Below, piece after piece: positions 1 to 64,000 of a DNA stretch of 64,000 nucleotides. The first letter of the stretch is position 1; each line of letters starts with the position of its first letter. Where the stretch lies: contig VXNJ01000001.1 in the NCBI GenBank assembly GCA_009840625.1, forward strand, positions 310,001-374,000, written 5' to 3'. The position numbers were made by a program, and so were the translations under genes. The notes beneath the pieces were generated by a model. That model did not search any database. It worked only from the letters and a program-made list of their open reading frames with translations, and had not been told where the DNA came from. This DNA comes from Chloroflexota bacterium (GTDB lineage Bacteria > Chloroflexota > UBA11872 > VXNJ01).

Positions 1-377
1 GCGGCGGCCGGAGACAACCCGCCGACGCCGGCCCCGAAGGCGACGATCGCGGCCCGCTTGGACCCGGCTTTGGCGGCTGCAGCGACCCCGGCCGCAGCGG
101 CTTCGGCGGCGGCCTCGGCGCTGAACTTGGCGGCGTCCCCGAGCCCGACGACCACGACCCGGTCGGCGGTCAATTCCGGGCCGGGGTAGAGCGTGAGGAC
201 CTGGTTGGCCCGTCCGCTCAGGTCGCCCAGCCGCGCGACCTTGGAAATCTGGCCGCCGAGCCTGGCATCAACCGCGCCGGTCGCACCCGCGGGGGCGGTC
301 ACGCCCGCGAACAGGTTCACGATGATCGTGTCGGCGTCGGTGGCGCAAATGTCGCCGGACGTAAGCAACGTCTGCAA
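1..377 (-). CDS. pepA: Leucyl aminopeptidase (M17), N-terminal part, cut by window edge
   Basis: Reading the minus strand from a TTG at 377 gives a 125-residue open frame that runs off the left edge. A purine-rich AAGAAGGA lies 7 bases upstream of that TTG, which decided the start. The sequence resembles the non-catalytic N-terminal domain of M17 leucyl aminopeptidases: a strand of the type IIVNLF near residue 17, then a segment like LTLYPGPELTADRVVVVGLG, then an alanine-rich helix. The catalytic zinc-binding C-terminal domain would lie outside the window. The family is a cytosolic hexamer that removes N-terminal residues from peptides. It is divergent from the dehydrogenase gene at 644, with 266 bases between them in which I see no clear promoter. 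Only the less conserved domain is visible, so the family call is moderate. Confidence 0.65.
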   Translation of the reverse strand, partial: MQTLLTSGDICATDADTIIVNLFAGVTAPAGATGAVDARLGGQISKVARLGDLSGRANQVLTLYPGPELTADRVVVVGLGDAAKFSAEAAAEAAAAGVAAAAKAGSKRAAIVAFGAGVGGLSPAA

Positions 378-643
378 GGCCGGGTCCTTCTTAGCAAGAT
401 GGGGCGTGGATCGCGCGCAGCCACGGCGGGCGGGCAAGGATAAAGATTCTAGGGGTGCCCGCGGCTACGACCGGTCGTCGGTCGGGCGGATCGGGTGCGC
501 CCGCGGAAGATCCGAAACGCTCAATTCAAGGCTTCCGTTCCTGCCGCCCGGCGCCCTTCCCACAATCGGTCCGCCGCGCCGCCGCCGTGCGCAAAAATGC
601 AGGCGGACAGTTTCGTTCCCAACCCGCTAGGCATCGCCCCATC

Positions 644-1660
644 ATGCCCCGAAAACTGCGTTTCGGAATCATCTCGACCTCCTATCACTATTCGCTGCGG
701 GTGCATGATCAACTGGTCGGTTCGCAAAAAGTCGAACCGGTCGCGATCGCCAGCCGCAGCCTCGATACGGCCTGCGCCTACGCCGCTGATCACGGAATTC
801 CGCGCGCCTATGGCTCCTATGAGGAGCTGCTCGCCGACCCGGAAATCGATGCGGTCTTTAATCCGCTGCCCAACTTCCTGCACGCCGAGTGGGTGATCAA
901 GGCGGCCGAGGCCGGCAAACACTCGCTCTGCGAAAAACCTATGGGCGATGACGCCGCCCAGGTGCGGGAGATGGCGGCGGCCTGCGAAAAAAACGGGGTG
1001 CTGCTCAGCGAGGCGTTCATGTTCCGGTTCGCGGCCCGCAACCGCCGCGCCCGGGAGATCATCGCCTCCGGCGAGCTCGGGCGGATCTGGACGGTGAAGG
1101 CCGGTTTCTCGTTCAACGTCCCAAGGTCGCCGCGCAACATCCGCCACTACCCCGAGATGGCCGGCGGCGCGCTGGCCGACGCCGGCTGCTACACCGTAGC
1201 GGCTGCCCGCTTCCTGCTCGGCGCGGAGCCGGTCGCGGTGCTTTCTTCGATGCACATCGACGAAGAATTCGGCGTGGACATGTCGGGCTCGGGAATCCTC
1301 GAGTTCCCCGGCGGCCCGACCGCCCTGATCTCATATTCAATGGAGGACGCCGGAAGCCAGCAAATCGAGGTGATCGGGTTCGACGGGCGGATGGTGCTGG
1401 ACCAGTTCGTGATCTCGGCCGGCGAACCGGGCACGATCAGCGTTCGCGCCAACCGGAGCGACGTCGAGCGGGTCGAGCACTTCCAGGCCGACCTGATCTA
1501 CCGGGCCGAGTTCGAGACGTTCGCCGACGCGGTGCGCGGGGAAGCCGAACTGCCGTTCGACCAGCGGGACGCGATCGCCCAGGCGCGGGTGCTGGACGCC
1601 CTGCGCGAATCGGCCCGCCTGGAACGCAAGGTGGGCCTCCCGCCGCAGCCGGGCCGCTAG
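644..1660 (+). CDS. Gfo/Idh/MocA-family NAD(P)-dependent oxidoreductase
   Basis: A 338-residue protein beginning MPRKLRFGIIST. The open frame extends 63 codons upstream, but the ATG at 644 sits directly before the Rossmann strand, where this family starts. The N-terminal nucleotide-binding fold is followed by the family hallmark EKP (in LCEKPMGDD, about residue 104), the lysine of which is catalytic in relatives, and by a C-terminal alpha/beta substrate domain containing GGALADAGCYTVAAARFLLG. Relatives oxidise sugars, cyclitols or dihydrodiols. The substrate cannot be read from sequence. It precedes a cupin and an enolase-superfamily dehydratase on the same strand, so a role in sugar or sugar-acid oxidation is likely. 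The upstream Shine-Dalgarno is weak. Confidence 0.85.
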   Translation: MPRKLRFGIISTSYHYSLRVHDQLVGSQKVEPVAIASRSLDTACAYAADHGIPRAYGSYEELLADPEIDAVFNPLPNFLHAEWVIKAAEAGKHSLCEKPMGDDAAQVREMAAACEKNGVLLSEAFMFRFAARNRRAREIIASGELGRIWTVKAGFSFNVPRSPRNIRHYPEMAGGALADAGCYTVAAARFLLGAEPVAVLSSMHIDEEFGVDMSGSGILEFPGGPTALISYSMEDAGSQQIEVIGFDGRMVLDQFVISAGEPGTISVRANRSDVERVEHFQADLIYRAEFETFADAVRGEAELPFDQRDAIAQARVLDALRESARLERKVGLPPQPGR

Positions 1661-1746
1661 GTCACATTTCGGCAATACTTCGGTGCCGAGATCATCGCGC
1701 CAACCCGAACCCGAACGTCCAATCCGATCCAGATAGGAGCTGCCCC

Positions 1747-2160
1747 ATGCGCGGCCAGATAACCCATGCTGACGAGGTCGACGGCGTCACCCGCGGCAGC
1801 GGGATCAGCACCCTGCCGTTCTTCGGCGAGTGGTCCGGCGCCAGGCAGATGTCGACCGGCATGACCGTATTCCCGCCCGGCGGCGGGGTGGTTATGCACT
1901 CGCACAACGTCGAGGAGTGCGTGACCGTGATCGAGGGCGAGGGCACCGCGGTAATCGACGGAGAGGAATTCGCCGTCCGCACCTGGTCGACCACCTGGAT
2001 CCCGGCCGGCGTCCCGCACCGCTTCTACAACAGTGGCTCCGGGCAGATGCGGATCCTCTGGGTATACGGGGATGCCGACGTTACCCGCACGGTGACCGAG
2101 ACCGGCGAGACGTTCAAGCACCTCTCGGCCAGCGACCGGCAGACCGGCAGCAAGGGATAA
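1747..2160 (+). CDS. Small cupin-domain protein
   Basis: A 137-residue single-domain cupin. Motif 1 is visible as PPGG...HSHNVEECVTVIEGEG (about residues 45-65; His, His and Glu are the expected metal ligands) and motif 2 as WIPAGVPHRF near residue 85, giving the fourth His. AGGAG lies 7 bases before the ATG. Only 9 bases separate it from the next gene, so the two are probably cotranscribed. Small cupins of this type act as sugar or sugar-acid isomerases, dioxygenases or ligand sensors. A clear paralogue of the same length lies at 14089-14502, and both carry the PFFGEW and STTWIP signatures. Function is inferred only from context. Confidence 0.85.
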   Translation: MRGQITHADEVDGVTRGSGISTLPFFGEWSGARQMSTGMTVFPPGGGVVMHSHNVEECVTVIEGEGTAVIDGEEFAVRTWSTTWIPAGVPHRFYNSGSGQMRILWVYGDADVTRTVTETGETFKHLSASDRQTGSKG

Positions 2161-2169
2161 AGACCAGGC

Positions 2170-3348
2170 ATGAAAATCATCGCCATCCGCGCCCGGACCC
2201 TGGCCGCGCCGAACAAGGAATCGCGCGCCATATTCGACCCTCCGGCGCCGGCCGCGCTGGGCGGTTCCGGGCCGTTCCGGGACGGGTCTTTCACCCTGCC
2301 CGAACCGGCCGCGCTGACCGTCGTGGAGGTCGAAACCGACGCCGGCATCACCGGGCTGGGGACGGTCGGCGGCTTCAACATCGCCGCCGATTCGATCATC
2401 AGCGGGCACCTGGCGCCGCTACTTATCGGGAAAGACCCGCTGGCGATCGAGGCCCTTTGGGACCACATGTACCACCAGACCCAGCAGTACGGCCTGCGCG
2501 GGGCGGTGATCATGGCGATGTCGGGGATCGACCTCGCCCTCTGGGACATCCTGGCCAAGGAATGCGGTCAGCCCGTCTACAACCTGATCGGCGGCAAGAG
2601 CAAGCCTAGGGTTCCGCTGTACATGAGCCTGCTGCGCAACAACGCCGGACTTGAGAACACCGTCGCCCGGGCCGCCGCCGACGCCGAGGCGGGCTTTCAG
2701 GCGATGAAGTACTTCTTCACCATGAATCCGGCGCACGGCCCCGAGGGGATGCGGCGCGAGGTGGAAGTGGTCCGCGAGATCAGGGCCGCGATCGGACCGG
2801 ACGTGCAGTTCATGGTGGATGCCCACATCCAGTGGGATCTGCCCTACGCCAAGCGCATGATCGACTCCATCGCCGAGTACGACATCGCCTGGCTGGAGGA
2901 ACCGCTCTCGCCCGACGATATCGACGGGCATCGCCGCCTGGCCGATTACAGCCCCATCCCGATTGCCGCCGGCGAGCACGCCCGCACGCGCTTTGATTAC
3001 CTGGACTTCATCAACGCCGGGGTGCACTTTCTGCAGCCGGACATAAACCGGGTCGGCGGTTACACCGAGGTCTTGAGGATCTGCGCCCTGGCCGCGACCC
3101 ATCACCGGGCGGTCTGCCCGCACCAGGGCTGGCTGCACTCCTACCACCTGATCACGGCCAAGACATGCTGCCCGATCGGGGAGTACTTCCCGGCCCGCTA
3201 CCCGCTGACCGGGAATTCATACGTCTGGGGCGCGCTGCGCAACGAACCCGAGGCCGTTAACGGCTGCATCGAACTCTCCGACGAACCGGGTTTCGGCTGG
3301 GAGCTGAACGAGGAATTTATCCGCGAGCACCAGGTCTCGTTCGGGTAA
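2170..3348 (+). CDS. Enolase-superfamily dehydratase, L-rhamnonate dehydratase-like
   Basis: A 392-residue mandelate racemase/muconate lactonizing-type protein. The N-terminal capping domain (about 1-130) contains GITGLGTVGGF, and the C-terminal barrel carries the Mg ligands: Asp in FMVDAH (about 217), Glu in WLEEPL (about 243) and Glu in AAGEHA (about 268). A His in CPHQGW (about 318) would act as catalytic base. The segment MKYFF...EGMRREVEVVREIRAAIG resembles L-rhamnonate dehydratases more than galactonate or mannonate dehydratases. The family reaction is Mg-dependent syn or anti elimination of water from an aldonate to a 2-keto-3-deoxy acid. The gene follows the cupin by 9 bases and is probably in one operon with it. 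The exact substrate is uncertain. Confidence 0.85.
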   Translation: MKIIAIRARTLAAPNKESRAIFDPPAPAALGGSGPFRDGSFTLPEPAALTVVEVETDAGITGLGTVGGFNIAADSIISGHLAPLLIGKDPLAIEALWDHMYHQTQQYGLRGAVIMAMSGIDLALWDILAKECGQPVYNLIGGKSKPRVPLYMSLLRNNAGLENTVARAAADAEAGFQAMKYFFTMNPAHGPEGMRREVEVVREIRAAIGPDVQFMVDAHIQWDLPYAKRMIDSIAEYDIAWLEEPLSPDDIDGHRRLADYSPIPIAAGEHARTRFDYLDFINAGVHFLQPDINRVGGYTEVLRICALAATHHRAVCPHQGWLHSYHLITAKTCCPIGEYFPARYPLTGNSYVWGALRNEPEAVNGCIELSDEPGFGWELNEEFIREHQVSFG

Positions 3349-3416
3349 CCAGACGGGCCGATTTGCCGAAAACACATATATTCGACTAGGCCCCGAGAAA
3401 GCTCTTAGTTGAACCC

Positions 3417-6400
3417 TTGACCGACAGTTCGGCAGCGTATTTCAAGCATCCGGCGGTCAGCGCCTGGTTCGAGTCCAAGTTCGCCGCTCCGACCGACTCC
3501 CAGGCCGCCGCCTGGCCGGCAATTGCCGCCGGCGACGACGTGCTGCTGGCGGCACCGACCGGGTCGGGCAAGACCCTGGCCGCCTTCCTTTGGGGCATAG
3601 ACGAGCTGGCCGAACAGATCCCGGCGCGGCCCGAACCCGAATCGGTGGAGATCGTCTACGTTTCCCCGCTCAAAGCGCTCTCCAACGACATCTCCCGCAA
3701 CCTGCGCCAGCCGCTCCGGGAGATGCGCGCCGGCGACCCGAACGCGATCGGGTCGATGCCCGAAATCCGGGTCGGCCTGCGCACCGGCGATACGACCCAG
3801 AAAGACCGCGAGGCGATCTACCGCCGACCGCCGCACATCCTGGTCACGACCCCGGAATCGCTGTTCCTGCTCCTCGGATCGGTGCGCGGGCGCAAGGCGC
3901 TTTCCGGCGTGCGGACCGTAATCGTCGACGAGATCCACTCGCTGGCGCGCGATCGGCGCGGCTCGCACCTGGCGCTTTCGCTGGCCAGGCTTGATGCCCT
4001 GACCGGCCGGCGGGCGCAGCGAATCGGTCTCTCGGCCACCCAGAAGCCGCTGTCGGAGATCGCCCAGTTCCTCTGCGGATACGACTCCGGCCGGCCGCGC
4101 CCCTGCCGGATCCTGGACTTCGGCCACCAGCGCCGGATTGACCTGGCGGTCGAGGTCATGGACGTCGAGCTGGGCGCGGTCGCCTCGGGCGAGTACATGG
4201 CCGCGCTCTATGCCCGCGTCGCCGACCTGGTCAACGAGCACCGCACGACGCTGGTATTCGTCAATACCCGGTCGCTTTCGGAACGGGTGGCCTTCAATCT
4301 CGCCGAGCGCCTCGGCGAGGACGTCGTCGCCAGTCATCACGGATCGCTGGCCAAGGAGCGCCGCCTGAATGTCGAACAGCGGCTCAAGGCCGGTCAATTG
4401 CGCGCCCTGGTGGCGACCGCGTCGCTCGAATTGGGAATCGACGTCGGGCACATCGACCTCGTCCTCCAGGTCGGGTCACCGCGGTCGATCGCCGCGTTCC
4501 TGCAGCGGATCGGTCGTTCCGGCCACGCGATCGACCTGATTCCCAAGGGAAGGCTCCTGCCGACTTCGCGCGACGACGTCCTGGAGTGCGCCGCAATCGT
4601 TCGCGCCGCCCGCGCCGGCATCCTGGACCGGGTCGTACTGCTGGAGCGGCCGCTGGACGTTCTGGCCCAGCACGTGGTCGCCGAATCGGCGGCCAGGTCG
4701 TGTTCGGAAGACGAGTTGTTCGCCCTGTTCCGCGACGCCGGCACTTACCAGGAACTGACCCGGTCCGAATTCGATTCGGTCCTGGAGCTTATGTCCGAGG
4801 GCCTGGGATCCGGCGGCGGACGCGGCAACCCGCTGATCCACCGCGACCAGATAAACGGAACCGTGCGCGGGCGCCGGGCGGCGCGGATGGTGGCCGCAAC
4901 CAATGCCGGAACCATCCCCGAACAGGGCGACTACCTGGTAGTCGCCGAACCCGACGAGGCCGTGGTGGGCAGCGTGAACGAGGACTTTGCCATAGAGAGC
5001 ATGGCCGGCGACATATTCATCCTGGGGACCAACTCCTGGAAGATCCTGCGGGTCGAATCCGGGCGCGTGCGGGTCGCCGACGCCCACGGGGCCCCGCCCA
5101 CGATCCCGTTCTGGCTGGGCGAGGGGCTGGGCCGCACGCCCGAGCTCTCGCATCAGGTCTCGCGGCTGCGCGGCGACCTGGCGGAGGCGCTCGATGAGGG
5201 CAACTCGGCCCGTACGAAACTGGCCGAGGACTGCGGGCTGACCGAAGCCGCGCTGGGATTGCTGCTCGACTACGTGCGCGCCACCCGCGACGGCCTGGGG
5301 CTGGTGCCCACCGATACCGACGTCGTGTTCGAGCGGTTCTTCGACGAGGCCGGCGGTATGCAGCTGGTCGTGCACGCCCCGTTCGGCCAGCGAATCACCA
5401 AGGCCTGGGGGCTGGCCCTGCGCAAGCGATTCTGCGTGCGCTTCGACTTCGAACTGCAGGCCGCCGCCAACGACAACTGCATCCTGCTTTCGCTCGGTCC
5501 CCAGCATTCCTTCCCGCTTCAGGAGTCCTTTTCCTACGTCACGTCCGACAACGCCCGACCCTCGCTCAGGCAGGCGATCCTCTACACCCCGCTTTTCCCG
5601 ACCCGCTGGCGCTGGAACGCGACCCGGGCGCTTTTCGTGCGCCGGTTCCAGAACGGGCGCCGCGTGCCGCCGCCGATCCAGCGGATGCGCGCCGACGATC
5701 TCCTGGCGGCGGTGTTCCCGGAGCAGGTAGGCTGCCAGGAAAACGTGACCGGACCGCTGGAGATCCCCGATCACGTCCTCGTGCATCAGACCGTTGAGGA
5801 CTGCCTGTTCGAGGCCCACGACGTAAAGGGCCTGGAGGAGATCATGCGCCGCATCGAGTCCGGCCAGATTCGCCTGCACGCCCGCGACGTGACCGAACCC
5901 TCGCCGATGTCGCACGAAATCATCAACGGCCGCCCGTTCACATTTCTGGACGATGCGCCGCTCGAGGAGCGCCGCTCGCGGGCGGTCCAGCTGCGCCAGG
6001 TCCTCCCGCTCGAGCAGCGCGAGTTGGGGGCGCTTGATCCGGCCGCGATCGCCCAGGTGCTCGCCGAGATCGCCCCCGACCCGCGCGATTGCGACGAACT
6101 GCACGAGCTTCTCTTCAGCCTGGTGATAGTCCGGGTTTCCGCACTGGAGCAGTGGTCGCACCTCATGGACGAGCTGGTCGCCGCCAACCGCGCGCGGAGG
6201 CTGCAGCTAGACGGCGCCGAGTTCTGGTTCGCCGCCGAATCGGCGGCCATGGTAGGGGCGCTGTTCCCGGAGGCCGGGGTCGATCTGGGCGGGATTCCCG
6301 AGCGGGCCCTGGCCGCCTTCGAGAGCCCCGACGAGGTCCGCATCCGCGCGGTGCGGGGACACTGCGAGATATGCGGACCGGTGACCCCGGCCCAGATCGC

Positions 6401-7565
6401 CGAACGAACCGGCCTGTCGGAAGTCGACGCCCAAATCGGTCTGACCCAGATCGAAGGCCTGGGTCACGTCCTGCGGGGCCAGTTCGAAGGCGACGGTCAG
6501 GCCTACTGCGACCGCCAGCTGCTGGCCCGGATTCACCGCCGCACGCGGGCGCGGCTGCGCGCCGAAATCGCCCCGGTCACCCGCCAGGACTTCCTGCGCT
6601 TCCTGATGAACTGGCAGTTCCTGGGACCGGATACGCGCTTGCAGGGGCGGGCCGGGCTGCGCCGGGCGATCTTGCGCCTGCAGGGTTACGAGGCGCCGGC
6701 GCCGGCCTGGGAAGGCGAGCTGCTTCCGGCCCGGGTCAGCGATTACGACCCCGCCCTGCTGGACGAGTTGTGCCTGGCCGGCGAGGTCACCTGGCTGCGC
6801 TTGAGCGTTCCGGGCAATGGACGGTCCGGACCGAGCCGGCGGTCGGCCACGCGAGCTACCCGTATCGCCTTGATGCCGCGGCGGCAGCTCCCGCTGCTGC
6901 TGGCGGCCGCCCGCGGGTCCGAAGACCCGCTGGACGGGTTGACCGATGGCACCCGGGAGCTCTTCGAGATCCTGCGCCAAAAAGGGGCGCTGTTTTTCGA
7001 AGACCTCATCGGGCACAGCGGGCGGTTGCCCGAGGACGTCGAGCGGCGGCTGCTCGAACTGGTCGCCGCGGGGCTCGTCAATTCCGACGGTTACGCCTCG
7101 ATCCGGGCGCTGTCCAATCGACAGCTGGCACGCCGCCTGCGTCGCGGCAACTTCGCCGGCCGGCGCCAGGGACTGCTAAACGACGCCTGGCCGCCGGGCC
7201 GCTGGGCAGCGATCCTGCCGGCGACGGCGCCGCCGGACGAGGAAGCGGTGCTGGACGGAATTGCCGAGGTGCTGCTCGAACGCTATGGAGTCGTTTTCCG
7301 CGAGCTGGCTACCCGGGAACGCTGGCGCGTTCCCTGGCGCCTGCTGCTGCGGCGGCTGCGGCTGATGGAGGCCCGGGGCACCATTCGCGGCGGACGCTTC
7401 GTGTCCGGGCTGACCGGCGAACAGTTTGCGCTTCCCGAGGCACTGGAGGCATTGCGCCGTCAGCGCAGAACCAGCCCGTCCGTCGAGTTGGCGCCGGGCG
7501 CCGACGACCCGGCGAATCTAGCCGATTACCTCGACCGCTCACCGGCGGAGCGGTACCGGTCCTGA
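3417..7565 (+). CDS. lhr: Lhr-family large ATP-dependent helicase
   Basis: A 1382-residue superfamily 2 helicase. Motif I is APTGSGKT (about 46-53), motif II DEIH (about 170-173) and motif III LSAT (about 206). The second RecA domain contains TLVFVNTRS, the GSLAKERR segment, LELGIDVG and QRIGRSGH. The winged-helix and Lhr-core region follows, then a long C-terminal extension of the type seen in bacterial Lhr proteins (E. coli Lhr is about 1540 residues). Known relatives translocate 3' to 5' on single-stranded DNA and act in repair, and the C-terminal region of some has a uracil-glycosylase activity. The start is a TTG at 3417 just before a region beginning TDSSAAYF. No better start is available without losing the N-terminal Q-motif region. 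It follows the dehydratase by 68 bases and looks unrelated to the catabolic genes. Confidence 0.93.
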   Translation: MTDSSAAYFKHPAVSAWFESKFAAPTDSQAAAWPAIAAGDDVLLAAPTGSGKTLAAFLWGIDELAEQIPARPEPESVEIVYVSPLKALSNDISRNLRQPLREMRAGDPNAIGSMPEIRVGLRTGDTTQKDREAIYRRPPHILVTTPESLFLLLGSVRGRKALSGVRTVIVDEIHSLARDRRGSHLALSLARLDALTGRRAQRIGLSATQKPLSEIAQFLCGYDSGRPRPCRILDFGHQRRIDLAVEVMDVELGAVASGEYMAALYARVADLVNEHRTTLVFVNTRSLSERVAFNLAERLGEDVVASHHGSLAKERRLNVEQRLKAGQLRALVATASLELGIDVGHIDLVLQVGSPRSIAAFLQRIGRSGHAIDLIPKGRLLPTSRDDVLECAAIVRAARAGILDRVVLLERPLDVLAQHVVAESAARSCSEDELFALFRDAGTYQELTRSEFDSVLELMSEGLGSGGGRGNPLIHRDQINGTVRGRRAARMVAATNAGTIPEQGDYLVVAEPDEAVVGSVNEDFAIESMAGDIFILGTNSWKILRVESGRVRVADAHGAPPTIPFWLGEGLGRTPELSHQVSRLRGDLAEALDEGNSARTKLAEDCGLTEAALGLLLDYVRATRDGLGLVPTDTDVVFERFFDEAGGMQLVVHAPFGQRITKAWGLALRKRFCVRFDFELQAAANDNCILLSLGPQHSFPLQESFSYVTSDNARPSLRQAILYTPLFPTRWRWNATRALFVRRFQNGRRVPPPIQRMRADDLLAAVFPEQVGCQENVTGPLEIPDHVLVHQTVEDCLFEAHDVKGLEEIMRRIESGQIRLHARDVTEPSPMSHEIINGRPFTFLDDAPLEERRSRAVQLRQVLPLEQRELGALDPAAIAQVLAEIAPDPRDCDELHELLFSLVIVRVSALEQWSHLMDELVAANRARRLQLDGAEFWFAAESAAMVGALFPEAGVDLGGIPERALAAFESPDEVRIRAVRGHCEICGPVTPAQIAERTGLSEVDAQIGLTQIEGLGHVLRGQFEGDGQAYCDRQLLARIHRRTRARLRAEIAPVTRQDFLRFLMNWQFLGPDTRLQGRAGLRRAILRLQGYEAPAPAWEGELLPARVSDYDPALLDELCLAGEVTWLRLSVPGNGRSGPSRRSATRATRIALMPRRQLPLLLAAARGSEDPLDGLTDGTRELFEILRQKGALFFEDLIGHSGRLPEDVERRLLELVAAGLVNSDGYASIRALSNRQLARRLRRGNFAGRRQGLLNDAWPPGRWAAILPATAPPDEEAVLDGIAEVLLERYGVVFRELATRERWRVPWRLLLRRLRLMEARGTIRGGRFVSGLTGEQFALPEALEALRRQRRTSPSVELAPGADDPANLADYLDRSPAERYRS

Positions 7566-7683
7566 TTTGAGCCTCGGCCGACGCGCCGGGCCCCCATCGT
7601 TTGGAAAAGTTCGCCCGGACCGCACCGGGTGCGCCAAATCACGCGGCTGAAATCGGATCCGTTGCAAAAACCTCCAAGCGGCG

Positions 7684-8352
7684 CTAAAAAACCCCGTATT
7701 TGAGGTACGCCTCACTCGGATCCATGCCAGCCAGGATCGCCCGGCGCATTTCGCTTTCGGTGGAAATCAGCTTTTCGGCGGACTCGGTCACTGCTTCCAC
7801 GGCGCCGGCCGGTATCACCACCGCGCCGTCGATGTCGGCGAGCAGGAAGTCTCCTGCGTTTATGTCTACTTCCCCGATCCTGATGGGCTCGCCAAGCGAT
7901 TCGACGACCCATCGGCCGACCACGTCGGAAGGTGTCCGGTAACGGCAAAAGACCGGAAAACGGCGGTTGACGATGAATTCCGTGTCCCGGCAACCGCCGT
8001 CCACGAAAAACCCCAAAACCCCGCGGGTCCGCAGCGCTTCGGCGGAGAGCTCGCCCATGTGCGCGATGGAGGAGTCGTTGGGCTGACAGACGACCACCGC
8101 CCCGGCCGGGGCGGCGCTGAGCAGCCTGGTCCATCCGAGTAAAGTTTCGTGGTCATCGGCCGATTGGTCGGGGCGGCCCTCGCATGGCCAGATCGGGCCC
8201 GCCAGCGCGAATCCAGAATCCAGCGGACGTATGGCGCTTGGGAGCACCGCAGGTGCCAGGCCGAGGTCGCGCATCGCATCGTAGACGGCTCCGCTGTAGC
8301 AGGACCGCAGGCGGTCCGTCAGTTCGATTTCAGGCCTTTGCGCGTCTGCCAT
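7684..8352 (-). CDS. RraA/HMG-aldolase-family protein (copy 1)
   Basis: A 222-residue protein of the family that includes RraA (an RNase E inhibitor) and class II 4-hydroxy-4-methyl-2-oxoglutarate/4-carboxy-4-hydroxy-2-oxoadipate aldolases. The Arg-Asp pair used for substrate and metal binding is visible in FVDGGCRDTEFI (about residue 123), followed by a glycine-rich strand with ADIDGAVVIP near residue 178. The start was set at 8352 because GGGAGGAA lies 7 bases upstream. An ATG 24 bases earlier has no such site. The catabolic neighbours favour an aldolase or decarboxylase role over RNase regulation. A second, divergent copy is at 14659-15378. Confidence 0.82.
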   Translation of the reverse strand: MADAQRPEIELTDRLRSCYSGAVYDAMRDLGLAPAVLPSAIRPLDSGFALAGPIWPCEGRPDQSADDHETLLGWTRLLSAAPAGAVVVCQPNDSSIAHMGELSAEALRTRGVLGFFVDGGCRDTEFIVNRRFPVFCRYRTPSDVVGRWVVESLGEPIRIGEVDINAGDFLLADIDGAVVIPAGAVEAVTESAEKLISTESEMRRAILAGMDPSEAYLKYGVF

Positions 8353-8621
8353 TGACAGCTTCCTCCCGTGGTTCACGGGAAACGAGCCGGCTCGGGCCGA
8401 ACGACGGCTCTCTCCCGCGATTGATTTTGGAGTCGCGCGCTGAATCGGAGGGCGGCCACATCGCCAGGATGCGGGTGACGCGATTGCGTTCCGATGAACG
8501 CAATCCGGGCGGAGGCGAGGGCGGGATCAGGTCGGTCCGCAGATTTGATCGACCCGGCGCCGGGTTAAATTGGCGCACGGCCGAGCGCCGCCGGATCGGG
8601 ATTTAGCGGGGACCGCGACAG

Positions 8622-9437
8622 ATGGCAGAACTTGACGGCAAGGTAGCGATCGTAACCGGTGCCGGCCGCTTGCGCAGCATCGGCCGGGGCGCGGCGGTGG
8701 GATTGGCCAGGCGCGGCTGCGCGATCGTGGCCGTCGGGACCGGTCGCGATCCAAGCACTTTCCCATCCGATGAGCAGGAGATTGGTTGGCGCGACGTGGA
8801 GAGCGTCGCCGACGAAGTCCGCGCCCTGGGGCCCCGCGCGCTGCCGCTGGTGGCCGATGTGTCGCAGCGCGATCAAGTCGAACGCCTGGTTGCAAACACG
8901 CTGGACGAATTCGGCCGGGTCGATTTCCTGATCAACAACGCCGCCGCCCCCAAGGGCGACGACCGAGTGCCGCTGGTTGAATTGACCGAGGAGCAGCTCC
9001 GCCTGGTGATGGAGGTGAAAGTCCTGGGCAGCTTCTTCTGCGCCCAGGCGGTCACCCGCGCCCTGATCGAGCAGGGCGAGGGAGGCAGCATCGTCAACGT
9101 TTCGTCGATCGCCAGCAAGCGGCCCCAGGCCAACGCCTCGGCCTATGCGGCCGCCAACGCCGCGCTCAACGCGCTGACCGCGTCGCTGGCCTGGGAGCTG
9201 GGCGCTCACAACATCACCGTCAACTCGGTGTGTCCCGGCCTTGCCGCGACCTCGCGCTGGGATTCGGACCTTGGCACCAGCCGCTGGGACGAAATGGTCG
9301 ATCGACGAGTGCCGCTTCGGCGGGCCACCGACGGCGACGAGACCGGCGAATTCATCGCTTTCCTCTGCACCAAGGCCGGGTCGTACATCAACGGCCAGGC
9401 GATTAACTTCGACGGCGGAGTCGCGACCGGGTATTGA
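8622..9437 (+). CDS. SDR-family oxidoreductase with altered active-site motif
   Basis: A 271-residue short-chain dehydrogenase/reductase. The cofactor motif is TGAGRLRSIGRG (about 12-23, with three residues inserted relative to the usual TGxxxGIG), followed by NNAA (about 104) and NVSS (about 158). The catalytic stretch reads AYAAANAALN (about 173-182). Where almost all SDRs have Tyr-x-x-x-Lys, this one has Tyr-x-x-x-Asn, encoded by AAC. The C-terminal NFDGGVATGY is the normal family ending. A GGGGA lies 9 bases before the ATG. Either the protein is an atypical SDR with a changed proton relay or it has lost dehydrogenase activity. It is divergent from the RraA gene, with 269 bases between them. 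Confidence 0.88.
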   Translation: MAELDGKVAIVTGAGRLRSIGRGAAVGLARRGCAIVAVGTGRDPSTFPSDEQEIGWRDVESVADEVRALGPRALPLVADVSQRDQVERLVANTLDEFGRVDFLINNAAAPKGDDRVPLVELTEEQLRLVMEVKVLGSFFCAQAVTRALIEQGEGGSIVNVSSIASKRPQANASAYAAANAALNALTASLAWELGAHNITVNSVCPGLAATSRWDSDLGTSRWDEMVDRRVPLRRATDGDETGEFIAFLCTKAGSYINGQAINFDGGVATGY

Positions 9438-9575
9438 ACGGTTGCACGCCGGCGAGGCCCCGTCGGGCCGGGGGCGGACCGGCGCGGATGGCAATATCGG
9501 ATTGGGCGCAAACCGCCTAGGCGGCCGATCCGAAATCGGGAAGCGCTTGGTTGAACCGCGGGAGAGGGATTGCTG

Positions 9576-10949
9576 ATGCGGGCGTTCAGTAGCAAGCACA
9601 TTCGGAAGGGCCGTCTGGCGTTGGCGGCGTTTGCCGGGGTCGCGTTACTGGCGGCGCTGCCGGTCGCGGTCGCAGCCGCCGTCGACACCGAGACCGAATT
9701 CGTCCTGAACACCTTCTCCTTCCTGATCTGGGGCGCGCTGGTGATGTGGATGTGCGCCGGCTTCACGATGCTCGAATCGGGGTCGGTCAGGACCAAGAAC
9801 GCCGCAATGATCTGCCTGAAGAACATCGGCATCTACTCCATCGCCGGCCTCTCCTACTACTTCATCGGATACAACCTCATGTACGTCGACGTCGTCGACG
9901 TGATCGGCTCGTTCAAGCTGACGTACGGTCCTTCGGCCGACGAGCTGGCGCTGCTGGCCGGCGAAGCCGATGCCCTGGCGGGCGTGGTCGAGAACGGCTA
10001 CTCGCGGATGTCGGACTGGTTCTTCCAGATGGTGTTCGTGGCGACCGCCGCCTCGATCGTCTCCGGCGCGCTGGCTGAACGGGTGAAGATGTGGTCGTTC
10101 TTCGTGTTCACGCTGCTGCTGACCGCTGTCGTTTACCCGATCGTGGGCGCCTGGACCTGGGGCGAGGGCTGGCTTTATCAACTCGGCTTCACCGATTTCG
10201 CGGGCTCCACGATCGTGCACAGCACCGGCGGTTGGGCGGCCCTGGCGGGGGTGATCATCGTCGGTCCCCGGCTGGGCCGATTCCGCCGCGACGGCACGGT
10301 GCGCAACGCCCCGCCGTCGAACATCCTCAACGTGACCCTGGGCGTCTTCATCCTCTGGCTCGGCTGGTTCGGGTTCAACGGCGGCTCGCAGCTGGCCCTG
10401 GGCGGGGCCGTGGACGCGGTGGCGATGAGCCAAATCATCGTCAATACCAATCTGGCGGCGGCGGCCGGGGTTATGGCGGCACTGGCCGTCTCGCGCCTGG
10501 TGTTTGGCCGGATCGACCTCTTCGCGGGCCTCAATGGCGCGATCGCCGGGTTGGTCTCGATCACCGCCGGACCGGACCTTGCCGAGCCTTACTGGGCGGT
10601 TTTGATCGGAGTAATCGGCGCTCTGATCTGCACCGGCGGGTTGAAGCTGCTCGAGGTGGTGAAGCTCGACGACGTCGTAGGCGCGATCCCGGCCCACCTC
10701 TTCGCCGGGGTGTGGGGGACCATAGCGGTGGCGATCTTCGGGACCGGCGACATCCTGGCCCAGCTGGCCGGCGTGGCTTCGATCGGGGCGTTCGTCTTCC
10801 TGGCCTCGCTGGCGATCTGGAAGATCCTGTCGTTGACCATCGGTGCGAGAGTCTCGCGGGACGTCGAGCAGATCGGCCAGGACAGCGGCGAGTTGGGCAT
10901 GGAGGCCTACCCCGAATTCGTGCTCATGCCTGAAAACTTCGACGAATAA
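9576..10949 (+). CDS. amt: Ammonium transporter, Amt/MEP family
   Basis: A 457-residue polytopic membrane protein. An N-terminal signal-like helix (about 10-33, ending AVAAAVD) precedes the usual eleven transmembrane helices. The twin pore histidines are visible in IVHSTGGWAAL (about residue 213) and IPAHLFAGVWGT (about 373), and SGALAERVKMWSF is a strong family signature. The ATG at 9576 has GAGAGGG 7 bases upstream; a TTG two codons earlier is less well placed. The cytoplasmic C-terminal tail (about 30 residues) is short. No glnK/PII gene adjoins it, unlike the usual amtB-glnK pairing. It moves ammonium across the cytoplasmic membrane. Confidence 0.95.
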   Translation: MRAFSSKHIRKGRLALAAFAGVALLAALPVAVAAAVDTETEFVLNTFSFLIWGALVMWMCAGFTMLESGSVRTKNAAMICLKNIGIYSIAGLSYYFIGYNLMYVDVVDVIGSFKLTYGPSADELALLAGEADALAGVVENGYSRMSDWFFQMVFVATAASIVSGALAERVKMWSFFVFTLLLTAVVYPIVGAWTWGEGWLYQLGFTDFAGSTIVHSTGGWAALAGVIIVGPRLGRFRRDGTVRNAPPSNILNVTLGVFILWLGWFGFNGGSQLALGGAVDAVAMSQIIVNTNLAAAAGVMAALAVSRLVFGRIDLFAGLNGAIAGLVSITAGPDLAEPYWAVLIGVIGALICTGGLKLLEVVKLDDVVGAIPAHLFAGVWGTIAVAIFGTGDILAQLAGVASIGAFVFLASLAIWKILSLTIGARVSRDVEQIGQDSGELGMEAYPEFVLMPENFDE

Positions 10950-11087
10950 CCGGGCCGCGGACGTTGCGCTCCGAGGGGCCAGCCCTGTCGGGGTGCGTAC
11001 CCCCAGACGGGGCAACCTGGTCCTGGAGGCTGGCGGGCGCTACGCTCGGTTTGACTGAGGGAAGTCCCATAGGCGAAAGGATGCGCA

Positions 11088-11474
11088 ATGCCCTCCGAGT
11101 TGTACGAACGGGGACTGCCGGTTCGACGAGAGGTTCTCGGCCGCGAGTACGTGGACCGCTCGATCGCCGAGGCGGATGAATTCCTGCGGCCCCTGCAGGA
11201 ACAGATAACCGAACACGCATGGGGCACGATCTGGACCCGACCGGGGCTGACGCGGAGGGATCGCAGCCTGCTGAACGTGGGAATGCTCACGGCCTTGAAT
11301 CGGCCGCATGAACTCCGGCTGCACGCGCGCGGGGCGCTGAACAACGGCGTAACCCGCGACGAATTGCGCGAAATCATGCTGCAGGTCGCCGTTTACTGCG
11401 GGGCCCCAGCGGCGCTGGACGGCACCCGGGTCATCCGCGAGGTCCTGGCCGAAGCAGACTCCCGAGCCGGCTAG
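11088..11474 (+). CDS. Carboxymuconolactone decarboxylase-family protein (PcaC-like)
   Basis: A 128-residue protein with the signature of the CMD family: HAWGTIWTRPGL (about 45), then RDRSLLNVGMLTALNR (about 57-72) and a C-terminal LQVAVYCGAPAALDG. It lacks the CxxC-x-x-H redox motif of AhpD-type members, so it groups with 4-carboxymuconolactone decarboxylases, which act in the beta-ketoadipate pathway. AAAGGA lies 7 bases before the ATG. No other protocatechuate genes are nearby, so the substrate may be another lactone or beta-keto acid from the surrounding sugar-acid catabolism. Confidence 0.83.
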   Translation: MPSELYERGLPVRREVLGREYVDRSIAEADEFLRPLQEQITEHAWGTIWTRPGLTRRDRSLLNVGMLTALNRPHELRLHARGALNNGVTRDELREIMLQVAVYCGAPAALDGTRVIREVLAEADSRAG

Positions 11475-11561
11475 GTTCGGAATGGCCAAGAATATTCAGG
11501 GGCGTCGCGGCCCGGATTCCCGACGCCGCGGCACCATCGGAGCGTTGGGAAGGGGAGCAAA

Positions 11562-12557
11562 GTGATCAGGATCGCACAATTCGGGGCCGGCCGCATCGGA
11601 CAGGTGCACGGGCCCAATCTGGCCGCCAGCTCGAGGTTCGAGTTGGTCGGGGTCTCCGACCCGGTCCAGGCGCCCGCCGACGCGTTGGCCGCAGACCTGG
11701 GTTGTTCGGTGGTGACCCCGGAGGAGATATTCGCCGACGATTCGATCGAGGCGGTGCTGATCGCCTCGTCGACCGATACCCACGCCGAGCTGATCGAGGC
11801 CGCGGTCCGCGCCGGCAAGGCCGCGTTCTGTGAAAAACCGATTCATCTCGATTCGGGCCGCGCGCGCGAGTGCCTGGAAGTGGTTAATGAGCACTCTGGG
11901 CGCCTGGCGATGGGATTCAACCGCCGCTACGACCCGAACTTTGCCGAACTGAAAGCCAAACTCGACGCCGGCCGGATCGGCACGACCGAGATGGTCAGCA
12001 TCATCAGTCACGACGCCGAACCGCCCTGGCCCGAATACGTCAAGGTGTCGGGCGGGCTGTATCGCGACATGATGATTCACGACTTCGACATCGCCCGCTG
12101 GCTGCTCGGCGAGGAACCGATCCAGGTCTACGCCAGCGGATCGGTCCTGATCGATCCGGCGATTGGCGAAGCCGGCGACGTCGATTCGGCGATGGTGATC
12201 ATGCGCACCGCCAGCGGCAAGCTGTGCCACATCAACTGCTCACGGCGCAACGCCGGCGGCTACGACCAGCGGGTCGAGGTGCACGGATCAGACGGAAAAC
12301 TGCTGTTGGACAACGTGTCCTCCAACACCGTAAGCGTCGCCGGCGCCGGCGACACGCGGGTCGATCCACCGCCGAATTTCTTTGTCGAGCGCTACGCCGA
12401 CTCCTACCGACTGGAGCTGGACGAATTCGCCGACGGCATCGAAAGCGGCGACTTCAAGTCGCCAACCGGGGCCGACGGGCTCAACGCGCTGCTGCTGGCC
12501 GACGCGGCCACGACCTCAAGCCAAACCGGCCAACCCGTGGCGGTGCAACTGGTCTGA
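11562..12557 (+). CDS. iolG: Inositol 2-dehydrogenase-like Gfo/Idh/MocA enzyme
   Basis: A 331-residue dehydrogenase starting at GTG with AAGGGGAG upstream. GAGRIGQVH (about 8-16) is the NAD-binding loop, FCEKPIHLD (about 88) carries the catalytic Lys, GFNRRYDPNF (about 119) and GGLYRDMMIHDFDIARWLLG (about 164-183) carry the Asp and His of the active site. These blocks match myo-inositol and scyllo-inositol dehydrogenases (IolG), which oxidise myo-inositol to 2-keto-myo-inositol with NAD. iolD and an iolE-like gene lie 4-7 kb downstream, supporting the assignment, although they are not contiguous. Exact isomer preference is open. Confidence 0.85.
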   Translation: MIRIAQFGAGRIGQVHGPNLAASSRFELVGVSDPVQAPADALAADLGCSVVTPEEIFADDSIEAVLIASSTDTHAELIEAAVRAGKAAFCEKPIHLDSGRARECLEVVNEHSGRLAMGFNRRYDPNFAELKAKLDAGRIGTTEMVSIISHDAEPPWPEYVKVSGGLYRDMMIHDFDIARWLLGEEPIQVYASGSVLIDPAIGEAGDVDSAMVIMRTASGKLCHINCSRRNAGGYDQRVEVHGSDGKLLLDNVSSNTVSVAGAGDTRVDPPPNFFVERYADSYRLELDEFADGIESGDFKSPTGADGLNALLLADAATTSSQTGQPVAVQLV

Positions 12558-12609
12558 CCGGGACCTGTTCGAAGAAACCGCCGTCCGGGCGGTCCGACCC
12601 GCAGCCGGT

Positions 12610-14049
12610 TCAGTGGGCGGGCCTGCCGGCCTCGTCCTTCTCCCGGGGCACGTAATCGCCGGTTTCGATATACCAGCGCGCGATCCGGTCGGTTAGCTCG
12701 CGGACGATCGCGGCATGATCCGGGTCCCGGGCCAGGTTGACCATCTCCCGCGGATCGGCCTCCAGGTCGTATAGCTCGTCCAGGTCGGATAGCCGCATTA
12801 CGAACTTCCACTTGCCGGAGCGGACCATCACCGATTTGCAGACTGAGGCGCGGTTCTCGGTCTGAATCGCCGCTTTCTGGTGATAGCAGAGCAGGCTGGA
12901 GTACTTGCTGGTTATCTCGAGGGCCTGGGTCTCGTGCGGGAGGTGACCGCCTTCGCAATAGACCGCTTCCTTGTGCCAGTTGCGCTCGCCCGCCAGCAGC
13001 GGCATAAGGCTCAGACCGAAATGGTCGTGGCCCGACTCGATCCCGGCCAGGTCCTGCAGCGTGGCGGTCAGGTCGACCGCTTCGGCGAGCTGGTCGAACT
13101 GCTGACCGCCGGCGACACCCGGCGCCTTGATCGCAAAGGGAATGTTGGCGAGCGGGTCCTCGAACCCGGAGGGCCATTTCTCGGTCAATTGCCAGTCACC
13201 GCAGTAGTCACCGTGATCGGAGAGGTATACGATCGCGGTCTCGTCGTACACCCCGGCCCCGCGCAGGGCCCCGCAGACCTCGCCGAACTGGTCGTCGATG
13301 CGCGAGCACATGCCGTAGTAGACGGCCACGATTTCCCGCAACTCTTCCTCGGAGAGTTCGGCCACTCCGTAGCGCTCGGCAATCTCGCGATGGTAAATCG
13401 GACTGCCCCCGTCGCGGGCCGGGCGCGGCAGCGGGACCGCGTCGCGGTCGTACATGGAGTAGTACGGCTCTTCCACCCAGTAGGGCGGGTGCGGGAAGAA
13501 GAGGGTGATCACCAGGCAGAACGGCTCGGGCGGATTCGAACCTAGGAATTCCAGGGCCCCGTCCACCCAGTCGCGGTCGAAATCGCGCGCCAGGTCGGCG
13601 GGTCGCTCCCCGTAATAGAGCGTGTAGCGATAGCGCTCGTCCAGCCAATCGGGGGGATTCATCAGGTTATGGCGCTCGACGCCGAGCGGAGAGAGCGTCC
13701 GCGAGGAAATGCTCGATTCGACCGCGTCATCGGCCAGCAGGTGGTTTTTGCCGGTCAGGTGGACGTGGTAGCCGGCCTGCTTCAGCTCCCGCAGGACGTT
13801 GGGTTCGTGTTCCTGGAGGAGGTACCAGAGCGATCGGTGGCCGCGATTGTGCGGGTACTGCCCGGTAAACATCGCGCAGCGCGAGGGGGTGCAGACGGTG
13901 TTGTTTACGTAGAAGTTAGAAAACACCGCCCCTTCCTCTGCCAGGGCGTCGAAGTGGGGCATCGCCAGCAGGCGGTTGCCGCTGTGGGACGTGCAGTCCC
14001 AGCGCATCTGGTCGGGCATGAAGATGACGATGTTGGGGGGTTTGGACAT
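12610..14049 (-). CDS. Formylglycine-dependent sulfatase (type I)
   Basis: A 479-residue alkaline phosphatase-superfamily sulfatase. The N-terminal metal site reads IVIFMPDQMRWD (about 7-18), and the activation motif CTPSR (about 52-56) is the CxPSR that is converted to formylglycine. LSDHGDYCGDW near residue 283 supplies further metal ligands. No signal peptide is visible, so it is probably cytoplasmic, as for choline sulfatase-type enzymes. It releases sulfate from an organic ester. The position beside iolG and the cupin/RraA genes suggests a sulfated cyclitol or sugar as substrate, which is an inference. A formylglycine-generating enzyme is not in the window. It converges with iolG, 52 bases between the two stops. 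Confidence 0.92.
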   Translation of the reverse strand: MSKPPNIVIFMPDQMRWDCTSHSGNRLLAMPHFDALAEEGAVFSNFYVNNTVCTPSRCAMFTGQYPHNRGHRSLWYLLQEHEPNVLRELKQAGYHVHLTGKNHLLADDAVESSISSRTLSPLGVERHNLMNPPDWLDERYRYTLYYGERPADLARDFDRDWVDGALEFLGSNPPEPFCLVITLFFPHPPYWVEEPYYSMYDRDAVPLPRPARDGGSPIYHREIAERYGVAELSEEELREIVAVYYGMCSRIDDQFGEVCGALRGAGVYDETAIVYLSDHGDYCGDWQLTEKWPSGFEDPLANIPFAIKAPGVAGGQQFDQLAEAVDLTATLQDLAGIESGHDHFGLSLMPLLAGERNWHKEAVYCEGGHLPHETQALEITSKYSSLLCYHQKAAIQTENRASVCKSVMVRSGKWKFVMRLSDLDELYDLEADPREMVNLARDPDHAAIVRELTDRIARWYIETGDYVPREKDEAGRPAH

Positions 14050-14088
14050 GGATTCGGCTCTGGTCCGTGAATGATTCAGCGAGGGCGG

Positions 14089-14502
14089 CTAGGAATTGGC
14101 CGCTATCGAACGGTCGCGGGCGGAGAGGTGCGGTATGACCTCACCGGTGGCAACTATCTTGCGCACCACCTCGATTTCGCCGTAGAACCAGAGAATCGTC
14201 AGGTCCCCCTCCCCGGTGTTCTCGAAGTAGTGCGGCACCTCGGCCGGTATCCAGGTGGTCGAGACCGCCTTTACCGGAAAGACCTCGCCGTCGATGATCG
14301 CGTTGCCTTGCCCGCCGATCACGACCACTATTTCTTCGACGTTGTGGGTGTGCTCGACGATTACCGTCCCGGGCGGGAAAACACTCATTCCGGAGACCAG
14401 CTGTTCCGCGCCGGTCCACTCGCCGAAAAAGGGATAGGACTTTATTCCGCCGCCACGCGAAATGGGCTCCATTGAATCGACTGAAAGTACTTTGGCGCGC
14501 AT
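14089..14502 (-). CDS. Small cupin-domain protein, paralogue of the one at 1747
   Basis: A 137-residue cupin, the same length as the protein at 1747-2160 and recognisably homologous along its whole length (shared PFFGEW, HNVEE and VSTTWIPA blocks). The metal ligands are in HTHNVEE (about 51-57) and VPHYF (about 90). The start ATG at 14502 has AGGAAG 9 bases upstream. A stronger-looking GGAGGAA precedes an ATG 19 bases earlier, but that ATG is out of frame. The gene follows the sulfatase in sense (39 bases upstream of its start) and is divergent from the second RraA copy. Confidence 0.85.
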   Translation of the reverse strand: MRAKVLSVDSMEPISRGGGIKSYPFFGEWTGAEQLVSGMSVFPPGTVIVEHTHNVEEIVVVIGGQGNAIIDGEVFPVKAVSTTWIPAEVPHYFENTGEGDLTILWFYGEIEVVRKIVATGEVIPHLSARDRSIAANS

Positions 14503-14658
14503 TTGTTCCGGCTTCCTGCATAGATTCCTCCGTATTTTGTGATCGCAACCCTTCCGGCCGCCGCGTTGCGGGCAAACTAATCCTTGGGCGCGATGCGCGC
14601 TACCTGAAAGCAGCCGTTGCCAGTTGCGGCACCCCAGCCGAGGGGGAGAAAGCAGACC

Positions 14659-15378
14659 ATGAATCGCAGCGACCAGGACCTTGCCCGCCAATTGGCCAAG
14701 GTCACCCCAGCCACCGCGACCCACCTGCTGGAGCAGAAGGGGATTTCCAACACCTACATGGCGGGGCTGCAGGCGGTGGTGCCGGTCAGCGGCGTCATCG
14801 TGGGCCGCGCCCGAACGCTGCGCCAGATTCCGATGCGCGAAGACGTTCACAAGGCCATGGTCGCGGCCGGCAGCAACCCGCAACGGCTGGTCTCCGACAA
14901 CATTTCCGAGGGCGACTTCCTGGTAATTGATTCGGGCGGCGAAGTTACCGCCGGTTCGATCGGCGACATCATCTCGGCGCGGATAAAGGCCCAGGGCGGG
15001 GTCGGGGTCATTTCCGACGGCGGCCTGCGCGACGGAGTCCAGATCCGCGAGTTGGTCGGCCTGCCGTGCTTTGTCAAGGGCATTCACGGAGCCGCTTCGC
15101 AGCGATCGTTCATGGCGATTGACTACGATCAGCCGGTCCGCTGCTGCGGCACCAGCGTCTTTCCCGGGGACTGGATCCTCGCCGACGGCGACGGCGCGGT
15201 GGTGATCCCGCCGTCGCTGGCGGCCGAAATCGCGGCCGAAGGGAGCGCGATCGAGCACAAAGAGACGTTCATCCGCGAAAGGGTGCTCGAACACGGCTAT
15301 CCGCTCTCGGAGGCCTATCCGCCCAACGAAAAGACCCTGGCCGAATACGAGCAGTGGAAGCTCGCCAATCCGCAGTAA
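14659..15378 (+). CDS. RraA/HMG-aldolase-family protein (copy 2)
   Basis: A 239-residue protein of the same family as 7684-8352 but only distantly similar to it. GGVGVISDGGLRDGVQI (about 113-129) contains the conserved Arg-Asp, and ILADGDGAVVIP (about 174) the following strand. A C-terminal tail of about 35 residues with HGYPLSEAYPPNEKTLAEYE is typical of the dimethylmenaquinone methyltransferase-like annotation often given to sugar-acid-linked members. The ATG at 14659 is preceded by GAGGGGGAG at a slightly long distance. It is divergent from the cupin (156 bases between the starts). A role in aldol cleavage or decarboxylation of a keto acid is likely from context. Confidence 0.82.
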   Translation: MNRSDQDLARQLAKVTPATATHLLEQKGISNTYMAGLQAVVPVSGVIVGRARTLRQIPMREDVHKAMVAAGSNPQRLVSDNISEGDFLVIDSGGEVTAGSIGDIISARIKAQGGVGVISDGGLRDGVQIRELVGLPCFVKGIHGAASQRSFMAIDYDQPVRCCGTSVFPGDWILADGDGAVVIPPSLAAEIAAEGSAIEHKETFIRERVLEHGYPLSEAYPPNEKTLAEYEQWKLANPQ

Positions 15379-15445
15379 CGGAGATCAAACCCGGAGGAAA
15401 CAGCCACCACCGCTAGTACGCTGAGGCGCGCCGGGCGCGTCACAG

Positions 15446-15474
15446 TTGCACATATGGTGGTCGTCGGGTATTAT
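15446..15474 (+). promoter_or_regulatory. Sigma-70-type promoter for the dehydrogenase at 15541
   Basis: TTGCAC at 15446-15451 and TATTAT at 15469-15474 are separated by exactly 17 bases. This is one of the best vegetative promoter matches in the window and lies 66 bases before the next start codon, between two same-strand genes. It may also drive iolD. Confidence 0.55.
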
Positions 15475-15540
15475 TCGCCCTAATTGGGTGCGGGCGGCGG
15501 CGTCAGTGCCATACTGGCGGCTGTGGCGAGGCGGCCGAAT

Positions 15541-16713
15541 ATGGCTACCAAGCGGATTTCCATCGGAATCATCGGGACCGGCTGGATGGGTTCGGTCCAC
15601 TGCCGCGCCTATCGGGAGGTCCGGGAGCGGTTTCCCGAAAGCGGGATATCGGCGGACCTTGTGGCGTGCGCCGACAACCTGCCCGGACGCGCCGCGGCCG
15701 AGGCGCAGCGGCTCGGCATCCCGCGCTCGACCGAGGATTGGCGGGAGCTGCTGGACGATCCCTCCATCGACGCGGTCAGCATTGCCACCCGCAATGACTC
15801 CCATGCCGAAATAGCAATCGCCGCGGCCGAGGCCGGGAAGCACATCTTCTGCGAGAAACCGGTCGGGCGCACGCCCGAAGAGACCGCCGCGATCGCCGCT
15901 GCCGCGCGGCGCAGCGGCGTGGTCACGTTCGTGGGTTTCTGCTACCGCTGGGTGCCGGTCGTCAGCTACGCCGCCCAGCTCGCCGCCAGCGGCAGGCTGG
16001 GTCGGATCCTGCACTACCGCGGAGTCTTCTTCGCCGCCTACGGGGCGCCGCCGCAGGGATTTCGGACCTGGCGCTACGTTTTCGAACAGTCCGGATACGG
16101 GGTGCTGGGCGACCTGATGACGCACGTCGTTGACATGGCGACCCTGCTGGCTGGTCCGGTAAGCGAAGTCTCCTCGCAGAAGCAGCACGTATACGAACAG
16201 CGGCCGGAACCGAGACTGGGGGTCGACCACTACGCTCTTGGGTCGGACTCCGATCCAATGTTGCCCGTCGACAACGAGGACTCGGTTTATGCCCAGGCGC
16301 GGCTCGAGTCGGGGGCGACGGCGACTTTCGAGGCCTCCCGGGTGATGCAGACGCCGGCGAACGAATTCGGTTTCACCATCTACGGCACCGAAGGCGTCGC
16401 ATCCTGGCAATTCAACCTGCTCAACAAGCTACAGCTCTACATCGCCGGCGAGGAACCCGAGCGTATCGGGCTCACTACCGTGTTCGCCGGCCGGCACCAT
16501 CCCAACCACGCGCGCTTTTCGGCCGATCTGGGCGGTGGGATCGACTACGAAGCCCTGCAGGTGATTGGCGCCCACCAGTTCCTGAGCGCGATCGCGGCCG
16601 GCAAATCCGAGGCCCCCGACTTCGAGTCGACCCTGCAAGTGGCGCGCGTGAACGCGGCGATGGCCCGATCCTGGGATTCGGGACGCTGGGAGCAGGTGGC
16701 CGCGATTCCCTGA
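15541..16713 (+). CDS. Gfo/Idh/MocA-family oxidoreductase (third copy)
   Basis: A 390-residue dehydrogenase starting MATKRISIGIIGTGWMG. The frame is open 19 codons further upstream, but that would place the start on the promoter. GTGWMGSVH (about 11-19) binds the dinucleotide and FCEKPVGRT (about 103) holds the catalytic Lys. The active-site region reads YGVLGDLMTHVVDMATLL (about 186-203). It is larger than the other two because of an expanded C-terminal domain (about 220-360). It lies 72 bases upstream of iolD on the same strand, so oxidation of an inositol-like or inosose-like compound is plausible. Confidence 0.87.
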   Translation: MATKRISIGIIGTGWMGSVHCRAYREVRERFPESGISADLVACADNLPGRAAAEAQRLGIPRSTEDWRELLDDPSIDAVSIATRNDSHAEIAIAAAEAGKHIFCEKPVGRTPEETAAIAAAARRSGVVTFVGFCYRWVPVVSYAAQLAASGRLGRILHYRGVFFAAYGAPPQGFRTWRYVFEQSGYGVLGDLMTHVVDMATLLAGPVSEVSSQKQHVYEQRPEPRLGVDHYALGSDSDPMLPVDNEDSVYAQARLESGATATFEASRVMQTPANEFGFTIYGTEGVASWQFNLLNKLQLYIAGEEPERIGLTTVFAGRHHPNHARFSADLGGGIDYEALQVIGAHQFLSAIAAGKSEAPDFESTLQVARVNAAMARSWDSGRWEQVAAIP

Positions 16714-16785
16714 GTCCGGTTGGCGGCCGGCCAATCGAAATAATGAACTAACGGCCGAGATGGCCGACGGGGGATTTGCGCAACC

Positions 16786-18684
16786 ATGTACACGACCTAC
16801 GACTCGCACGAGACCGTGCGCCTGACCATGGCGCAGGCGCTGGTGCGCTTCATCAACGCCCAGCACTCCGAATTCGACGGCGTGCGGCAGCGGTTCATCC
16901 AGGGAATCTGGGGGATCTTCGGACACGGGAACGTCTCGGGCCTGAGCCAGGCGATCCACGAATACGGCGGACCGGGACTGCCCTATCACCAGCCGTTCAA
17001 CGAACAGGCCCAAGTGCACGCCGCGGCCGGATTCGCCAAGGCCAAGCGGCGCCTGGCGACGATGGCCTGCACGACCTCGATCGGACCGGGCGCGACCAAC
17101 ATGATCACCGGCGCGGCCACCGCCACGATCGATCGGATCCCGGTCCTGCTGCTCCCCTCGGACTACTTCGCCACCCGCCACCAGGGCCAAATCCTGCAGG
17201 ATATCGAGCATCCGGTAAACCAGGACTACTCGGTGACCGACTGCTTCCGGCCGGCGGTCCGGTTTTTCGACCGGATCACCCGTCCCGAACAGCTGCTGTT
17301 CTCGCTGCCAGAAGCCTTCCGGGTCCTGACCGATCCGGCCGAAACCGGGGCAGTCTGCCTGGCGCTGTGCCAGGACATCCAGAACTGGGCATTTGACTAC
17401 CCAACCAATTTTTTCCGCGAAAACACCTGGCTGATCGAGCGAAGGCCACCCACAAGGGTCGCGATCGAACGCGCCGCCGAACTGCTCGCTGCCGCACGCG
17501 CGCCGTTGATCATCGCCGGCGGGGGCGTTCGCTATTCGAACGCCGAGGAATCGCTGACCGGATTCGCAGAGCGCTTCGGGGTGCCGGTTGCCGAGACCTA
17601 TGCCGGACGCAGCGTGATCTCCCGCGACAGCGAGCTGCTGCTGGGCGGGATCGGGATGAACGGTACCCGCGCCGCGGCGCACGCGGCCGAGAACGCCGAC
17701 CTGGTAATCTGCGTCGGCACCCGGCTCGCCGACTACACCACCGGATCCAATTCCATCTTCCAGAACCCCGACGTCGGGTTCATTTCCATCAACGTCAGCC
17801 CCCGCGATTCGATCAAGCTGGGCGCCCATCCGGTCGTCGCCGACGCCGTCCTCGCCCTGGAACAGTTAGGAGCCGCCGCCGCCGATCGCGGCGTATCTCC
17901 CAACCCGGATTGGCTGGAAGCGGTCGGCAACGCCCGGCGCAGCTGGCGCGCCGAGATCGCCGAAGTGCAGGTCCCCGCGGCCGGCAAGCCCCTGACCCAT
18001 CCGCAGTTGATCGGTGTCCTGAACCGGCACGCCCGGGCCGGAGACATCATGATCGCCGCGGCCGGCACGCCGGTCGGGGAAATGTGCAAGCTTTGGGACG
18101 GCACCGGCGGACGGACGGCCATGCTCGAATTCGGCAATTCCTGCATGGGCTACGAGATACCGGCCGCGATCGGCGTGCGCAAGACCGATCCCCCAGGCGA
18201 AGTATTCGTCCACATTGGCGACGGGGGGTTCCTGATGCACCCGTCCGAGTTGATAACCGCCCTCCAGGAACGCGCCAAGATCACCGTGATCATCGTCCGC
18301 AATTTGGGCTTCCAGTCGATCAACGCCCATCAGCGGCGCACCGTGGGGCACAGCCTGGGCAACGAGTTCCGCTGGCGCGATCCCGAATCGAACACGCTTG
18401 AACTCGGCGATTTCGTCGAGATTCCGTTCGCCGAAATCGCCGCCGGCATGGGGGCGCGAAGCTGGTCGGTAGACAGCGCCGCCGATTTATCGGCCGCCCT
18501 GGAGGAAGCCCGTGGCCAGGCCGGCCCCTGTCTGATCGAAGTCGACGTCGACAAGTACACCACCGCGCCCTCGCCGGGGGTGTGGTGGGACGTCTACGCG
18601 GCCGAGGTGAGCAACGACCCGGTAGTGGTCAAGGTGTCGGAGGAAAGCCAGCGCGGACGCGCCCGCCAGCGCTACTACTGGTAA
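16786..18684 (+). CDS. iolD: 3D-(3,5/4)-trihydroxycyclohexane-1,2-dione acylhydrolase
   Basis: A 632-residue thiamine diphosphate-dependent enzyme of the acetolactate-synthase fold. The N-terminal half contains GIFGHGNVSGL and YHQPFNEQAQVHAAAGFAKA, both characteristic of IolD. The TPP-binding motif begins GDGGFLMHPSELITAL (about 479) and ends with RNLGFQSIN. Length matches the family (about 620-645). IolD opens the six-carbon ring of trihydroxycyclohexanedione to 5-deoxyglucuronate in inositol breakdown. The gene converges with the iolE-like gene, only 19 bases between stops. The other iol genes (iolB, iolC, iolJ, iolA) are not in the window. Confidence 0.93.
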   Translation: MYTTYDSHETVRLTMAQALVRFINAQHSEFDGVRQRFIQGIWGIFGHGNVSGLSQAIHEYGGPGLPYHQPFNEQAQVHAAAGFAKAKRRLATMACTTSIGPGATNMITGAATATIDRIPVLLLPSDYFATRHQGQILQDIEHPVNQDYSVTDCFRPAVRFFDRITRPEQLLFSLPEAFRVLTDPAETGAVCLALCQDIQNWAFDYPTNFFRENTWLIERRPPTRVAIERAAELLAAARAPLIIAGGGVRYSNAEESLTGFAERFGVPVAETYAGRSVISRDSELLLGGIGMNGTRAAAHAAENADLVICVGTRLADYTTGSNSIFQNPDVGFISINVSPRDSIKLGAHPVVADAVLALEQLGAAAADRGVSPNPDWLEAVGNARRSWRAEIAEVQVPAAGKPLTHPQLIGVLNRHARAGDIMIAAAGTPVGEMCKLWDGTGGRTAMLEFGNSCMGYEIPAAIGVRKTDPPGEVFVHIGDGGFLMHPSELITALQERAKITVIIVRNLGFQSINAHQRRTVGHSLGNEFRWRDPESNTLELGDFVEIPFAEIAAGMGARSWSVDSAADLSAALEEARGQAGPCLIEVDVDKYTTAPSPGVWWDVYAAEVSNDPVVVKVSEESQRGRARQRYYW

Positions 18685-18703
18685 ATCGCGGGCCGGATGA
18701 GGC

Positions 18704-19600
18704 TCAGCCGAATCCGTTCCGGCTGAGCCAGTTGCGTGTCCGGGTGGCGATCGGCTCCGGCACCGCGAACGTCTCCACCGGATAGAGATCCTGTTCCACG
18801 ACCGCGAATCCGTCGAACTCGACCTCTTCCAGCACACGTCGGAAATCGCGCAGGTCGAAAAGCCCGTATTCGGGTTCGCAGAACACCCCGGCGCGGACGC
18901 TGGGCAGGAATCCCGTTCCCTCGGCCTGGCAGCGCGCGTGAACCTCGGGATGAATGTTCTTCAGGTGCACGTACGGTATGCGGGCGTGGTTGCGGGCCAT
19001 GTAGGAATTGGGGTCGCCGCCGCAGTAGGCGTGGTGGCCGGTGTCCAGGACCTGGCCCAGTTCGGGGTCGGCGGCCAGTTCGAAGAACCGGTCCATGTGC
19101 TCTTCGGTGCAGACATGGGTCTCGGCATGGGGATGGAAGTAAGTCTTGAGCGGAAAGTTAGACCGCAGCGCCCGGGCCAGATCTACCACCCGCTCGACCA
19201 GCAGCTTGAACCTGGCTTCATCCAGCTCGGGTTCGTCGATCAGGCGCCCGGTCTCTTTTTCGCGGTAAAGGCCTTCGATGAGGATGATCGCTTCGGCGCC
19301 GGCGGCCGAGAGGAGTTCGGCCAGTTGGAAGCACTCCTGGCGGATCGAGTCCTGCTCGTCATCGAACAGGTAGTTGCGCATTACCCTGCCGCCGCAAATT
19401 GAAAGTCCGCGCGCGACCAGCTGGGTGCCCAGGCGCCGCGGGTCGGTCGGCAGGTAGCCGAACCCGCCGGATTCGATCCAGCGATATCCGGAGCGGGCCA
19501 CCTCGTCCAGGAACCGGTTCCACGGCGGCTGCAGGGGATCGGATGCGAACGATACGCCCCAGGAGGTGGGCGAACTGGCGACCCTGACTTTAAGCGGCAC
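18704..19600 (-). CDS. IolE-like sugar phosphate isomerase/epimerase-fold enzyme
   Basis: A 298-residue TIM-barrel protein of the xylose-isomerase-like family. SPTSWGVSF near the N-terminus, TYFHPHAETHV (about 150-160) and LDTGHHAYCGGDP (about 185-197) resemble 2-keto-myo-inositol dehydratase (IolE), with His, Asp and Glu metal ligands in the usual places. The start is a GTG at 19600 that overlaps the end of the upstream oxygenase gene by 11 bases, indicating translational coupling. The family also includes sugar epimerases, so the dehydratase assignment rests on motif similarity and on iolD next door. Confidence 0.75.
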   Translation of the reverse strand: MPLKVRVASSPTSWGVSFASDPLQPPWNRFLDEVARSGYRWIESGGFGYLPTDPRRLGTQLVARGLSICGGRVMRNYLFDDEQDSIRQECFQLAELLSAAGAEAIILIEGLYREKETGRLIDEPELDEARFKLLVERVVDLARALRSNFPLKTYFHPHAETHVCTEEHMDRFFELAADPELGQVLDTGHHAYCGGDPNSYMARNHARIPYVHLKNIHPEVHARCQAEGTGFLPSVRAGVFCEPEYGLFDLRDFRRVLEEVEFDGFAVVEQDLYPVETFAVPEPIATRTRNWLSRNGFG

Positions 19601-20213
19601 GACCCTTGCCTTCCTTCAAATCGAGATTGAACATTCGCCGCCGGAGACCCCCGCCCAAGGAGGCGTGGATTATGCGGCGGTCGATAACCACTACATCGCC
19701 CGGTTCAGATTCCAGTCCGATCCAGGCTCCGCCCGGATCGTACCAGTCCGGCAACCGGACGATCGGGTCCGGCGCCGGACCCGATTGCCACGGCCCGTAC
19801 CGGTGCGATCCCGGGATTACCAACAGGCAGCCGCGGCCGACCGCGACCGGGTCCAAGTAGACGTTGATCCGCACGTGGATAGTGTCCGTTCCCACCCCGT
19901 CGACGTGCCATGGGTTGTCGCCGGAATGGAGGTTTCCCGTGCTGGCGATCTGGACCAGACTCCTGCCGGGGACCAGCGAGGCCTGCAGGCGATTGATCAT
20001 TCCGTGCGATCGGAGCCCGGAGAGGACCGGATCGAGTTCCAGGAACCCGGTCATGGACGCGCGCTGGCCGGCGGGGCCGGACCAGGCGCCAAAGACGCGT
20101 TCGAACGCATCTTCCAGCGCCTGAATCTCCGCCGCCAACGCCCTTTTAAGGACAAGCGCACCGCAGCTGGCGAAACGCGCCTGCTGGCTGCGACTCAACC
20201 TTGAAGGCTGCAT
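19590..20213 (-). CDS. Phytanoyl-CoA dioxygenase (PhyH)-family protein
   Basis: A 207-residue predicted Fe(II)/2-oxoglutarate oxygenase. The iron ligands are visible as WHVDGVGTD (His-x-Asp, about 110-112) and a distal His in RRIIHASLGGG (about 187), with a downstream Arg pair for 2-oxoglutarate. The ORF could extend upstream, but that would run into the tRNA-Arg gene, so the ATG at 20213 was chosen. It is shorter than typical PhyH proteins (about 250-300). Its stop overlaps the start of the iolE-like gene, so the oxygenase probably acts on a related polyol or cyclitol substrate. Confidence 0.75.
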   Translation of the reverse strand: MQPSRLSRSQQARFASCGALVLKRALAAEIQALEDAFERVFGAWSGPAGQRASMTGFLELDPVLSGLRSHGMINRLQASLVPGRSLVQIASTGNLHSGDNPWHVDGVGTDTIHVRINVYLDPVAVGRGCLLVIPGSHRYGPWQSGPAPDPIVRLPDWYDPGGAWIGLESEPGDVVVIDRRIIHASLGGGLRRRMFNLDLKEGKGRAA

Positions 20214-20248
20214 CGATCCCCGCCGTCCATCATTCCAGATCCGGTCGG

Positions 20249-20321
20249 CGCCCCCGGTGCGATTCGAACACACGACCCGCTGCTTAGAAGGCAGCTGCTC
20301 TGTCCCCTGAGCTACGGGGGC
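20249..20321 (-). tRNA. tRNA-Arg (anticodon TCT)
   Basis: A complete 73-base cloverleaf on the minus strand: acceptor GCCCCCG pairs with CGGGGGC, D stem GCTC/GAGC, anticodon stem GCTGC/GCAGC with loop CTTCTAA, and T arm GTGTG-TTCGAAT-CGCAC. CCA is not encoded. It reads AGA codons. Confidence 0.96.
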
Positions 20322-20374
20322 CCGGCGCCCGACACCCGGTCCGGGCGTTGGCGATCCCACACAAACTATCCTAG

Positions 20375-21205
20375 GTGGGTGTTTGCGCAAGCGTTCCCCG
20401 GCAAGGAGAGATCGTAACCGAATTGGCGACCATTCCGGCTGCCCGGGAGAGTCTCGGGAAGAGCTTTCGCACCGACCGCTGGTGGGTGGAACCACTGCGG
20501 TTCGGAGTCATTTTCGGGGCATTCGTCGTCTACGCCACCTGGGCGCTGCTGCAGGGAGCGCAAAACGAGCACCACATCGCCGAGCCGTACCTCTCGCCCC
20601 TTTACGCGCCCAATTTTGCCGGGTTTCCCTGGCCCGACTGGTGGCCGGATTGGCTGCGCACGCCGGCCCTGCTGATCCTCTGGGCGCCGCTCGGCTTTAG
20701 GCTCACCTGCTACTACTACCGGCGATCCTACTACCGCTCCTACTTTCTATCGCCACCGGCATGCGCGGTCGGACGGCTGAACATTCCCTACCACGGTGAG
20801 CGCGGTCTGCTCCTGTTGCAGAACCTGCATCGCTACTTCGTGCCCTTCGCGGTGGCCCTGGTGGTGATTAACCTCCACGACACCGTCCTGGCTTTCTTTT
20901 TCAGCAACGGCTTCGGCATCGGCCTCGGGACCTTGATCCTGATCGTCAACGTCATCGGACTGGCCGGGTACACCTTCGGGTGCCATTCGCTGCGACACAT
21001 GGTGGGGGGCGGTCTGGACTGCTTCTCCTGCTCCTTGGCGGCGCGAACGCGCGGGCGCCTATGGCAGGTGGTGACAAAGTTCAACGAGAACCACGGCGCC
21101 TGGGCGTGGTTCTCGCTCGTCTGGATCGGATTCGCCGACTTTTACGTGCGCCTGGTCTCGTCTGGAGTAATCGGCGATCCGCGGCTGATTCTCATTTCGG
21201 CATGA
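20375..21205 (+). CDS. sdhC: Succinate dehydrogenase membrane subunit, mycobacterial Sdh1-like
   Basis: A protein of up to 276 residues with five hydrophobic helices (about 42-62, 93-115, 148-172, 176-200 and 235-255). Several histidines near helix ends (LHRYF, LHDT, HSLRHM) could ligate heme. Length and position directly before sdhA match the single membrane subunit of the mycobacterial Sdh1 type. It anchors the SdhAB dimer and passes electrons to quinone. The stop overlaps the sdhA start as ATGA. The start is uncertain: GTG at 20375 has no Shine-Dalgarno, while GGAG at 20405 precedes a TTG at 20423 by an overlong 14 bases. Confidence 0.8.
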   Translation: MGVCASVPRQGEIVTELATIPAARESLGKSFRTDRWWVEPLRFGVIFGAFVVYATWALLQGAQNEHHIAEPYLSPLYAPNFAGFPWPDWWPDWLRTPALLILWAPLGFRLTCYYYRRSYYRSYFLSPPACAVGRLNIPYHGERGLLLLQNLHRYFVPFAVALVVINLHDTVLAFFFSNGFGIGLGTLILIVNVIGLAGYTFGCHSLRHMVGGGLDCFSCSLAARTRGRLWQVVTKFNENHGAWAWFSLVWIGFADFYVRLVSSGVIGDPRLILISA

Positions 21206-23004
21206 ACACGCCCGAACCCGAGCGGCTCGCCTACGACGTGCTGGTCATCGGAGCCGGCGGGGCCGGACTGCGGGCCGCTATCGAGGCCAGCGCGAGCGGC
21301 GCCAGCGTCGGGGTGATCTGCAAGTCGCTGCTCGGCAAAGCCCACACAGTTATGGCCGAGGGCGGGATGGCGGCGGCGCTCCAGAACACCGACAAGCGCG
21401 ATTCCTGGCAAGTCCACTTTCGCGACACCATGCGCGGCGGCAAGCACCTGAACCAGTGGCGGATGGCCCAGATCCACGCCCTGGAGGCCCCCGACCGGGT
21501 CCGCGAATTGGAAGCCTGGGGTGCGGTGTTCGACCGCACCGACGACGGCCTGATCCTGCAGCGAAATTTTGGTGGCCACCGTTATCCGCGGCTGGCTCAC
21601 GTCGGCGACCGGACCGGCCTGGAGATGATCCGCACCCTGCAGGACCACGGCGTCCACCAGGGCCTTGAGGTGCACATGGAATGCACCGTCACCGGATTGC
21701 TGGTCGAAGGCGGCCGGGTGGTCGGGGCGCTCGCCTTCCAGCGCGCCGACGGGAAGCTCCTCGCAATCGCCGCCAGCGCGGTGGTCGTGGCCACCGGCGG
21801 AGCCTGCCGGGCCTGGGCGATCAATACCAATTCCTGGGAAGGGACCGGCGACGGTCACGCCCTGGCGCTTGACGCCGGCGCCGAACTGATAGACATGGAG
21901 TTCGTCCAATTCCATCCGACCGGTATGGTCTGGCCGCCCTCGGTGCGGGGGATCCTGGTCACCGAGGCGGTCCGCGGCGAAGGCGGGATCCTGCGCAACC
22001 GGTCCGGGCAGCGCTTCATGTTCGACAACGTGCCGGAGATGTTCGAGGGCGAATTCGCCGAGGACGAGTCCGAGACCCGACGCTGGCTGGAAGGGGACCA
22101 GCAGGCGCGCCGGCCTCCGGAGCTGTTGACCCGTGACGAGGTGGCGCGGGCGATCCTGCGCCAGGTCGGAGCCGGCGAGGGCTCGCCCCACGGCGGCGTC
22201 TTCCTCGACATCGCCTCGCAGCGCTCCGCCGACGACATCCGGTCGCGCCTGCCCTCGATGTATCACCAGTTCACTGAACTGGCGCAGGTGGACATTACCA
22301 AGACCCCGATGGAGGTCGGCCCCACCGCCCACTACATCATGGGCGGTATTCGGGTTGAATCGGAGTCCCAGGCCTCAAGCCTGCCGGGGCTGTTCGCGGC
22401 CGGGGAAGCGGCCGGCGGAATGCACGGGGCCAACCGCCTGGGCGGCAACTCGCTGACCGATCTCCTGGTCTTCGGCAAGCGGGCCGGCGAGCACGCCGCC
22501 CAGTACGCCCTTGAATGCGGTTCCCCGCCCAAGCCGGCGGCGGCAACGGTCGAATCGGCGGTGGCCCGCGCACTGTCGCCGTTTGCGGCCGAGGGCGCCG
22601 AGAACCCCTTCGCGCTCCTCTCGGAGCTGCAGGAAATGATGGACCGCAAGGTCGGCATCATCCGCCGCCAAAGGGACCTGGAATCGGCCCTCGGCGACCT
22701 GGAAGAACTAGCCGCGCGGTCGGCGTCGGCCCCGGTCCGCGGCGGGCGCGCCTACAACGTCGCCTGGCAACAGGCGATCGACCTGCGCAACGTCCTGACC
22801 GTTGCCCGGGCCTGCGCGCTGGCCGGGCTGGCCCGCACCGAGAGCCGCGGGGCCCATACCCGCGACGATTACCCCTTAACCGATCCCGAGTGGGGCGACT
22901 ACTCGGTCATCGTGGGCCCTTCGGCCGACGGGCCGCTGCGCGTGCGGCGCTCCCGGCTGGAGAAGCCGCCGCCCGAGTTTCAAGCCATCATCGACGGGGA
23001 ATAG
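21202..23004 (+). CDS. sdhA: Succinate dehydrogenase flavoprotein subunit
   Basis: A 600-residue flavoprotein. The FAD fold VIGAGGAGLRAAIEA (about 14) is followed by KAHTVMAEGGMAAAL, in which the His is the covalent flavin attachment site. The dicarboxylate residues are all in place: His in FHPTG (about 237), the proton-shuttle Arg in TEAVRGEGG, His in HYIMGG (about 375) and Arg in GANRLGGNSL (about 411). The C-terminal TESRGAHTRDDYP is also conserved. It oxidises succinate to fumarate on the inner face of the membrane. It overlaps sdhC by 4 bases and is followed by sdhB after 6. This canonical copy is the reference against which the divergent copy at 25492 should be read. Confidence 0.95.
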   Translation: MNTPEPERLAYDVLVIGAGGAGLRAAIEASASGASVGVICKSLLGKAHTVMAEGGMAAALQNTDKRDSWQVHFRDTMRGGKHLNQWRMAQIHALEAPDRVRELEAWGAVFDRTDDGLILQRNFGGHRYPRLAHVGDRTGLEMIRTLQDHGVHQGLEVHMECTVTGLLVEGGRVVGALAFQRADGKLLAIAASAVVVATGGACRAWAINTNSWEGTGDGHALALDAGAELIDMEFVQFHPTGMVWPPSVRGILVTEAVRGEGGILRNRSGQRFMFDNVPEMFEGEFAEDESETRRWLEGDQQARRPPELLTRDEVARAILRQVGAGEGSPHGGVFLDIASQRSADDIRSRLPSMYHQFTELAQVDITKTPMEVGPTAHYIMGGIRVESESQASSLPGLFAAGEAAGGMHGANRLGGNSLTDLLVFGKRAGEHAAQYALECGSPPKPAAATVESAVARALSPFAAEGAENPFALLSELQEMMDRKVGIIRRQRDLESALGDLEELAARSASAPVRGGRAYNVAWQQAIDLRNVLTVARACALAGLARTESRGAHTRDDYPLTDPEWGDYSVIVGPSADGPLRVRRSRLEKPPPEFQAIIDGE

Positions 23005-23010
23005 CGCCGC

Positions 23011-23769
23011 ATGTCGGATAGCGCCACATTGCGAGTCCAGCGTGGCAACACGCAAAAGCCCGAATTCGAGGATTTTCAGGTCCCGCTTGAAGAGGGGATG
23101 GTGGTGCTCGACGCCCTGCACTGGATCCAGGCCAACGCCGATCCCTCGCTGGCCTGCCGCTGGAACTGCAAGGCCGGCAAATGCGGGTCCTGCTCGGTCG
23201 AAATAAACGGGCGACCCAAATTGGCCTGCATGACCGGCTTTCACGAGATCGACGTCGAAAAACCCGTGTACGTCACTCCCCTGCGCGCCTTTCCAGTCAT
23301 CACCGATCTGGTCGCCGACGTGAGCTGGAACTACCGCGCCAAGCAAAGCGTCAAAGGGTTTTCACCGCGGCCGCAAACCGAGGAGGAGCGCTCTGCCGGG
23401 GGTTGGCGGATGCAGCAGCGCGACATCGACCGGGTCCAGGAATTTAGAAAGTGCATCGAGTGCTTCCTGTGCCAGGATGTCTGTCACGTGCTGCGGGCCA
23501 GCGCCCTGCACCAGGAATTCGTCGGTCCGCGGCTGCTGATCCATGCCGCCGCGCTGGAGATGCACCCGTTGGATAACGCCGACCGCCGCTCGGACCTTCG
23601 CGAGAGCCACGGAATCGGTTTCTGCAACATCACCAAGTGCTGCACCGACGTCTGCCCCGAGGGCATAAAGATTACCGACAACGCGATCATCCCGTTGAAG
23701 GAACGCGTCGCCGACGACGCCTACGATCCCGTCCGCAAGCTGCTGGGGCTGTTGACCGGCAACCGCTGA
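23011..23769 (+). CDS. sdhB: Succinate dehydrogenase iron-sulfur subunit
   Basis: A 252-residue protein carrying all three cluster motifs: CRWNCKAGKCGSC with a downstream Cys for [2Fe-2S] (about 50-75), and CIECFLCQDVC (about 148-158) with CNITKCCTDVCP (about 209-220) for [4Fe-4S] and [3Fe-4S]. It relays electrons from the SdhA flavin to the membrane quinone site. It converges with mdh, 18 bases between stops. sdhCAB is a compact three-gene operon without a second membrane subunit. Confidence 0.95.
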   Translation: MSDSATLRVQRGNTQKPEFEDFQVPLEEGMVVLDALHWIQANADPSLACRWNCKAGKCGSCSVEINGRPKLACMTGFHEIDVEKPVYVTPLRAFPVITDLVADVSWNYRAKQSVKGFSPRPQTEEERSAGGWRMQQRDIDRVQEFRKCIECFLCQDVCHVLRASALHQEFVGPRLLIHAAALEMHPLDNADRRSDLRESHGIGFCNITKCCTDVCPEGIKITDNAIIPLKERVADDAYDPVRKLLGLLTGNR

Positions 23770-23787
23770 CGGGCCCGCTGCGGCCGG

Positions 23788-24714
23788 TTAGATCCCCATA
23801 ACTTCGATAAGTTCGCGTACCGCCGCAGCCGAACCGCGCAGGCCGGCCAGCTCGGTCTCGTCGAGCTGGAGGTCGACGATTTCCTCGACTCCGCCGGCCC
23901 CGAGTTTGACCAGCACGCCGACGAAGGTTTCGCTGATGCCGAATTCGCCATCCAGCATGACCGCGCAGGGGAAAAGCCGCTTCTGATCAAGAAGGATCGC
24001 GTCGACCATCATCGCGCAGGCTTCGCCGGGCGCTTCGAACGCGCCACCCGTCTTCATCAGACCGACTATTTCCCCGCCGCCGTTGCTGGTTCGATCGATG
24101 ATCTGATCCAGCCGTTCGGGCGCGATCAGGTCCCGGATCGGGATCCCGTTCACGCTCGTGTAGCTTGGCACCGGGACCATGGTGTCCCCGTGCCCGCCGA
24201 GTACGAATCCGGAGACGTCGGCCGGCGAGACCCCCAGTTCCCAGGCCAGGAAGGTGCGAAAGCGCGAGGTGTCCAGGATCCCGCCCTGGCCAATGACGCG
24301 CTCGCGCGGAAAACCCGATACGTGCATGGCCAGCTGCGCCATGGCGTCCATCGGATTGGAGAGGATCACCAGCGTGGTATCCGGCGACCGCCGCACCAAT
24401 TCGGTGGTGACTTCTTCGACGATCGCCTTGTTCGCCAGCAGCAGGTCGTCGCGGCTCATGCCGGGCCGGCGCGGAAATCCGGATGTGACGACGCACACCG
24501 ACGATCCGGCGGTGTCGTCGTAGGAATTGCTGCCCAGCATGGTGGTCGGATAGCCTGCCAGCGCCGCGGCGTGATTCAGGTCCAGCGCCTTGCCCTGCGG
24601 CAGGCCTTCGACGATGTCGAGCAGTACCACGTCGGCGTATCCCCGCTCGGCCACTCGACGGGCGGTCGAACCGCCGGTGGCGCCGGCGCCGACCACGGTT
24701 ACTTTGGGTCGCAT
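23788..24714 (-). CDS. mdh: Malate dehydrogenase, LDH-like type
   Basis: A 308-residue NAD-dependent dehydrogenase. GAGATGGSTA (about 9-18) is the nucleotide loop, LLDIVEG supplies the acidic residue favouring NAD, and SGFPRRPGMSRDDLL (about 78-92) contains the substrate-binding arginines of malate rather than lactate dehydrogenases. GGHGDTMVP (about 173-181) holds the catalytic His. It resembles the LDH-like malate dehydrogenases of Chloroflexus and Bacillus. It is the last gene of a same-strand run sucC-sucD-X-Y-mdh, with 67 bases separating it from Y. Confidence 0.93.
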   Translation of the reverse strand: MRPKVTVVGAGATGGSTARRVAERGYADVVLLDIVEGLPQGKALDLNHAAALAGYPTTMLGSNSYDDTAGSSVCVVTSGFPRRPGMSRDDLLLANKAIVEEVTTELVRRSPDTTLVILSNPMDAMAQLAMHVSGFPRERVIGQGGILDTSRFRTFLAWELGVSPADVSGFVLGGHGDTMVPVPSYTSVNGIPIRDLIAPERLDQIIDRTSNGGGEIVGLMKTGGAFEAPGEACAMMVDAILLDQKRLFPCAVMLDGEFGISETFVGVLVKLGAGGVEEIVDLQLDETELAGLRGSAAAVRELIEVMGI

Positions 24715-24781
24715 TCAACTAGCCTCGCGTTTTCGTTCTGGTGCTGTCTGAGGAATGGGCCGCTCCGGCAATCCCGGTCAA

Positions 24782-25495
24782 CTAGCCCGGATTGCGAAAT
24801 CCGTTTAGTTCGGCTGCCCGCCGCAGCTTGTCGATTTGGGCAAATGGAGCCAGGTGGTAAGGACAGGGATCGGATGCAAATTGGGCGAGATTGAGCCGCC
24901 ACATGCCGTTCGGGCCGACCGCCATTTCCAATCGCTCGCGGTCGAAATCGTCGCGCACGTCGGCGGCGAGCCGGTAGGTCTTGAGCAGGTAGGCGGCACC
25001 GAGAAAATCCACGTCCACGCCGCGCACGGCGGCATCGCAAATCCCGCAGCCGTTGCAGAATTCGCTGCGCTGCAGCCGGTCCAGTTCCTCGCGGGTCATG
25101 GGCGTTGGGCGTTCGGGGTCGGGGGCATCAACCCGCTGCATCCAGGGCGAGAGCCGGGCCAGCCGATTGCGGGAGATTTCGCCGTCAACTACCAGGTCAA
25201 CAATGACCGCGTGATTGGACAGCGGTCCGATTCGGATTTCTTCGCCCGCGGACGGCAGCGGTTCGCGGACCGGCAGAACCGGCCGGCCGTTCAGGGTTAC
25301 CGCGCCGACGCCCGAGAATCCCCCCGGTTCCGCCTCGCGGAACCGCAGCGAACCGTCCTGTTCGTCGCGCACCTGGACCAGCGCGTCCTGCAGGGTCATA
25401 CCCGGTTCGGTGCGGATCGTGTAGCTGCGCCAGCTCGGTGCCGGGTCGGTCTCGGGGTCGTAGCGGGCGATGCTGAGTTCGGTCTGGGAAATCAC
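24782..25495 (-). CDS. Divergent SdhB-like protein retaining only the [4Fe-4S] ligands
   Basis: A 237-residue protein alignable with SdhB along its length. In place of CRWNCKAGKCGSC it reads LRFREAEPGGFSG, followed by the still recognisable TLNGRPVLP, so all [2Fe-2S] cysteines are gone. The helical domain keeps FCNGCGIC (three cysteines, about 149-155) but has Val where the fourth cysteine of that motif would be. The last motif keeps only the final Cys of DPCP. By E. coli SdhB numbering the survivors equal Cys149, 152, 155 and 216, the [4Fe-4S] ligands; the [3Fe-4S] ligands are lost. The GTG start overlaps the flavoprotein stop by 4 bases (GTGA). No membrane subunit adjoins. Function unknown; probably a one-cluster partner of the flavoprotein. 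Confidence 0.8.
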   Translation of the reverse strand: MISQTELSIARYDPETDPAPSWRSYTIRTEPGMTLQDALVQVRDEQDGSLRFREAEPGGFSGVGAVTLNGRPVLPVREPLPSAGEEIRIGPLSNHAVIVDLVVDGEISRNRLARLSPWMQRVDAPDPERPTPMTREELDRLQRSEFCNGCGICDAAVRGVDVDFLGAAYLLKTYRLAADVRDDFDRERLEMAVGPNGMWRLNLAQFASDPCPYHLAPFAQIDKLRRAAELNGFRNPG

Positions 25496-27057
25496 GCCGG
25501 AACCTCCGCCGCCGCCGGCTCATAATCCGCCCACCGGTCGCTGCGCCAGCCGGACGCGGAAAACCGAATCGCGCTGTGGTCGGCGAAATCGGCGTCGGCG
25601 TTCGGGAAATCTGCGCGCTGGTGCGGCCCCCGCGATTCCCGGCGCGAACCGGCCCCGGCGGCGATCGCCGCCGCCGTAACCACGCCCTGGCGCAATTCCA
25701 GCAGACGGACCAGTTCGAGGTTGAAATGGTAGCCGGAACTGGCCGGTGCGGCGCGGCGCGCAAGATCGCCGATTTCGGCGATTTGATCGGCGGCCGCGGC
25801 CAGGCCGCTTACATCGCGTCCCAGACCCAGGTTCGAACTCATCAGGCCGCGGAGCCGGTTCCAGAGAACCGCCGGGTCGATGCTCGAATCGCCGGCCAGC
25901 GTCAGCTGAATTCCTTCCTGGGCCCGCCAGCGGACGCTTTCGGACAGGGCGGCCGGACGCGGATCGATCCGGGACACCGCCGACTTGGCCGAAAGCAATA
26001 GGTCCAACAGCGCATTGCCGGGTAGCAATCCGGCCCCGTGCAGGGACCCGGCGGCCGCCTCGCCGGCCGCGTGCAGTCCCGGGATGCCGGTGTCCGGGGC
26101 GATTCCGCCCAGCGCAAAGTGTGCGCTGGGGACAACCGCCGCGCCGAAGTAATCGTCCAGCAGCCCGCGCAGTTCGGGCGCGAAAAGTTCCAACTCCTCG
26201 ACGCAGTCCGAGAAATCAACTCTCGAACCGCCGCCGGGATCCAACGCCCGGGCAACCGCGCCCAGGGCAATACCGTCCGGTTCGGATCTGAGGCCCGAAT
26301 AGCGCGCGCCGGCAGCGGCAGCGGCGTCACCGATCACGGCCCCGGCAGCGGCCGGTGAGCTGGAGACCAATCCGGGAACGAATTCGACCAGCTCGGGGTC
26401 GAGCAGAACCGCGCCGGCTGCCGCCGCCAGGGATTGCGCGGTTCCCGCGCTGTGGCGCGCATTGCCGCTGACCGAATACAGGCCTCCGACGGCCCCGTCG
26501 GTAAGGAGCACGTTGCCGCATGCGAATGCCTGCACCTGCCCCGACCGGATGTTGAGCGCGGTCAAACCGCTGACCCCGACTTCATCCATGTGGAGCTCCA
26601 GCGGCAGCCACTCGAAGTAGCCATCGATCGCGTAGCCGCAGGCCTGATCGAGCAGCGAGTTCAGCACCGCGCGACCGGTCCACCACCCCGCCCGCAGGCT
26701 GTAGTCACCGCTGTTTTGTCCCAGCCGGAACGTCTGCAGCCCGCCATCGGCGGAGCGCGCGTAGGCGGCCCCCATGTGCTCGGTGGCCACGGCCTCGGCC
26801 ACCGCTGCGTCAGCGGATCGCGAAACGGCCGCGGCATCGGCCAGTCCGGATCCGGCGGCGAGCGCGTCGGAGCGGAACTGCTCGATCTGGGAATCGCCGG
26901 CGGGAGCGTTCAGGCCGTCGCGGATGTTCCCGTCATGGTGCGCGCCGAAGGGGGCTCGCGATATCAGGGCCACCGACAGGTCTGATTCAGCGGCGGCAAT
27001 GGCGGCGCGCAGTCCGGCGATACCGCCGCCCACCACCACCAAGTCGTATTCAATCAA
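25492..27057 (-). CDS. Divergent SdhA-like flavoprotein, dicarboxylate site largely lost
   Basis: A 521-residue FAD protein related to SdhA/fumarate reductase/aspartate oxidase. VVVGGGIAGLRAAIAA begins about residue 7, and the C-terminal ESRGPHQRADFPN is conserved. The substrate residues differ from the canonical copy: FHPTG is replaced by FVPG, the TEAVRGEGG arginine region by GDAAAAAGA, and the Arg of GANRLGGN by Leu in GAGLLPGN. The His of HFALGG is kept. It is about 80 residues shorter than SdhA. The start was placed at a TTG just before IEYDLVVVGGG; a GTG at 27129 would add 24 residues. It is coupled to the iron-sulfur gene and lies 128 bases after sucD. It is unlikely to be a succinate dehydrogenase. 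Confidence 0.8.
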   Translation of the reverse strand: MIEYDLVVVGGGIAGLRAAIAAAESDLSVALISRAPFGAHHDGNIRDGLNAPAGDSQIEQFRSDALAAGSGLADAAAVSRSADAAVAEAVATEHMGAAYARSADGGLQTFRLGQNSGDYSLRAGWWTGRAVLNSLLDQACGYAIDGYFEWLPLELHMDEVGVSGLTALNIRSGQVQAFACGNVLLTDGAVGGLYSVSGNARHSAGTAQSLAAAAGAVLLDPELVEFVPGLVSSSPAAAGAVIGDAAAAAGARYSGLRSEPDGIALGAVARALDPGGGSRVDFSDCVEELELFAPELRGLLDDYFGAAVVPSAHFALGGIAPDTGIPGLHAAGEAAAGSLHGAGLLPGNALLDLLLSAKSAVSRIDPRPAALSESVRWRAQEGIQLTLAGDSSIDPAVLWNRLRGLMSSNLGLGRDVSGLAAAADQIAEIGDLARRAAPASSGYHFNLELVRLLELRQGVVTAAAIAAGAGSRRESRGPHQRADFPNADADFADHSAIRFSASGWRSDRWADYEPAAAEVPA

Positions 27058-27185
27058 AGAAACAGAGCCCCGTCCCGAATTGGCCCGGACAAAGCAACGG
27101 TGGCCCTTCCAGCTGCGCCGGCCGGCCACCCCACGATCAAAATCTTAATTTGGTGTACGCCCGCACCTTCTCTCATGCGGTCTGT

Positions 27186-28049
27186 TCAGAGTCGGGCGGC
27201 GACCAGATCGCCCGCATGGTCGGGATGACCGGCGATCGCCACACCGGCCGCCGTGAGTGCGGCGATCTTGCCCTCTGCGGCACCGGTGCCGCCGGAAACG
27301 ATCGCGCCGGCGTGACCCATTCGCCGCTCCGGCGGGGCGGCGCGCCCGGCAACGAACCCCACCACCGGCTTGCGACAGACCTCGGCGATGTATTCGGCGG
27401 CCAGCTCCTCGTCGCGGCCGCCGATCTCTCCGATCAGCACCATCGCGTCGATGTCCGGATCGGATTCGTAGAGTGCCAGCGCGTCGACGAACGAGAGCCC
27501 TTTGATCGGATCGCCGCCGATTCCAAGGCAGAGGCCCTGGCCGATTCCGCGGTCGGAGAGGGCCTGGATGACCTCGTAAGTCAGGGTTCCTGATCGGGAC
27601 ACGACGCCGACCCGGCCGGGTTGGGCGATATCGCCGGGGATTATGCCGAGCTTGGTCTGTCCGGGAAGGATCAGGCCCGGGCAGTTCGGCCCCAGGATCC
27701 TTGCGCCGCGGGCCCTCGCGAAGGCGAGCATCCGCGCGCAGTCCAGCACCGGGATCCCTTCGGTGATCACCACTACCAAGTCGATTCCGGCATCGACCTG
27801 TTCGCAGACTGCGTCGGCGGCTGCAAAGGGCGGAACGAAAACCACTCCGGCGTCGATCGCCTGCTCCTGCGTGGCCTCCTCGACGGTGTTGTAAACGGGG
27901 ACCCCGCTAACGGCCTGGCCGCCCCGGCCGGGCACGACCCCGGCAACGATTCGGGCGCCGTATTCGAGCATCAATCCGGCATGGAACGCGCCCTGGCGGC
28001 CGGTGATGCCCTGGACCAGGATCCCGGTTTTCGCGTTGACCAGCACCAA
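27186..28049 (-). CDS. sucD: Succinyl-CoA synthetase alpha subunit
   Basis: A 287-residue subunit. [16 protein letters not shown] (about 17-32) is the CoA-binding loop, [11 protein letters not shown] (about 121-131) is conserved, and the phosphorylated active-site His lies in [12 protein letters not shown] (about 243-254). It forms ADP- or GDP-dependent succinyl-CoA synthetase with SucC. The start is TTG (or the adjacent GTG) preceded by AAGGGA within the end of sucC; 9 bases separate the two genes. Confidence 0.95.
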
Positions 28050-28058
28050 GCGTTTCCC

Positions 28059-29186
28059 TTAACCGGCCAGGGCGACTGCCGCGCGCACCGCTGAGAGCAT
28101 GTCGCGGTGGGCGTTCAGTCCGGCTTCGCGCAGGATTTTCAAGCCTTCGGCCTGATTGGTGCCGACCAGCCTGATCTCCAGCGGCACGCGCCGCGAGAGC
28201 CCGTCGAGGGCCTGGACGATCCCGTGGGCGACGTCGTCGCAGCGGGTGATGCCGCCGAATATGTTCACCAGAACTACCTCGACTTCCGGATCGGCCAGGA
28301 TCAGGTTCATCGCTTTGGCGACCTGGCCGGCGTCGGCGCCCCCGCCCACGTCCAGGAAATTGGCCGGTTCGCCGCCCTCGCTCACAATCACGTCCAGCAG
28401 CGCCATGGCCAGACCGGCGCCATTGACCATGCAGCCGATCGTCCCGTCCAGCTTTACGTAGGAGATCCCCGAATTGCGCGCCTCGGCTTCGGTTGCGGTC
28501 TCCTCTTCCGGGTTGCGCATTTCCCGCAGCTGGGGCTGCCGAAATAGCGCCGAATCGTCGATCGTGATCTTGGCGTCGATCGCCAGCAGTCGGTCCCCGG
28601 ACTGAACCAGCGGGTTGATCTCCACCAGCGAGGCGTCGTTGGAAACCAGGCAATCCACCGTTGCGGTAGCGATCCGGATGAAATCGCCGAGCAACGGGAG
28701 CGGAATGTCGAGCTGGAAAGCGAGCCGGCGGGCTTGGTGCGGCGCCAGTCCGGAATCAACCCCGCAGTCAACGGTGCGGATCGCTTCCGGGTCCTGGGCC
28801 GCGACCGTTTCGATTTCGATTCCCCCCGCGGCCGATGCCATCACCATCAACTGGCCGGATTCGCGGTCGGGGAGAGCCGCCAGGTAGTACTCGGCCGCTA
28901 TGTCGACCGCCTCGGCTACCATCACGTTTTCGACCAGATTGCCGCCGATTTCCAGTCCCAGGATTTCGGCCGCGGCCGCGGCGGCGCCGTCCGGGTCGCT
29001 GGCCAGTTTGACCCCGCCGGCCTTACCGCGTCCGCCGGACAGCACCTGGGCTTTTATCACGACCGGGCCGCCGAGTTCGGCTGCTGCCCGCGCCGCGGCG
29101 GCCGGATCGGCCGCCAGGAGGGCCGCCGGTACCGGGATTCCGCTGTCGGACAGCAGTTGGCGGGATTGGTGTTCGTGGAGCTTCAA
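28059..29186 (-). CDS. sucC: Succinyl-CoA synthetase beta subunit
   Basis: A 375-residue ATP-grasp protein starting [17 protein letters not shown] after a TTG at 29186; a longer frame upstream was rejected because the family begins at this point. [17 protein letters not shown] (about 45-61) is the nucleotide loop, and the C-terminal domain contains [11 protein letters not shown] and [14 protein letters not shown]. It is the first gene of the same-strand run that ends at mdh. No clear promoter was recognised in the roughly 240 bases before it. Confidence 0.95.
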
Positions 29187-29344
29187 TTGCTGCCATCGCA
29201 GGGCCTGAATCGCGCGGACGATTGCCCGAAACGCGGCCCCATTATCGGGGTCGCCGGCGGCGCCCGAGTAATTCGACGGGCTGACGCAATGGTTGAGTAG
29301 TGGCACGCCCCCAGCGCGGGTTACTGTCGTTGGTATCGCCGCGC

Positions 29345-29431
29345 CGGACTCCTATACGCCTGCGCTGGAAGCCGTTCGACCGGGAGATCATCCTGCGGAT
29401 GAAGAGCGGACGACCGCCACACCGCGATTAA
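29345..29431 (+). pseudogene. Possible vestige of an IS6-type transposase
   Basis: One frame of this otherwise empty stretch reads IRLRWKPFDREIILR before a stop at 29431. The block recalls the N-terminal segment of IS6/IS26-family transposases, in which a KWKHF/RWKPF-like motif is followed by an acidic residue and EIIL. The similarity covers only about 12 residues and the expected VRWYLRY continuation is absent. It could be chance. It borders the toxin-antitoxin pair. Confidence 0.2.
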
Positions 29432-29697
29432 GCGACGGGAGTCGCTTCCCGTGCGCGGCGGGCCATTGCCAAGTCGTAACTGGCCTGCCGGCGCATCCAG
29501 AATTCAGCGTTGCTCCAGCCGACGCGCTCTAATGCGAGGGCCACCTCGGGCGATATGCCACATCGTCCGTTCAGCAGCCGAGAGGCCGTGTTCCGGCTGA
29601 CGCCCAGGCGGGCTGCAAATTCGTTGACCGTCCACCCTGCCGCTTCTAGGTCATCCCGCAGACCGGCGGCCGGGTGGGTCGGGTTCTTTGCGCTCAT
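29428..29697 (-). CDS. higA: HigA-type antitoxin (XRE DNA-binding)
   Basis: An 89-residue protein with a lambda-repressor-type helix-turn-helix: WTVNEFAARLGVSRNTASRL (about 21-40), then LNGRCGISPEVALALERV. The C-terminal FWMRRQASYDLAMAR is the family signature of HigA/VapI antitoxins. AGGGA lies 8 bases before the ATG at 29697. It follows the toxin gene by 22 bases, in the toxin-first order typical of higBA. It would neutralise HigB and repress the operon. Confidence 0.9.
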   Translation of the reverse strand: MSAKNPTHPAAGLRDDLEAAGWTVNEFAARLGVSRNTASRLLNGRCGISPEVALALERVGWSNAEFWMRRQASYDLAMARRAREATPVA

Positions 29698-29719
29698 TTG
29701 TGGTCCCTGCTTCCTCCGT

Positions 29720-29992
29720 CTAGTGATAGTCCTCAAGGTCTATGTCCACTGCCTGGCCTTCGACGAACCGGAATGTGATTCGCCAGTTGCCGGAAACCCG
29801 GACGCTCCAGGTGCCACGCCGGTTGCCGCGCAGCTGATGCAAGCGGTAGCTGGGTCGGCGCATGTCCGCTGGCTGGATGGCCTGAGCCAAATCGTCCAGG
29901 ATGCGGTTGACGCGGACCACATGCTCAGGATTGATGCGGCGGCCATCGCCACGTTCCCATAATCGCCTCAATCCTACGTGCCTAAACTGCAT
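29720..29992 (-). CDS. higB: HigB-type toxin (RelE/ParE superfamily)
   Basis: A 90-residue protein from the ATG at 29992: MQFRHVGLRRLWERGD, a run ending in HQLRGNRRGTWSVRVSGNWRITFRF (about residues 57-81) and the C-terminal DIDLEDYH are diagnostic of HigB mRNA interferases. The family cleaves mRNA in the ribosomal A site. An upstream in-frame ATG at 30007 would add 5 residues, but a TACAAT hexamer lies between the two ATGs, which favours the inner start, possibly on a leaderless message. The pair sits between sucC and aconitase. Confidence 0.9.
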   Translation of the reverse strand: MQFRHVGLRRLWERGDGRRINPEHVVRVNRILDDLAQAIQPADMRRPSYRLHQLRGNRRGTWSVRVSGNWRITFRFVEGQAVDIDLEDYH

Positions 29993-29997
29993 GGCAA

Positions 29998-30003
29998 ATT
30001 GTA
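29998..30003 (-). promoter_or_regulatory. Candidate -10 element of higBA
   Basis: The minus strand reads TACAAT five bases before the ATG at 29992. At this spacing transcription would begin on or next to the ATG, giving a leaderless toxin message. No convincing -35 hexamer was found 15-19 bases upstream. Confidence 0.35.
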
Positions 30004-30007
30004 CCAT

Positions 30008-30288
30008 GTAGCGGGTTACGGTGCATCACCCGCCGCCTGTGGCTGGGCGCGGCACCGACGGAAAAGCGCTCGCCGGCGGCTGCCTGTACTGGGAGGCCTG
30101 GGACTCTTGCGGGATTAGGTTGGGGGGTCCCGGCAACCACACGACGGGAACTGTTGGCCATGTCGGTCGGCCATGGAAGCTAGTCACAGCCAACATGAAC
30201 CGTATTCACGTTTCAAATGACAGCCCGCCATCAACGGTCATGGTCATGCAGATCCGCAAAAGCCGCACCGCAGTATTGGATCGATCGC
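30008..30288. other. Intergenic stretch without recognisable gene
   Basis: Both strands hold only short frames without family resemblance. Base composition is more mixed than in flanking genes. It lies between the higBA promoter end and the Tat-signal remnant, and may be debris of the same decayed insertion region. Confidence 0.5.
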
Positions 30289-30440
30289 GTGACCACAAGC
30301 GTTGTCTCCCGCCGCGAATTGTTGGAACGCGTCGGCGGCGTTAGCGTGATTTGACTTGGTTTCCACTTAGCAGGACTTGGGAGCCGCTTTCGCTCAGGGG
30401 GCCAACGAATTCGCAGTTTGACGATCACGGCGATCGCCGC
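30289..30440 (+). pseudogene. Remnant of a Tat-exported protein gene (5' end)
   Basis: A GTG at 30289 opens VTTSVVSRRELLERVGGVSVI, a good twin-arginine signal start, and then meets a stop at 30352. Another frame (+1) resumes with AFAQGANEFAV, which looks like a signal-peptidase site and mature N-terminus. A third frame between them reads GFHLAGLGS. This is the pattern of a frameshifted, truncated 5' end of a Tat substrate such as a molybdopterin dehydrogenase subunit. No downstream remainder exists, since aconitase begins at 30495. Confidence 0.3.
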
Positions 30441-30494
30441 GTGTCATTGAGTAAATTCGGCTGTAGAGGCAAGTAGCTGGAGTCAAACCGGACC

Positions 30495-32771
30495 ATGGCC
30501 GAAAACGGTGTCGATTCTGCGGCGGTAAGCGATCTGTACCGGACCCTGCGCGGCCGGCTGCAAACGATTCGCCGGCGGTCCGGCCGGCCGTTGACGCTGG
30601 CCGAGAAGATCCTGTGGGGCCACGCCGACGACGCGGACCAGATTTCGCTGGACCCGGGATCCTGGATCATGTTGCGCCCCGACCGGGTGGCGTTGCAAGA
30701 CGTGACCGGCCAGATGGCGCTGCTGCAATTCCGGCTGGCCGGCCAAGACCGGGCCCAGGTGCCGACCACAGTGCACTGCGACCACCTAATCCGGGCCCAG
30801 ATCGGGGCCGCCCCCGACCTTGCGCGGGCGCGGCTGGAGAACAACGAGGTCTTCACTTTCCTGCGCGCGGCGGCGGCGACCTGGGGGCTCGGCTTCTGGG
30901 AACCGGGGTCCGGGATCATCCACCAGGTAGTCCTAGAAAACTACGCCGTGCCCGGTTCGATGATCATCGGCACCGATTCGCACACTCCAAACGGTGGCGG
31001 TCTCTGCACCCTGTCGATCGGCGTCGGCGGCGCCGACGCGGTCGACGTGATGGTCGGGTTCCCGTGGGAAGTGCTCGCACCCTCCGTCCTCGGGGTGCGG
31101 CTGACCGGTTCGCTGGCGGGCTGGAGTGCTCCCAAGGACGTGATCCTAAAGCTCGCCGGGATCCTGACCACAAAGGGCGGCACCAACCGGATCATCGAGT
31201 ACTTCGGGCCGGGCTGCGAGACGATTTCCTGCACCGGCAAGGCGACGATCACCAACATGGGGGCCGAAGTCGGAGCAACGACCTCGGTGTTCCCGTTCGA
31301 CCGCCGGATGTCAGCCTACCTGCGATCGACCGGCCGCGCCGAAGTCGCCGATCTGGCCGAAGCCGAAACGGACCTGCTGGTCGCCGACCCGGAAATCGCC
31401 GACGATCCGGAGCGCTATTACGATGAGGTGATCGAGATCGACCTTTCGGCCCTTGAACCGCACGTGGTCGGTCCGCACCGGCCCGACCGAGCGCGGCCAC
31501 TTTCCAAGCTGGCCGACGAGATCGCCAGCGAGGGGTTTCCCGACGACCTTTCGGCAGTGCTGATCGGAAGCTGCACCAACTCCTCCTACGAGGACATTTC
31601 GCGGGCGGCCGAGGTCGCTCGCCAGGCGACGTCGCAGGGACTGCAGGTGGCGACTCCGCTGCTGGTGACGCCCGGTTCGGAGATGGTTCGCGCCACGCTC
31701 GAGCGCGACGGGCAGATCGCCGAGCTGGAGGCGATCGGGGCTACCGTGCTGGCCAACGCCTGCGGCCCTTGCATCGGGCAGTGGCGTCGGGCCGACCCGG
31801 AAGCACCCCAGGAGCCGGTCCCGGCCCGCAATTCGATAGTCACCTCTTTCAATCGCAACTTCCCGCGGCGCAACGACGGCAATCCGGAAACGATGAACTT
31901 CATCACCAGTCCCGAAGTCGCGGTCGGGCTGGCGATCGGCGGACGGCTCGGATTCGATCCGCGCCGCGATCGGGTGCCCGGCAGTGGCGGCGTCCAATTG
32001 CAACCGCCCTCTCCGGCGCCGGAGGTGCCGGACAGCGGATTTATCGCCCGCGGAACCGGATACGTAGCTCCCAACGGCGAGACCGATCCGATCGAAGTCG
32101 ATCCGGAAAGCAGCCGCCTGCAGCTGCTGGAGCCGTTCGCGAGGCGGGCGCCTGAACAATTCGCCGACATGGCGGTGCTGCTAAAGGCCGTCGGACAGTG
32201 CACGACCGACCACATTTCGCCGGCCGGGCCCTGGCTGCGGTTTCGGGGTCACCTGGACAACATCTCCGACAACATGTTCCTGGGCGCCAACAATGCGTTC
32301 GCCGACCAACCCGGGCACGGGCCTGACCTGGCCGGCGACGGCCGCCCGAAACCGCTGCCCGAGGTTGCCCGGAACTTAGCCGCGGCCGGGCGCAGCTGGG
32401 TGGCTGTCGGGGACGAGAACTACGGGGAAGGGTCCTCGCGCGAGCACGCCGCGATGTCGCCGCGGCTGCTCGGGGCGGCCGTGGTCATCACGCGCTCGTT
32501 TGCGCGCATTCACGAAACCAACCTGAAAAAGCAGGGGGTCCTGCCCCTGACATTCGACGACCGCGCCGACTACGACCTGCTGCGGTCCGACGACCGAATC
32601 ACGCTCGAGGATGTGGCCGAGATCGCTCCCGGCCGCGGGTTGCGGGCACGTATCGACCACTCCGACGGTTCGGTCGATCGGATCAGTCTTTCCCACACCC
32701 TGAATCCCGAGCAGATAGCCTGGCTGTGGGCCGGTTCGGCCCTGAACGTGATCAGGAGTCAGACCGGCTAG
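30495..32771 (+). CDS. acn: Aconitate hydratase, mitochondrial-type
   Basis: A 758-residue aconitase. The swivel order and length fit the mitochondrial/AcnM type rather than AcnA (about 890) or AcnB. Iron-sulfur ligands are visible in GSCTNSSYED (about 357) and NACGPCIGQW (about 420-429). Other active-site blocks are DSHTPNGGG (about 161), TSFNRNFPRRNDG and the C-terminal GDENYGEGSSREHAA (about 638-652). It interconverts citrate and isocitrate. It stands alone on the plus strand, converges with ndk (12 bases between stops) and completes a local cluster of TCA-cycle genes. The ATG start lacks a strong Shine-Dalgarno. Confidence 0.95.
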   Translation: MAENGVDSAAVSDLYRTLRGRLQTIRRRSGRPLTLAEKILWGHADDADQISLDPGSWIMLRPDRVALQDVTGQMALLQFRLAGQDRAQVPTTVHCDHLIRAQIGAAPDLARARLENNEVFTFLRAAAATWGLGFWEPGSGIIHQVVLENYAVPGSMIIGTDSHTPNGGGLCTLSIGVGGADAVDVMVGFPWEVLAPSVLGVRLTGSLAGWSAPKDVILKLAGILTTKGGTNRIIEYFGPGCETISCTGKATITNMGAEVGATTSVFPFDRRMSAYLRSTGRAEVADLAEAETDLLVADPEIADDPERYYDEVIEIDLSALEPHVVGPHRPDRARPLSKLADEIASEGFPDDLSAVLIGSCTNSSYEDISRAAEVARQATSQGLQVATPLLVTPGSEMVRATLERDGQIAELEAIGATVLANACGPCIGQWRRADPEAPQEPVPARNSIVTSFNRNFPRRNDGNPETMNFITSPEVAVGLAIGGRLGFDPRRDRVPGSGGVQLQPPSPAPEVPDSGFIARGTGYVAPNGETDPIEVDPESSRLQLLEPFARRAPEQFADMAVLLKAVGQCTTDHISPAGPWLRFRGHLDNISDNMFLGANNAFADQPGHGPDLAGDGRPKPLPEVARNLAAAGRSWVAVGDENYGEGSSREHAAMSPRLLGAAVVITRSFARIHETNLKKQGVLPLTFDDRADYDLLRSDDRITLEDVAEIAPGRGLRARIDHSDGSVDRISLSHTLNPEQIAWLWAGSALNVIRSQTG

Positions 32772-32783
32772 GCGGTTGCCGGG

Positions 32784-33245
32784 TCAATCGCCCGGTTCGA
32801 ATATCCAGCGGTCGGAGCCGCGCTCGTAATCGAGCAGGTCGGCCTGATTGAAATAGATCGCCAGTTCGAGGGCGGCGTTTTCTGGCGAATCGGCGGCGTG
32901 TACGAGATTCCGCAGCGGCGACTGGCCGAGATCGCCGCGGATTGTCCCGGCGGCGGCTTCCGCGGGACGCGTCGCGCCGACCAGTTGCCGGACCGACGAG
33001 ACCGCGTTCGGGGCTTCCAGAACCATAGCCAATACGGGTCCCGAGGTCAGGTGTTCGACGAGGCCGTCAAAGAAGAACTTGCCGGCGTGCTCGGCATAGT
33101 GGGCCCTCGCCTGCTCGGACGTCGGCTGCAGGAGCTTGAGCGCGACGAACCGGTAGCCGCGACGGTCTAGCCGGGACAGGATTTCGCCGGCCAGGCTGCG
33201 CTGCAGGGCGTCGGGTTTGAGCAGCACGAAAGTGCGTTCGAACAA
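32784..33245 (-). CDS. ndk: Nucleoside-diphosphate kinase
   Basis: A 153-residue NDK. FERTFVLLKPDALQRSLAGE opens the protein and RNLVHAADSPENA (about 112-124) carries the phosphorylated His. A TTG at 33245 preceded by GAGAGG 9 bases upstream gives the family N-terminus. A longer frame begins at a TTG at 33290 that overlaps the previous stop, but it would add 15 non-family residues. The C-terminal YERGSDRWIFEPGD is a common extension. It transfers phosphate between nucleoside tri- and diphosphates. Confidence 0.94.
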   Translation of the reverse strand: MFERTFVLLKPDALQRSLAGEILSRLDRRGYRFVALKLLQPTSEQARAHYAEHAGKFFFDGLVEHLTSGPVLAMVLEAPNAVSSVRQLVGATRPAEAAAGTIRGDLGQSPLRNLVHAADSPENAALELAIYFNQADLLDYERGSDRWIFEPGD

Positions 33246-33286
33246 TTTGGGATACCTCTCGCTGGGATCCGGTCGCGGAAATGCCG

Positions 33287-34468
33287 TCAATTGTCGGGCG
33301 ATGCGTCGTCTGCGGCGGGCTCCGAAACTGCCGGCGCCGAACGACGCTCGGCCAGCCGATAGGCCTCGGTCGCCAGCTCGGAGAAGTTGAGCCGCACCAA
33401 CTCGTCCGCCAGTCGCGGAAGGCCTTCCGGAGGGAGCGATACGAATTGTCCCGGGTCAAGCAGGTGAGCGCTGCCGCGGAGCAGTTCGAGGACGGCCGGC
33501 CACCGTCCGGCCTCCATCAACCGAGCCAGTTCGCCGGTTGCCGCCGGCACGTGCGAATCGGGGGTCTCGGTAGCGGAATCGGGGCCCGATCCGGCATCCT
33601 CGGCGGGCAGGAACCGGGAGCTGGGCGGGCTGTATTCGCCGACCGGGTCCGGTGCCGATTCGGTGTCGGCGACAGGTTCGTCCGGAGGGTCAAGGGCCCG
33701 CCGGGCTCGGGCCAGCAGCATTTCCGGCAGTTCCAGTTCCGGAATCGACGGCAGCTCCAGGCGTGAAACCCGGAGTCTGCCGTATAGCCTCCGTGCCAAT
33801 TCGAATTCGGGATCGAAACGGCGGGCTCGTTTCAGGTGCTTGTCGGCCAGCGCCAGTTTGCCGAGCTCGGCGTTGGCCTGGGCGCACACCAGGTTGGCCG
33901 GCAAGCAATCGGGCAACTTATCGAGTACCGCACGGGCAGACTCCAAAGCCCCGCGGACCTGGCCGCTTTCCAACTGAAGCTGGGCGATGGCGGCCGCCAG
34001 TTCCGGCCAGTCTTCGGTCTGAGCCGCCTCCCCGAGCCAGCGCTGGGCCAGCAGCTGGCGGCCCTGTCGAAGGTGCATGAATCCGATTCCGGCAAGGGTC
34101 GGGGTCGGCGGTTCCGGGCCGATTTGCGGATGGTCGGGGGCGATGGCCGCCAGCCGTCTGCGCGCCGTCGCGATCCCCTCGCCGGACTCTCCCAACGCGC
34201 GTCTGGCCTGCAGCTCGATCGCCAACGCCTGAGGATTCGTGGGGTCGATCCGCAGCGCTTCGCGCGCCCCGTCCAATGCTTCTGAGGGCCGGTCGCCGGC
34301 AAGATCGAGGCGCAGCGAAAGCAATCGGGCGCCCAGAGAATCCGGGAACGCGGCCTTAATCTGTTCGAGCAAATCGGCGGCGATCTGCGGCCGGGCGGCG
34401 CCGACGAGCTCGTCGGCCATCGCGACGACGGCAGCCAAGCGCTGGGAACTACTTCGGGTCGGGATCAT
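33287..34468 (-). CDS. TPR-like repeat protein of unknown function
   Basis: A 393-residue, soluble-looking protein without signal peptide. The first 260 residues are alanine- and leucine-rich helical repeats of tetratricopeptide character (for example LDGAREALRIDPTNPQALA, about 63-81, and LADKHLKRARRFDPEFELA). A Pro/Glu/Ser-rich, probably disordered linker follows (about 275-320), then a short helical C-terminus. I cannot assign a function; such proteins scaffold complexes. It is read just ahead of ndk and is divergent from the heptose kinase gene (about 110 bases between starts). Confidence 0.7.
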   Translation of the reverse strand: MIPTRSSSQRLAAVVAMADELVGAARPQIAADLLEQIKAAFPDSLGARLLSLRLDLAGDRPSEALDGAREALRIDPTNPQALAIELQARRALGESGEGIATARRRLAAIAPDHPQIGPEPPTPTLAGIGFMHLRQGRQLLAQRWLGEAAQTEDWPELAAAIAQLQLESGQVRGALESARAVLDKLPDCLPANLVCAQANAELGKLALADKHLKRARRFDPEFELARRLYGRLRVSRLELPSIPELELPEMLLARARRALDPPDEPVADTESAPDPVGEYSPPSSRFLPAEDAGSGPDSATETPDSHVPAATGELARLMEAGRWPAVLELLRGSAHLLDPGQFVSLPPEGLPRLADELVRLNFSELATEAYRLAERRSAPAVSEPAADDASPDN

Positions 34469-34578
34469 CAGTCGATTCTCTGAATCGCCGCGATCGTTGC
34501 GTGGCGCAACGTCGCCGGTTTGCCGCGTCCGGGGAAAATGCAGATTGCGCGGGACAGCACGGCCAAGTTGCGGATTCG

Positions 34579-35595
34579 ATGATGCAGATAACCAATGACC
34601 GGTTGGCCGCCATCTTGGATGGCATGGCCGGAACCCGCGTCCTGGTGATCGGCGACCTGGTGCTCGACGAACACCGCCTGGGGGTGGTGGCTCGCCTCTC
34701 CCGGGAAGCCCCGCTCCCGGTCATCGAGCAACGCGAGCTTCGTCACCTGCCTGGCGGGGCGGGCAATCTGGCCGCCAACCTATGCGCGCTCGGCGCCCAG
34801 GTCGCGGTAATGGGGGTCGTGGGCGACGATCGGCGCGGTGAGAAGCTGATCGAGCTCATTGGTGGCGGCGGTGCGGACACCGGCCAAATAATCGTTGCCG
34901 CTGGGCGGGCCACTCCGACCAAACTCCGCATCTGGGCGAGCGGCGACCGACAGTTCAATTACCAGCAAGTTGCCCGGATCGATACGCCTGCGCCCTCCCC
35001 GGTCCCGGATCCGATAGTCGCCGACCTGGCCGCCCGTTTGCGCGACGCCGCGGCGTCGGTAGATGCGCTCGTCTATTCCGACTACGACGGCGGAGTGGTC
35101 GACCCGACGGTGGCGTCGGCGGCGGTGCAGGCAAGCGGCGGTAGGGCCCTGCGGGTCGCCGATTCGCACGGCGGGTTTGAGCGGTTCCGCGGATTCGATG
35201 CGCTCACGCCCAATCAACCCGAAGCCGAATCGTTCCTTGGGCGGCGGTTCAAGACGCTCGCAGAGGCCCGCGCCGGGGCCAAGGAGATGCGCGTCCGCCT
35301 CGGGTGTCGCCAGGTCTTGCTGACCATGGGGGCGCAAGGAATGATCCTGGCCGATGAATCAGTCACCCCTCTGCACATCCCGGCCGTAGCCGGCGCCGGG
35401 ATCGCCGATCCCTCCGGGGCCGGTGATTCGGTGGCGGCGGCGTTCGCGGCCGCCCAGGCGGCCGGTGCCGAGCCCGCGGAAGCGGCGCTGCTGGCCAACA
35501 TGGCCGGCGCGGCGGCGGTCGCAGAAATCGGCGTTGCAGCGATTTCCGCAAAAGATATCCTGGCGGTGGCTGCGGCGGGACTGGCCCGTTCGTGA
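34579..35595 (+). CDS. HldE/RfaE domain I-like heptose 7-phosphate kinase (PfkB family)
   Basis: A 338-residue PfkB sugar kinase. LVIGDLVLDEHRLGVVARLS and EAPLPVIEQ (about residues 16-45), then LPGGAGNLAANLCALGA (about 52-68), are typical of the kinase domain of HldE, which makes D-glycero-beta-D-manno-heptose 1,7-bisphosphate. The catalytic loop is DPSGAGDSVAAAFA (about 276-289). The frame is open 26 codons further upstream, but the fold begins at the ATG pair 34579/34582. The stop overlaps the next start as GTGA. The kinase and nucleotidyltransferase are separate proteins here, as in HldA/HldC organisms. Confidence 0.82.
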   Translation: MMQITNDRLAAILDGMAGTRVLVIGDLVLDEHRLGVVARLSREAPLPVIEQRELRHLPGGAGNLAANLCALGAQVAVMGVVGDDRRGEKLIELIGGGGADTGQIIVAAGRATPTKLRIWASGDRQFNYQQVARIDTPAPSPVPDPIVADLAARLRDAAASVDALVYSDYDGGVVDPTVASAAVQASGGRALRVADSHGGFERFRGFDALTPNQPEAESFLGRRFKTLAEARAGAKEMRVRLGCRQVLLTMGAQGMILADESVTPLHIPAVAGAGIADPSGAGDSVAAAFAAAQAAGAEPAEAALLANMAGAAAVAEIGVAAISAKDILAVAAAGLARS

Positions 35596-36095
35596 AGTCG
35601 CGGCCGGCCCGGGTGATCGAGGCTTCCGCGGCTTCCGGCCTGGCCCAGCGCGGCGGGAAGACCCTGGTGCTCACCAACGGGGTCTTCGACCTGCTGCACC
35701 CCGGCCACCTGGCTTTCCTGCAGGATTGCGCCGAACTGGGCGATCTATTGGCTGTGGGCGTGAACGTGGACGAGACGGTCAGACGGCTGAAAGGACCGGG
35801 ACGTCCCGTTCAGGGGATCGAGGAGCGGACGGCGGCACTGGCCGCGGTTCGCTGGGTGGATTTCGTGATCCCTTTTCCGGAGCCGACCGCCGAAGCGCTG
35901 ATCCGGAACCTGCGCCCCGACATCTACGCCAAGGGCGTGGAGTACGACCCAACCGGGATCGACCGGCGCCCATTGCCCGAACTGGCAGGCGCCCGCGATG
36001 TCGGAGCCTGCTGCAGGTTCATCCGAATGCGCGACGGGCACTCGACCACCGAGCTGGCCGCCCGGGTCGCAGCGTCGCATAGAGGGCCCAGATAG
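35592..36095 (+). CDS. HldE/RfaE domain II-like heptose 1-phosphate adenylyltransferase
   Basis: A 167-residue nucleotidyltransferase. TNGVFDLLHPGHLAFLQDCA (about 29-48) is the HxGH-type motif, and GVNVDETVRRLKGPGRP and ERTAALAAVRWVDFVIPF are characteristic of the second domain of HldE, which forms ADP-glycero-manno-heptose. A GTG start overlaps the kinase stop by 4 bases. The C-terminal GHSTTELAARV corresponds to the usual GYSTTxIV segment. Together with the kinase it gives a split ADP-heptose pathway; the intervening phosphatase and final epimerase are not in the window. Confidence 0.87.
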   Translation: MKSRPARVIEASAASGLAQRGGKTLVLTNGVFDLLHPGHLAFLQDCAELGDLLAVGVNVDETVRRLKGPGRPVQGIEERTAALAAVRWVDFVIPFPEPTAEALIRNLRPDIYAKGVEYDPTGIDRRPLPELAGARDVGACCRFIRMRDGHSTTELAARVAASHRGPR

Positions 36096-37672
36096 CCGCC
36101 GACCCTCGATTCACCGGACTCCTGGCGGCCGTTGGCCTGGTAGCCGCCGGCAACGTTCTTTCGCGCCTGCTGGGCTTTGTGCGCGAGCCGGTGATCGCGG
36201 CCGTTTTCGGAGCGACCGCCCAGGCGGATGCGTTCGAGATCGCATCGCGCGTTCCCAACACCCTGTTGGAAGTCGCGATCGGCGGGGCGGTGTCGGCGGT
36301 GCTGGTTCCGCTGCTGGCCGGGATCAGCGACCCGGCCGCGGCGGCCCGGTTGTTCGCCAATGTCGCCTTGGTAACCGCGCTGCTGCTCGGATCGCTGGTC
36401 GGCCTGGGGGTCTTTTTCGCCGGGCCGATCGTTCAGTTGCTGGCCCCCGACCTGCCTGCGGAGGCCAAGCCGCTGGCCGTCGACATGCTGCGGTTCACGC
36501 TTCCGGCGGCGCTGCTACTGGGCCTTTCAGCGGTTGTTACGGCGCGCCTGCTGGCCCGCGAACTCTTCCTGGGACCGGCGTTTTCGGTGTCGTCGCTGAA
36601 TGCGGTTCTGGTGGTCTCGATCCTCGCCCTGACGCCGCTGCTGGGTCCGATCGCGGTCGCACTGGGTTACCTTTTGGGCGCCGGCGCCCATCTGCTGGTG
36701 CAACTGCCGGGACTGCTGCGGATCGACCCCCTGGCCGCGCGCCCGGCACCCTGGCGCGATCCGAACCTGCGGCGCGCCGCGGTCCTTTACCTGCCGGTCC
36801 TTGGCGGCTTGCTGGTTACCCAGCTCGTGATCATGGTTGACACCCGCCTGGCCAGCAGCGCCGGCGAAGGCAGCCTGGCAATGATGCGATTTGCCGCGCG
36901 CCTGCAGCAGTTCCCGCTCGGCGCGGTTGTGGCCGCCGTCGCCCTGGTGCTGCTGCCGGGACTCTCGCGAGCGGCCCCGGAACGGTTGGCCGATCTGCCC
37001 GGCGCCGAGGAATTTGGCCGGTTGCTCTGGTCGGCAGCGCGCGCGTTGGCGGTCGGAATCACGCCGCTGGCATTATTTCTGATCCTGGCCAGCGAGCCCA
37101 TCGTCCGGGTAGTTTTCGCGCGCGGCCAGTTCGTCGAGGCCGCAATCGCCCCGACCGCGCTGGCATTGGTCATATACGCGCTGGCGCTGCCGCTGATCGC
37201 AATCGATCAGCTGCTGATCTTTGCCTTCTACGCCTGCCGCAACACGATCCTCCCGGCCGGGGTCGGGGTACTGGGCAGTCTGGTCTTTCTGGCGATCGCG
37301 TTTCCGGCCTCAGCGGCAATCGGATTTCACGGCCTGGTCTGGGCCAACACGGTTCAGAACAGCCTGCACGGACTCGTCCTTATCGGGTTGATCCTTTACT
37401 GGACGCGGCAACGCCCCGGCCGCTCCGCCTTCGTCTTCCTAGCAAAGATCGCCGTCGGTGGGACGGCGGCTGGGTTCGCCTTGCTAGCCGGCTCCGCCGC
37501 GGGCGGCGCCCTCGAAGCGGGAGAACCCGGCCTGTTGACGCTGGCGATCGCCCTGCCGCTGAGCGCGGTCGTCTATTTGGGAGTGCTGCACGTGCTGGGA
37601 GTGAGGGAACCGGGCGTGATCCTCAGCCTGCTCCGGAAGCGGCTGGGCCGCGGCCGGGCCCGGGTCAGTTAA
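36092..37672 (+). CDS. murJ: MurJ/MviN lipid II flippase-family protein with non-standard start
   Basis: A polytopic protein with about 14 hydrophobic helices. SRLLGFVREPVIAAVFGA, QADAFEIASRVPNTLLE and the middle QQFPLGAV block identify the MOP-superfamily flippase that moves lipid II across the membrane. The first ATG/GTG/TTG in frame is a GTG at 36179, inside the first helix. The conserved GLVAAGNVLSRLLGF segment lies upstream of it, and the frame is open back to 36083 with no standard start. An ATA at 36092, which overlaps the preceding stop as ATAG and has AGAGGG 5 bases upstream, is the best candidate and gives 526 residues, the normal length. Confidence 0.85.
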   Translation: MAADPRFTGLLAAVGLVAAGNVLSRLLGFVREPVIAAVFGATAQADAFEIASRVPNTLLEVAIGGAVSAVLVPLLAGISDPAAAARLFANVALVTALLLGSLVGLGVFFAGPIVQLLAPDLPAEAKPLAVDMLRFTLPAALLLGLSAVVTARLLARELFLGPAFSVSSLNAVLVVSILALTPLLGPIAVALGYLLGAGAHLLVQLPGLLRIDPLAARPAPWRDPNLRRAAVLYLPVLGGLLVTQLVIMVDTRLASSAGEGSLAMMRFAARLQQFPLGAVVAAVALVLLPGLSRAAPERLADLPGAEEFGRLLWSAARALAVGITPLALFLILASEPIVRVVFARGQFVEAAIAPTALALVIYALALPLIAIDQLLIFAFYACRNTILPAGVGVLGSLVFLAIAFPASAAIGFHGLVWANTVQNSLHGLVLIGLILYWTRQRPGRSAFVFLAKIAVGGTAAGFALLAGSAAGGALEAGEPGLLTLAIALPLSAVVYLGVLHVLGVREPGVILSLLRKRLGRGRARVS

Positions 37673-38525
37673 ATCCCGGGCGCTGCTCCAGCTGGTTGCG
37701 CAACTCCAGGTTGTCGCGACGCCGTTCGGCGCCGAACCAGCGGAAAAAAACTATCGCCAGGACGAACCAGAAGATGACCTTGCCGGGCGTCCACATCAGC
37801 AGGCCACCCAACTGCTGGTCGTCGGCCGCGCTGAGCGCGAACACCCGCGGGGCGTCGGCGTAGACCTGGTAAACGGGTCCATCGGCAAAAGTAAGAATCG
37901 CCCCGAACAGCGATTGCGGCACCGGCAGAACGAACAGGTAGAAGATCTGGAACACGGGCCGAATGGGCGGCAGCCGGCGCGACTGGGAAAGCAGCGGCCA
38001 CCACATCATCAGCGAGACCGCGATGTATGAACCGTGTTCAAGGTCGTGGACGATCCGGTTGGCCAGCGCGGTCTCGTAGAGCGCCGGCACGTGCCATACT
38101 GCGACCACGCCCTGCGAGACTCCGATCGCAACCACCGGATTGGTAACCACGCGGCCGACCCGCATGGTGCCCGGCAGGCGCAGCACCAGGTCGATCATCC
38201 ATCCCGGAGTTCCCAGCAGGATTCCGACCGGGACTATGAAAAACATGATCAGGTGCTGGACCATGTGCATCGAGAACAGGAAATGCTCGCCGATGTAATC
38301 AATCGGCGAAAAGATCGCCCCGGCGAACGCCAGCAGGCCGGATAGGAACATGGCCGGCCGCCACCATTCCGGGTCCGGCCCCAGGGCGAACCTGGTCCGC
38401 AGCGGCCCCAGAACGTAAAGGTAGGCGCCGGCGGCCAGCAGCAACGTCAGGCCCGCCAGGAAGTCAAAGCTCCAGACGTTGGTCTGCAGCGACTCTGCGA
38501 CGTGGGCGGTGTGGTAGCGGATCAA
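37665..38525 (-). CDS. ctaG: CtaG-type cytochrome c oxidase assembly factor
   Basis: A 286-residue integral membrane protein with about seven helices. The block LFSMHMVQHLIMFFIVPVGI (about 83-102) with its histidines, WHVPALYE (about 144-151), and the following LEHGSYIAVSLMMWWPLL are diagnostic of the caa3-type CtaG family, involved in copper delivery to oxidase. The start is a TTG at 38525 with a poor Shine-Dalgarno. The 3' end overlaps the murJ stop by 8 bases in convergent orientation. No oxidase genes are nearby. Confidence 0.88.
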   Translation of the reverse strand: MIRYHTAHVAESLQTNVWSFDFLAGLTLLLAAGAYLYVLGPLRTRFALGPDPEWWRPAMFLSGLLAFAGAIFSPIDYIGEHFLFSMHMVQHLIMFFIVPVGILLGTPGWMIDLVLRLPGTMRVGRVVTNPVVAIGVSQGVVAVWHVPALYETALANRIVHDLEHGSYIAVSLMMWWPLLSQSRRLPPIRPVFQIFYLFVLPVPQSLFGAILTFADGPVYQVYADAPRVFALSAADDQQLGGLLMWTPGKVIFWFVLAIVFFRWFGAERRRDNLELRNQLEQRPGFN

Positions 38526-38569
38526 GCTCGGACCATGGAGTCCTTACTGCGGTCAGCCGATTATCGCGG

Positions 38570-39346
38570 TCACCCCGAGCGCATGACGTGCTTGCGCAAC
38601 CACGGAACCGTTCCGAACATCCGCAGCGAAAAATAAATCAACAGGGCCACGAATACGTAGCGCAGGATCTGCTGGTCGATCCAGCCGCCGGCCAGAGTTC
38701 CAAACAGGAGCCCGGTGGGCACCGAGAAAAGCGCAATGCCGACCGCCCAGCGCCAGCGAACGTTGCCCAACCGGGTGTGCGCGATGGTGCCGGCCACGGA
38801 CGTAGGGATCATCATCGCCAGCGCAAAGGCCTGGGCGTCGCGCTGCTCCATGGAGAGAAAGAAGACCGTCGTGGGGACGACGAATATCCCGCCGCCAACC
38901 CCCAGCAGCCCACTCAGGAACCCGGCCAGCAGCCCAATGACGACCGCGACAAGGTAGCGATAGATCCCGGCGAACGCGAAAAGCTCCTCAGGGTCGGCCA
39001 GCAACAGGAGGAGCAGAGCGGCAACCATCAGGAAGGCGGCAAAGGACCGGCGCAGGCCGACTTCCGGCATGGCCGAGGCCGATCGTGCCCCCAGCGGCGC
39101 GGTGGCGATCGAGGGAACGGTGGCGACCAGCACGAGCGTCCAATCAATCTGCACCGAGATCGTGTACCCAAGCAGGCTGGCCAGCGCGGTCAGCACCACT
39201 ATCGCCAGGGAGGTGCCGTGCGCCACCACCTGCGAAACCTTCAGCAGCGACACCATCAGCGGAACCATGAACGTACCGCCGCCGATGCCGGCCAGTCCGG
39301 AAAACACGCCGCCGCCCAGACCGGTGAGGGCGACGCGGGGCCACAT
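38570..39346 (-). CDS. TauE/SafE (TSUP)-family sulfite/anion exporter
   Basis: A 258-residue membrane protein with about eight helices arranged as an internal repeat. The paired glycine-rich signatures GLAGIGGGTFMVPLM (about 17-31) and GLLGVGGGIFVVPTTVF (about 146-162) mark the TSUP family, which exports sulfite, sulfonates or related anions. The start was placed at the ATG at 39346, directly before the first helix. A GTG at 39457 would add a proline-rich 37-residue leader but leave only 36 bases to the divergent cysK. With a sulfatase and CysK in the window, sulfur-anion handling is plausible. Confidence 0.82.
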   Translation of the reverse strand: MWPRVALTGLGGGVFSGLAGIGGGTFMVPLMVSLLKVSQVVAHGTSLAIVVLTALASLLGYTISVQIDWTLVLVATVPSIATAPLGARSASAMPEVGLRRSFAAFLMVAALLLLLLADPEELFAFAGIYRYLVAVVIGLLAGFLSGLLGVGGGIFVVPTTVFFLSMEQRDAQAFALAMMIPTSVAGTIAHTRLGNVRWRWAVGIALFSVPTGLLFGTLAGGWIDQQILRYVFVALLIYFSLRMFGTVPWLRKHVMRSG

Positions 39347-39492
39347 CAGGTGCGCCGGCCGGTTCGGTGTGGTTGGCGGCTGGCCGGTTCGCGGATACTT
39401 TGGCTGGAAGTCTGCAATAGGGTCGATCGGCAATCTCGAACACAGATCATTTTCCACGCGGCGCCGAAGACGCCTCCGGGCCCGGGATCAAC

Positions 39493-40470
39493 GTGCGCGG
39501 GCATCGCCTCGGCCGGGTCGGGGCCAGCGTCATCGACCTGATCGGAAACACCCCGCTGGTCCGCATCAACAACTGCGTGTCCGACTCGGCCGCCATCATC
39601 CTAGGCAAGCTGGAGTCGACCAATCCGGGCGGCAGCGTGAAGGATCGCACCGGACTGGCGATGCTGGAGGCGGCCGAGCGATCCGGAGCGATCGGGCCGG
39701 GCCGCACGGTGGTGATCGAACCCACCTCCGGCAACACCGGTATCGCGCTGGCCATGGCTTGCGCGGCCAAGGGCTATCGCTGCGTGATCACGATGCCGGA
39801 AACAATGAGCATCGAGCGTCGCCAGGCGTTGCTGCTGTTCGGCGCCGAATTGGTCCTGACTCCCGCCGCCGGCGGAATGCAGGGGGCCATCGACCAGGCG
39901 GTCCAGCTGCGCGATTCGATCGACGGGGGTTGGATCCCGCAGCAGTTTGAAAACCCCGCCAACCCCGACATCCACTTCCAGACCACCGCCGAAGAGATCT
40001 GGCGCGACACCGAGGGCCAAGTCGACTTCATCGTCTCCCCGGTCGGGACCGGCGGAACGGCCACCGGCTGCGCGCGCGCCCTGAAGCCGCGCAAGCCCGG
40101 ACTCAAGGTGATTGGGGTCGAACCCAGCCGCAGCGCGGTGATTTCCGGGGATCCGCCCGGTCCGCACCGCATCCAGGGCATCGGCGCGGGGTTTGTGCCG
40201 GAGATATTCGAAGCCGACCTCATGGACGAGGTGCTAAAGGTCGATGACGAAGCCGCCGAGGACATGGCTCGACAGCTCTGCGCCCGCGACGGGGTCTTCG
40301 TGGGCATTTCCGCCGGGGCCGGCGTCGCTGCCGCACGTTCGATTGGTATGCGGCCCGAGAACGCCGGCAAATTGATCGTCGTAATACTGCCGGACACCGG
40401 CGAGCGATATCTCTCCCACCCCGGGTTCGAGTCGGTGATCTTCAACGCCGAGTTTCAAAAGCCCGCCTAA
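39493..40470 (+). CDS. cysK: Cysteine synthase (O-acetylserine sulfhydrylase)
   Basis: A 325-residue fold-type II PLP enzyme. SVIDLIGNTPLVRINN opens the fold, the cofactor Lys lies in NPGGSVKDRTG (about 43-53), PTSGNTGIALA (about 77-87) is the substrate loop, and SPVGTGGTATG binds the PLP phosphate. It makes cysteine from O-acetylserine and sulfide. The start is a GTG; no strong Shine-Dalgarno is seen. It is divergent from the TauE/SafE gene. Confidence 0.94.
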   Translation: MRGHRLGRVGASVIDLIGNTPLVRINNCVSDSAAIILGKLESTNPGGSVKDRTGLAMLEAAERSGAIGPGRTVVIEPTSGNTGIALAMACAAKGYRCVITMPETMSIERRQALLLFGAELVLTPAAGGMQGAIDQAVQLRDSIDGGWIPQQFENPANPDIHFQTTAEEIWRDTEGQVDFIVSPVGTGGTATGCARALKPRKPGLKVIGVEPSRSAVISGDPPGPHRIQGIGAGFVPEIFEADLMDEVLKVDDEAAEDMARQLCARDGVFVGISAGAGVAAARSIGMRPENAGKLIVVILPDTGERYLSHPGFESVIFNAEFQKPA

Positions 40471-40547
40471 CCCGCACCGGGCCGTCAAAGCGCCGGGCCC
40501 GTCGAACTTTCCTGTTGCCGATGCCGCGTTGCTAGGTCATACCGTCG

Positions 40548-40620
40548 GTTCGCCCATTCCATATATGTAGCTTGAATGGCTTGACCATATATTTCATATA
40601 TATGTAATATATGGGCGAAC
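40548..40620. repeat. AT-rich element with 10-bp inverted ends and an inner palindrome
   Basis: GTTCGCCCAT at 40548-40557 is matched by its exact reverse complement ATGGGCGAAC at 40611-40620. Between them is strikingly AT-rich DNA, including a 30-base palindrome at 40585-40614 (CCATATATT at its left end, AATATATGG at its right) that is perfect apart from one symmetric mismatched pair. TTGACC (40581-40586) and TAATAT (40605-40610), 18 bases apart, form a promoter-like pair inside it pointing to the von Willebrand gene. It could be an operator-promoter or a miniature inverted-repeat element. No target duplication was found. Confidence 0.6.
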
Positions 40621-40899
40621 ACGCGGCGCTAATGCGGCCCGAATTGAACGCGGTTCAGTATTCACCGCATACTGCAACCCGCGTGTCTCAGCGCAATGGG
40701 ATCAAGACCCTATCGCAAACACGGTAGCGTCTTGCACATATTGCCAGTCCCTCTTTCTCCGGTCATTACGGGAGGTCTCTGCATATCGGAGCAAGGAGGG
40801 CTACGAACCAGGTCGATGGGGTTTCGGTGCAGTCAAACCGGGATTGTCCATCGCACCGCCAAAACCGACCAAGATCACATATGACGGGGAGCAGGAAAG
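40621..40899 (+). other. Long untranslated leader or empty spacer before the vWA gene
   Basis: No gene is evident on either strand. If the promoter-like pair in the palindrome is used, this would be a roughly 280-base 5' leader. Only the final AGGAAAG, 1 base before the ATG at 40900, and GGGGAG slightly upstream are recognisable signals. Confidence 0.4.
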
Positions 40900-42738
40900 A
40901 TGAACAAACGAATTGGGCATTGGCATGTCAACAAGCCGGCCGCCATCTTTTTTGGCATCGCCCTTGCGGCGATCGTAATCGTGGGCGCACTCGCCAGCCT
41001 CGGCGACATCAGTAAGGGTGGGAGCGAGCCCTCCGCGACCGAATTCGCCCGCCCGCCGGCGGCGGACATTGCAACTGCCGCACCGGCATCCGTGGAATCG
41101 GACGCTGCGGCCGAGTCGGCGGGATCGGAGATGATGATGTTCAGCGCCGATTCGGCAACGACTCAGACGGAGGCCGGCAGATACGAGCCCGCCAGCGCCA
41201 CGCCTGCGTCCGCGCCGGCCAGCGGGGCAACATTTTTCCAGGGCGGTTCTTCGTCGTTCCAGCAGGCCCGGTCCACTGCGCAGTCTGGGAACGTGGTTGC
41301 CACCGGCAGTCCGGCCGCTACCACGTTCAGGGACTACCTGCGAACCCGGAGCGTATCGGCAGCGGCCGACGCAGTTTCTACGTTCAGCCTGGACACCGAC
41401 CGGACTTCGTTCCAGTTGGCGCTCAACTGGATCAAATCCGGTTACGCGGTCGAGCCCGATTCGGTCCGCGCCGAAGAGTGGATTAACGCCTTTGATTACC
41501 GGTATGACAAGCCGCTGCGCGGAGACAGTTTCGCCATATCCAGCGCCGTAATCGAGCACCCCCTGAACCACGGGCAATACCTTGCCCGGCTGGCTTTTCA
41601 GGCACCTGAATTCGTCGACAATACGCCGTTGAACGTGACCTTGGTCATGGATGCCTCGGGGTCGATGGGGGACGGCAATAGGGTCGCCATCGCGCGCGCC
41701 GCCGCCGAGGCGATTCGCCGGAGCCTGGGTGAAGACGACCGGGTCGCAGTGGTGCAGTTCTCCACGGACGTAATCGGCGATCTGACGGTTGAGCACGCTC
41801 ATCCGGATTCAAGTAACGTGCGTCGATCGATCGACGCGCTTCGGCCGCGCAACTCCACCAACGTCCAGGCCGGACTGGATCTGGGCGTGCGGCTCGCCGA
41901 TCAGGCGCGTTGGAATCGGCCCGACGCTCACAATTACGTGATCCTGTTCTCCGACGGCGTCGCCAATGTCGACGCCACTGACCCATTCGGGATCCTCGAA
42001 TCGGTCGGCCGCGGAGAAAGCCAGAATCCGCTGCGCCTGATCACCATCGGCGTCGGGGTCGAGAACTTCAACGACTACCTGCTCGAGCAACTGGCCCAGC
42101 ACGGCAACGGCTGGTACCGCTACCTGAGCGACGTCGACCAGGCCGAGGCGACATTCCAACGCGAGAACTGGCTCGCAATCTCGGTCCCGTTCGCCGACCA
42201 GACCCGCGCCCAGATCACCTGGGACGACCAAGTCGTCAATTCCTGGCGGCTCATCGGCTACGAGAACCGGATCACCAGCGACGAGTCCTTCGTGCAGGAC
42301 CGCCGTGAATTCGCCGAGATCCCGGCCGGATCGGCCACGACCGCATTCTTCGAATTGGAGCTGCACCGGCCGCCTTCAGGTCCCGGGGAGCGGATCGGAG
42401 AAGTCGAACTCCGGTGGGTTACCCCGATTTCAGGCGATTCGAATCGCCAGCACGCGCCCATCCTTGCCAACCGGCTCGGGGAGCGCGACTATGACAACGC
42501 GATGCTTCGTTTTGGAGCCATCGTGGCCCTGGCCTCGGACCGCTACTCCAGCCTCTGGAATGCGCAGTCCGGTGACCGGGTGGTAGGCGAGGAACTCTCG
42601 GCGCTGCGCGATGAACTGGGGCACCTGGAACCGCATCTCGGCGGCCTGGGCGCGTTCCGCGATTTCAGGACCGTACTTGGGCACCTCGCGGCCTTGCCGT
42701 TCGAATCGGCGACAGGTCGTTCCGGTTACAGCCGCTGA
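40900..42738 (+). CDS. Von Willebrand factor type A domain protein, YfbK-like
   Basis: A 612-residue protein. A single N-terminal membrane helix (about 12-34) is followed by a low-complexity Ala/Ser/Pro stalk (about 40-145). The VWA-N block with TFSLDTDRTSFQLAL (about 161-175) comes next, then the VWA domain with the MIDAS motif DASGSMGDG (about 251-259). A C-terminal domain of the YfbK/DUF3520 type contains GEVELRWVTP. The family is membrane-anchored and outward-facing; ligands are unknown. The fold binds protein partners through a divalent metal. It stands alone, with the AT-rich palindrome upstream and a terminator shared with the ribosomal operon end downstream. Confidence 0.88.
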   Translation: MNKRIGHWHVNKPAAIFFGIALAAIVIVGALASLGDISKGGSEPSATEFARPPAADIATAAPASVESDAAAESAGSEMMMFSADSATTQTEAGRYEPASATPASAPASGATFFQGGSSSFQQARSTAQSGNVVATGSPAATTFRDYLRTRSVSAAADAVSTFSLDTDRTSFQLALNWIKSGYAVEPDSVRAEEWINAFDYRYDKPLRGDSFAISSAVIEHPLNHGQYLARLAFQAPEFVDNTPLNVTLVMDASGSMGDGNRVAIARAAAEAIRRSLGEDDRVAVVQFSTDVIGDLTVEHAHPDSSNVRRSIDALRPRNSTNVQAGLDLGVRLADQARWNRPDAHNYVILFSDGVANVDATDPFGILESVGRGESQNPLRLITIGVGVENFNDYLLEQLAQHGNGWYRYLSDVDQAEATFQRENWLAISVPFADQTRAQITWDDQVVNSWRLIGYENRITSDESFVQDRREFAEIPAGSATTAFFELELHRPPSGPGERIGEVELRWVTPISGDSNRQHAPILANRLGERDYDNAMLRFGAIVALASDRYSSLWNAQSGDRVVGEELSALRDELGHLEPHLGGLGAFRDFRTVLGHLAALPFESATGRSGYSR

Positions 42739-42776
42739 AATAACGTAGTCCGGGTCTTGCCGCCCGGAACCGAGTG

Positions 42777-42809
42777 CAAAAGAACCGGGTCGGGAAATCC
42801 CCGACCCGG
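42777..42809 (-). terminator. Rho-independent terminator of the rplJL transcript
   Basis: A 10-bp stem (CCGGGTCGGG/CCCGACCCGG, 42785-42794 with 42800-42809) with a 5-base loop. On the minus strand it is followed by TTCTTTTG, and it lies 43 bases past the rplL stop. On the plus strand the same hairpin may also help end the vWA transcript. Confidence 0.75.
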
Positions 42810-42852
42810 GTCTGCCAGTTGCGGCCGCCGATGACTGCCGGAACCGGTTCGC

Positions 42853-43236
42853 CTATTTGATGTCGACCGTCGCGCCCTCGGCCTGCAGCAACTTGGCGAT
42901 TTCCTCGGCCTCGTCGCGGGATACCGCTTCCTTGATGGCGTTCGGGGCTTCGTCGACCATCGCCTTGGACTCCTTCAGGCCAAGTCCGGTGATCTGACGC
43001 ACGACCTTGATGACCGGGATCTTGTTGGGTCCGATCTCGGACAGCACAACGTCGAATTCGGTCTGCTCGGCCTCTTCTGCTTCGCCGTTGCTGGCCGGCG
43101 CGGCCGCCGGCATCGCGGCCATCGCCGAGACTCCGAATTTCTCCTTGAGTTGCTCGACCAGTTCGGCCAGTTCAAGCACCGTGAGGGACTCGATCGCACC
43201 GATTAGTTCGTTTACGTCGGCTTTCTTGGTTGCCAT
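42853..43236 (-). CDS. rplL: Ribosomal protein bL12 (L7/L12)
   Basis: A 127-residue stalk protein. The N-terminal dimerisation region ([19 protein letters not shown]), an Ala/Glu hinge (about 41-58) and the globular domain with [20 protein letters not shown] (about 72-91) are all present. It recruits translation factors. It is the last gene of the operon, 51 bases after rplJ. Confidence 0.97.
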
Positions 43237-43287
43237 GAGGGTTCCTTTCCGTTTAGTGGATAAAGGGTCTATGAATTTGGCCGCGGC

Positions 43288-43812
43288 CTAGGCGGCTGAA
43301 CGTTGCTCGTGAATCTGCTCTAACGCCGTCACCAGGCTGCCAACAACCGCCGACAACGTGAACACCAGGCCGGTAAGCGGCGCGGCAACGCCGCCAACTA
43401 CCTGGGCGCGCAGTTCGTCAAGCGACGGAATCGCCGCCAGGCGATCAATTACGGCCGCGTCAATCAGGTCGCCCTCCAGCATGCCGCCGCGCACTGCGTA
43501 CGCTTCGTTGCTGCCGGCCAGCCGGACCAGGACTTTGGCGGCCCCGGGCGGGTCCTGCGGGCAAACTGCAAGTCCGATCGGACCGTCGAAGAGTTCGCTC
43601 TGGTCGCCCAGACCTTGGTTGGCGGCCGCGATTCGGACCAGGGTGTTTTTGACCACCCGGTAACTTGCGCCGACTTCCGCCAATTCGCTCCTGAACTGGG
43701 CGATCTCCGGCACGGATAGCCCGCGGTAGCAGCTCACGAACCAGGAAGGCGAGGACTCGAGCAGTTCCTCCAGCGCCTTTACTTCGGCCTCTTTTTCAGC
43801 TCTTGTTGCCAA
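43288..43812 (-). CDS. rplJ: Ribosomal protein uL10
   Basis: A 174-residue protein. SELAEVGASYRVVKNTLVRIA (about 43-63) is the conserved rRNA-binding region and the C-terminal helix (about 150-174) would bind the bL12 dimers. A GGAG-like site precedes the ATG. It is preceded by a 217-base leader containing an attenuator. Confidence 0.96.
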   Translation of the reverse strand: MATRAEKEAEVKALEELLESSPSWFVSCYRGLSVPEIAQFRSELAEVGASYRVVKNTLVRIAAANQGLGDQSELFDGPIGLAVCPQDPPGAAKVLVRLAGSNEAYAVRGGMLEGDLIDAAVIDRLAAIPSLDELRAQVVGGVAAPLTGLVFTLSAVVGSLVTALEQIHEQRSAA

Positions 43813-44029
43813 TTCGGCTCCTTAAGGTAGGTGGATTGGAGAGTTCCGTCAAATGAAAAACCGCGCCGGGCAGTACAACCCCGCGCGGTCGCGCGTCACC
43901 TTGCGGCAACTCTCGGAATATGCCAGGAGCACATGCCTGGGCGGGCGCCTGCGGTCTTTCCGCAAGCAATTAAGCCTTTTTCGGCACCGGCCGTCTGGGG
44001 CGTAAAGCGTTGCTTTTTTCGGAGCGATT
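43813..44029 (-). promoter_or_regulatory. L10 leader region of rplJL
   Basis: The 217 bases between rplA and rplJ carry several potential stems and end in an intrinsic-terminator hairpin before rplJ. In many bacteria the L10 leader binds the L10(L12)n complex and represses rplJL autogenously. The position and the attenuator support the same logic here. Confidence 0.65.
43856..43888 (-). terminator. Attenuator in the L10 leader
   Basis: On the minus strand CCGCGCGGGG, a short loop and CCCGGCGCGG form a GC-rich stem followed immediately by TTTTT, 44 bases before the rplJ start. As an intrinsic terminator upstream of an r-protein gene it should act as a regulated attenuator. Confidence 0.7.
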
Positions 44030-44743
44030 CTATGCCAGTGTGCGCGCCTCGTTGATCGCTTCGCTCACGTCCAGCGGCAGCCCCGGTCCCATCGATGTCG
44101 AGATCGTAATCGAACGAACGTAGGTGCCGCGGGCGCCGCTGGGGCGGGCGTTGACCACCGCGTTCAGCGCCGTGCAGAGGTTTTCCTTGAGTTGTTCGGC
44201 CCCAAACGAAGTCTTGCCGATGGCGAAATGAATGTTTCCACTCTGATCAGCCCGGTATTCGACCTGGCCGCCCTTGATAGCCGAAACCACTTCGCCAATC
44301 CGGGGGCTGACCGTGCCGGCGCGGGCGTTCGGCATCAGGCCGCGCGGACCCAGGATGCGCCCCAGTGGGCCGACGGTGCGCATCATGTCCGGGGTTGCAA
44401 CGGCGGCGTCGAAGTCAAGCCATCCGCCGCGGATTCGATCGGCCAGGTCGTCCCCGCCGACCACCTCGGCCCCGGCTTCGGTAGCTTCGGCGGCGGCGTC
44501 CCCGGCGGCAAATGCAATCACCCTGCGGCTGCGACCGGTACCGTGCGGCAGAACCACCGTGCCGCGGACCTGCTGGTCCTGATGGCGGGTGTCGATTCCG
44601 AGCTTGGAGTGAAGTTCCACGGTCGCGTCGAAGCGCGTTATCTGAGTATTGCGGGCCACCTCAACGGCCTCGTCAATCCCGTAGACCTTGTCCGCTTCCA
44701 TGCTGGCCACCATGGACCGGTATTTTTTGCCGTGCTTGGGCAT
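44030..44743 (-). CDS. rplA: Ribosomal protein uL1
   Basis: A 237-residue protein. [15 protein letters not shown] (about 37-51), [13 protein letters not shown] and the signature [19 protein letters not shown] (about 126-144) identify L1, which binds 23S rRNA at the E-site stalk and can repress its own operon. It follows rplK by 59 bases. Confidence 0.97.
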
Positions 44744-44802
44744 GTGCTGGCCTCGTAGAACTCTTTGCGTTGGAGCTTTGGCTACTTAGTCGTTTGCAGG
44801 GG

Positions 44803-45225
44803 TCAGGGCGTTTCAATGCCCATGCTGCGGGCGGTCCCGGCGACGATCTTTTTGGCCTGGTCGATGTCGTTCGTGTTCAGGTCCGGCATCTTGATACTGG
44901 CGATTTCGGCGAGTTGATCGTCGGTTACCGATCCGACAGTTTCCTGGCTCGGGTTGTTGGCGCCCGATTCGACGCCCGCCGCCTTGCGCAACAGGTCGCT
45001 GGCCGGCGGAGTCTTGACTATGAATGAGTAGGAGCGGTCGGAGTAGATCGTAACTTCGCAGGGCACGATGTTCCCCGCCTGGTCGCGGGTGCGCTCGTTG
45101 TATTCCTTGACGAATTGAACGCTGTTCACACCGTGCTGGCCGAGCGAGGGGCCAACCGGAGGGGCCACTGTAGCCTGACCGGCTTCGAGCTGCATCTTCA
45201 CGACCGCGATTACTTTTTGCGCCAA
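44803..45225 (-). CDS. rplK: Ribosomal protein uL11
   Basis: A 140-residue protein with the N-terminal [15 protein letters not shown] (about 20-34), the proline-rich thiostrepton-site loop, and a C-terminal rRNA-binding domain. A TTG start with AGGA 7 bases upstream was used. It sits at the base of the factor-binding stalk. nusG precedes it by 63 bases. Confidence 0.97.
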
Positions 45226-45288
45226 GTCAAAGTCCTATTGGGGGCGGAATGGGCGGGCCGAGTCGATTCGGCAACCGCGTGAACTGGA

Positions 45289-45843
45289 TCAGGTTCCGGA
45301 ACGCACGCGCTCGACCTGTAGGAAGTCGAGTTCGACCGGGGTGTCGCGACCGAAGAAGGAAACCATGACTCGAACGCGGCCGCGCTCGATGTTGACCTCG
45401 TCAACCGTGCCAAGGAATTCGGTAAACGGGCCGTCGACGATCTTGACTGTATCGCCGACCGCCATGGTGACCTGGGCCCGCGGAGCCTTGCCATGGATCT
45501 GTTCAAAGATGCGGTCAACTTCGGCCTTTGGCAGCGGTAACGCCCGCTGGTTGCCGCCGACGAAATTGACCACGCCCGGGGTATTGCGCACGATCGTGCC
45601 GGAGGTTGTGTTGTAGTCCATCCGCACCAGCACGTATCCCTGAAACATCTTCCGCTTGACGGTCTGGCGTTCGCCGTTGCGCACCTCCTCGACATCCGTT
45701 TCAGGAATCACGATTTCAAATATCGCATCCTGCGCATCCATGGATTTGATGCGCGAGAGGAGATTTTCCCGGAAGCGGTTCTCGTAGCCCGAATAGGTCT
45801 GGACTACGTACCAGTCACCCTGGGAGGCGGAATCGACGGTCAT
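45289..45843 (-). CDS. nusG: Transcription termination/antitermination factor NusG
   Basis: A 184-residue protein. The N-terminal NGN domain starts with WYVVQTYSGYENRFRENL (about 11-28) and includes MFQGYVLVRMD. The C-terminal KOW domain contains VGDTVKIVDGPFTEFLGTV (about 129-147). It binds RNA polymerase and couples to Rho or ribosomal protein S10. secE lies 6 bases upstream. Confidence 0.97.
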   Translation of the reverse strand: MTVDSASQGDWYVVQTYSGYENRFRENLLSRIKSMDAQDAIFEIVIPETDVEEVRNGERQTVKRKMFQGYVLVRMDYNTTSGTIVRNTPGVVNFVGGNQRALPLPKAEVDRIFEQIHGKAPRAQVTMAVGDTVKIVDGPFTEFLGTVDEVNIERGRVRVMVSFFGRDTPVELDFLQVERVRSGT

Positions 45844-45849
45844 AGCGAA

Positions 45850-46083
45850 TTAATTTTGCAGGAATATCAGATCGGACAAGCGCGCCAGGCCGAAGTCGAA
45901 CAACCCCAGGAACGCCGCCAAGGCGATTACAACGCCCAGCACGATCACGGTAAGACGAACCGTTTCGTCGCGGGTCGGCCAGTGCGACCGACGCAGTTCA
46001 GTCACGGTTTCCCGCGCGAATGCGGCCGGGTTCGTGCCTTGCTTGCGTGCCTCTCGGCGGCCGGTTCTGCGTCTGCCCGCCAA
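45850..46083 (-). CDS. secE: Preprotein translocase subunit SecE
   Basis: A 77-residue protein: a basic N-terminus, the amphipathic segment ETVTELRRSHWPTRDET (about 25-41) and one membrane helix (about 43-63), the minimal single-helix SecE. The TTG start has AGGAA 6 bases upstream. It stabilises SecY. rpmG, often upstream in other bacteria, is absent. Confidence 0.93.
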   Translation of the reverse strand: MAGRRRTGRREARKQGTNPAAFARETVTELRRSHWPTRDETVRLTVIVLGVVIALAAFLGLFDFGLARLSDLIFLQN

Positions 46084-46157
46084 CTTTGGTTCCTGGATGT
46101 GGCCACACCGGTTCGCCGCGAAGGCGGTCCGGGGTTTCTACTTCTGCTCGGAAATTG

Positions 46158-46184
46158 AAAAAAGCGCGGCATTTTAAGCCGCGC
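46158..46184 (-). terminator. Rho-independent terminator between the SDR gene and secE
   Basis: A perfect 7-bp stem (GCGCGGC/GCCGCGC at 46164-46170 and 46178-46184) with a 7-base loop is followed on the minus strand by TTTTTT. It ends transcripts from the SDR genes before the ribosomal block, or attenuates read-through into it. Confidence 0.8.
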
Positions 46185-46232
46185 CGATCGCAAAGATTTT
46201 AGCACCCAATCAGGGGTCGGGGCAGTCCGGGG

Positions 46233-47006
46233 CTACCACAAGCTGTAGCCGCCGTCGACGATCAGGTCCAGTCCCACGACGAAATCAGACGCCGGCGTGG
46301 CCAGGAATAAAACCGCTCCGGCAAGCTCGTCGACCGCGCCGGGCCTGCCGATCGGCGTCACCTTGTTCCAGTAATCGCGCAAGGGGTCGGCGGCCGGGTT
46401 CTGGGCCGCCCGATCGGTGTAGATGTAGCCGGGTGAGATGCAGTTGCAGTAGACGCCGTCGCCGATCCATTCCGCCGCCAGCGATTTTGTCAGGTGCACG
46501 CAACCGGCCTTGGAGGCGTTGTAGGTGGATTGCATCTGCGGGTGATTGACGATCGATCCCGACATAGAGGCGTTGTTGATGATCTTGCCGCCGCCGTGAT
46601 CGCGCATCCAGCGCGCTTCGGCCTGCATGCAGAGAAACACGCCTTTCAGGTTCGTGTCGACGATTCGGTCCCAGTCCGCTTCGGCCAACTCGTAACCCGG
46701 AATCCAGCCGAAGGCGCCGGCATTGTTGAAAGCCACGTCCATGCGCCCGAAGTGTCCGGTTACCCGGTCGACCATCGCCGAAACCTCATCGGCGTCGCGC
46801 ACATCGCAGGTGACGGTCAACGCTTGCCTGCCAAGCGCTTCGATATCGGCCGCGCTTTCCTCCAGCGTCTGCTCGGTCCGACCTGACAGCGCAATGTCGG
46901 CGCCGGCCTGAGCCAATCCGAGCGCGACCGCCCGGCCGATCCCGGTTCCGCCACCGGTGACCAGGGCAACTTTGCCGGCCAGCGAAAAATCGTCAAGTAA
47001 GCCCAT
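46233..47006 (-). CDS. SDR-family oxidoreductase, gluconate 5-dehydrogenase-like
   Basis: A 257-residue classical SDR. TGGGTGIGRAVALGLAQAGA (about 17-36), NNAGAFGW (about 94) and the catalytic YNASKAGCVHLTKSLAAEW (about 161-179) are complete, and the end reads VDGGYSLW. The family oxidises or reduces polyols and keto-gluconates with NAD(P). It follows the next SDR on the same strand by 40 bases, so the two probably form an operon. Confidence 0.9.
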   Translation of the reverse strand: MGLLDDFSLAGKVALVTGGGTGIGRAVALGLAQAGADIALSGRTEQTLEESAADIEALGRQALTVTCDVRDADEVSAMVDRVTGHFGRMDVAFNNAGAFGWIPGYELAEADWDRIVDTNLKGVFLCMQAEARWMRDHGGGKIINNASMSGSIVNHPQMQSTYNASKAGCVHLTKSLAAEWIGDGVYCNCISPGYIYTDRAAQNPAADPLRDYWNKVTPIGRPGAVDELAGAVLFLATPASDFVVGLDLIVDGGYSLW

Positions 47007-47046
47007 CGCAATCTCCCCGTCAGGTCGCGCTTGGATCGCGCTGCAA

Positions 47047-47859
47047 TTACTCGTTCAGCGACTCGACCAGCGAAGTTCCGCCGGTACCGACTACGCTGAA
47101 GCTCAGGTCGACGATCGCGCCGGTCATGATCCCGGATTCTTCCGAACAGAGGAATCGAACCGTATTGGCTACGTCGTAAGGTTTGAGCATCCGTCCGAAT
47201 GGCAGTCCGGGCTCGACCTGCTCGCGCCAGTTCGCCCCGGCGCCATGGTACTGGCGCTGGATCCGGTCTTCGTTCGGCGTATCCGTCCAGCCCAGGGCGA
47301 TCCCGTTAACCCTTACTCGGTGCTCGGCGAGGTAGTTGGCCGCGTTCTTGGTAAGCGTCAGAAGACCGCCTTTGGAAGTCGAATAGGGTGCCAGATCCAG
47401 ACCGCCCCCGTAGGAATTTACCGAGAGGACATTGGCGATCGACCCGCCGCTGCCCTGATCGATCATCGCCCGGGCGGCATCCTGGATCAGAAAGAACGGC
47501 GCGCGCAGGTTCAGGTCCAGTGTCTGCTGATAAAGCTCGGGGGAAGTGCCCAGGATGTTGCCCCGGTCGGTGATCGCGGCCGAATTGACCAGATGATCGA
47601 CCCGGCCAAAAACTTGCAGGGCCGTGGGTACGATTTCGCGCACCTGGGCGAGATCGCTAAGGTCGGCGGAGACAAAATGCGCTTTTGCGCCAAGCGCCGC
47701 GATGTCGGCCGCCACTGCTTTGCCGTTGGCGGAGTTGCGGCCGCAGATCAGGACGCCGGCGCCACCCTCGCGCGCGAACATGCGGGCAACTTCGGCCCCT
47801 ACACCCTGTGTTGAACCCGTTACGACCGCGACGCGGTCGGCGAACAATCCCTCGGTCAT
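47047..47859 (-). CDS. SDR-family oxidoreductase
   Basis: A 270-residue SDR: TGSTQGVGAEVARMFAREGG (about 13-32), NSAAITDRGN (about 89), and catalytic YSTSKGGLLTLTKNAANYL (about 162-180). It is slightly atypical in the C-terminal region, which reads VDLSFSVVGTGG rather than the usual DGG ending. The start is one of two nearby ATGs (47859 or 47865). It precedes the other SDR gene. Substrate unknown; the pair may act in successive polyol oxidations. Confidence 0.88.
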   Translation of the reverse strand: MTEGLFADRVAVVTGSTQGVGAEVARMFAREGGAGVLICGRNSANGKAVAADIAALGAKAHFVSADLSDLAQVREIVPTALQVFGRVDHLVNSAAITDRGNILGTSPELYQQTLDLNLRAPFFLIQDAARAMIDQGSGGSIANVLSVNSYGGGLDLAPYSTSKGGLLTLTKNAANYLAEHRVRVNGIALGWTDTPNEDRIQRQYHGAGANWREQVEPGLPFGRMLKPYDVANTVRFLCSEESGIMTGAIVDLSFSVVGTGGTSLVESLNE

Positions 47860-47916
47860 TTGCATCCAGTCCCCGTTGGCAACGGTCAATTGTGCGCTGG
47901 TGAGAACCGGCCGGAC

Positions 47917-49920
47917 TCAATCGGCGGTCGGTGACGCGATGGGCGGTCGGTGCCTGATCAAGAGCTTGTAAATCGCGTCCGCGCCCACCAGCGGTTCGTC
48001 AGATACCTCGAACTGGGCGGGGTAGATGACGAAGGGGGTGGTCTGCTCGCCACCGGCGCCGCCGTGGACGCTTTCCTGGGGCTCGAACGCGGCCACGCGT
48101 CCGTCGGTAAGGGTCGCGCCATTGATGATCAAATCGCCCGCATTCGAGAATTCGGCCAGTCGCGCGATTGAACCGGCCAGCTCCGGCGGGTACCCGGACA
48201 GGGGGTCGCGGCCGAGCACGTCGCCGGTTGCCAGATCCAGCACCCCGCCTGGACCGGAAACCAAAGCCCCGCCCGACTGCGAACGGGTCACCACGAATCC
48301 GATCCCGGGATGATTGACGAGGCTCGGTACCAGTGCCGGGAACTCCTTGGCGATCTCGGCGGCGCTCAATTGGTGGGGATAGGCCGGGAAGTACACGTTT
48401 GCCAAGTTGCCGGACGGGCACACGATGATCCCGCCACCGCGTTGCGGGACGGACCCGGTATTTCCGTTCGGATCGCCCTGCTCGCGGCCGCCGCGCATCC
48501 GATCGAGCACTGAGCGGGCCGCCATTCCCCCGGCGCCGCCGGACTCGGCCGGCCCGGTTAGCAGGGAGCTGAAGTGGCCCATCAATTCGCTGTCCTCCAT
48601 CGCGGTCCAGATTGGCTGCGAACCGGCCGAATCGGCGACGACCTGCTCCAGCGGCGTGCCGGAGATTTCCGAAAACTGCCGCGCGATGCTCTGACCGTGG
48701 TCGGACAGGATCACCAGCGAATATTCGCGCGGCACCGACTGGGCCACCCGCCGCAGGCGGGCGATCTGCCGGTCCAGATTGCGCAGGGTGGCCATGGCAT
48801 CGCGACTTCGCGGTCCGCGATAGTGGGCGACCTGGTCGTAACCAACGTATGTCAGGTAAATTGCCGGGCTTCCGTCGAAGAGTTCGCGGGTGGCGTAAAA
48901 GGTGGTCAATTCGGCCAGCAGCACGGTGGTGATTGCGCGGGTGATGGCGAATTTGAAGTGGGCGTGGCCGCGGCGCAATCGCCGGAACTCGTAAACCAGT
49001 CCTACCGCCAATTCGGCCAGCACCAGCACCAGGGTTCTCAGAAAGCTGTAGGGGTCGTAGAAGAAGAGAAACAGGTCACGGGCCGGTCGGCTCACCGATC
49101 CGGCCAGCTGGGTTGTGCTGGCGGTCGCGAACCGCTCCTTGGCTCCGCCGTCGAGGAGGTTCGAGATCGAGGCCCCGCCGCGCAGCAGCGCTCCGGGATG
49201 GTCAAGACGCCTGGCGATCGCGGCCGCGTCCTCGAGATTCGAGGATTCCACCAGTTGCCCGGATCGCTTGTCGAACCAGCGAAATCCTGGAATATCGCGG
49301 TCGTTGCCGTACAGGATGCCGGCCTGCGAAGAGGACGTCTGGGTGGGCAGGTGACACCACCACGGCCGCATTTCAAACTGTCCGCCCAGCAGGAATCGAC
49401 GCAGGTTGGGCATGCGGCCGGCGGCGAGCGCATCGCGCAGGACCGGTTCGGAAAGCCCGTCTATCTCAACGACCAGCAATCCGGAGCCGACCAGTTCGTG
49501 CTCTTCGGTTCGCACCGAAAGACGATTTGCGAAATAGTAGTAGAAGGTGTCTTCGTCCTGTATCAGCGAAAGTGCGTTGGCGGCGGCGTTTACTGTGGCA
49601 AATGCGGCTGCCAGGATCAGCGCGGTACCGAACCCATCGGTCATCTGGCCGGGCACGATCAGCGAGGCAGCGAAGATGATGATCGCGTTCAGAACCAGCG
49701 ACCACAGCCCCAGGGTCACGATCGTGAGCGGCAGCGTCAAAAGCAGGATCAGGGGTCGTACGAATATGTTCCCCAGCACCACCGCCGATGCCAGCGCTAG
49801 GCCGGACCCGACGTCCCCGACTGTGAAACCAGGCAGAATGCGTCCCAAGATCAGGAACGAAACCAGGTGCAGCGCGATCACGAACGCGGTCTGGCGCAGC
49901 ATGCGGCCGAAATTGGCCAT
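47917..49920 (-). CDS. Fusion of a phage-holin-like membrane domain with a type I phosphodiesterase domain
   Basis: A 667-residue protein. The first 120 residues form four hydrophobic helices of the PF04020 holin-like family (ILGRILPGFTVGD, GNIFVRPLILLLTLPLTIVT). The rest is an alkaline phosphatase-superfamily domain: VVEIDGLSEPVL (about 150), LPTQTSSSQAGILYG (about 191-205; Thr or Ser as nucleophile), YVGYDQVAHYRGP (about 361-373) and ILSDHGQSI (about 406). Between nucleophile and His sites is a hydrophobic stretch (about 285-315) that may be a further membrane segment. It would be a membrane-bound phosphodiesterase or phosphotransferase. It is followed directly by nothing on its strand but the SDR pair; the MBL-fold gene ends exactly at its start. 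Confidence 0.83.
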   Translation of the reverse strand: MANFGRMLRQTAFVIALHLVSFLILGRILPGFTVGDVGSGLALASAVVLGNIFVRPLILLLTLPLTIVTLGLWSLVLNAIIIFAASLIVPGQMTDGFGTALILAAAFATVNAAANALSLIQDEDTFYYYFANRLSVRTEEHELVGSGLLVVEIDGLSEPVLRDALAAGRMPNLRRFLLGGQFEMRPWWCHLPTQTSSSQAGILYGNDRDIPGFRWFDKRSGQLVESSNLEDAAAIARRLDHPGALLRGGASISNLLDGGAKERFATASTTQLAGSVSRPARDLFLFFYDPYSFLRTLVLVLAELAVGLVYEFRRLRRGHAHFKFAITRAITTVLLAELTTFYATRELFDGSPAIYLTYVGYDQVAHYRGPRSRDAMATLRNLDRQIARLRRVAQSVPREYSLVILSDHGQSIARQFSEISGTPLEQVVADSAGSQPIWTAMEDSELMGHFSSLLTGPAESGGAGGMAARSVLDRMRGGREQGDPNGNTGSVPQRGGGIIVCPSGNLANVYFPAYPHQLSAAEIAKEFPALVPSLVNHPGIGFVVTRSQSGGALVSGPGGVLDLATGDVLGRDPLSGYPPELAGSIARLAEFSNAGDLIINGATLTDGRVAAFEPQESVHGGAGGEQTTPFVIYPAQFEVSDEPLVGADAIYKLLIRHRPPIASPTAD

Positions 49921-50679
49921 CTAGAGCGCCAGCCGATCGGCGGTTCCGGGCCGCAGTACCACAGGCTCGATGTCCGCAGTCAATGTCTCGAGCGCGTCGA
50001 CGAACTGCTGCGCGGGACCCGGAGTCTGCCCTGCGCTGGTGATCGTGGGCAAGACGTTGCGATATGCGCCCCAGTGGATCGGAATCACCCAACGCGGACG
50101 CAGATGATTGGCGGCGCGGGCAGCTTCCTGCGGGTCGAGGTGCCCGGGGCCGAGCGAGGACCCCCACCCGGCTACCGGTAACAAGGCGACGTCCAGCGGC
50201 TGCGGGCCGGGCCGCATCGGTTCAAAATACCCGGTGTCGCCAACGAAATAGATCCGGCGACTGCCGCAAATCTCAAAAGCCAGGGCGGGCGCGTGCGGGC
50301 CGAACGGCACCCGTTCGCCGCTGTGATCGACCGCCAGGCACGTGATTTGCAGCCCCAGCAGCTCCAACTGGTCACCGGGACCGGCTTCAACAAGCGGTCC
50401 GATCGAATGGCGGGCCAAAAACTCTCCGCCTCCATGCGGCACCAGGTACGTCGGATTGCCGTTCAATGCGCGCATCGATTCGGGATGGCAGTGATCGTGG
50501 TGAAGGTGTGAAATCAAGACCAGGTCGATGTTCGGCAGGCAAGCCGGGTCAACCGTCGGACAAATCCGCCTGATCGAAAAGATGCGGTCGGCCAGTAACG
50601 GGTCGGTGAGCAGCACCCTGCCGTCGAGTTCGATCAGGCAGGTGGCATGGCCCGGATGCGAGATTTGGCAGGATGCCAC
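49921..50679 (-). CDS. Metallo-beta-lactamase-fold hydrolase (UlaG/UPF0173-like)
   Basis: A 252-residue hydrolase. HPGHATCLIELDG near the N-terminus, the metal motif SHLHHDHCH (about 57-65) and further ligands in FVGDTGYFE (about 144-152) and IPIHWGAY (about 197) match the UlaG/NAPE-PLD-like branch. Substrates in the family range from lactones to phosphodiesters. The GTG at 50679 has GGGGA 6 bases upstream, better than the TTG two codons earlier. Its TAG stop abuts the ATG of the phosphodiesterase fusion, so the two are likely cotranslated. Confidence 0.87.
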   Translation of the reverse strand: MASCQISHPGHATCLIELDGRVLLTDPLLADRIFSIRRICPTVDPACLPNIDLVLISHLHHDHCHPESMRALNGNPTYLVPHGGGEFLARHSIGPLVEAGPGDQLELLGLQITCLAVDHSGERVPFGPHAPALAFEICGSRRIYFVGDTGYFEPMRPGPQPLDVALLPVAGWGSSLGPGHLDPQEAARAANHLRPRWVIPIHWGAYRNVLPTITSAGQTPGPAQQFVDALETLTADIEPVVLRPGTADRLAL

Positions 50680-50747
50680 CGGCAATCCCCATTCGGTTGC
50701 GCTTCCGCAAATGGCCCCTGCGGGCGGTTTCGATCCTCATTATCAAT

Positions 50748-50773
50748 GGGGCCGCACCTTGCGGTGCGGCCCC
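50748..50773 (-). terminator. Hairpin after the first solute-binding protein gene
   Basis: An 11-bp perfect stem GGGGCCGCACC/GGTGCGGCCCC with a 4-base loop lies 37 bases past the stop at 50810. There is no U-run on the minus strand, so it may be a Rho-dependent terminator or a 3' stabiliser. A near-identical hairpin follows the paralogue at 52465. Confidence 0.5.
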
Positions 50774-50809
50774 AATGCTCGCCAGTGGGTCGTTAAGCCG
50801 TCATTCTGA

Positions 50810-52291
50810 TCAGAGGTAGCCCCCAGCTAGTTCCGGGAACGGATTCGAGCTGATCGGTTCGTCGGTCTCCAGGGCCCGGTCCAGGATGGCCTGGGCTTCG
50901 GAATTGAATTGGGCCTGAGTCTCCTGAATGTCGGCCCCGGCCAGGATCACAGCCTCCTGGATCTTGGCAAATTGGGTCCAGATTTCGGCCGTCCCTGGGC
51001 CGAAGTAATGCGCATACGAATTCTTCTGGCCTTCGATGAACGGCTCGGTGCCCGGAATCGCGTTGCGGTAGGCGGTGTAGACGATCGAGTCACGGAACGA
51101 GAACCGCGGCGGGATTTGCCCGAACGCGGTGCACCAGATCGAGTCGTTCTCGGGATCATTGCCGATGAAATCGGTAAAGTGCCAGCCTCCTTCCGGGTTC
51201 TTGCCGCCAACCGGCATCTGCAGCGCGCCGCATCCGATCGGGTTCAGGTTCGACAGCGGACCGCGTGGCAGCAGCGCCACCCGGCCGACTTCGATTCCCA
51301 GGTTCTGGACCGAGTTCTGCAGTCGGGACGGGTAGGCGGCGTAGTGGCCGAGCAGGCCGGTGCCGTAGTCGTTGGTCATACCCGTCTCGTCGGTGGACTT
51401 GAACTGTATCGTGCCGGCGTCGACGAATCGCTTGATCCAACCCCAGTAATTGGCATATTCGGCCGAATCGAACAGCGTCGTGGTACCGTCGGCGGTAACG
51501 GCGTGGGCGCCGAAGCGCATCGACCACCCGGTCGAGGTCGCGCCAGTAGTCGCGATTGGTTTGGTGGCGAACGCCATACCGGTGACCTCGTCGCCGACCG
51601 AATGCACCCGCGAGGCGTTCTCGAAGAGCTCTTCGGTATTGTCCGGCGGGACGTCGGGATCCAGCCCGGCGGCACGGTAGAGGTCGGCGTTGTAGTAGAG
51701 CGACATCGTGCCGGAATTGACCGGCATCGCCCACATCTTGCCGCGCCAGCTCAGCGCCTGGATGATTGAGGGGACGAAGTCCTTGCTCTGGATCTCCGGG
51801 TCGAACTGATCCATGTCGTGCATGACGCCGCGGCGGAAGAAGTTGTTCATCAGGATCGGGCCGCCGACGCGCACCACGTCCGGCGGGGTGCCGGAGGCTA
51901 TCGCGGCGGTCAGCTTGACGTTCAGCTCGTTGTTGGGCACCAAGATCGGATCCAGCTTGAAGGCGTCCTGCTGGCGGTGGTAGTGCCCCACCACGTTCTT
52001 CTCGAAGTTTTCCTGCTGGGTGGCCTGGTTGAACCAGATGTTGGTCACCTGGGTTACCGGCGCCGGTGCGGCGACCGGGACTTCGATTGTCACCACCCGC
52101 TCGGTTACCGTGGCCTCGCCCGGGATCTCGACTTCGACGATCTGGGTCTCCCCGGCGACCTGGACGGTCACCACCTTTTCAACCTCGACGACCTCGGTCT
52201 CGCCACACCCGGCTAGGGCCGCGGTCGTGGCCAGGCCGGCAGCGCCGGTCGCGGCGGCTCGCAGGGCGGTCCTGCGGCTAAATCTGCGCAT
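50810..52291 (-). CDS. ABC-type sugar/solute-binding lipoprotein (copy 1)
   Basis: A 493-residue extracellular solute-binding protein. The N-terminus FSRRTALRAAATGAAGL is a twin-arginine signal, followed by the lipobox LAGC (Cys about 28). A Val/Glu-rich linker follows (residues about 31-75), then the binding domain with IASGTPPDVVRVGG and WRGKMWAMPVNSG. The linker type is common in Chloroflexota lipoproteins. AGGAGGAAGC precedes the ATG at 52291, which is why the longer frame was rejected. It would capture a sugar or oligosaccharide outside the membrane, but no permease or ATPase gene is adjacent. It is a tandem paralogue of 52530-54011. Confidence 0.92.
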   Translation of the reverse strand: MRRFSRRTALRAAATGAAGLATTAALAGCGETEVVEVEKVVTVQVAGETQIVEVEIPGEATVTERVVTIEVPVAAPAPVTQVTNIWFNQATQQENFEKNVVGHYHRQQDAFKLDPILVPNNELNVKLTAAIASGTPPDVVRVGGPILMNNFFRRGVMHDMDQFDPEIQSKDFVPSIIQALSWRGKMWAMPVNSGTMSLYYNADLYRAAGLDPDVPPDNTEELFENASRVHSVGDEVTGMAFATKPIATTGATSTGWSMRFGAHAVTADGTTTLFDSAEYANYWGWIKRFVDAGTIQFKSTDETGMTNDYGTGLLGHYAAYPSRLQNSVQNLGIEVGRVALLPRGPLSNLNPIGCGALQMPVGGKNPEGGWHFTDFIGNDPENDSIWCTAFGQIPPRFSFRDSIVYTAYRNAIPGTEPFIEGQKNSYAHYFGPGTAEIWTQFAKIQEAVILAGADIQETQAQFNSEAQAILDRALETDEPISSNPFPELAGGYL

Positions 52292-52464
52292 CGCTTCCTC
52301 CTCCAAGATTCCCCACTGAGCACACAGTCCTGTTGCTATGGACTCCTGTGCCCGTTTTTAAACCTTACCGAAACTCAACTTGGCCGCAGATTTACAGATT
52401 GCGCGGGTCGAATTGCGGACGAATTAGTTATGCCGCAATCGGCAAGCCCCTTTGAGACGCCAAC

Positions 52465-52490
52465 GGGGCCGCATCTTGCGATGCGGCCCC
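52465..52490 (-). terminator. Hairpin after the second solute-binding protein gene
   Basis: GGGGCCGCATC/GATGCGGCCCC with a TTGC loop, 40 bases past the stop at 52530. It is nearly the same sequence as the hairpin at 50748. A second small stem (CGGGGT/ACCCCG) lies between it and the gene. No U-run follows. Confidence 0.5.
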
Positions 52491-52529
52491 GAAGGATTTT
52501 TCGGGGTTCAGTGACCCCGAACGATCGTT

Positions 52530-54011
52530 CTAGAGGTATCCGCCGGTGAGCGGGTTCGGGAACGGATTTGAGACCGGATCGTCGGCTTCCAGGGCCCGGT
52601 CCAGGGAGGCCTGAGCCTCCGCATTGAACGTTGCCTGGGCATCGGCGGGATCTTGCCCGCCGAGGATGACCGCTTCCTGGATCTTGCCGAACTGGGTCCA
52701 GATCTCCGCCGTCGCCGGGCCGAAGTAGAACGCGAATGAGTTCTTCTGCCCGTCAATGAACGGCTGGGTACCCGGGATGGCGTTGCGGTAGGCCGTGTAG
52801 ACGACCGAGTCGCGGAACGAGAACCGCGGCGGGATCTGCCCGAACGCGGTGCACCAGATCGAGTCGTTCTCGGGGTCATTGCCGATGAAGTTGGTAAAGT
52901 GCCAGCCGCCCTCGGTGTTCTTACCGCCGGTCGGCATCTGCAGCGCTCCGTATCCGATCGGGTTCAGGTCCGAAAGCGGACCGCGCGGCAGCAGGGCGAC
53001 CCGCCCCACTTCGACGCCCAGGTTCTGAACCGAGTTCTGCAACCGCGAGGGGTACGCCACGTAGTGGCCGATCAGCCCGGTGCCGTAGTCGTTGGTCTGC
53101 CCGGTCTCGTTCTGAGACTTGAAGTTGGTGATTTCTTCATCGACAAACCGCTTGATCCACGCGAAATAGTTGCTGTATTCGGCCGAGTCCAACAGAGTCT
53201 TGGTTCCGTCGTCGGTCACCGCGTGGGCGCCGAAGCGGAAGAACAAGCCGGCCGAACCGTTGCCGGTTGCGGTTGCCGGGACTGTCGGGAAGGAAATTCC
53301 GGTTATCTCGTCGCTGACTGAGTGGACGCGGGCAGCGTTTTCATACAGATCCTCGGTCGTTTCAGCCGGAACATCCGGGTCGAGACCGGCTGCACGGTAG
53401 AGGTCCGCGTTGTAGTAGAGCGACTGGGTGCCGGAGTTGACCGGCATCGCCCACATCTTGCCGCGCCAGGTAATCGTCTGCGTAATCGACGGAACGAAGT
53501 CCCGGGATTGGATCTCGGGATCGAACTGGTCCATGTCGTGCATTACGCCGCGGCGGTAGAAGTTGTTCACCAGGATTGAGCCACCAACGCGCACCACGTC
53601 CGGCGGGGTGCCGGAGGCGATTGCGGCGGTCAGCTTGACGTTGAGCTCGCCGTTGGGGACCAGGATCGGGTCCAGCTTGAAGGCGTCCTGCTGGCGGTGG
53701 TAATGCCCCACCACGTTCTTCTCGAAGTTTTCCTGTTGGGTGGCCTGGTTGAACCAGATGTTGGTCACCTGGGTGACCGGTGCCGGTGCTGCGACTGGCA
53801 CTTCGATAGTCACCACTCGCTCGGTAACCGTGGTTTCGCCCGGGATCTCGACTTCGACGATCTGGGTCTCGCCGGCGACCTCGACGGTCACCACTTTTTC
53901 GACCTCGACGACCTCGGTCTCGCCACATCCGGCCAGGGCCGCGGTCGTGGCCAGGCCGGCGGCGCCGGTCGCGGCGGCTCGCAGGGCGGTCCTGCGGCTT
54001 ATCTTCCGCAT
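52530..54011 (-). CDS. ABC-type sugar/solute-binding lipoprotein (copy 2)
   Basis: A 493-residue protein, exactly the length of its neighbour and highly similar throughout. ISRRTALRAAATGAAGL is the Tat signal and LAGC the lipobox, followed by the same Val/Glu-rich linker. Differences concentrate in the central part (about residues 225-300: FPTVPATATGNGSAGLFF against FATKPIATTGATSTGWSM in copy 1), which should shape ligand choice. GGAGGAA lies 6 bases before the ATG at 54011. Tandem duplication followed by divergence of the binding site is the simplest reading. No permease adjoins. Confidence 0.92.
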   Translation of the reverse strand: MRKISRRTALRAAATGAAGLATTAALAGCGETEVVEVEKVVTVEVAGETQIVEVEIPGETTVTERVVTIEVPVAAPAPVTQVTNIWFNQATQQENFEKNVVGHYHRQQDAFKLDPILVPNGELNVKLTAAIASGTPPDVVRVGGSILVNNFYRRGVMHDMDQFDPEIQSRDFVPSITQTITWRGKMWAMPVNSGTQSLYYNADLYRAAGLDPDVPAETTEDLYENAARVHSVSDEITGISFPTVPATATGNGSAGLFFRFGAHAVTDDGTKTLLDSAEYSNYFAWIKRFVDEEITNFKSQNETGQTNDYGTGLIGHYVAYPSRLQNSVQNLGVEVGRVALLPRGPLSDLNPIGYGALQMPTGGKNTEGGWHFTNFIGNDPENDSIWCTAFGQIPPRFSFRDSVVYTAYRNAIPGTQPFIDGQKNSFAFYFGPATAEIWTQFGKIQEAVILGGQDPADAQATFNAEAQASLDRALEADDPVSNPFPNPLTGGYL

Positions 54012-54078
54012 GTGTTTTTCCTCCAAATTAAAAGCAGGGTGCCAAGTCTTCCCCAGCACCCATTACAAACGTCAAGTT

Positions 54079-54108
54079 AACATACGCTCCCCGGTCGGCC
54101 CAAATCAA
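54079..54108 (-). promoter_or_regulatory. Candidate promoter of the second solute-binding protein gene
   Basis: On the minus strand TTGATT (54108-54103) and TATGTT (54084-54079) are 18 bases apart, followed by a leader of about 65 bases. A TTGACG hexamer nearby has no matching -10. Confidence 0.4.
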
Positions 54109-54158
54109 TTGCGGCTCGCATTCCGCTCCGAACTGTCCGGCGGGGCAAATGCCTTTGC

Positions 54159-55178
54159 CTATAGGGCGTCGGCGCGATAGCTGGCGCGGGTGGATTCGAA
54201 GCCCACCGCACCCAGGTCCTCGGGATCGACCCCAAGGCGGTCGCCAAGCAGGTCTTCGGCGGCGCGCACAACCGCCAGCGCGTCCATTTCGTGCAGTCGC
54301 AACAGGTATTCCGGGTCAGCTCCGTGGGCATACGTATCGCGCAGGCCGATCCGCACCAACTTGATCCCGATGCCCTCGTCGGCGATCTTCTCGGCCAGGG
54401 CGGAACCCAGACCCCCGGTAATCAGGTGGTTCTCGATCGAGATGGCGCCCAGCCGGCCGCGCCGCAGGGAGTCAGCGATCTGGGGGTCGTTGAACGGTTT
54501 CAGGGTCGAGATGTGGACGTGTTCAACACTTAGGCCGCGTTCCTTCAAGACTTCGACGGCCCTGATCGCGTGTTCGGTGATGAGGCCGGAGGAGAACACG
54601 GTCAGGTCCTCGCCCGCCGAGAGCCGCCGCACGCGATCGATCTGCAGCGGTTCATCGGTAGGGAACAGGCGCCGCATTCGTCCGCGGTTCATTCGTATGT
54701 AAACCGGACCCGGATGCTGATAGGCGGCTTCCAGGACCGATTCGATCTCGGTCGCGTCGCCGGCGTCGATAACAGTCATGTTGGGAATCGAACGCATCAG
54801 CGACACGTCGTCGATCGCATGGTGGGTCGCTCCGCCGGGAGATATGATTCCGGGCAGGAATCCGAGCATCTTCACCGGCAGGTTCGGGTATGCCACCGCC
54901 ATCTCGATCTGGTCGATGACCCGGCGGGTAGTGAACACCCCGAACGTGTGAACGTAGGGGATCAAGCCCTCTCGCGCCATTCCGCCGGCGAAGCCGATCA
55001 TGTTCTGTTCGGCCATGCCCAGCGATATGCAGCGCTCGGGATATAGGTCCCGGAACAGTCCCAGTTCGCAGGGCCGGGTCAGGTCGGCGGTAACCCCGTA
55101 GACGTCCGGGTGGGCGGCCGCAAAGCGCGGGAAATTGGAATGGTGCGGACGCAGGACGTAGTTCTCGGACTCGCTCAC
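54159..55178 (-). CDS. Transketolase-like C-terminal subunit
   Basis: A 339-residue protein covering the pyrimidine-binding and C-terminal domains of transketolase. DLTRPCELGLFRDLYPERCISLGMAEQNM contains the catalytic Glu (about residues 32-60), and ISPGGATHHAIDDVSLMRSIPNMTVIDAGDA (about 111-140) follows. With the N-terminal subunit upstream it forms a two-component transketolase-like enzyme for C2-ketol transfer, or a related TPP enzyme acting on unusual sugars. Its start overlaps the upstream stop by 4 bases (ATGA). Confidence 0.9.
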   Translation of the reverse strand: MSESENYVLRPHHSNFPRFAAAHPDVYGVTADLTRPCELGLFRDLYPERCISLGMAEQNMIGFAGGMAREGLIPYVHTFGVFTTRRVIDQIEMAVAYPNLPVKMLGFLPGIISPGGATHHAIDDVSLMRSIPNMTVIDAGDATEIESVLEAAYQHPGPVYIRMNRGRMRRLFPTDEPLQIDRVRRLSAGEDLTVFSSGLITEHAIRAVEVLKERGLSVEHVHISTLKPFNDPQIADSLRRGRLGAISIENHLITGGLGSALAEKIADEGIGIKLVRIGLRDTYAHGADPEYLLRLHEMDALAVVRAAEDLLGDRLGVDPEDLGAVGFESTRASYRADAL

Positions 55179-56119
55179 GATACCGCTCCTTCGAGCAGGC
55201 TGAGGCGACGTTCGAACCGCCGCTTTTCGTCCGGATCGCTAAATATCACGTAGTGGAGTTCCGGCAGGCGCGGTTCCAATTCGGGCATCCCGCACATGGG
55301 ATTGGTGCGGGCGACCACGAAAAGGGTCTTGCCGGGAACCCTTGCCTCGGGGATCGCGGTCAGCGCATCGATGTCGTTACCGTCGATTTCGAGCACGTTG
55401 GCCCCGAAAGCCTCGAGGCGTTCAACGATCGGCTCGGTCTGCATGATCGATTCCATCTCGCCGTCGCACTGCTGCCCGTTAACGTCGATGATCGCGGTCA
55501 GGTTGTCGATGCCGTGGAAGCTGCAGGAAGCGACCGTCTCCCAGGTCTGCCCCTCCTGCAGTTCGCCGTCGGACATGAAGATCCAGGTGTGGCCGGTCTC
55601 GCCCTTTTCGCGCCGCGCGAAGGCGATTCCGGCCGCCTGCGATAGCGACTGTCCGAACGAACCGGAGGTTACGGCGATCCCGGGCGAGTGCTCGGCGCCG
55701 ATCCGCTCCATCACGTGCCCGTCGACCTCCACCAGGTCCAAAGCGGCCGCATCCAGGCGGCCGACCTCGACCAGGACGCAATACAGCGAGAGCGAATAGT
55801 GAGTGGGCGAGAAGATGAATCGGTCCAGCTCGGGTGTATGGGGCCCGTTGTAGCGGTCACCGGGGAAATGACCGGGGTTGTCGGGTCCGGGGACCCCTGA
55901 ATAGGGCGGCGGCATCGGGGGCGCGATGCTCGGTCCGAGTCGCATGAGGCGGGTGTAGAGGACGGCCAGGATTTCAGCCGACGAGCAGGATTGCGATAGA
56001 TAGCCGCCGTCGAGTTCCAGTGATTTGCGAAGGCTGCGGCTGCGTATGCCGCGGGCGACCAGTGCGGGATCAATTTGGCCGGTTGCGGGACTGGCGGTTG
56101 AAGCGATTGATTCAGGCAA
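55175..56119 (-). CDS. Transketolase-like N-terminal subunit
   Basis: A 314-residue TPP-binding subunit. SQSCSSAEILAVLY (about 42), FSPTHYSLSLYCVL and the cofactor motif FMSDGELQEGQTWE (about 183-196), which has SDG in place of the usual GDG, are visible, with DVNGQQCDGE further on. It pairs with the C-terminal subunit. Split transketolases are common in archaea and in bacterial sugar-catabolic loci, so this may serve a peripheral sugar rather than central pentose-phosphate flux. It is 28 bases past the tRNA-Thr gene on the same strand. Confidence 0.9.
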   Translation of the reverse strand: MPESIASTASPATGQIDPALVARGIRSRSLRKSLELDGGYLSQSCSSAEILAVLYTRLMRLGPSIAPPMPPPYSGVPGPDNPGHFPGDRYNGPHTPELDRFIFSPTHYSLSLYCVLVEVGRLDAAALDLVEVDGHVMERIGAEHSPGIAVTSGSFGQSLSQAAGIAFARREKGETGHTWIFMSDGELQEGQTWETVASCSFHGIDNLTAIIDVNGQQCDGEMESIMQTEPIVERLEAFGANVLEIDGNDIDALTAIPEARVPGKTLFVVARTNPMCGMPELEPRLPELHYVIFSDPDEKRRFERRLSLLEGAVS

Positions 56120-56147
56120 AGGGCAGTTCCCCGGAGGCGATTGAGGG

Positions 56148-56220
56148 AGCCCACATCCGGAATTGAACCGGAGACCTCATTCTTACCAAGAATGCGCTCT
56201 TCCTACTGAGCTATGTGGGC
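56148..56220 (-). tRNA. tRNA-Thr (anticodon GGT)
   Basis: A complete 73-base cloverleaf on the minus strand: acceptor GCCCACA/TGTGGGC, D stem GCTC/GAGC, anticodon stem CATTC/GAATG with loop TTGGTAA, T arm TCCGG-TTCAATT-CCGGA, discriminator T. CCA is not encoded. Confidence 0.96.
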
Positions 56221-56322
56221 AAAGTGGGCGATCGGCGGGAGCCTAGGGATTTTAGGCGCAGGCAATTTGGGGGACCCGCCCCCGCATAATGTCCCCACGC
56301 AGTCGGTTCCTGCTATGTCCGG

Positions 56323-56522
56323 GGTTGTCCCTCGGCCGCGGCAATCGCGGCCCGGAACTCTCGAACGTCTGGGAATGCGGTGAGATTCCGCAGCGGACGC
56401 GCCACCGTGATTGGCGAGGCCAGCCGCACGCCACTGCCCGGATGACGCCGGAACGGCCGGTGCCCGGGCGGGAAGGGCGGCCAGGCCGCAACAAGAAGCC
56501 ATAAGCCGGGAGACCGAGCCGG
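56323..56522 (+). promoter_or_regulatory. Cobalamin riboswitch upstream of btuFCD
   Basis: The conserved core GGGAATGCGGTGAGATTCCG (56371-56390) is followed by CAGCGGACGCGCCACCGTGA (56391-56410), and the B12 box AAGCCGGGAGACCGAGCC lies at 56503-56520. These are the hallmark blocks of adenosylcobalamin-sensing riboswitches, in the right order and spacing. It fills most of the 412 bases between tRNA-Thr and btuF, about 110 bases before the btuF start. High cobalamin should shut off the transporter. The exact 5' boundary is approximate. Confidence 0.92.
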
Positions 56523-56632
56523 AACCGAAGCCCTCAGCGCCGCTCGCGAACCTGAAACAGCCCCGGAAGGGCACCAGCGGCCGGGCCGGCACTGGCGTTG
56601 GTGCGTCCGGCGGCGGATATGGCTTGACCCGG

Positions 56633-57571
56633 ATGCGATTCCAAAACGCCGGCCCGGCCCGGCTGATACTGTCGGTGCTTTTGGTTGCGATGACCGCGCT
56701 GCTGCTGGCCTGCGGGGCCGAACCGTCAACGGAGCACGCGCCCGCAACGGCCGTCCGGATCGACTCGGCCGGGCGATCGGTGGCGGTCCCGGTAAACCCG
56801 CAGCGGATAGTGTCGCTGGCCCCGAGCGCGAGCGAGCTCATATTTGCGCTGGGCGGTCAAGACCTGGTGATCGCAGTCGACGACTACAGTCCGCTGCCTC
56901 CTTCGCGTCCGGATCTGCCCCGGGTCGGGGCGTTCACGCTCGACTACGAATTGATCACCGCTCTCTCGCCGGACCTGGTGATTGGGGCCAACATCACCCC
57001 TTTGGAACAGATCGACCGAATCGGCGACCTTGGAATTCCGGTCTGGATAGTCGACAGCACGACCATCGCCGGCATCGCCCCGGCGCTCGCCAAACTGGCG
57101 GCGGCGATCGGGCGGACCGAAGCGGTCGCACCGCTGACCGCCGACCTGGCCCGGCGCCTGGAGCAGGTCTCGGCGGCAGTGGACGCCCAGTCCGAGCGAC
57201 CGGGAGTGTACTGGGAACTGGACGCGACCGATCCAACCCGACCGTTCGCCGCCGGGCCGGGATCACTGGCCGACGAGATCATCACGCTCGCCGGCGGCAG
57301 AAACGTGCTCGCAGATATCGGCGAACCCTACCCCCAGGTAAGCCTGGAAGCGATCGTCGCCCGCGATCCCGCGGTAATCGTGCTGGCCAACGCCCCCTGG
57401 GGGGTTGACCGGCAATCGCTGGCGCAGCGGCCCGCCTGGGCCGGGTTGAGCGCGTTGACCGACGACCGCGTTATCGAACTCAGTCCGCAACTGGCCGATG
57501 CCGGGGCGCGCGCAACCCCGGCGGTGTTCGACCTGATCGAATACCTCCAGCCCCGTTTTGCCTCCGACTGA
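56633..57571 (+). CDS. btuF: Cobalamin-binding periplasmic/lipoprotein component BtuF
   Basis: A 312-residue class III binding protein. A hydrophobic signal (about 10-25) ends in the lipobox LLAC, so it is a lipoprotein. The binding fold has PQRIVSLAPSASELIFALGG (about 53-72), TLDYELITALSPDLVIG and the C-terminal lobe beginning about 175. The open frame reaches further upstream, but the ATG at 56633 is right before the signal peptide and after the riboswitch. The riboswitch indicates vitamin B12 or a precursor as ligand rather than iron-siderophore. It overlaps btuC by 14 bases. Confidence 0.88.
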   Translation: MRFQNAGPARLILSVLLVAMTALLLACGAEPSTEHAPATAVRIDSAGRSVAVPVNPQRIVSLAPSASELIFALGGQDLVIAVDDYSPLPPSRPDLPRVGAFTLDYELITALSPDLVIGANITPLEQIDRIGDLGIPVWIVDSTTIAGIAPALAKLAAAIGRTEAVAPLTADLARRLEQVSAAVDAQSERPGVYWELDATDPTRPFAAGPGSLADEIITLAGGRNVLADIGEPYPQVSLEAIVARDPAVIVLANAPWGVDRQSLAQRPAWAGLSALTDDRVIELSPQLADAGARATPAVFDLIEYLQPRFASD

Positions 57572-58634
57572 TCCCGGCCTGCGGTCCAGACCGCGTCCGC
57601 CGGCCATCATCGCCCTGCTCGGCGCGGGCGCATTCGCCTTGCTGGCGGGCCTGCTGGGAGCGGCCTGCGGCGCGGTCGACCTGCTGCCTGCCTTCGGGAT
57701 CCGCTGGGCCGCGTCCTGCGGTGCCGACCGCATCGGACCGGGCGACGCCGAACTGGCGACCCGGATCCTGCTCCAGATCCGCCTGCCGCGACTAGCCGGT
57801 GGATTCCTGGTCGGCGCGGCGCTGGCCTCCGCCGGGGTCCTTTATCAGGGTCTGCTGCGAAACCCGCTGGCCGACCCGTTTATCGTCGGCGCCTCCGGCG
57901 GAGCGGCTTTGGGAATCGTGTGCGGACAAATCCTGCTGATCTATGCGGGGTTGCCCGCCGGCGGCGCGGCGTTGATCCCGGCGCTCGGGTTCGCGGGAGC
58001 GCTGGCTGCGGTCTGGCTGGTATTCCTGATCGCCGGCCGTCGCGGACGCCGGTCGAACAGCACCCTGGTTTTGACCGGTTTTGCGGTCAGCTCCCTGCTG
58101 GGCGCGCTGAACCTGCTCATCCTGCTGACGGCGCAGCCGCTGCGGGAACGCCTGCTGGAGTCGGTCAGCTGGATCCTGGGCGGTGTAAAGGTATCCGGCT
58201 GGACTCCGGTCGCGCTGGCCCTGCCGGCGATCGCCTTATGTGTCGCGCTGGGTTTCATGTTTGCCCGTCAGCTCGACTACCTGGCGCTGGGCGGAGCCGG
58301 GGCAGCCCGCCTTGGGGTAAGCGTCGGCCGCCTGCGTGTCGCGCTGCTGCTCGCCGCGTCGCTATTGACCGCCATCGCCGTGGCCCTGGCCGGAATCGTC
58401 GCCCTGGTCGGATTGCTGGTGCCGCACGCCGCGCGCCTGGTGTTGGGGCCCGCGAATCGGCTGTTGCTGCCGGTCGCCGCCATCCTGGGCGGCGCCTACC
58501 TGGTCCTAGTCGACCTGATCGCCAGAACCGCATTCGCACCGGCCGAAATCCCGGTCGGGATCCTGGCGGCGTTGCTTGGAACCCCGGTCTTTCTGTGGCT
58601 GCTGCGACGCGATCGATTTGGGTATGACTTCTAG
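57558..58634 (+). CDS. btuC: Cobalamin ABC transporter permease BtuC (FecCD family)
   Basis: A 358-residue permease with about ten helices. RLPRLAGGFLVGAALASAGVLYQGLLRNPLADPFIVGASGGA is the family block, of which RLPRL begins about residue 76. GIVALVGLLVPHAARLVLG (about 277-295) is the second signature, contacting the ATPase. A TTG start within the end of btuF is used. The dimer forms the membrane channel for B12 uptake. Confidence 0.92.
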   Translation: MPPTDPGLRSRPRPPAIIALLGAGAFALLAGLLGAACGAVDLLPAFGIRWAASCGADRIGPGDAELATRILLQIRLPRLAGGFLVGAALASAGVLYQGLLRNPLADPFIVGASGGAALGIVCGQILLIYAGLPAGGAALIPALGFAGALAAVWLVFLIAGRRGRRSNSTLVLTGFAVSSLLGALNLLILLTAQPLRERLLESVSWILGGVKVSGWTPVALALPAIALCVALGFMFARQLDYLALGGAGAARLGVSVGRLRVALLLAASLLTAIAVALAGIVALVGLLVPHAARLVLGPANRLLLPVAAILGGAYLVLVDLIARTAFAPAEIPVGILAALLGTPVFLWLLRRDRFGYDF

Positions 58635-59430
58635 CCGGTCGGCGATCGAGGTCCGGGGGCTGCGCCTGCGGAGGGGCGGGTTTCGGCTGCGAATCGACAG
58701 CCTGCGCGTGGAGCCCGGTGAGCTCGTGGTCCTGATCGGGCGGAACGGGGCCGGCAAATCGACCCTGCTCAACGCCGTTGGCGGTCAATTAAGGGCCGAC
58801 CGCGGTCAAATCGATATCTTTTCCCGGCCGCTGAGCGGGATTTCAGTGCGCAGGCAGGCCCTGCAAATGGCCGCGATTCCCCAGGAGTTCGAGATCCCGT
58901 TCGCGTTCAATGTGCGTGAAGTTGTCGAGTTCGGCCGCGCCCCTCATATGGGGTACTTCGGCCGGATGCGGTCCGGCGACCGCCGCGCGGTTTCGGCGGC
59001 GCTGGCCGAATGCGGCCTGGACCGGCTCGCCAGCCGGCCGCTGGGCGAGCTCTCTGGTGGCCAGCGGCGGCGCGTGGCCCTGGCCGTGGCCCTTGCCCAG
59101 GACACCCCGATCCTGCTCGCCGACGAACCGAGCGCGCACATGGACGTCGCCCGAATCTCCTGGTGCTGGAGCTTGTTGCTGGACCGCGCCCGGTCCGGGC
59201 GCGCGGTGCTGGCAGCAGCCCATGACCTGAACCTGGCGGCCGCGTTCGCCGACCGGATTTACCTGATCGGCGGCGGCCGGTTGATTTCCGCCGGCGACCC
59301 GGCGAGCGTTCTAAGCCGGCAGAACCTGGCGGCCGGATTCGGCGTGACGGCCCAGTTGGAGCAACTCGACGGCCGCCCGTACCTGACGCGCATAAACCCG
59401 ACTCGGCACGCCGCAGACGGCGACGACTGA
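58624..59430 (+). CDS. btuD: Cobalamin ABC transporter ATPase BtuD
   Basis: A 268-residue ABC ATPase. Walker A GRNGAGKST (about 39-47), Q-loop IPQEFEIPFAFNV (about 86), signature LSGGQRRR (about 142-149), Walker B ILLADEP (about 162-168) and H-loop AAHDLN are all present. It starts inside the last 11 bases of btuC. It powers BtuC and completes the riboswitch-controlled operon. It converges with the CAP-domain gene. Confidence 0.92.
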   Translation: MTSSRSAIEVRGLRLRRGGFRLRIDSLRVEPGELVVLIGRNGAGKSTLLNAVGGQLRADRGQIDIFSRPLSGISVRRQALQMAAIPQEFEIPFAFNVREVVEFGRAPHMGYFGRMRSGDRRAVSAALAECGLDRLASRPLGELSGGQRRRVALAVALAQDTPILLADEPSAHMDVARISWCWSLLLDRARSGRAVLAAAHDLNLAAAFADRIYLIGGGRLISAGDPASVLSRQNLAAGFGVTAQLEQLDGRPYLTRINPTRHAADGDD

Positions 59431-59509
59431 TTGCGGCGTCCGGCGGACGCACCCGCCCGGGGGAAGCAATAGCCGGGAGCCGGACGGCGGACGGACGCAG
59501 TGCCCGAGG

Positions 59510-61585
59510 TCATTGGCTGGCGGTGGTGAACGTGCTGGAAGATGTCCCGGCTACTCCGTTGACCGTCCAGCTCACATTGAAGCGGTAGGTTTCGGATTTG
59601 CCCAAAGGATCGTGAGGAACCAGCGACAGCCCCTTCCGCCATGCGCTGGTCTGATTCGTTGCTGGCAGCACCGCACCGTCGGACAGGCGGGTCAGGCTGG
59701 CCTGGCCCCAGGTGACATCGTCACCGAGTCGGAACAGGACTGTGATCGGCGGACCCAGCGGACGCGGCACGCCGGGCGCCGGATCGGGCCTTTCGAATCC
59801 ATCCCATTGCGGCGGCACCGCGGAGGTGCCGTCGGCCGGATAGATGCTCGGCTGTGGATTCGGACCGGATCGGTCAAACTGCAGGCCGACGTTGAAGATG
59901 GACACCGTCACGTTCCCGTCGGAGGCCGAACCGTAGCCGATGTGCACGGCCGAGGGGTGAACGAACATGTAGCGGTGGTAGACGGTCGACAGCGCCCAGT
60001 CGAGCGTCCGCGCCGGATCCAGCAGCCCAGCGACCTCGTCGATCCAGTTGAGTTCGTAATTTGCGGCCTTGGCGCGGTCGAAGATCGACACGCCGGTGAA
60101 ATGCTGGAGGCCCGCAGTCTCGTTGTGGAAATCTCCGCGGTTGGTTATCCAGTAAAGGGCATGGCTGGATGCGGCCTGGGTCAGGGCATCCGATTTGACC
60201 AACGGCGAAAGTCCCAGGCCGGACCGGACCCGATTGACTTCCTCGATCAGCGAGTCACCGGTTCCGGGGGTTACCGGTTGGGCGCCGCCGGTCACCGGTG
60301 CTACGAATTCGGCGACTACCCATGCTTTTGCGCCGTTGACATTCAGCTCCAGCCACGTCTCCCCGCCAACCGATTCCGTGTTGCCGGTGAGGTCCAGGAC
60401 GCGGCCGTGTTGGAAGCGGGCGACGATCTGGGCTCCGCGCGAGGGTTGGGCCCGAACGTTTAGCGTTGATCCCGGCACATTGGCCTGCCAGCTGCCGCTG
60501 GAATAATCAGTTCCGGTCGTCGGTGGAGTCACCGGCGTCGGCGGGTCCACCGGCTGGGTTTCCCTGCGCTGCGGACTCAGGAATTCGCCGGATACCCAGC
60601 GCGCCGTCCCGATCTCAACCCAGGTAAGGCCGCCGGCTTCGATCGTGCGCCCGGTCGGGAACACCTCCTCGCCGTCGTTGGCGCTGTCGACTATCGGGGC
60701 CGAGACCGACGGCCGTTGGCGCACGTTGAGGAACGACCCCTCGGTGTCGACGAACCACCGGCCGGTCCCGAAATCTTTAGCCTGCGAACCGGCGGGCAGG
60801 GTAGCCGGAACCACGTTGGGGGCGTGGGGCGCCAGCGCCGCCTGCGGGAACAGTCCCAGCTGCTTTGCCAGATCACCCCCGTTGGCGACGGTCACGGTGC
60901 CGGCGCGGGCCCATGGGAAGTCGTCCAGCCAGAGTTGGAGCACGGCCCGCTGCAACCGGATGGCGCGCAACCCGGAGTAATTTCGGACCCGCGAAGTCGG
61001 CAGGCCGAAGTGGCGCAGGTAATCGCCGGACGCCAAGTAGACCCGGCGCAGCAGGGGCTCCTCGTCCAGGAGCGCGATCCGCTGCTCCAGGATCTGCGGC
61101 CAGGCCAGGCCGGATTCGTCGAAATCCTCCTGCTCGGGCACCAATTCGTCGGCCAGGCGAGCGTCGTACCCCAGGCGGTGCAGGTCGTCAAATACGTTCA
61201 CGAACGCGGTAGCCTGTTCGCCCGGCCGCCACTGGAAGACCGCTTTCTGCATCACCTGGGTAACGAATCCGTCCCAGATGAACCGGCGCGAGACCGGGTA
61301 GCCGACCTCGGCGACGCCGCCGAATTCTTCAAATGCCGTCCAGAACCGGGCTTCGGAGTCGTCGACAACGGCGTACCCGTCGCCGGGGTCGGGAGTGTCG
61401 CCACCGGTTTGGGTGAAGAACCGACCGCCCGGAACCGCGTATTCGGCTTCCTGGGCCTGCGCGGGCACCGCCAGCGCGACGGCGAGGAGCGCCAGCAGGA
61501 TCGACGCCCGCAACGCGGCTGCGGCGGGCCTGCCCGGCGCGCGCACCCCAAAATCGGGGCGCAAGCGACATTTGCCAAACATCAT
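59510..61585 (-). CDS. Secreted SH3b-repeat and CAP/SCP-domain protein
   Basis: A 691-residue exported protein. A basic N-terminus and hydrophobic helix end in VPAQAQ (about 45), a signal peptidase site. A helical region (about 50-260) with two YPVSRRF/FGLPTS-type repeats follows. Two bacterial SH3 domains come next (GSFLNVRQRPSVSAPIV about 286, STLNVRAQPSRGAQIV about 371), then a CAP domain (about 445-570: EVNRVRSGLGLSPLVKS, HALYW, HPSAVHIGYG) and an Ig-like C-terminal segment. Such modular proteins are common in Chloroflexota and presumably act at the cell surface; the CAP domain function is unknown. The start lies 12 bases from the divergent kinase gene, and a GTG at 61546 is an alternative. 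Confidence 0.85.
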   Translation of the reverse strand: MMFGKCRLRPDFGVRAPGRPAAAALRASILLALLAVALAVPAQAQEAEYAVPGGRFFTQTGGDTPDPGDGYAVVDDSEARFWTAFEEFGGVAEVGYPVSRRFIWDGFVTQVMQKAVFQWRPGEQATAFVNVFDDLHRLGYDARLADELVPEQEDFDESGLAWPQILEQRIALLDEEPLLRRVYLASGDYLRHFGLPTSRVRNYSGLRAIRLQRAVLQLWLDDFPWARAGTVTVANGGDLAKQLGLFPQAALAPHAPNVVPATLPAGSQAKDFGTGRWFVDTEGSFLNVRQRPSVSAPIVDSANDGEEVFPTGRTIEAGGLTWVEIGTARWVSGEFLSPQRRETQPVDPPTPVTPPTTGTDYSSGSWQANVPGSTLNVRAQPSRGAQIVARFQHGRVLDLTGNTESVGGETWLELNVNGAKAWVVAEFVAPVTGGAQPVTPGTGDSLIEEVNRVRSGLGLSPLVKSDALTQAASSHALYWITNRGDFHNETAGLQHFTGVSIFDRAKAANYELNWIDEVAGLLDPARTLDWALSTVYHRYMFVHPSAVHIGYGSASDGNVTVSIFNVGLQFDRSGPNPQPSIYPADGTSAVPPQWDGFERPDPAPGVPRPLGPPITVLFRLGDDVTWGQASLTRLSDGAVLPATNQTSAWRKGLSLVPHDPLGKSETYRFNVSWTVNGVAGTSSSTFTTASQ

Positions 61586-61597
61586 TCCGGGCCGAGC

Positions 61598-62619
61598 ATG
61601 CTGCTGACCGCTGAAAACGCCGTGGCCGTGGCCGATTCGTACGGATTGCTAATCGGCTCACCCACACCAACCGTGAGCGATCTTTCGGCCGGCGGGGTAT
61701 CAAACGCGGTTTTCAAGCTCGAATCCGAATCAGTTTGCCTGGTACTCAAACAGCCCTTGGCCAGGTTGCGGGTACAGACCGAATGGCGCATCGACCGGGT
61801 CCGGATATTCCGCGAAGCCGAAGGGATGCGGCTGTGGAAAAGTCTGGTGGCGCGCGACGCCGTGCCGGCCGTGCATTTCGTTGACAAAGCCAATTACATT
61901 TTGGCAATGAGTTGTGCGCCTCCGGGGCACCGCAACTGGAAACAGGAATTGCTGGCCCGGCGACTTGATCCGGCCGCGGCCCGCACTCTGGGGGTCATGC
62001 TGGCCGACTGGCAACGCGCCGGCGGCGATGAAGACCTGCCCCGGAAGCTGCCGGCCACCGACACTTTCGTCCAGGGCCGCCTGGACCCCTACCTGGGGGA
62101 CAGGCTGCGGGGCCGCCACCCCTCGCTGGCGCCCGCGCTGGCAACGCTGAGCGCCGAATTGCTCGCGAACCGCCGTTGCCTGGTTCACGGTGACTATTCG
62201 CCCAAGAACGTCCTCGTCGGGGAAGAGGGGTCGGTCTGTCTGCTTGATTTTGAAATCTGCCATTTCGGGCACCCGGCGTTCGACCCGGCGTTCATGCTCA
62301 CCCACCTGGTGCTCAAGTCCCAGCACATGCCGCGGGCGGCCGGCGGATTCATCGCGCTCGCCGAGGTCTTTTGGGATTCATATACGAGCCGACTCGGCGG
62401 GTGGTTGACGCCCGACCACGAATCGATCACCGTGCGGTGCCTGGGAGGATTGCTCTTGGCGCGCGTCGACGGACAATCGCCGGCCGAGTACCTGACCGAT
62501 TCGGGCGCGCGCAGGCGCGTCGTAGATTTGGGCCACCGGTTGTTGCGTAACGACTCCGGAACAATCGGCAACGCCTGCCGGATGGCGGCCCAATGCGCCA
62601 ACGAAAGCTCGCTGCGGAC

Positions 62620-62623
<4 letters not shown>
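61598..62623 (+). CDS. Aminoglycoside phosphotransferase (APH)-fold kinase of unknown substrate
   Basis: A 341-residue protein of the APH/choline kinase/methylthioribose kinase superfamily. LSAGGVSNAVFKLES (about 28-42) is the glycine loop, VLKQPL (about 48) the ATP-binding Lys, HGDYSPKNVLV (about 197-207) the catalytic loop and CLLDFEIC (about 213-220) the metal site. LVHGDYSPKN resembles methylthioribose kinases and fructosamine-type kinases. Substrates in this fold vary widely, and antibiotic resistance is not implied. The stop overlaps the enolase-like start as ATGA, a strong hint that the kinase and the enolase-like protein work together. A much longer frame upstream is antisense to the CAP gene and was ignored. 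Confidence 0.82.
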
Positions 62624-63900
<1,277 letters not shown>

Positions 63901-63923
63901 GGTTCTCTAGCGCGAACAGTCGT

Positions 63924-64000
63924 TGGCGGAGGAGGCGGGATTCGAACCCGCGACCCGGTTAAAAGCCGAGTAACCGCTTAGCAGGCGGCCGCACTAGACC
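63924..64000 (-). tRNA. tRNA-Ser (anticodon GCT), 5' end beyond the window
   Basis: The minus strand shows the D-arm remainder, the anticodon arm with loop CTGCTAA, a long variable arm (TTACTCGGCTTTTAACCGGG region), T arm GCGGG-TTCGAAT-CCCGC, acceptor strand CTCCTCC, discriminator G and an encoded CCA at 63926-63924. The long variable arm and GCT anticodon fit serine AGC/AGU decoding. The 5' acceptor strand is cut off. Confidence 0.92.

Follow-up and report, generated by a model that had tools for sequence, protein, structure and literature searches.

The iron-sulfur subunits of complex II, SdhB and FrdB (E. coli 1nek_B and 1kf6_B; model TIGR00384), share with the SdhB-like protein analyzed here (B') a fold family, a full-length alignment, the four [4Fe-4S] ligands and an adjacent gene for an SdhA-like protein (A'); unlike them, B' is without [2Fe-2S] or [3Fe-4S] ligands, quinone-site residues and a neighboring anchor gene. 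The E-type SdhABE enzymes and methylmenaquinol:fumarate reductase (PMC2680327) are closest by SdhA identity (44%) and by their position between sucCD and mdh in a genome from another family of the same class (G031, family f4), whereas A'B' lacks the second [4Fe-4S] motif (position 209 is A or D), the SdhB C-terminal extension and a gene for the CCG-domain SdhE. SdhB-derived proteins with only part of the three clusters are also known from the split SdhB of Euglenozoa (SdhB-n and SdhB-c; PMC2663770), but there both halves restore three clusters in a working complex II, while no protein here provides the clusters that B' lacks. A' also matches the SdhA-fold flavoprotein family of L-aspartate oxidase (NadB; TIGR00551, 148 bits), although it falls under the cut-off of that model (452 bits), has lost the dicarboxylate arginine and is paired with an SdhB-like gene. 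The openly licensed papers searched describe no one-cluster SDH-family complex, in agreement with the original prediction, which knew of none.

Cluster ligands of the SdhB-like protein

The window, a 64,000-nucleotide stretch of a Chloroflexota genome, carries the A' and B' genes between those for succinyl-CoA synthetase and malate dehydrogenase (Table 1). The coordinates first proposed for B' hold, with the gene on the minus strand; the plus-strand frame at the same positions is not coding. B' scores above the cut-off of the general SdhB model TIGR00384 (129.9 bits against 88) and is matched by Pfam Fer2_3 (58.4 bits against a cut-off of 27), with no match from the Fer4 models. Between sucC and acnA, at 29428-30007 on the minus strand, we also observed a HigB-like toxin gene (PF05015) and an HTH antitoxin-like gene.

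Table 1. Features of the window at and around the A'B' locus; ligand positions follow E. coli SdhB numbering.
Feature	Position	Strand	Remarks
Working SDH, mycobacterial Sdh1 type: membrane anchor (20375-21205), SdhA (21202-23004), SdhB (23011-23769)	20375-23769	plus	NF009052, NF005866
mdh, malate dehydrogenase	23788-24714	minus	Downstream of B' in 4/4 genomes with the pair
B', SdhB-like subunit, 237 aa	24782-25495	minus	GTG start, overlapping the stop of the upstream A' gene (GTGA)
Cys211-Pro212 = E. coli Cys216-Pro, fourth [4Fe-4S] ligand	24860-24865	minus	Alignment
Former [3Fe-4S] ligands 206 and 212 = Leu201, Ala207	24875-24895	minus	Alignment
Former third [3Fe-4S] ligand (159) = Val157	25025-25027	minus	Ungapped motif
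C-x2-C-x2-C, three of four [4Fe-4S] ligands: Cys147, 150, 153 = E. coli 149, 152, 155	25037-25057	minus	Invariant in 4/4 orthologues
Former [2Fe-2S] loop, codons 53-77	25265-25339	minus	Alignment; ligands now E, S, G, V; next strand TLNGRPVLP kept
A', SdhA-like flavoprotein, at most 545 aa	25492-27129	minus	Homology with G002 makes TTG at 27057 the likely start (521 aa); overlaps B' at GTGA
sucD, succinyl-CoA synthetase alpha	27186-28049	minus	Upstream of A' in 4/4 genomes with the pair
sucC, succinyl-CoA synthetase beta	28059-29306	minus	Order sucC-sucD-A'-B'-mdh

B' was aligned with E. coli SdhB, whose numbering is used for the ligands, and 46 other SdhB sequences (MAFFT). Its four cysteines, the only ones in the protein, are exactly the [4Fe-4S] set (C at 149, 152, 155 and 216), so that 4 of 11 ligands are present. 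All ligands of the other two clusters are gone: the [2Fe-2S] positions 55, 60, 63 and 75 are E, S, G and V, and the [3Fe-4S] positions 159, 206 and 212 are V, L and A, of which 159 is read from the ungapped motif CNGCGICDAAV, MAFFT placing a gap there. On the four retained cysteines, the absence of the [2Fe-2S] cysteines, the V, L and A at the [3Fe-4S] positions and the retention of the strand following the [2Fe-2S] loop, the original prediction proved accurate. Random loss of 7 of the 11 ligands would spare the complete [4Fe-4S] set with P = 1/330. At the quinone-site positions (E. coli Pro160, Trp164, His207 and Ile209) B' has a gap, V, N and A; as these positions vary among active SdhB too, the difference weighs little.

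Outside the B' orthologue group, the remaining aligned SdhB keep the canonical ligand set, with a single exception in G046 (A at 212); residue 63 is D in E. coli and three Chloroflexota SdhB of the aligned set. The G046 protein (L107:8433-9392) is an E-type SdhB without Cys212 only, and the adjoining SdhA retains His45, His242, Thr254, Arg286, His354 and Arg399.

The SdhA-like partner and parentage of the pair

The roles of substrate-binding, catalytic-threonine and proton-transfer residues in SDH flavoproteins have been described (PMC10238741). At His242, Thr254, Arg286, His354 and Arg399 the A' of the window has V, G, L or D (depending on the alignment), H and L, and it is additionally without Asp221 and Ser404, positions matching FAD contacts. 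With Arg399, His242, Thr254 and Arg286 lost and these two positions changed as well, the FAD-bearing heterodimer of the original prediction becomes doubtful. A' retains the N-terminal dinucleotide motif and Glu388; its capping domain is shortened, to 92 aligned residues where E. coli has 118, and it falls under the TIGR01812 cut-off (208 against 567 bits). A His aligns with the covalent-FAD His45 in the window A' (GAHHDG), with M, G and G in the three orthologues. Across all four A' proteins Arg399 is replaced by L, L, P and P and Asn398 by G (HGANR to HGAG[LP]). Arg399 is kept in the other aligned SdhA, the sole other loss being in G103. In that genome, from another Chloroflexota family, a second SdhA-like protein (L140:4826-6571) has a dead active site, with Arg286, His354, Glu388 and Arg399 lost and the motif NGANLLPGN; its gene adjoins an SdhB with all cluster ligands, another SdhB lies elsewhere in the genome, and judging by these residues a dead SdhA may have arisen here independently.

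The A' proteins of G002 and G004, two genomes of one genus, retain Thr254, Glu255, Arg286, His354 and the FAD motifs, and Pfam FAD_binding_2 still matches the G002 protein strongly (295 bits). Together with the two clusters kept in these genomes and the low dN/dS of A' (0.135), these features favor a new enzyme, in which A'B' would be a soluble flavoprotein oxidoreductase with non-covalent FAD and another substrate; electrons would pass in G002/G004 from FAD through [2Fe-2S] and [4Fe-4S] to a soluble carrier, and in the window lineage A' would function by itself, as L-aspartate oxidase does, and B' would be a structural partner. Best argued for G002/G004, this is nevertheless unlikely for the pair, since the window and G001 proteins have in addition lost Arg286 and the catalytic Thr and have a shorter capping domain, since A' is conserved less well than B', and since no new shared active-site motif was found.

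The canonical SDH of the window, whose divergent genes encode a complete enzyme, matches 7d6v (7d6v_B, 2.4e-88; 7d6v_C, 4.1e-50); its SdhB has all 11 ligands and its SdhA all active-site residues. The remaining family members carry a different SDH, common to sister family f2; the window genome therefore seems to have exchanged its SDH and retained A'B', and from this distribution a horizontal replacement is probable. The canonical SdhB of the window had served the original prediction as a parent-like reference; being a separately acquired protein of mycobacterial Sdh1 type, it was ruled out as the parent of B'. In a scan of three A'B'-bearing genomes (G000, G001 and G002), each was found to contain exactly one canonical SdhB, as would be compatible with A'B' joining the canonical SDH in a larger respiratory assembly as accessory subunits, like the inactive paralogues in some mitochondrial complexes. 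We consider such a role highly improbable, because A'B' stayed when the canonical SDH of the window was swapped for an unrelated mycobacterial type and because the anchor-facing part of B' is its least conserved.

In G031, a 2-oxoacid:ferredoxin oxidoreductase and an sdhA-sdhB-CCG(sdhE) cluster that fits the E-type SQOR definition (PMC2680327) lie between sucCD and mdh, and the identity of 44% noted above is that between A' of G002 and the E-type SdhA of this genome. Synteny and this best match suggest that A'B' may be the remnant of an E-type (SdhABE) enzyme as in G031; the wider SdhA and SdhB trees, which are prone to long-branch attraction, do not place A' or B'. The G031 genes (L041:1828-8912) form a contiguous 2-oxoglutarate-to-oxaloacetate cluster of sucCD, ferredoxin-dependent 2-oxoacid oxidoreductase, sdhABE and mdh, with fumarase apart.

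Distribution, order of cluster loss and constraint

A'B' occurs in four of the five genomes examined from the Chloroflexota family of the window, always as sucC-sucD-A'-B'-mdh, and in none of the four does a gene for a membrane anchor or SdhE lie between sucCD and mdh. Among about 400 phylum genomes searched no orthologues were found outside this family, and the scores drop from 395 to 213 bits for B' and from 781 to 533 bits for A'. A scan of genome contigs for wider spread returned the G001 record only, and in a plasmid search all records were below 60% identity (31-33% for the five matches listed). The fifth family member, G003, has sucC-sucD-mdh with nothing in between; as it groups with G002/G004 (98/87), the pair was lost there.

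The four B' sequences are monophyletic (support 95/91), the orthologues being 43-50% identical to the window protein (50% in G001). The [4Fe-4S] ligands are intact in all four, and Cys159 and Cys212 are lost in all four. Both the [2Fe-2S] and the [4Fe-4S] sets are complete in G002 and G004, where Cys206 also survives by itself. Losses common to the window and G001 are those of Cys55 (now Glu), Cys60 (now Ser), Cys75 and Cys206; Cys63 is lost in the window B' and left as a lone residue in G001. The homologue search that the original prediction had called for thus yielded, in G001, an orthologue with the same four cysteines and an A' partner alongside. A sequencing error or pseudogene was ruled out by orthologues with equal pattern and open frames.

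Read from these residues, the loss was stepwise, with succinate chemistry and the quinone-side [3Fe-4S] going first, the flavin-side [2Fe-2S] second and [4Fe-4S] never, which is the pattern as when electron transfer is dropped and the cluster that holds the fold stays. That loss respects cluster boundaries is true of the window protein, as the random expectation given above indicates, but not quite of its relatives, with their lone Cys63 (G001) and lone Cys206 (G002/G004).

Between G002 and G004, dN/dS was 0.135 for A', 0.252 for B', 0.133 for sucC, 0.134 for sucD, 0.058 for mdh and 0.095 for canonical sdhB; the A'B' values are measurable only in this genus, whose B' still has two clusters. 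The comparison of the window with G001 shows saturated synonymous sites (pS about 0.86, with pN of 0.39 for B' and 0.49 for A'), and third-position GC in B' is 0.77 versus 0.35. As the genomes compared include none close to that of the window, constraint in the one-cluster lineage was judged from domain identities and not from dN/dS. From window to G001, the ferredoxin (Fer2) domain of B' is 55% identical, as against 54% for the canonical SdhB of G001 and G003, whereas residues 203-225, which face the anchor in SDH, are 30% identical (78% in canonical SdhB) and the FAD domain of A' 35% (79% in canonical SdhA). B' is therefore clearly constrained outside the quinone side and A' is much looser; the A' branches in the window/G001 lineage are 5.0 and 2.7, compared with a median of 0.32.

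When neutral drift of 758 codons was simulated, none of 300 runs kept its frames free of stops once changes per site reached 0.5 or more, whereas the A'B' frames are open in four genomes that have diverged far enough for neutral drift to introduce more than 10 stops. On the evidence of frames and substitutions, A'B' is not a neutral pseudogene. Outcomes named beforehand as speaking against selection are likewise absent: the four cysteines are kept in 4/4 homologues, there are no stop codons, and dN/dS is 0.25 (B') and 0.135 (A') where measurable.

Under slow decay, A'B' would be what is left of a redundant SDH that is disappearing, with the [4Fe-4S] ligands persisting to the last because this cluster holds the fold and misfolded remnants are harmful. 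The absence of the pair from G003, the extreme A' branch lengths (with the window A' the most degraded) and the progressive nature of the losses all lean this way, but we regard slow decay as rather unlikely given that the dN/dS of A' equals that of sucC and sucD in G002/G004, that four genomes hold intact frames where many stops would be expected from drift, and that the clusterless Fer2 domain is conserved as much as a working one. The original prediction of selection for a one-cluster protein, as opposed to random decay, is thus partly supported by constraint and by cluster-wise loss; its wording was too strong in view of the stepwise loss, the loss of the pair in G003 and dN/dS values that come only from the two-cluster genus.

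Proposed role of the pair

That A'B' has been preserved by evolution points to what is probably a new, non-respiratory job. The reading we prefer, in which belief and doubt are about evenly balanced, is that A'B' represents a selected, catalytically dead heterodimer derived from SDH, whose [4Fe-4S] would be structural or sensory and which would act as a soluble partner near SucCD/Mdh. The pair would have descended from a complete three-cluster SDH/fumarate-reductase pair, probably of the E-type (SdhABE). In the ancestor of the family, which would also have had an ordinary SDH, it would have lost the substrate-binding Arg399 and the last cluster, with no anchor subunit alongside, and would then have been kept as a dead heterodimer; in the window/G001 lineage [2Fe-2S] would have been lost too, leaving a lone putative [4Fe-4S]. 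This cluster may hold the helical domain of B' together or report redox state, and the pair may be a soluble non-catalytic scaffold or regulator of the neighboring succinyl-CoA-to-malate enzymes.

In the geometry of E. coli SDH (1NEK), the distance from the flavin site to [4Fe-4S] without the [2Fe-2S] relay is more than 20 Å. Since physiological electron transfer is quoted as reaching no farther than 14 Å (PMC7447783), the cluster of the window lineage could hardly take electrons from A' if SDH geometry holds. Structural [4Fe-4S] clusters are known, for example in glutamate synthase (PMC8097209). AlphaFold models of B' and A' (shallow alignments; window and L032 sequences) reached pLDDT of 48 and 41 and were not used. 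Against the pseudoenzyme reading stand the very fast evolution of A' in the window and G001, the loss, in the window A', of residues at FAD-contact positions and the disappearance of the pair from G003.

In its more specific form, which we put forward tentatively and with somewhat more doubt than belief, the preferred reading would make A'B' a bacterial complex II pseudoenzyme, pared to one [4Fe-4S] and serving as a non-respiratory scaffold or redox sensor in a Krebs-cycle gene cluster. The cofactors of complex II subunits do not normally vary, and in the other aligned SdhB the cluster ligands are essentially all retained. A natural series that runs from three clusters through two to one, in which catalytic residues are lost and the genes are under selection, separates the structural need for [4Fe-4S] and for a clusterless ferredoxin fold from electron transfer, and with this pair it may become possible to test whether a Krebs-cycle enzyme has turned into a pseudoenzyme within the gene cluster to which it belongs.

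Follow-up and report, generated by a model that had tools for sequence, protein, structure and literature searches.

A divergent SdhA-SdhB-like pair in a tricarboxylic acid cycle operon of a Chloroflexota bacterium: a candidate retired complex II heterodimer

Organization of the locus and coding status of divA

The window, i.e. the whole stretch of 64,000 nucleotides that was analysed, contains two adjacent genes, divA and divB, which encode divergent homologues of the flavoprotein and iron-sulfur subunits of complex II. They are located on the minus strand in the order sucC-sucD-divA-divB-mdh, and overlap each other by 4 nt (Table 1). On the opposite strand there is a conventional sdhC-sdhA-sdhB operon (20375-23769), with Mycobacterium smegmatis Sdh1 (7d6v) as its nearest solved relative. 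This conventional enzyme is of the Sdh1 type, and those of three genomes of the same family (G001, G002 and G003, see below) group with another type, an apparent replacement of succinate dehydrogenase (SDH) within one family. A search of the window's genome also yielded an intact class II fumarase, while a class I fumarase was searched for and not found.

Table 1. Coordinates of the pair and of the surrounding features in the window.
Feature	Coordinates	Strand	Remarks
Inositol-catabolism-like group	15484-20495		By eye: oxidoreductase, IolD-like thiamine-diphosphate enzyme and IolE-like isomerase, plus a gene similar to phytanoyl-CoA dioxygenase; adjoins the SDH operon
Conventional SDH membrane anchor	20375-21205	+	Corresponds to chain C in the M. 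smegmatis Sdh1 structure (7d6v); uncertain start codon
Conventional SdhA	21202-23004	+	All catalytic residues present
Conventional SdhB	23011-23769	+	All Fe-S ligands present
mdh, malate dehydrogenase	23788-24714	-	Above NCBIfam cut-off; directly downstream of divB
divB, divergent SdhB-like partner	24782-25495	-	237 aa; GTG start
divA, divergent SdhA-like flavoprotein	25492-27057	-	521 aa; TTG start at 27057, stop at 25492
sucD, succinate-CoA ligase alpha	27186-28049	-	Above NCBIfam cut-off; upstream of divA, same operon
sucC, succinate-CoA ligase beta	28059-29186	-	Above NCBIfam cut-off; likely TTG start at 29186
HigB-type toxin-like (95 aa) and HigA-type antitoxin-like (102 aa) genes	29428-30007	-	By eye: both small, with overlapping frames, in the sucC-aconitase interval
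Aconitase	30495-32771	+	Divergent from sucC; adjoins the pair's operon in family members too

The divA reading frame is coding, as indicated by its GC3 of 0.79, by the absence of in-frame stops (against 10 and 9 in the other two frames) and by the conservation of its orthologues in three genera; a stop-free run of 520 random codons at the composition of divA has a chance of about 3e-5. A plus-strand reading of the same interval was ruled out by the stops that break its frame. The protein matches the Pfam families FAD_binding_2 (E 2e-29) and Succ_DH_flav_C (1e-16), the SdhA/FrdA fold spans its whole length (VIA-align Z 48 to 5vpn and 38.7 to 1nek), and the ESRGPHQRADFP motif occurs at residues 474-485, so that the FAD fold and the motif region are retained, as the sequence-only reading of this DNA had stated. 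On the other hand, divA fell far under every NCBIfam cut-off for SdhA/FrdA, and with the model of L-aspartate oxidase (NadB; TIGR00551) it scored 148.7 bits against a cut-off of 452.75, the dicarboxylate residues of that family being absent. Its classification as an ordinary SDH, fumarate reductase (FRD) or NadB was discarded on these grounds. A viral sequence collection contained no relatives of the pair.

Substrate, proton-relay and FAD residues of divA

The residues of divA were compared in an alignment of 54 SdhA-family proteins with E. coli SdhA as the reference, in the numbering of that protein, checked against the 1nek alignment. The substrate-binding and catalytic residues of E. coli SdhA include His242, Thr254, Glu255, Arg258, His354 and Arg399. 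To these should be added Arg286, the catalytic arginine for substrate protonation or deprotonation (PMC9557727). Only one of the seven, His354, was kept in divA (as His313). His242 was replaced by Val227, Thr254 by Gly243, Glu255 by Asp244, Arg258 by Ala247, Arg286 by Asp261 and Arg399 by Leu344, although the register is unsure for Asp261, which lies in a stretch modelled at pLDDT 41-45. The earlier assignments of Val and Leu to positions 242 and 399, and the retention of His354, were thus reproduced; that of Ala to position 286 was not, and the changes of Thr254, Glu255 and Arg258 had been missed.

The possibility that Arg286 is shifted within divA was considered and rejected: Arg252, Arg256 and Arg270 are nearby and unaligned, no alignment placed an Arg at this position, and the G001 orthologue has no Arg in the stretch. 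More generally, substrate residues displaced but present elsewhere, the outcome named beforehand as refuting the sequence-only reading, were looked for and not seen. Among the 46 other proteins of SdhA/FrdA/NadB type, each of His242, Glu255, Arg258, Arg286, His354 and Arg399 was kept in 45 or 46, and the position of Thr254 was T or S in all of them, so the losses in divA are beyond chance. Concerning the FAD site, E388 is retained as Glu333, while the position of D221 is occupied by Thr.

Iron-sulfur ligands of divB and structural models of the pair

The SdhB ligands were compared in 73 aligned rows, of which two, truncated by the end of their contig or locus, were disregarded in the counts of missing [3Fe-4S] ligands. 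divB retains the four [4Fe-4S] ligands (C147, C150, C153 and C211), and has none of the ligands of the [2Fe-2S] and [3Fe-4S] centres. Among the 73 rows, at least two [3Fe-4S] ligands were missing only in the four members of the pair family, while four rows of Dehalococcoidia type missed one. The [2Fe-2S] set was missing only in the copies of the window and of G001, which are in the same state except for one leftover Cys at a [2Fe-2S] position in G001. The [4Fe-4S] ligands were retained in all four copies. In spite of its losses, divB scored 129.9 bits with TIGR00384, a broad subfamily model whose cut-off is 88; passing this model therefore does not distinguish a working SdhB from divB.

The electron chain of complex II runs from FAD through [2Fe-2S] and [4Fe-4S] to [3Fe-4S], and a distance limit of 14 Å is cited for electron transfer (PMC7447783). 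From the linear order of the centres, the loss of the [2Fe-2S] relay would cut off FAD from the [4Fe-4S] cluster, and in the window's pair the two would be at a distance that probably precludes useful transfer. As the cluster next to FAD and the terminal one are both gone, the earlier proposal that the pair could be an electron-transfer module is disfavoured for the window.

The AlphaFold2 model of divA (pLDDT 80, pTM 0.87) scored well for the FAD and helical domains and badly for the capping domain (about residues 230-310, pLDDT 41-67), which is about 26 residues shorter than its counterpart, with 86 residues between the positions of His242 and His354 versus 112 in E. coli. The models are silent on cofactors. 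Both match the SdhA and SdhB folds, and that of divB predicts the fold to be retained despite the loss of two sets of cluster ligands. Compared with a functional complex II, the homology and the fold are there in both subunits, while divA lacks the dicarboxylate and catalytic residues other than His354, and divB lacks the ligands for two of the three clusters.

Distribution of the pair and series of losses

The search for the pair covered 61 relatives, 41 genomes from the class and 400 from Chloroflexota, and it was found in only four, belonging to one family and three genera: the window's genome (G000, a Chloroflexota MAG) in the first, G001 in the second, and G002 with G004 in the third. The next best match was at 1e-63, versus 1e-118 or better for the carriers. 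In all four the order sucC-sucD-A-B-mdh is identical, with A/B overlaps of 1-4 nt, both reading frames are intact, and a conventional SDH is also present. The pair is absent from a fifth member of the family, G003 (89% complete), in which a conventional sdhAB comes after sucCD-mdh.

Concerning membrane attachment, the divA-divB operon contains no SdhC/D gene, the neighbours being sucD and mdh, and the anchor encoded at 20375 is part of the separate SdhCAB on the plus strand. SdhE, the CCG-domain anchor of class E, gave no match in G000-G004; it is carried by members of the class outside this family whose SdhAB adjoins mdh, with matches in G031, G034 and G046. Since there is no anchor in the operon and a conventional SdhCAB is found elsewhere in the window, the pair is probably soluble, in agreement with what had been proposed from the sequence: no membrane subunit and a soluble pair.

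Common to the four copies are the loss of Arg399 (Leu or Pro), the change of Asn398 to Gly and the loss of two or three [3Fe-4S] ligands. The copies of the window and G001 share, apart from the others, the changes T254G, E255D, R286D and R399L, the loss of the [2Fe-2S] set and a replacement motif, RFRE(A/S)EPGG(F/W)SG. The copies of the third genus retain Thr254, Glu255, Arg258, Arg286, His354 and the [2Fe-2S] and [4Fe-4S] ligands, with His242 changed to Asn, Arg399 to Pro, and the [3Fe-4S] cluster lost (two of its three ligands are gone). Across the three genera, the position of His242 is V/H/N and that of His354 is H/R/H. Since these residues are near-universal outside the family, the direction of change is loss, not gain. 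As an observation apart, the orthologues of the third genus (L040:7241-9684 and L041:6257-8700) have neither the carboxylate anchors nor the covalent-FAD His, and keep the full proton relay. Judged by their residues, the copies of the third genus look like an enzyme minus its carboxylate anchors with the acid-base relay kept, and those of the window and G001 look retired.

Selection and phylogeny

In the genome pair of the third genus, dN/dS was 0.135 for A and 0.25 for B, with 0.133 for sucC and 0.134 for sucD. Between the window and G001, four-fold degenerate sites of divA matched at 0.24, against 0.21 predicted by composition, i.e. they are saturated, while amino-acid identity was 35% for A (also given as 33-35%) and 49% for B, chance being 7-8%. 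Silent sites being saturated while residues match, A and B were constrained over most of the separation of both genomes. Both comparisons show that the coding sequence of the pair is under purifying selection, although constraint may have been lost very recently in the genus of the window itself. The window's divA is fast-evolving (end branch 3.5, the longest of the four).

In the SdhB tree, the four partners group together (99/98), apart from conventional SDH and SdhABE. In the SdhA tree, the four flavoproteins fall with four SdhABE-like proteins from Chloroflexota/Dehalococcoidia (97/90), with long branches and not as one clade, although their monophyly was not rejected (p-AU 0.227) and their orthology is likely from synteny. 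An origin of the pair from SdhABE is thus suggested by the SdhA tree and not by the SdhB tree. The four SdhABE-like neighbours also have odd substrate sites. In four loci where SdhAB of Dehalococcoidia type is followed by a class E SdhE-like subunit (L058:4132-6754, L061:5335-7969, L055:5350-7945 and L047:7430-10006), SdhA has altered substrate residues (H242 is Ala in two; R286 and R399 are lost in one) and the third [3Fe-4S] Cys of SdhB is Ala. They probably form a separate family of variant SdhABE complexes.

Interpretation

The reading that we favour, with about even confidence, is that divA-divB is a catalytically retired complex II heterodimer, a pseudoenzyme pair kept as a scaffold or regulator. 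Two features that define a pseudoenzyme were found: loss of catalytic residues, and purifying selection both in the genome pair of the third genus and between genera. With the substrate and relay residues gone, the window's pair would not interconvert succinate and fumarate, as had been anticipated. The course of events may have been as follows. An ancestral SdhAB in a sucCD-sdhAB-mdh operon would have been made redundant by the conventional membrane SDH, and its first losses would have been Arg399, which anchors the carboxylate, and the ligands of the [3Fe-4S] centre; on the window's branch, the [2Fe-2S] cluster and the proton relay would have followed. The present form could be a soluble, probably FAD-binding heterodimer that holds a [4Fe-4S] cluster and is produced alongside SucCD and Mdh. 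Most likely it would have a non-catalytic task, as a scaffold or regulator of the tricarboxylic acid cycle enzymes of the surrounding genes, and its [4Fe-4S] cluster would be structural or sensory; it is the position in the operon that suggests the tie to SucCD or Mdh. The fast evolution of the window's divA counts against a retired pair, as it could also reflect adaptation to a new substrate or the onset of decay. No pseudoenzyme SdhA or SdhAB pair was found in the open-access literature searched, although one may have been published elsewhere.

The main rival is a neofunctionalised oxidoreductase, which would act on a non-succinate substrate, less carboxylated or bulkier, with a soluble acceptor or oxygen receiving the electrons. 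L-aspartate oxidase, which works without Fe-S clusters, is a model for such a route. This possibility, which we hold only tentatively, is more plausible for the third genus than for the window: the orthologues of that genus, with the five catalytic residues and the two clusters that they keep while positions 242 and 399 have become Asn and Pro, are better candidates for a soluble enzyme with a new substrate, and may be catalytic. It also draws on the four changes common to the window and G001 in spite of their low identity, and on the related Dehalococcoidia SdhABE complexes, which likewise carry altered substrate residues. For the window's own copy the fit is less good: neither it nor the G001 copy has the proton relay, the two disagree at positions 242 and 354, its FAD site is without D221, its capping domain is short with a poor model, and the electron route from FAD through SdhB is cut. 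The idea of a rebuilt pocket contained in the sequence-only reading keeps those four shared changes in its favour; against it, positions 242 and 354 vary by genus, the short capping domain has a poor model, and the alignment of homologues gave no single new conserved pocket across the four-genome family.

Returning to a non-catalytic role, a more specific proposal is that the pair, derived from a retired complex II, serves specifically to regulate the operon: its solitary [4Fe-4S] cluster, perhaps with FAD, would sense redox state or oxygen, and the pair would control SucCD, Mdh or the conventional SDH by direct contact. We consider this unlikely as stated. Still less probable is that the pair is a functionless, recently released remnant in slow decay in the window's species. 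Such decay would agree with loss patterns that vary between genera, with the long branch of the window's copy and with the absence of the pair from G003; it is made less likely by selection, as seen in the low dN/dS of the third genus and in protein identity far above chance at saturated silent sites, and is at odds with the intact frames and A/B overlap of all four genomes and with the length of the stop-free run. A working SDH or FRD of unusual make-up, in spite of the clear SdhA/SdhB homology and the location in the SDH slot of the operon, is very improbable, given the absence of catalytic residues and of two of the three clusters, the scores of divA far below the SdhA/FrdA cut-offs and the presence of a conventional SDH.

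If the pair is indeed retired, complex II, which is among the most conserved metabolic enzymes, would have been retired stepwise with intermediates readable in sister genera, a clean natural case of a respiratory enzyme turned pseudoenzyme under purifying selection in a tricarboxylic acid cycle operon. In practice, labelling such pairs sdhAB would inflate SDH copy counts in these marine Chloroflexota.

Comparison with known systems

The closest known systems are SdhA-SdhB and FrdA-FrdB (E. coli 1nek and 1kf6), with which the pair shares the homology of both subunits, the fold, the A-B gene order and the ESRGxHxRxDF motif, C-terminal in SdhA. It differs from them in being devoid of the substrate and proton-relay residues, of the [2Fe-2S] and [3Fe-4S] clusters and of a membrane anchor, and in its shorter capping domain. 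Class E complex II (SdhABE), exemplified by the 8-methylmenaquinol:fumarate reductase of Wolinella succinogenes (PMC2680327), is approached by the pair in the SdhA tree, where it lies near Chloroflexota SdhABE variants, and in the vicinity of mdh, which class E genes also adjoin in f4 and f5 genomes of the same class. Unlike class E, the pair has no SdhE, divB has no C-terminal extension, and the SdhB tree separates them.

A precedent for the use of complex II subunits or paralogues outside respiration is provided by the SDHA assembly intermediates and the SDHC-Tim18 complex (reviewed in PMC10238741). The cases in the part of that review drawn on here are eukaryotic, with intact SDHA or membrane-subunit paralogues, and a retired A-B pair does not figure among them. 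Finally, NadB is, like divA, a soluble flavoprotein of the SdhA family, although it acts without an Fe-S partner and keeps the dicarboxylate residues, while divA has an SdhB-like partner; the window's genome has a NadB-like protein of its own (L003), in which the dicarboxylate residues are kept.
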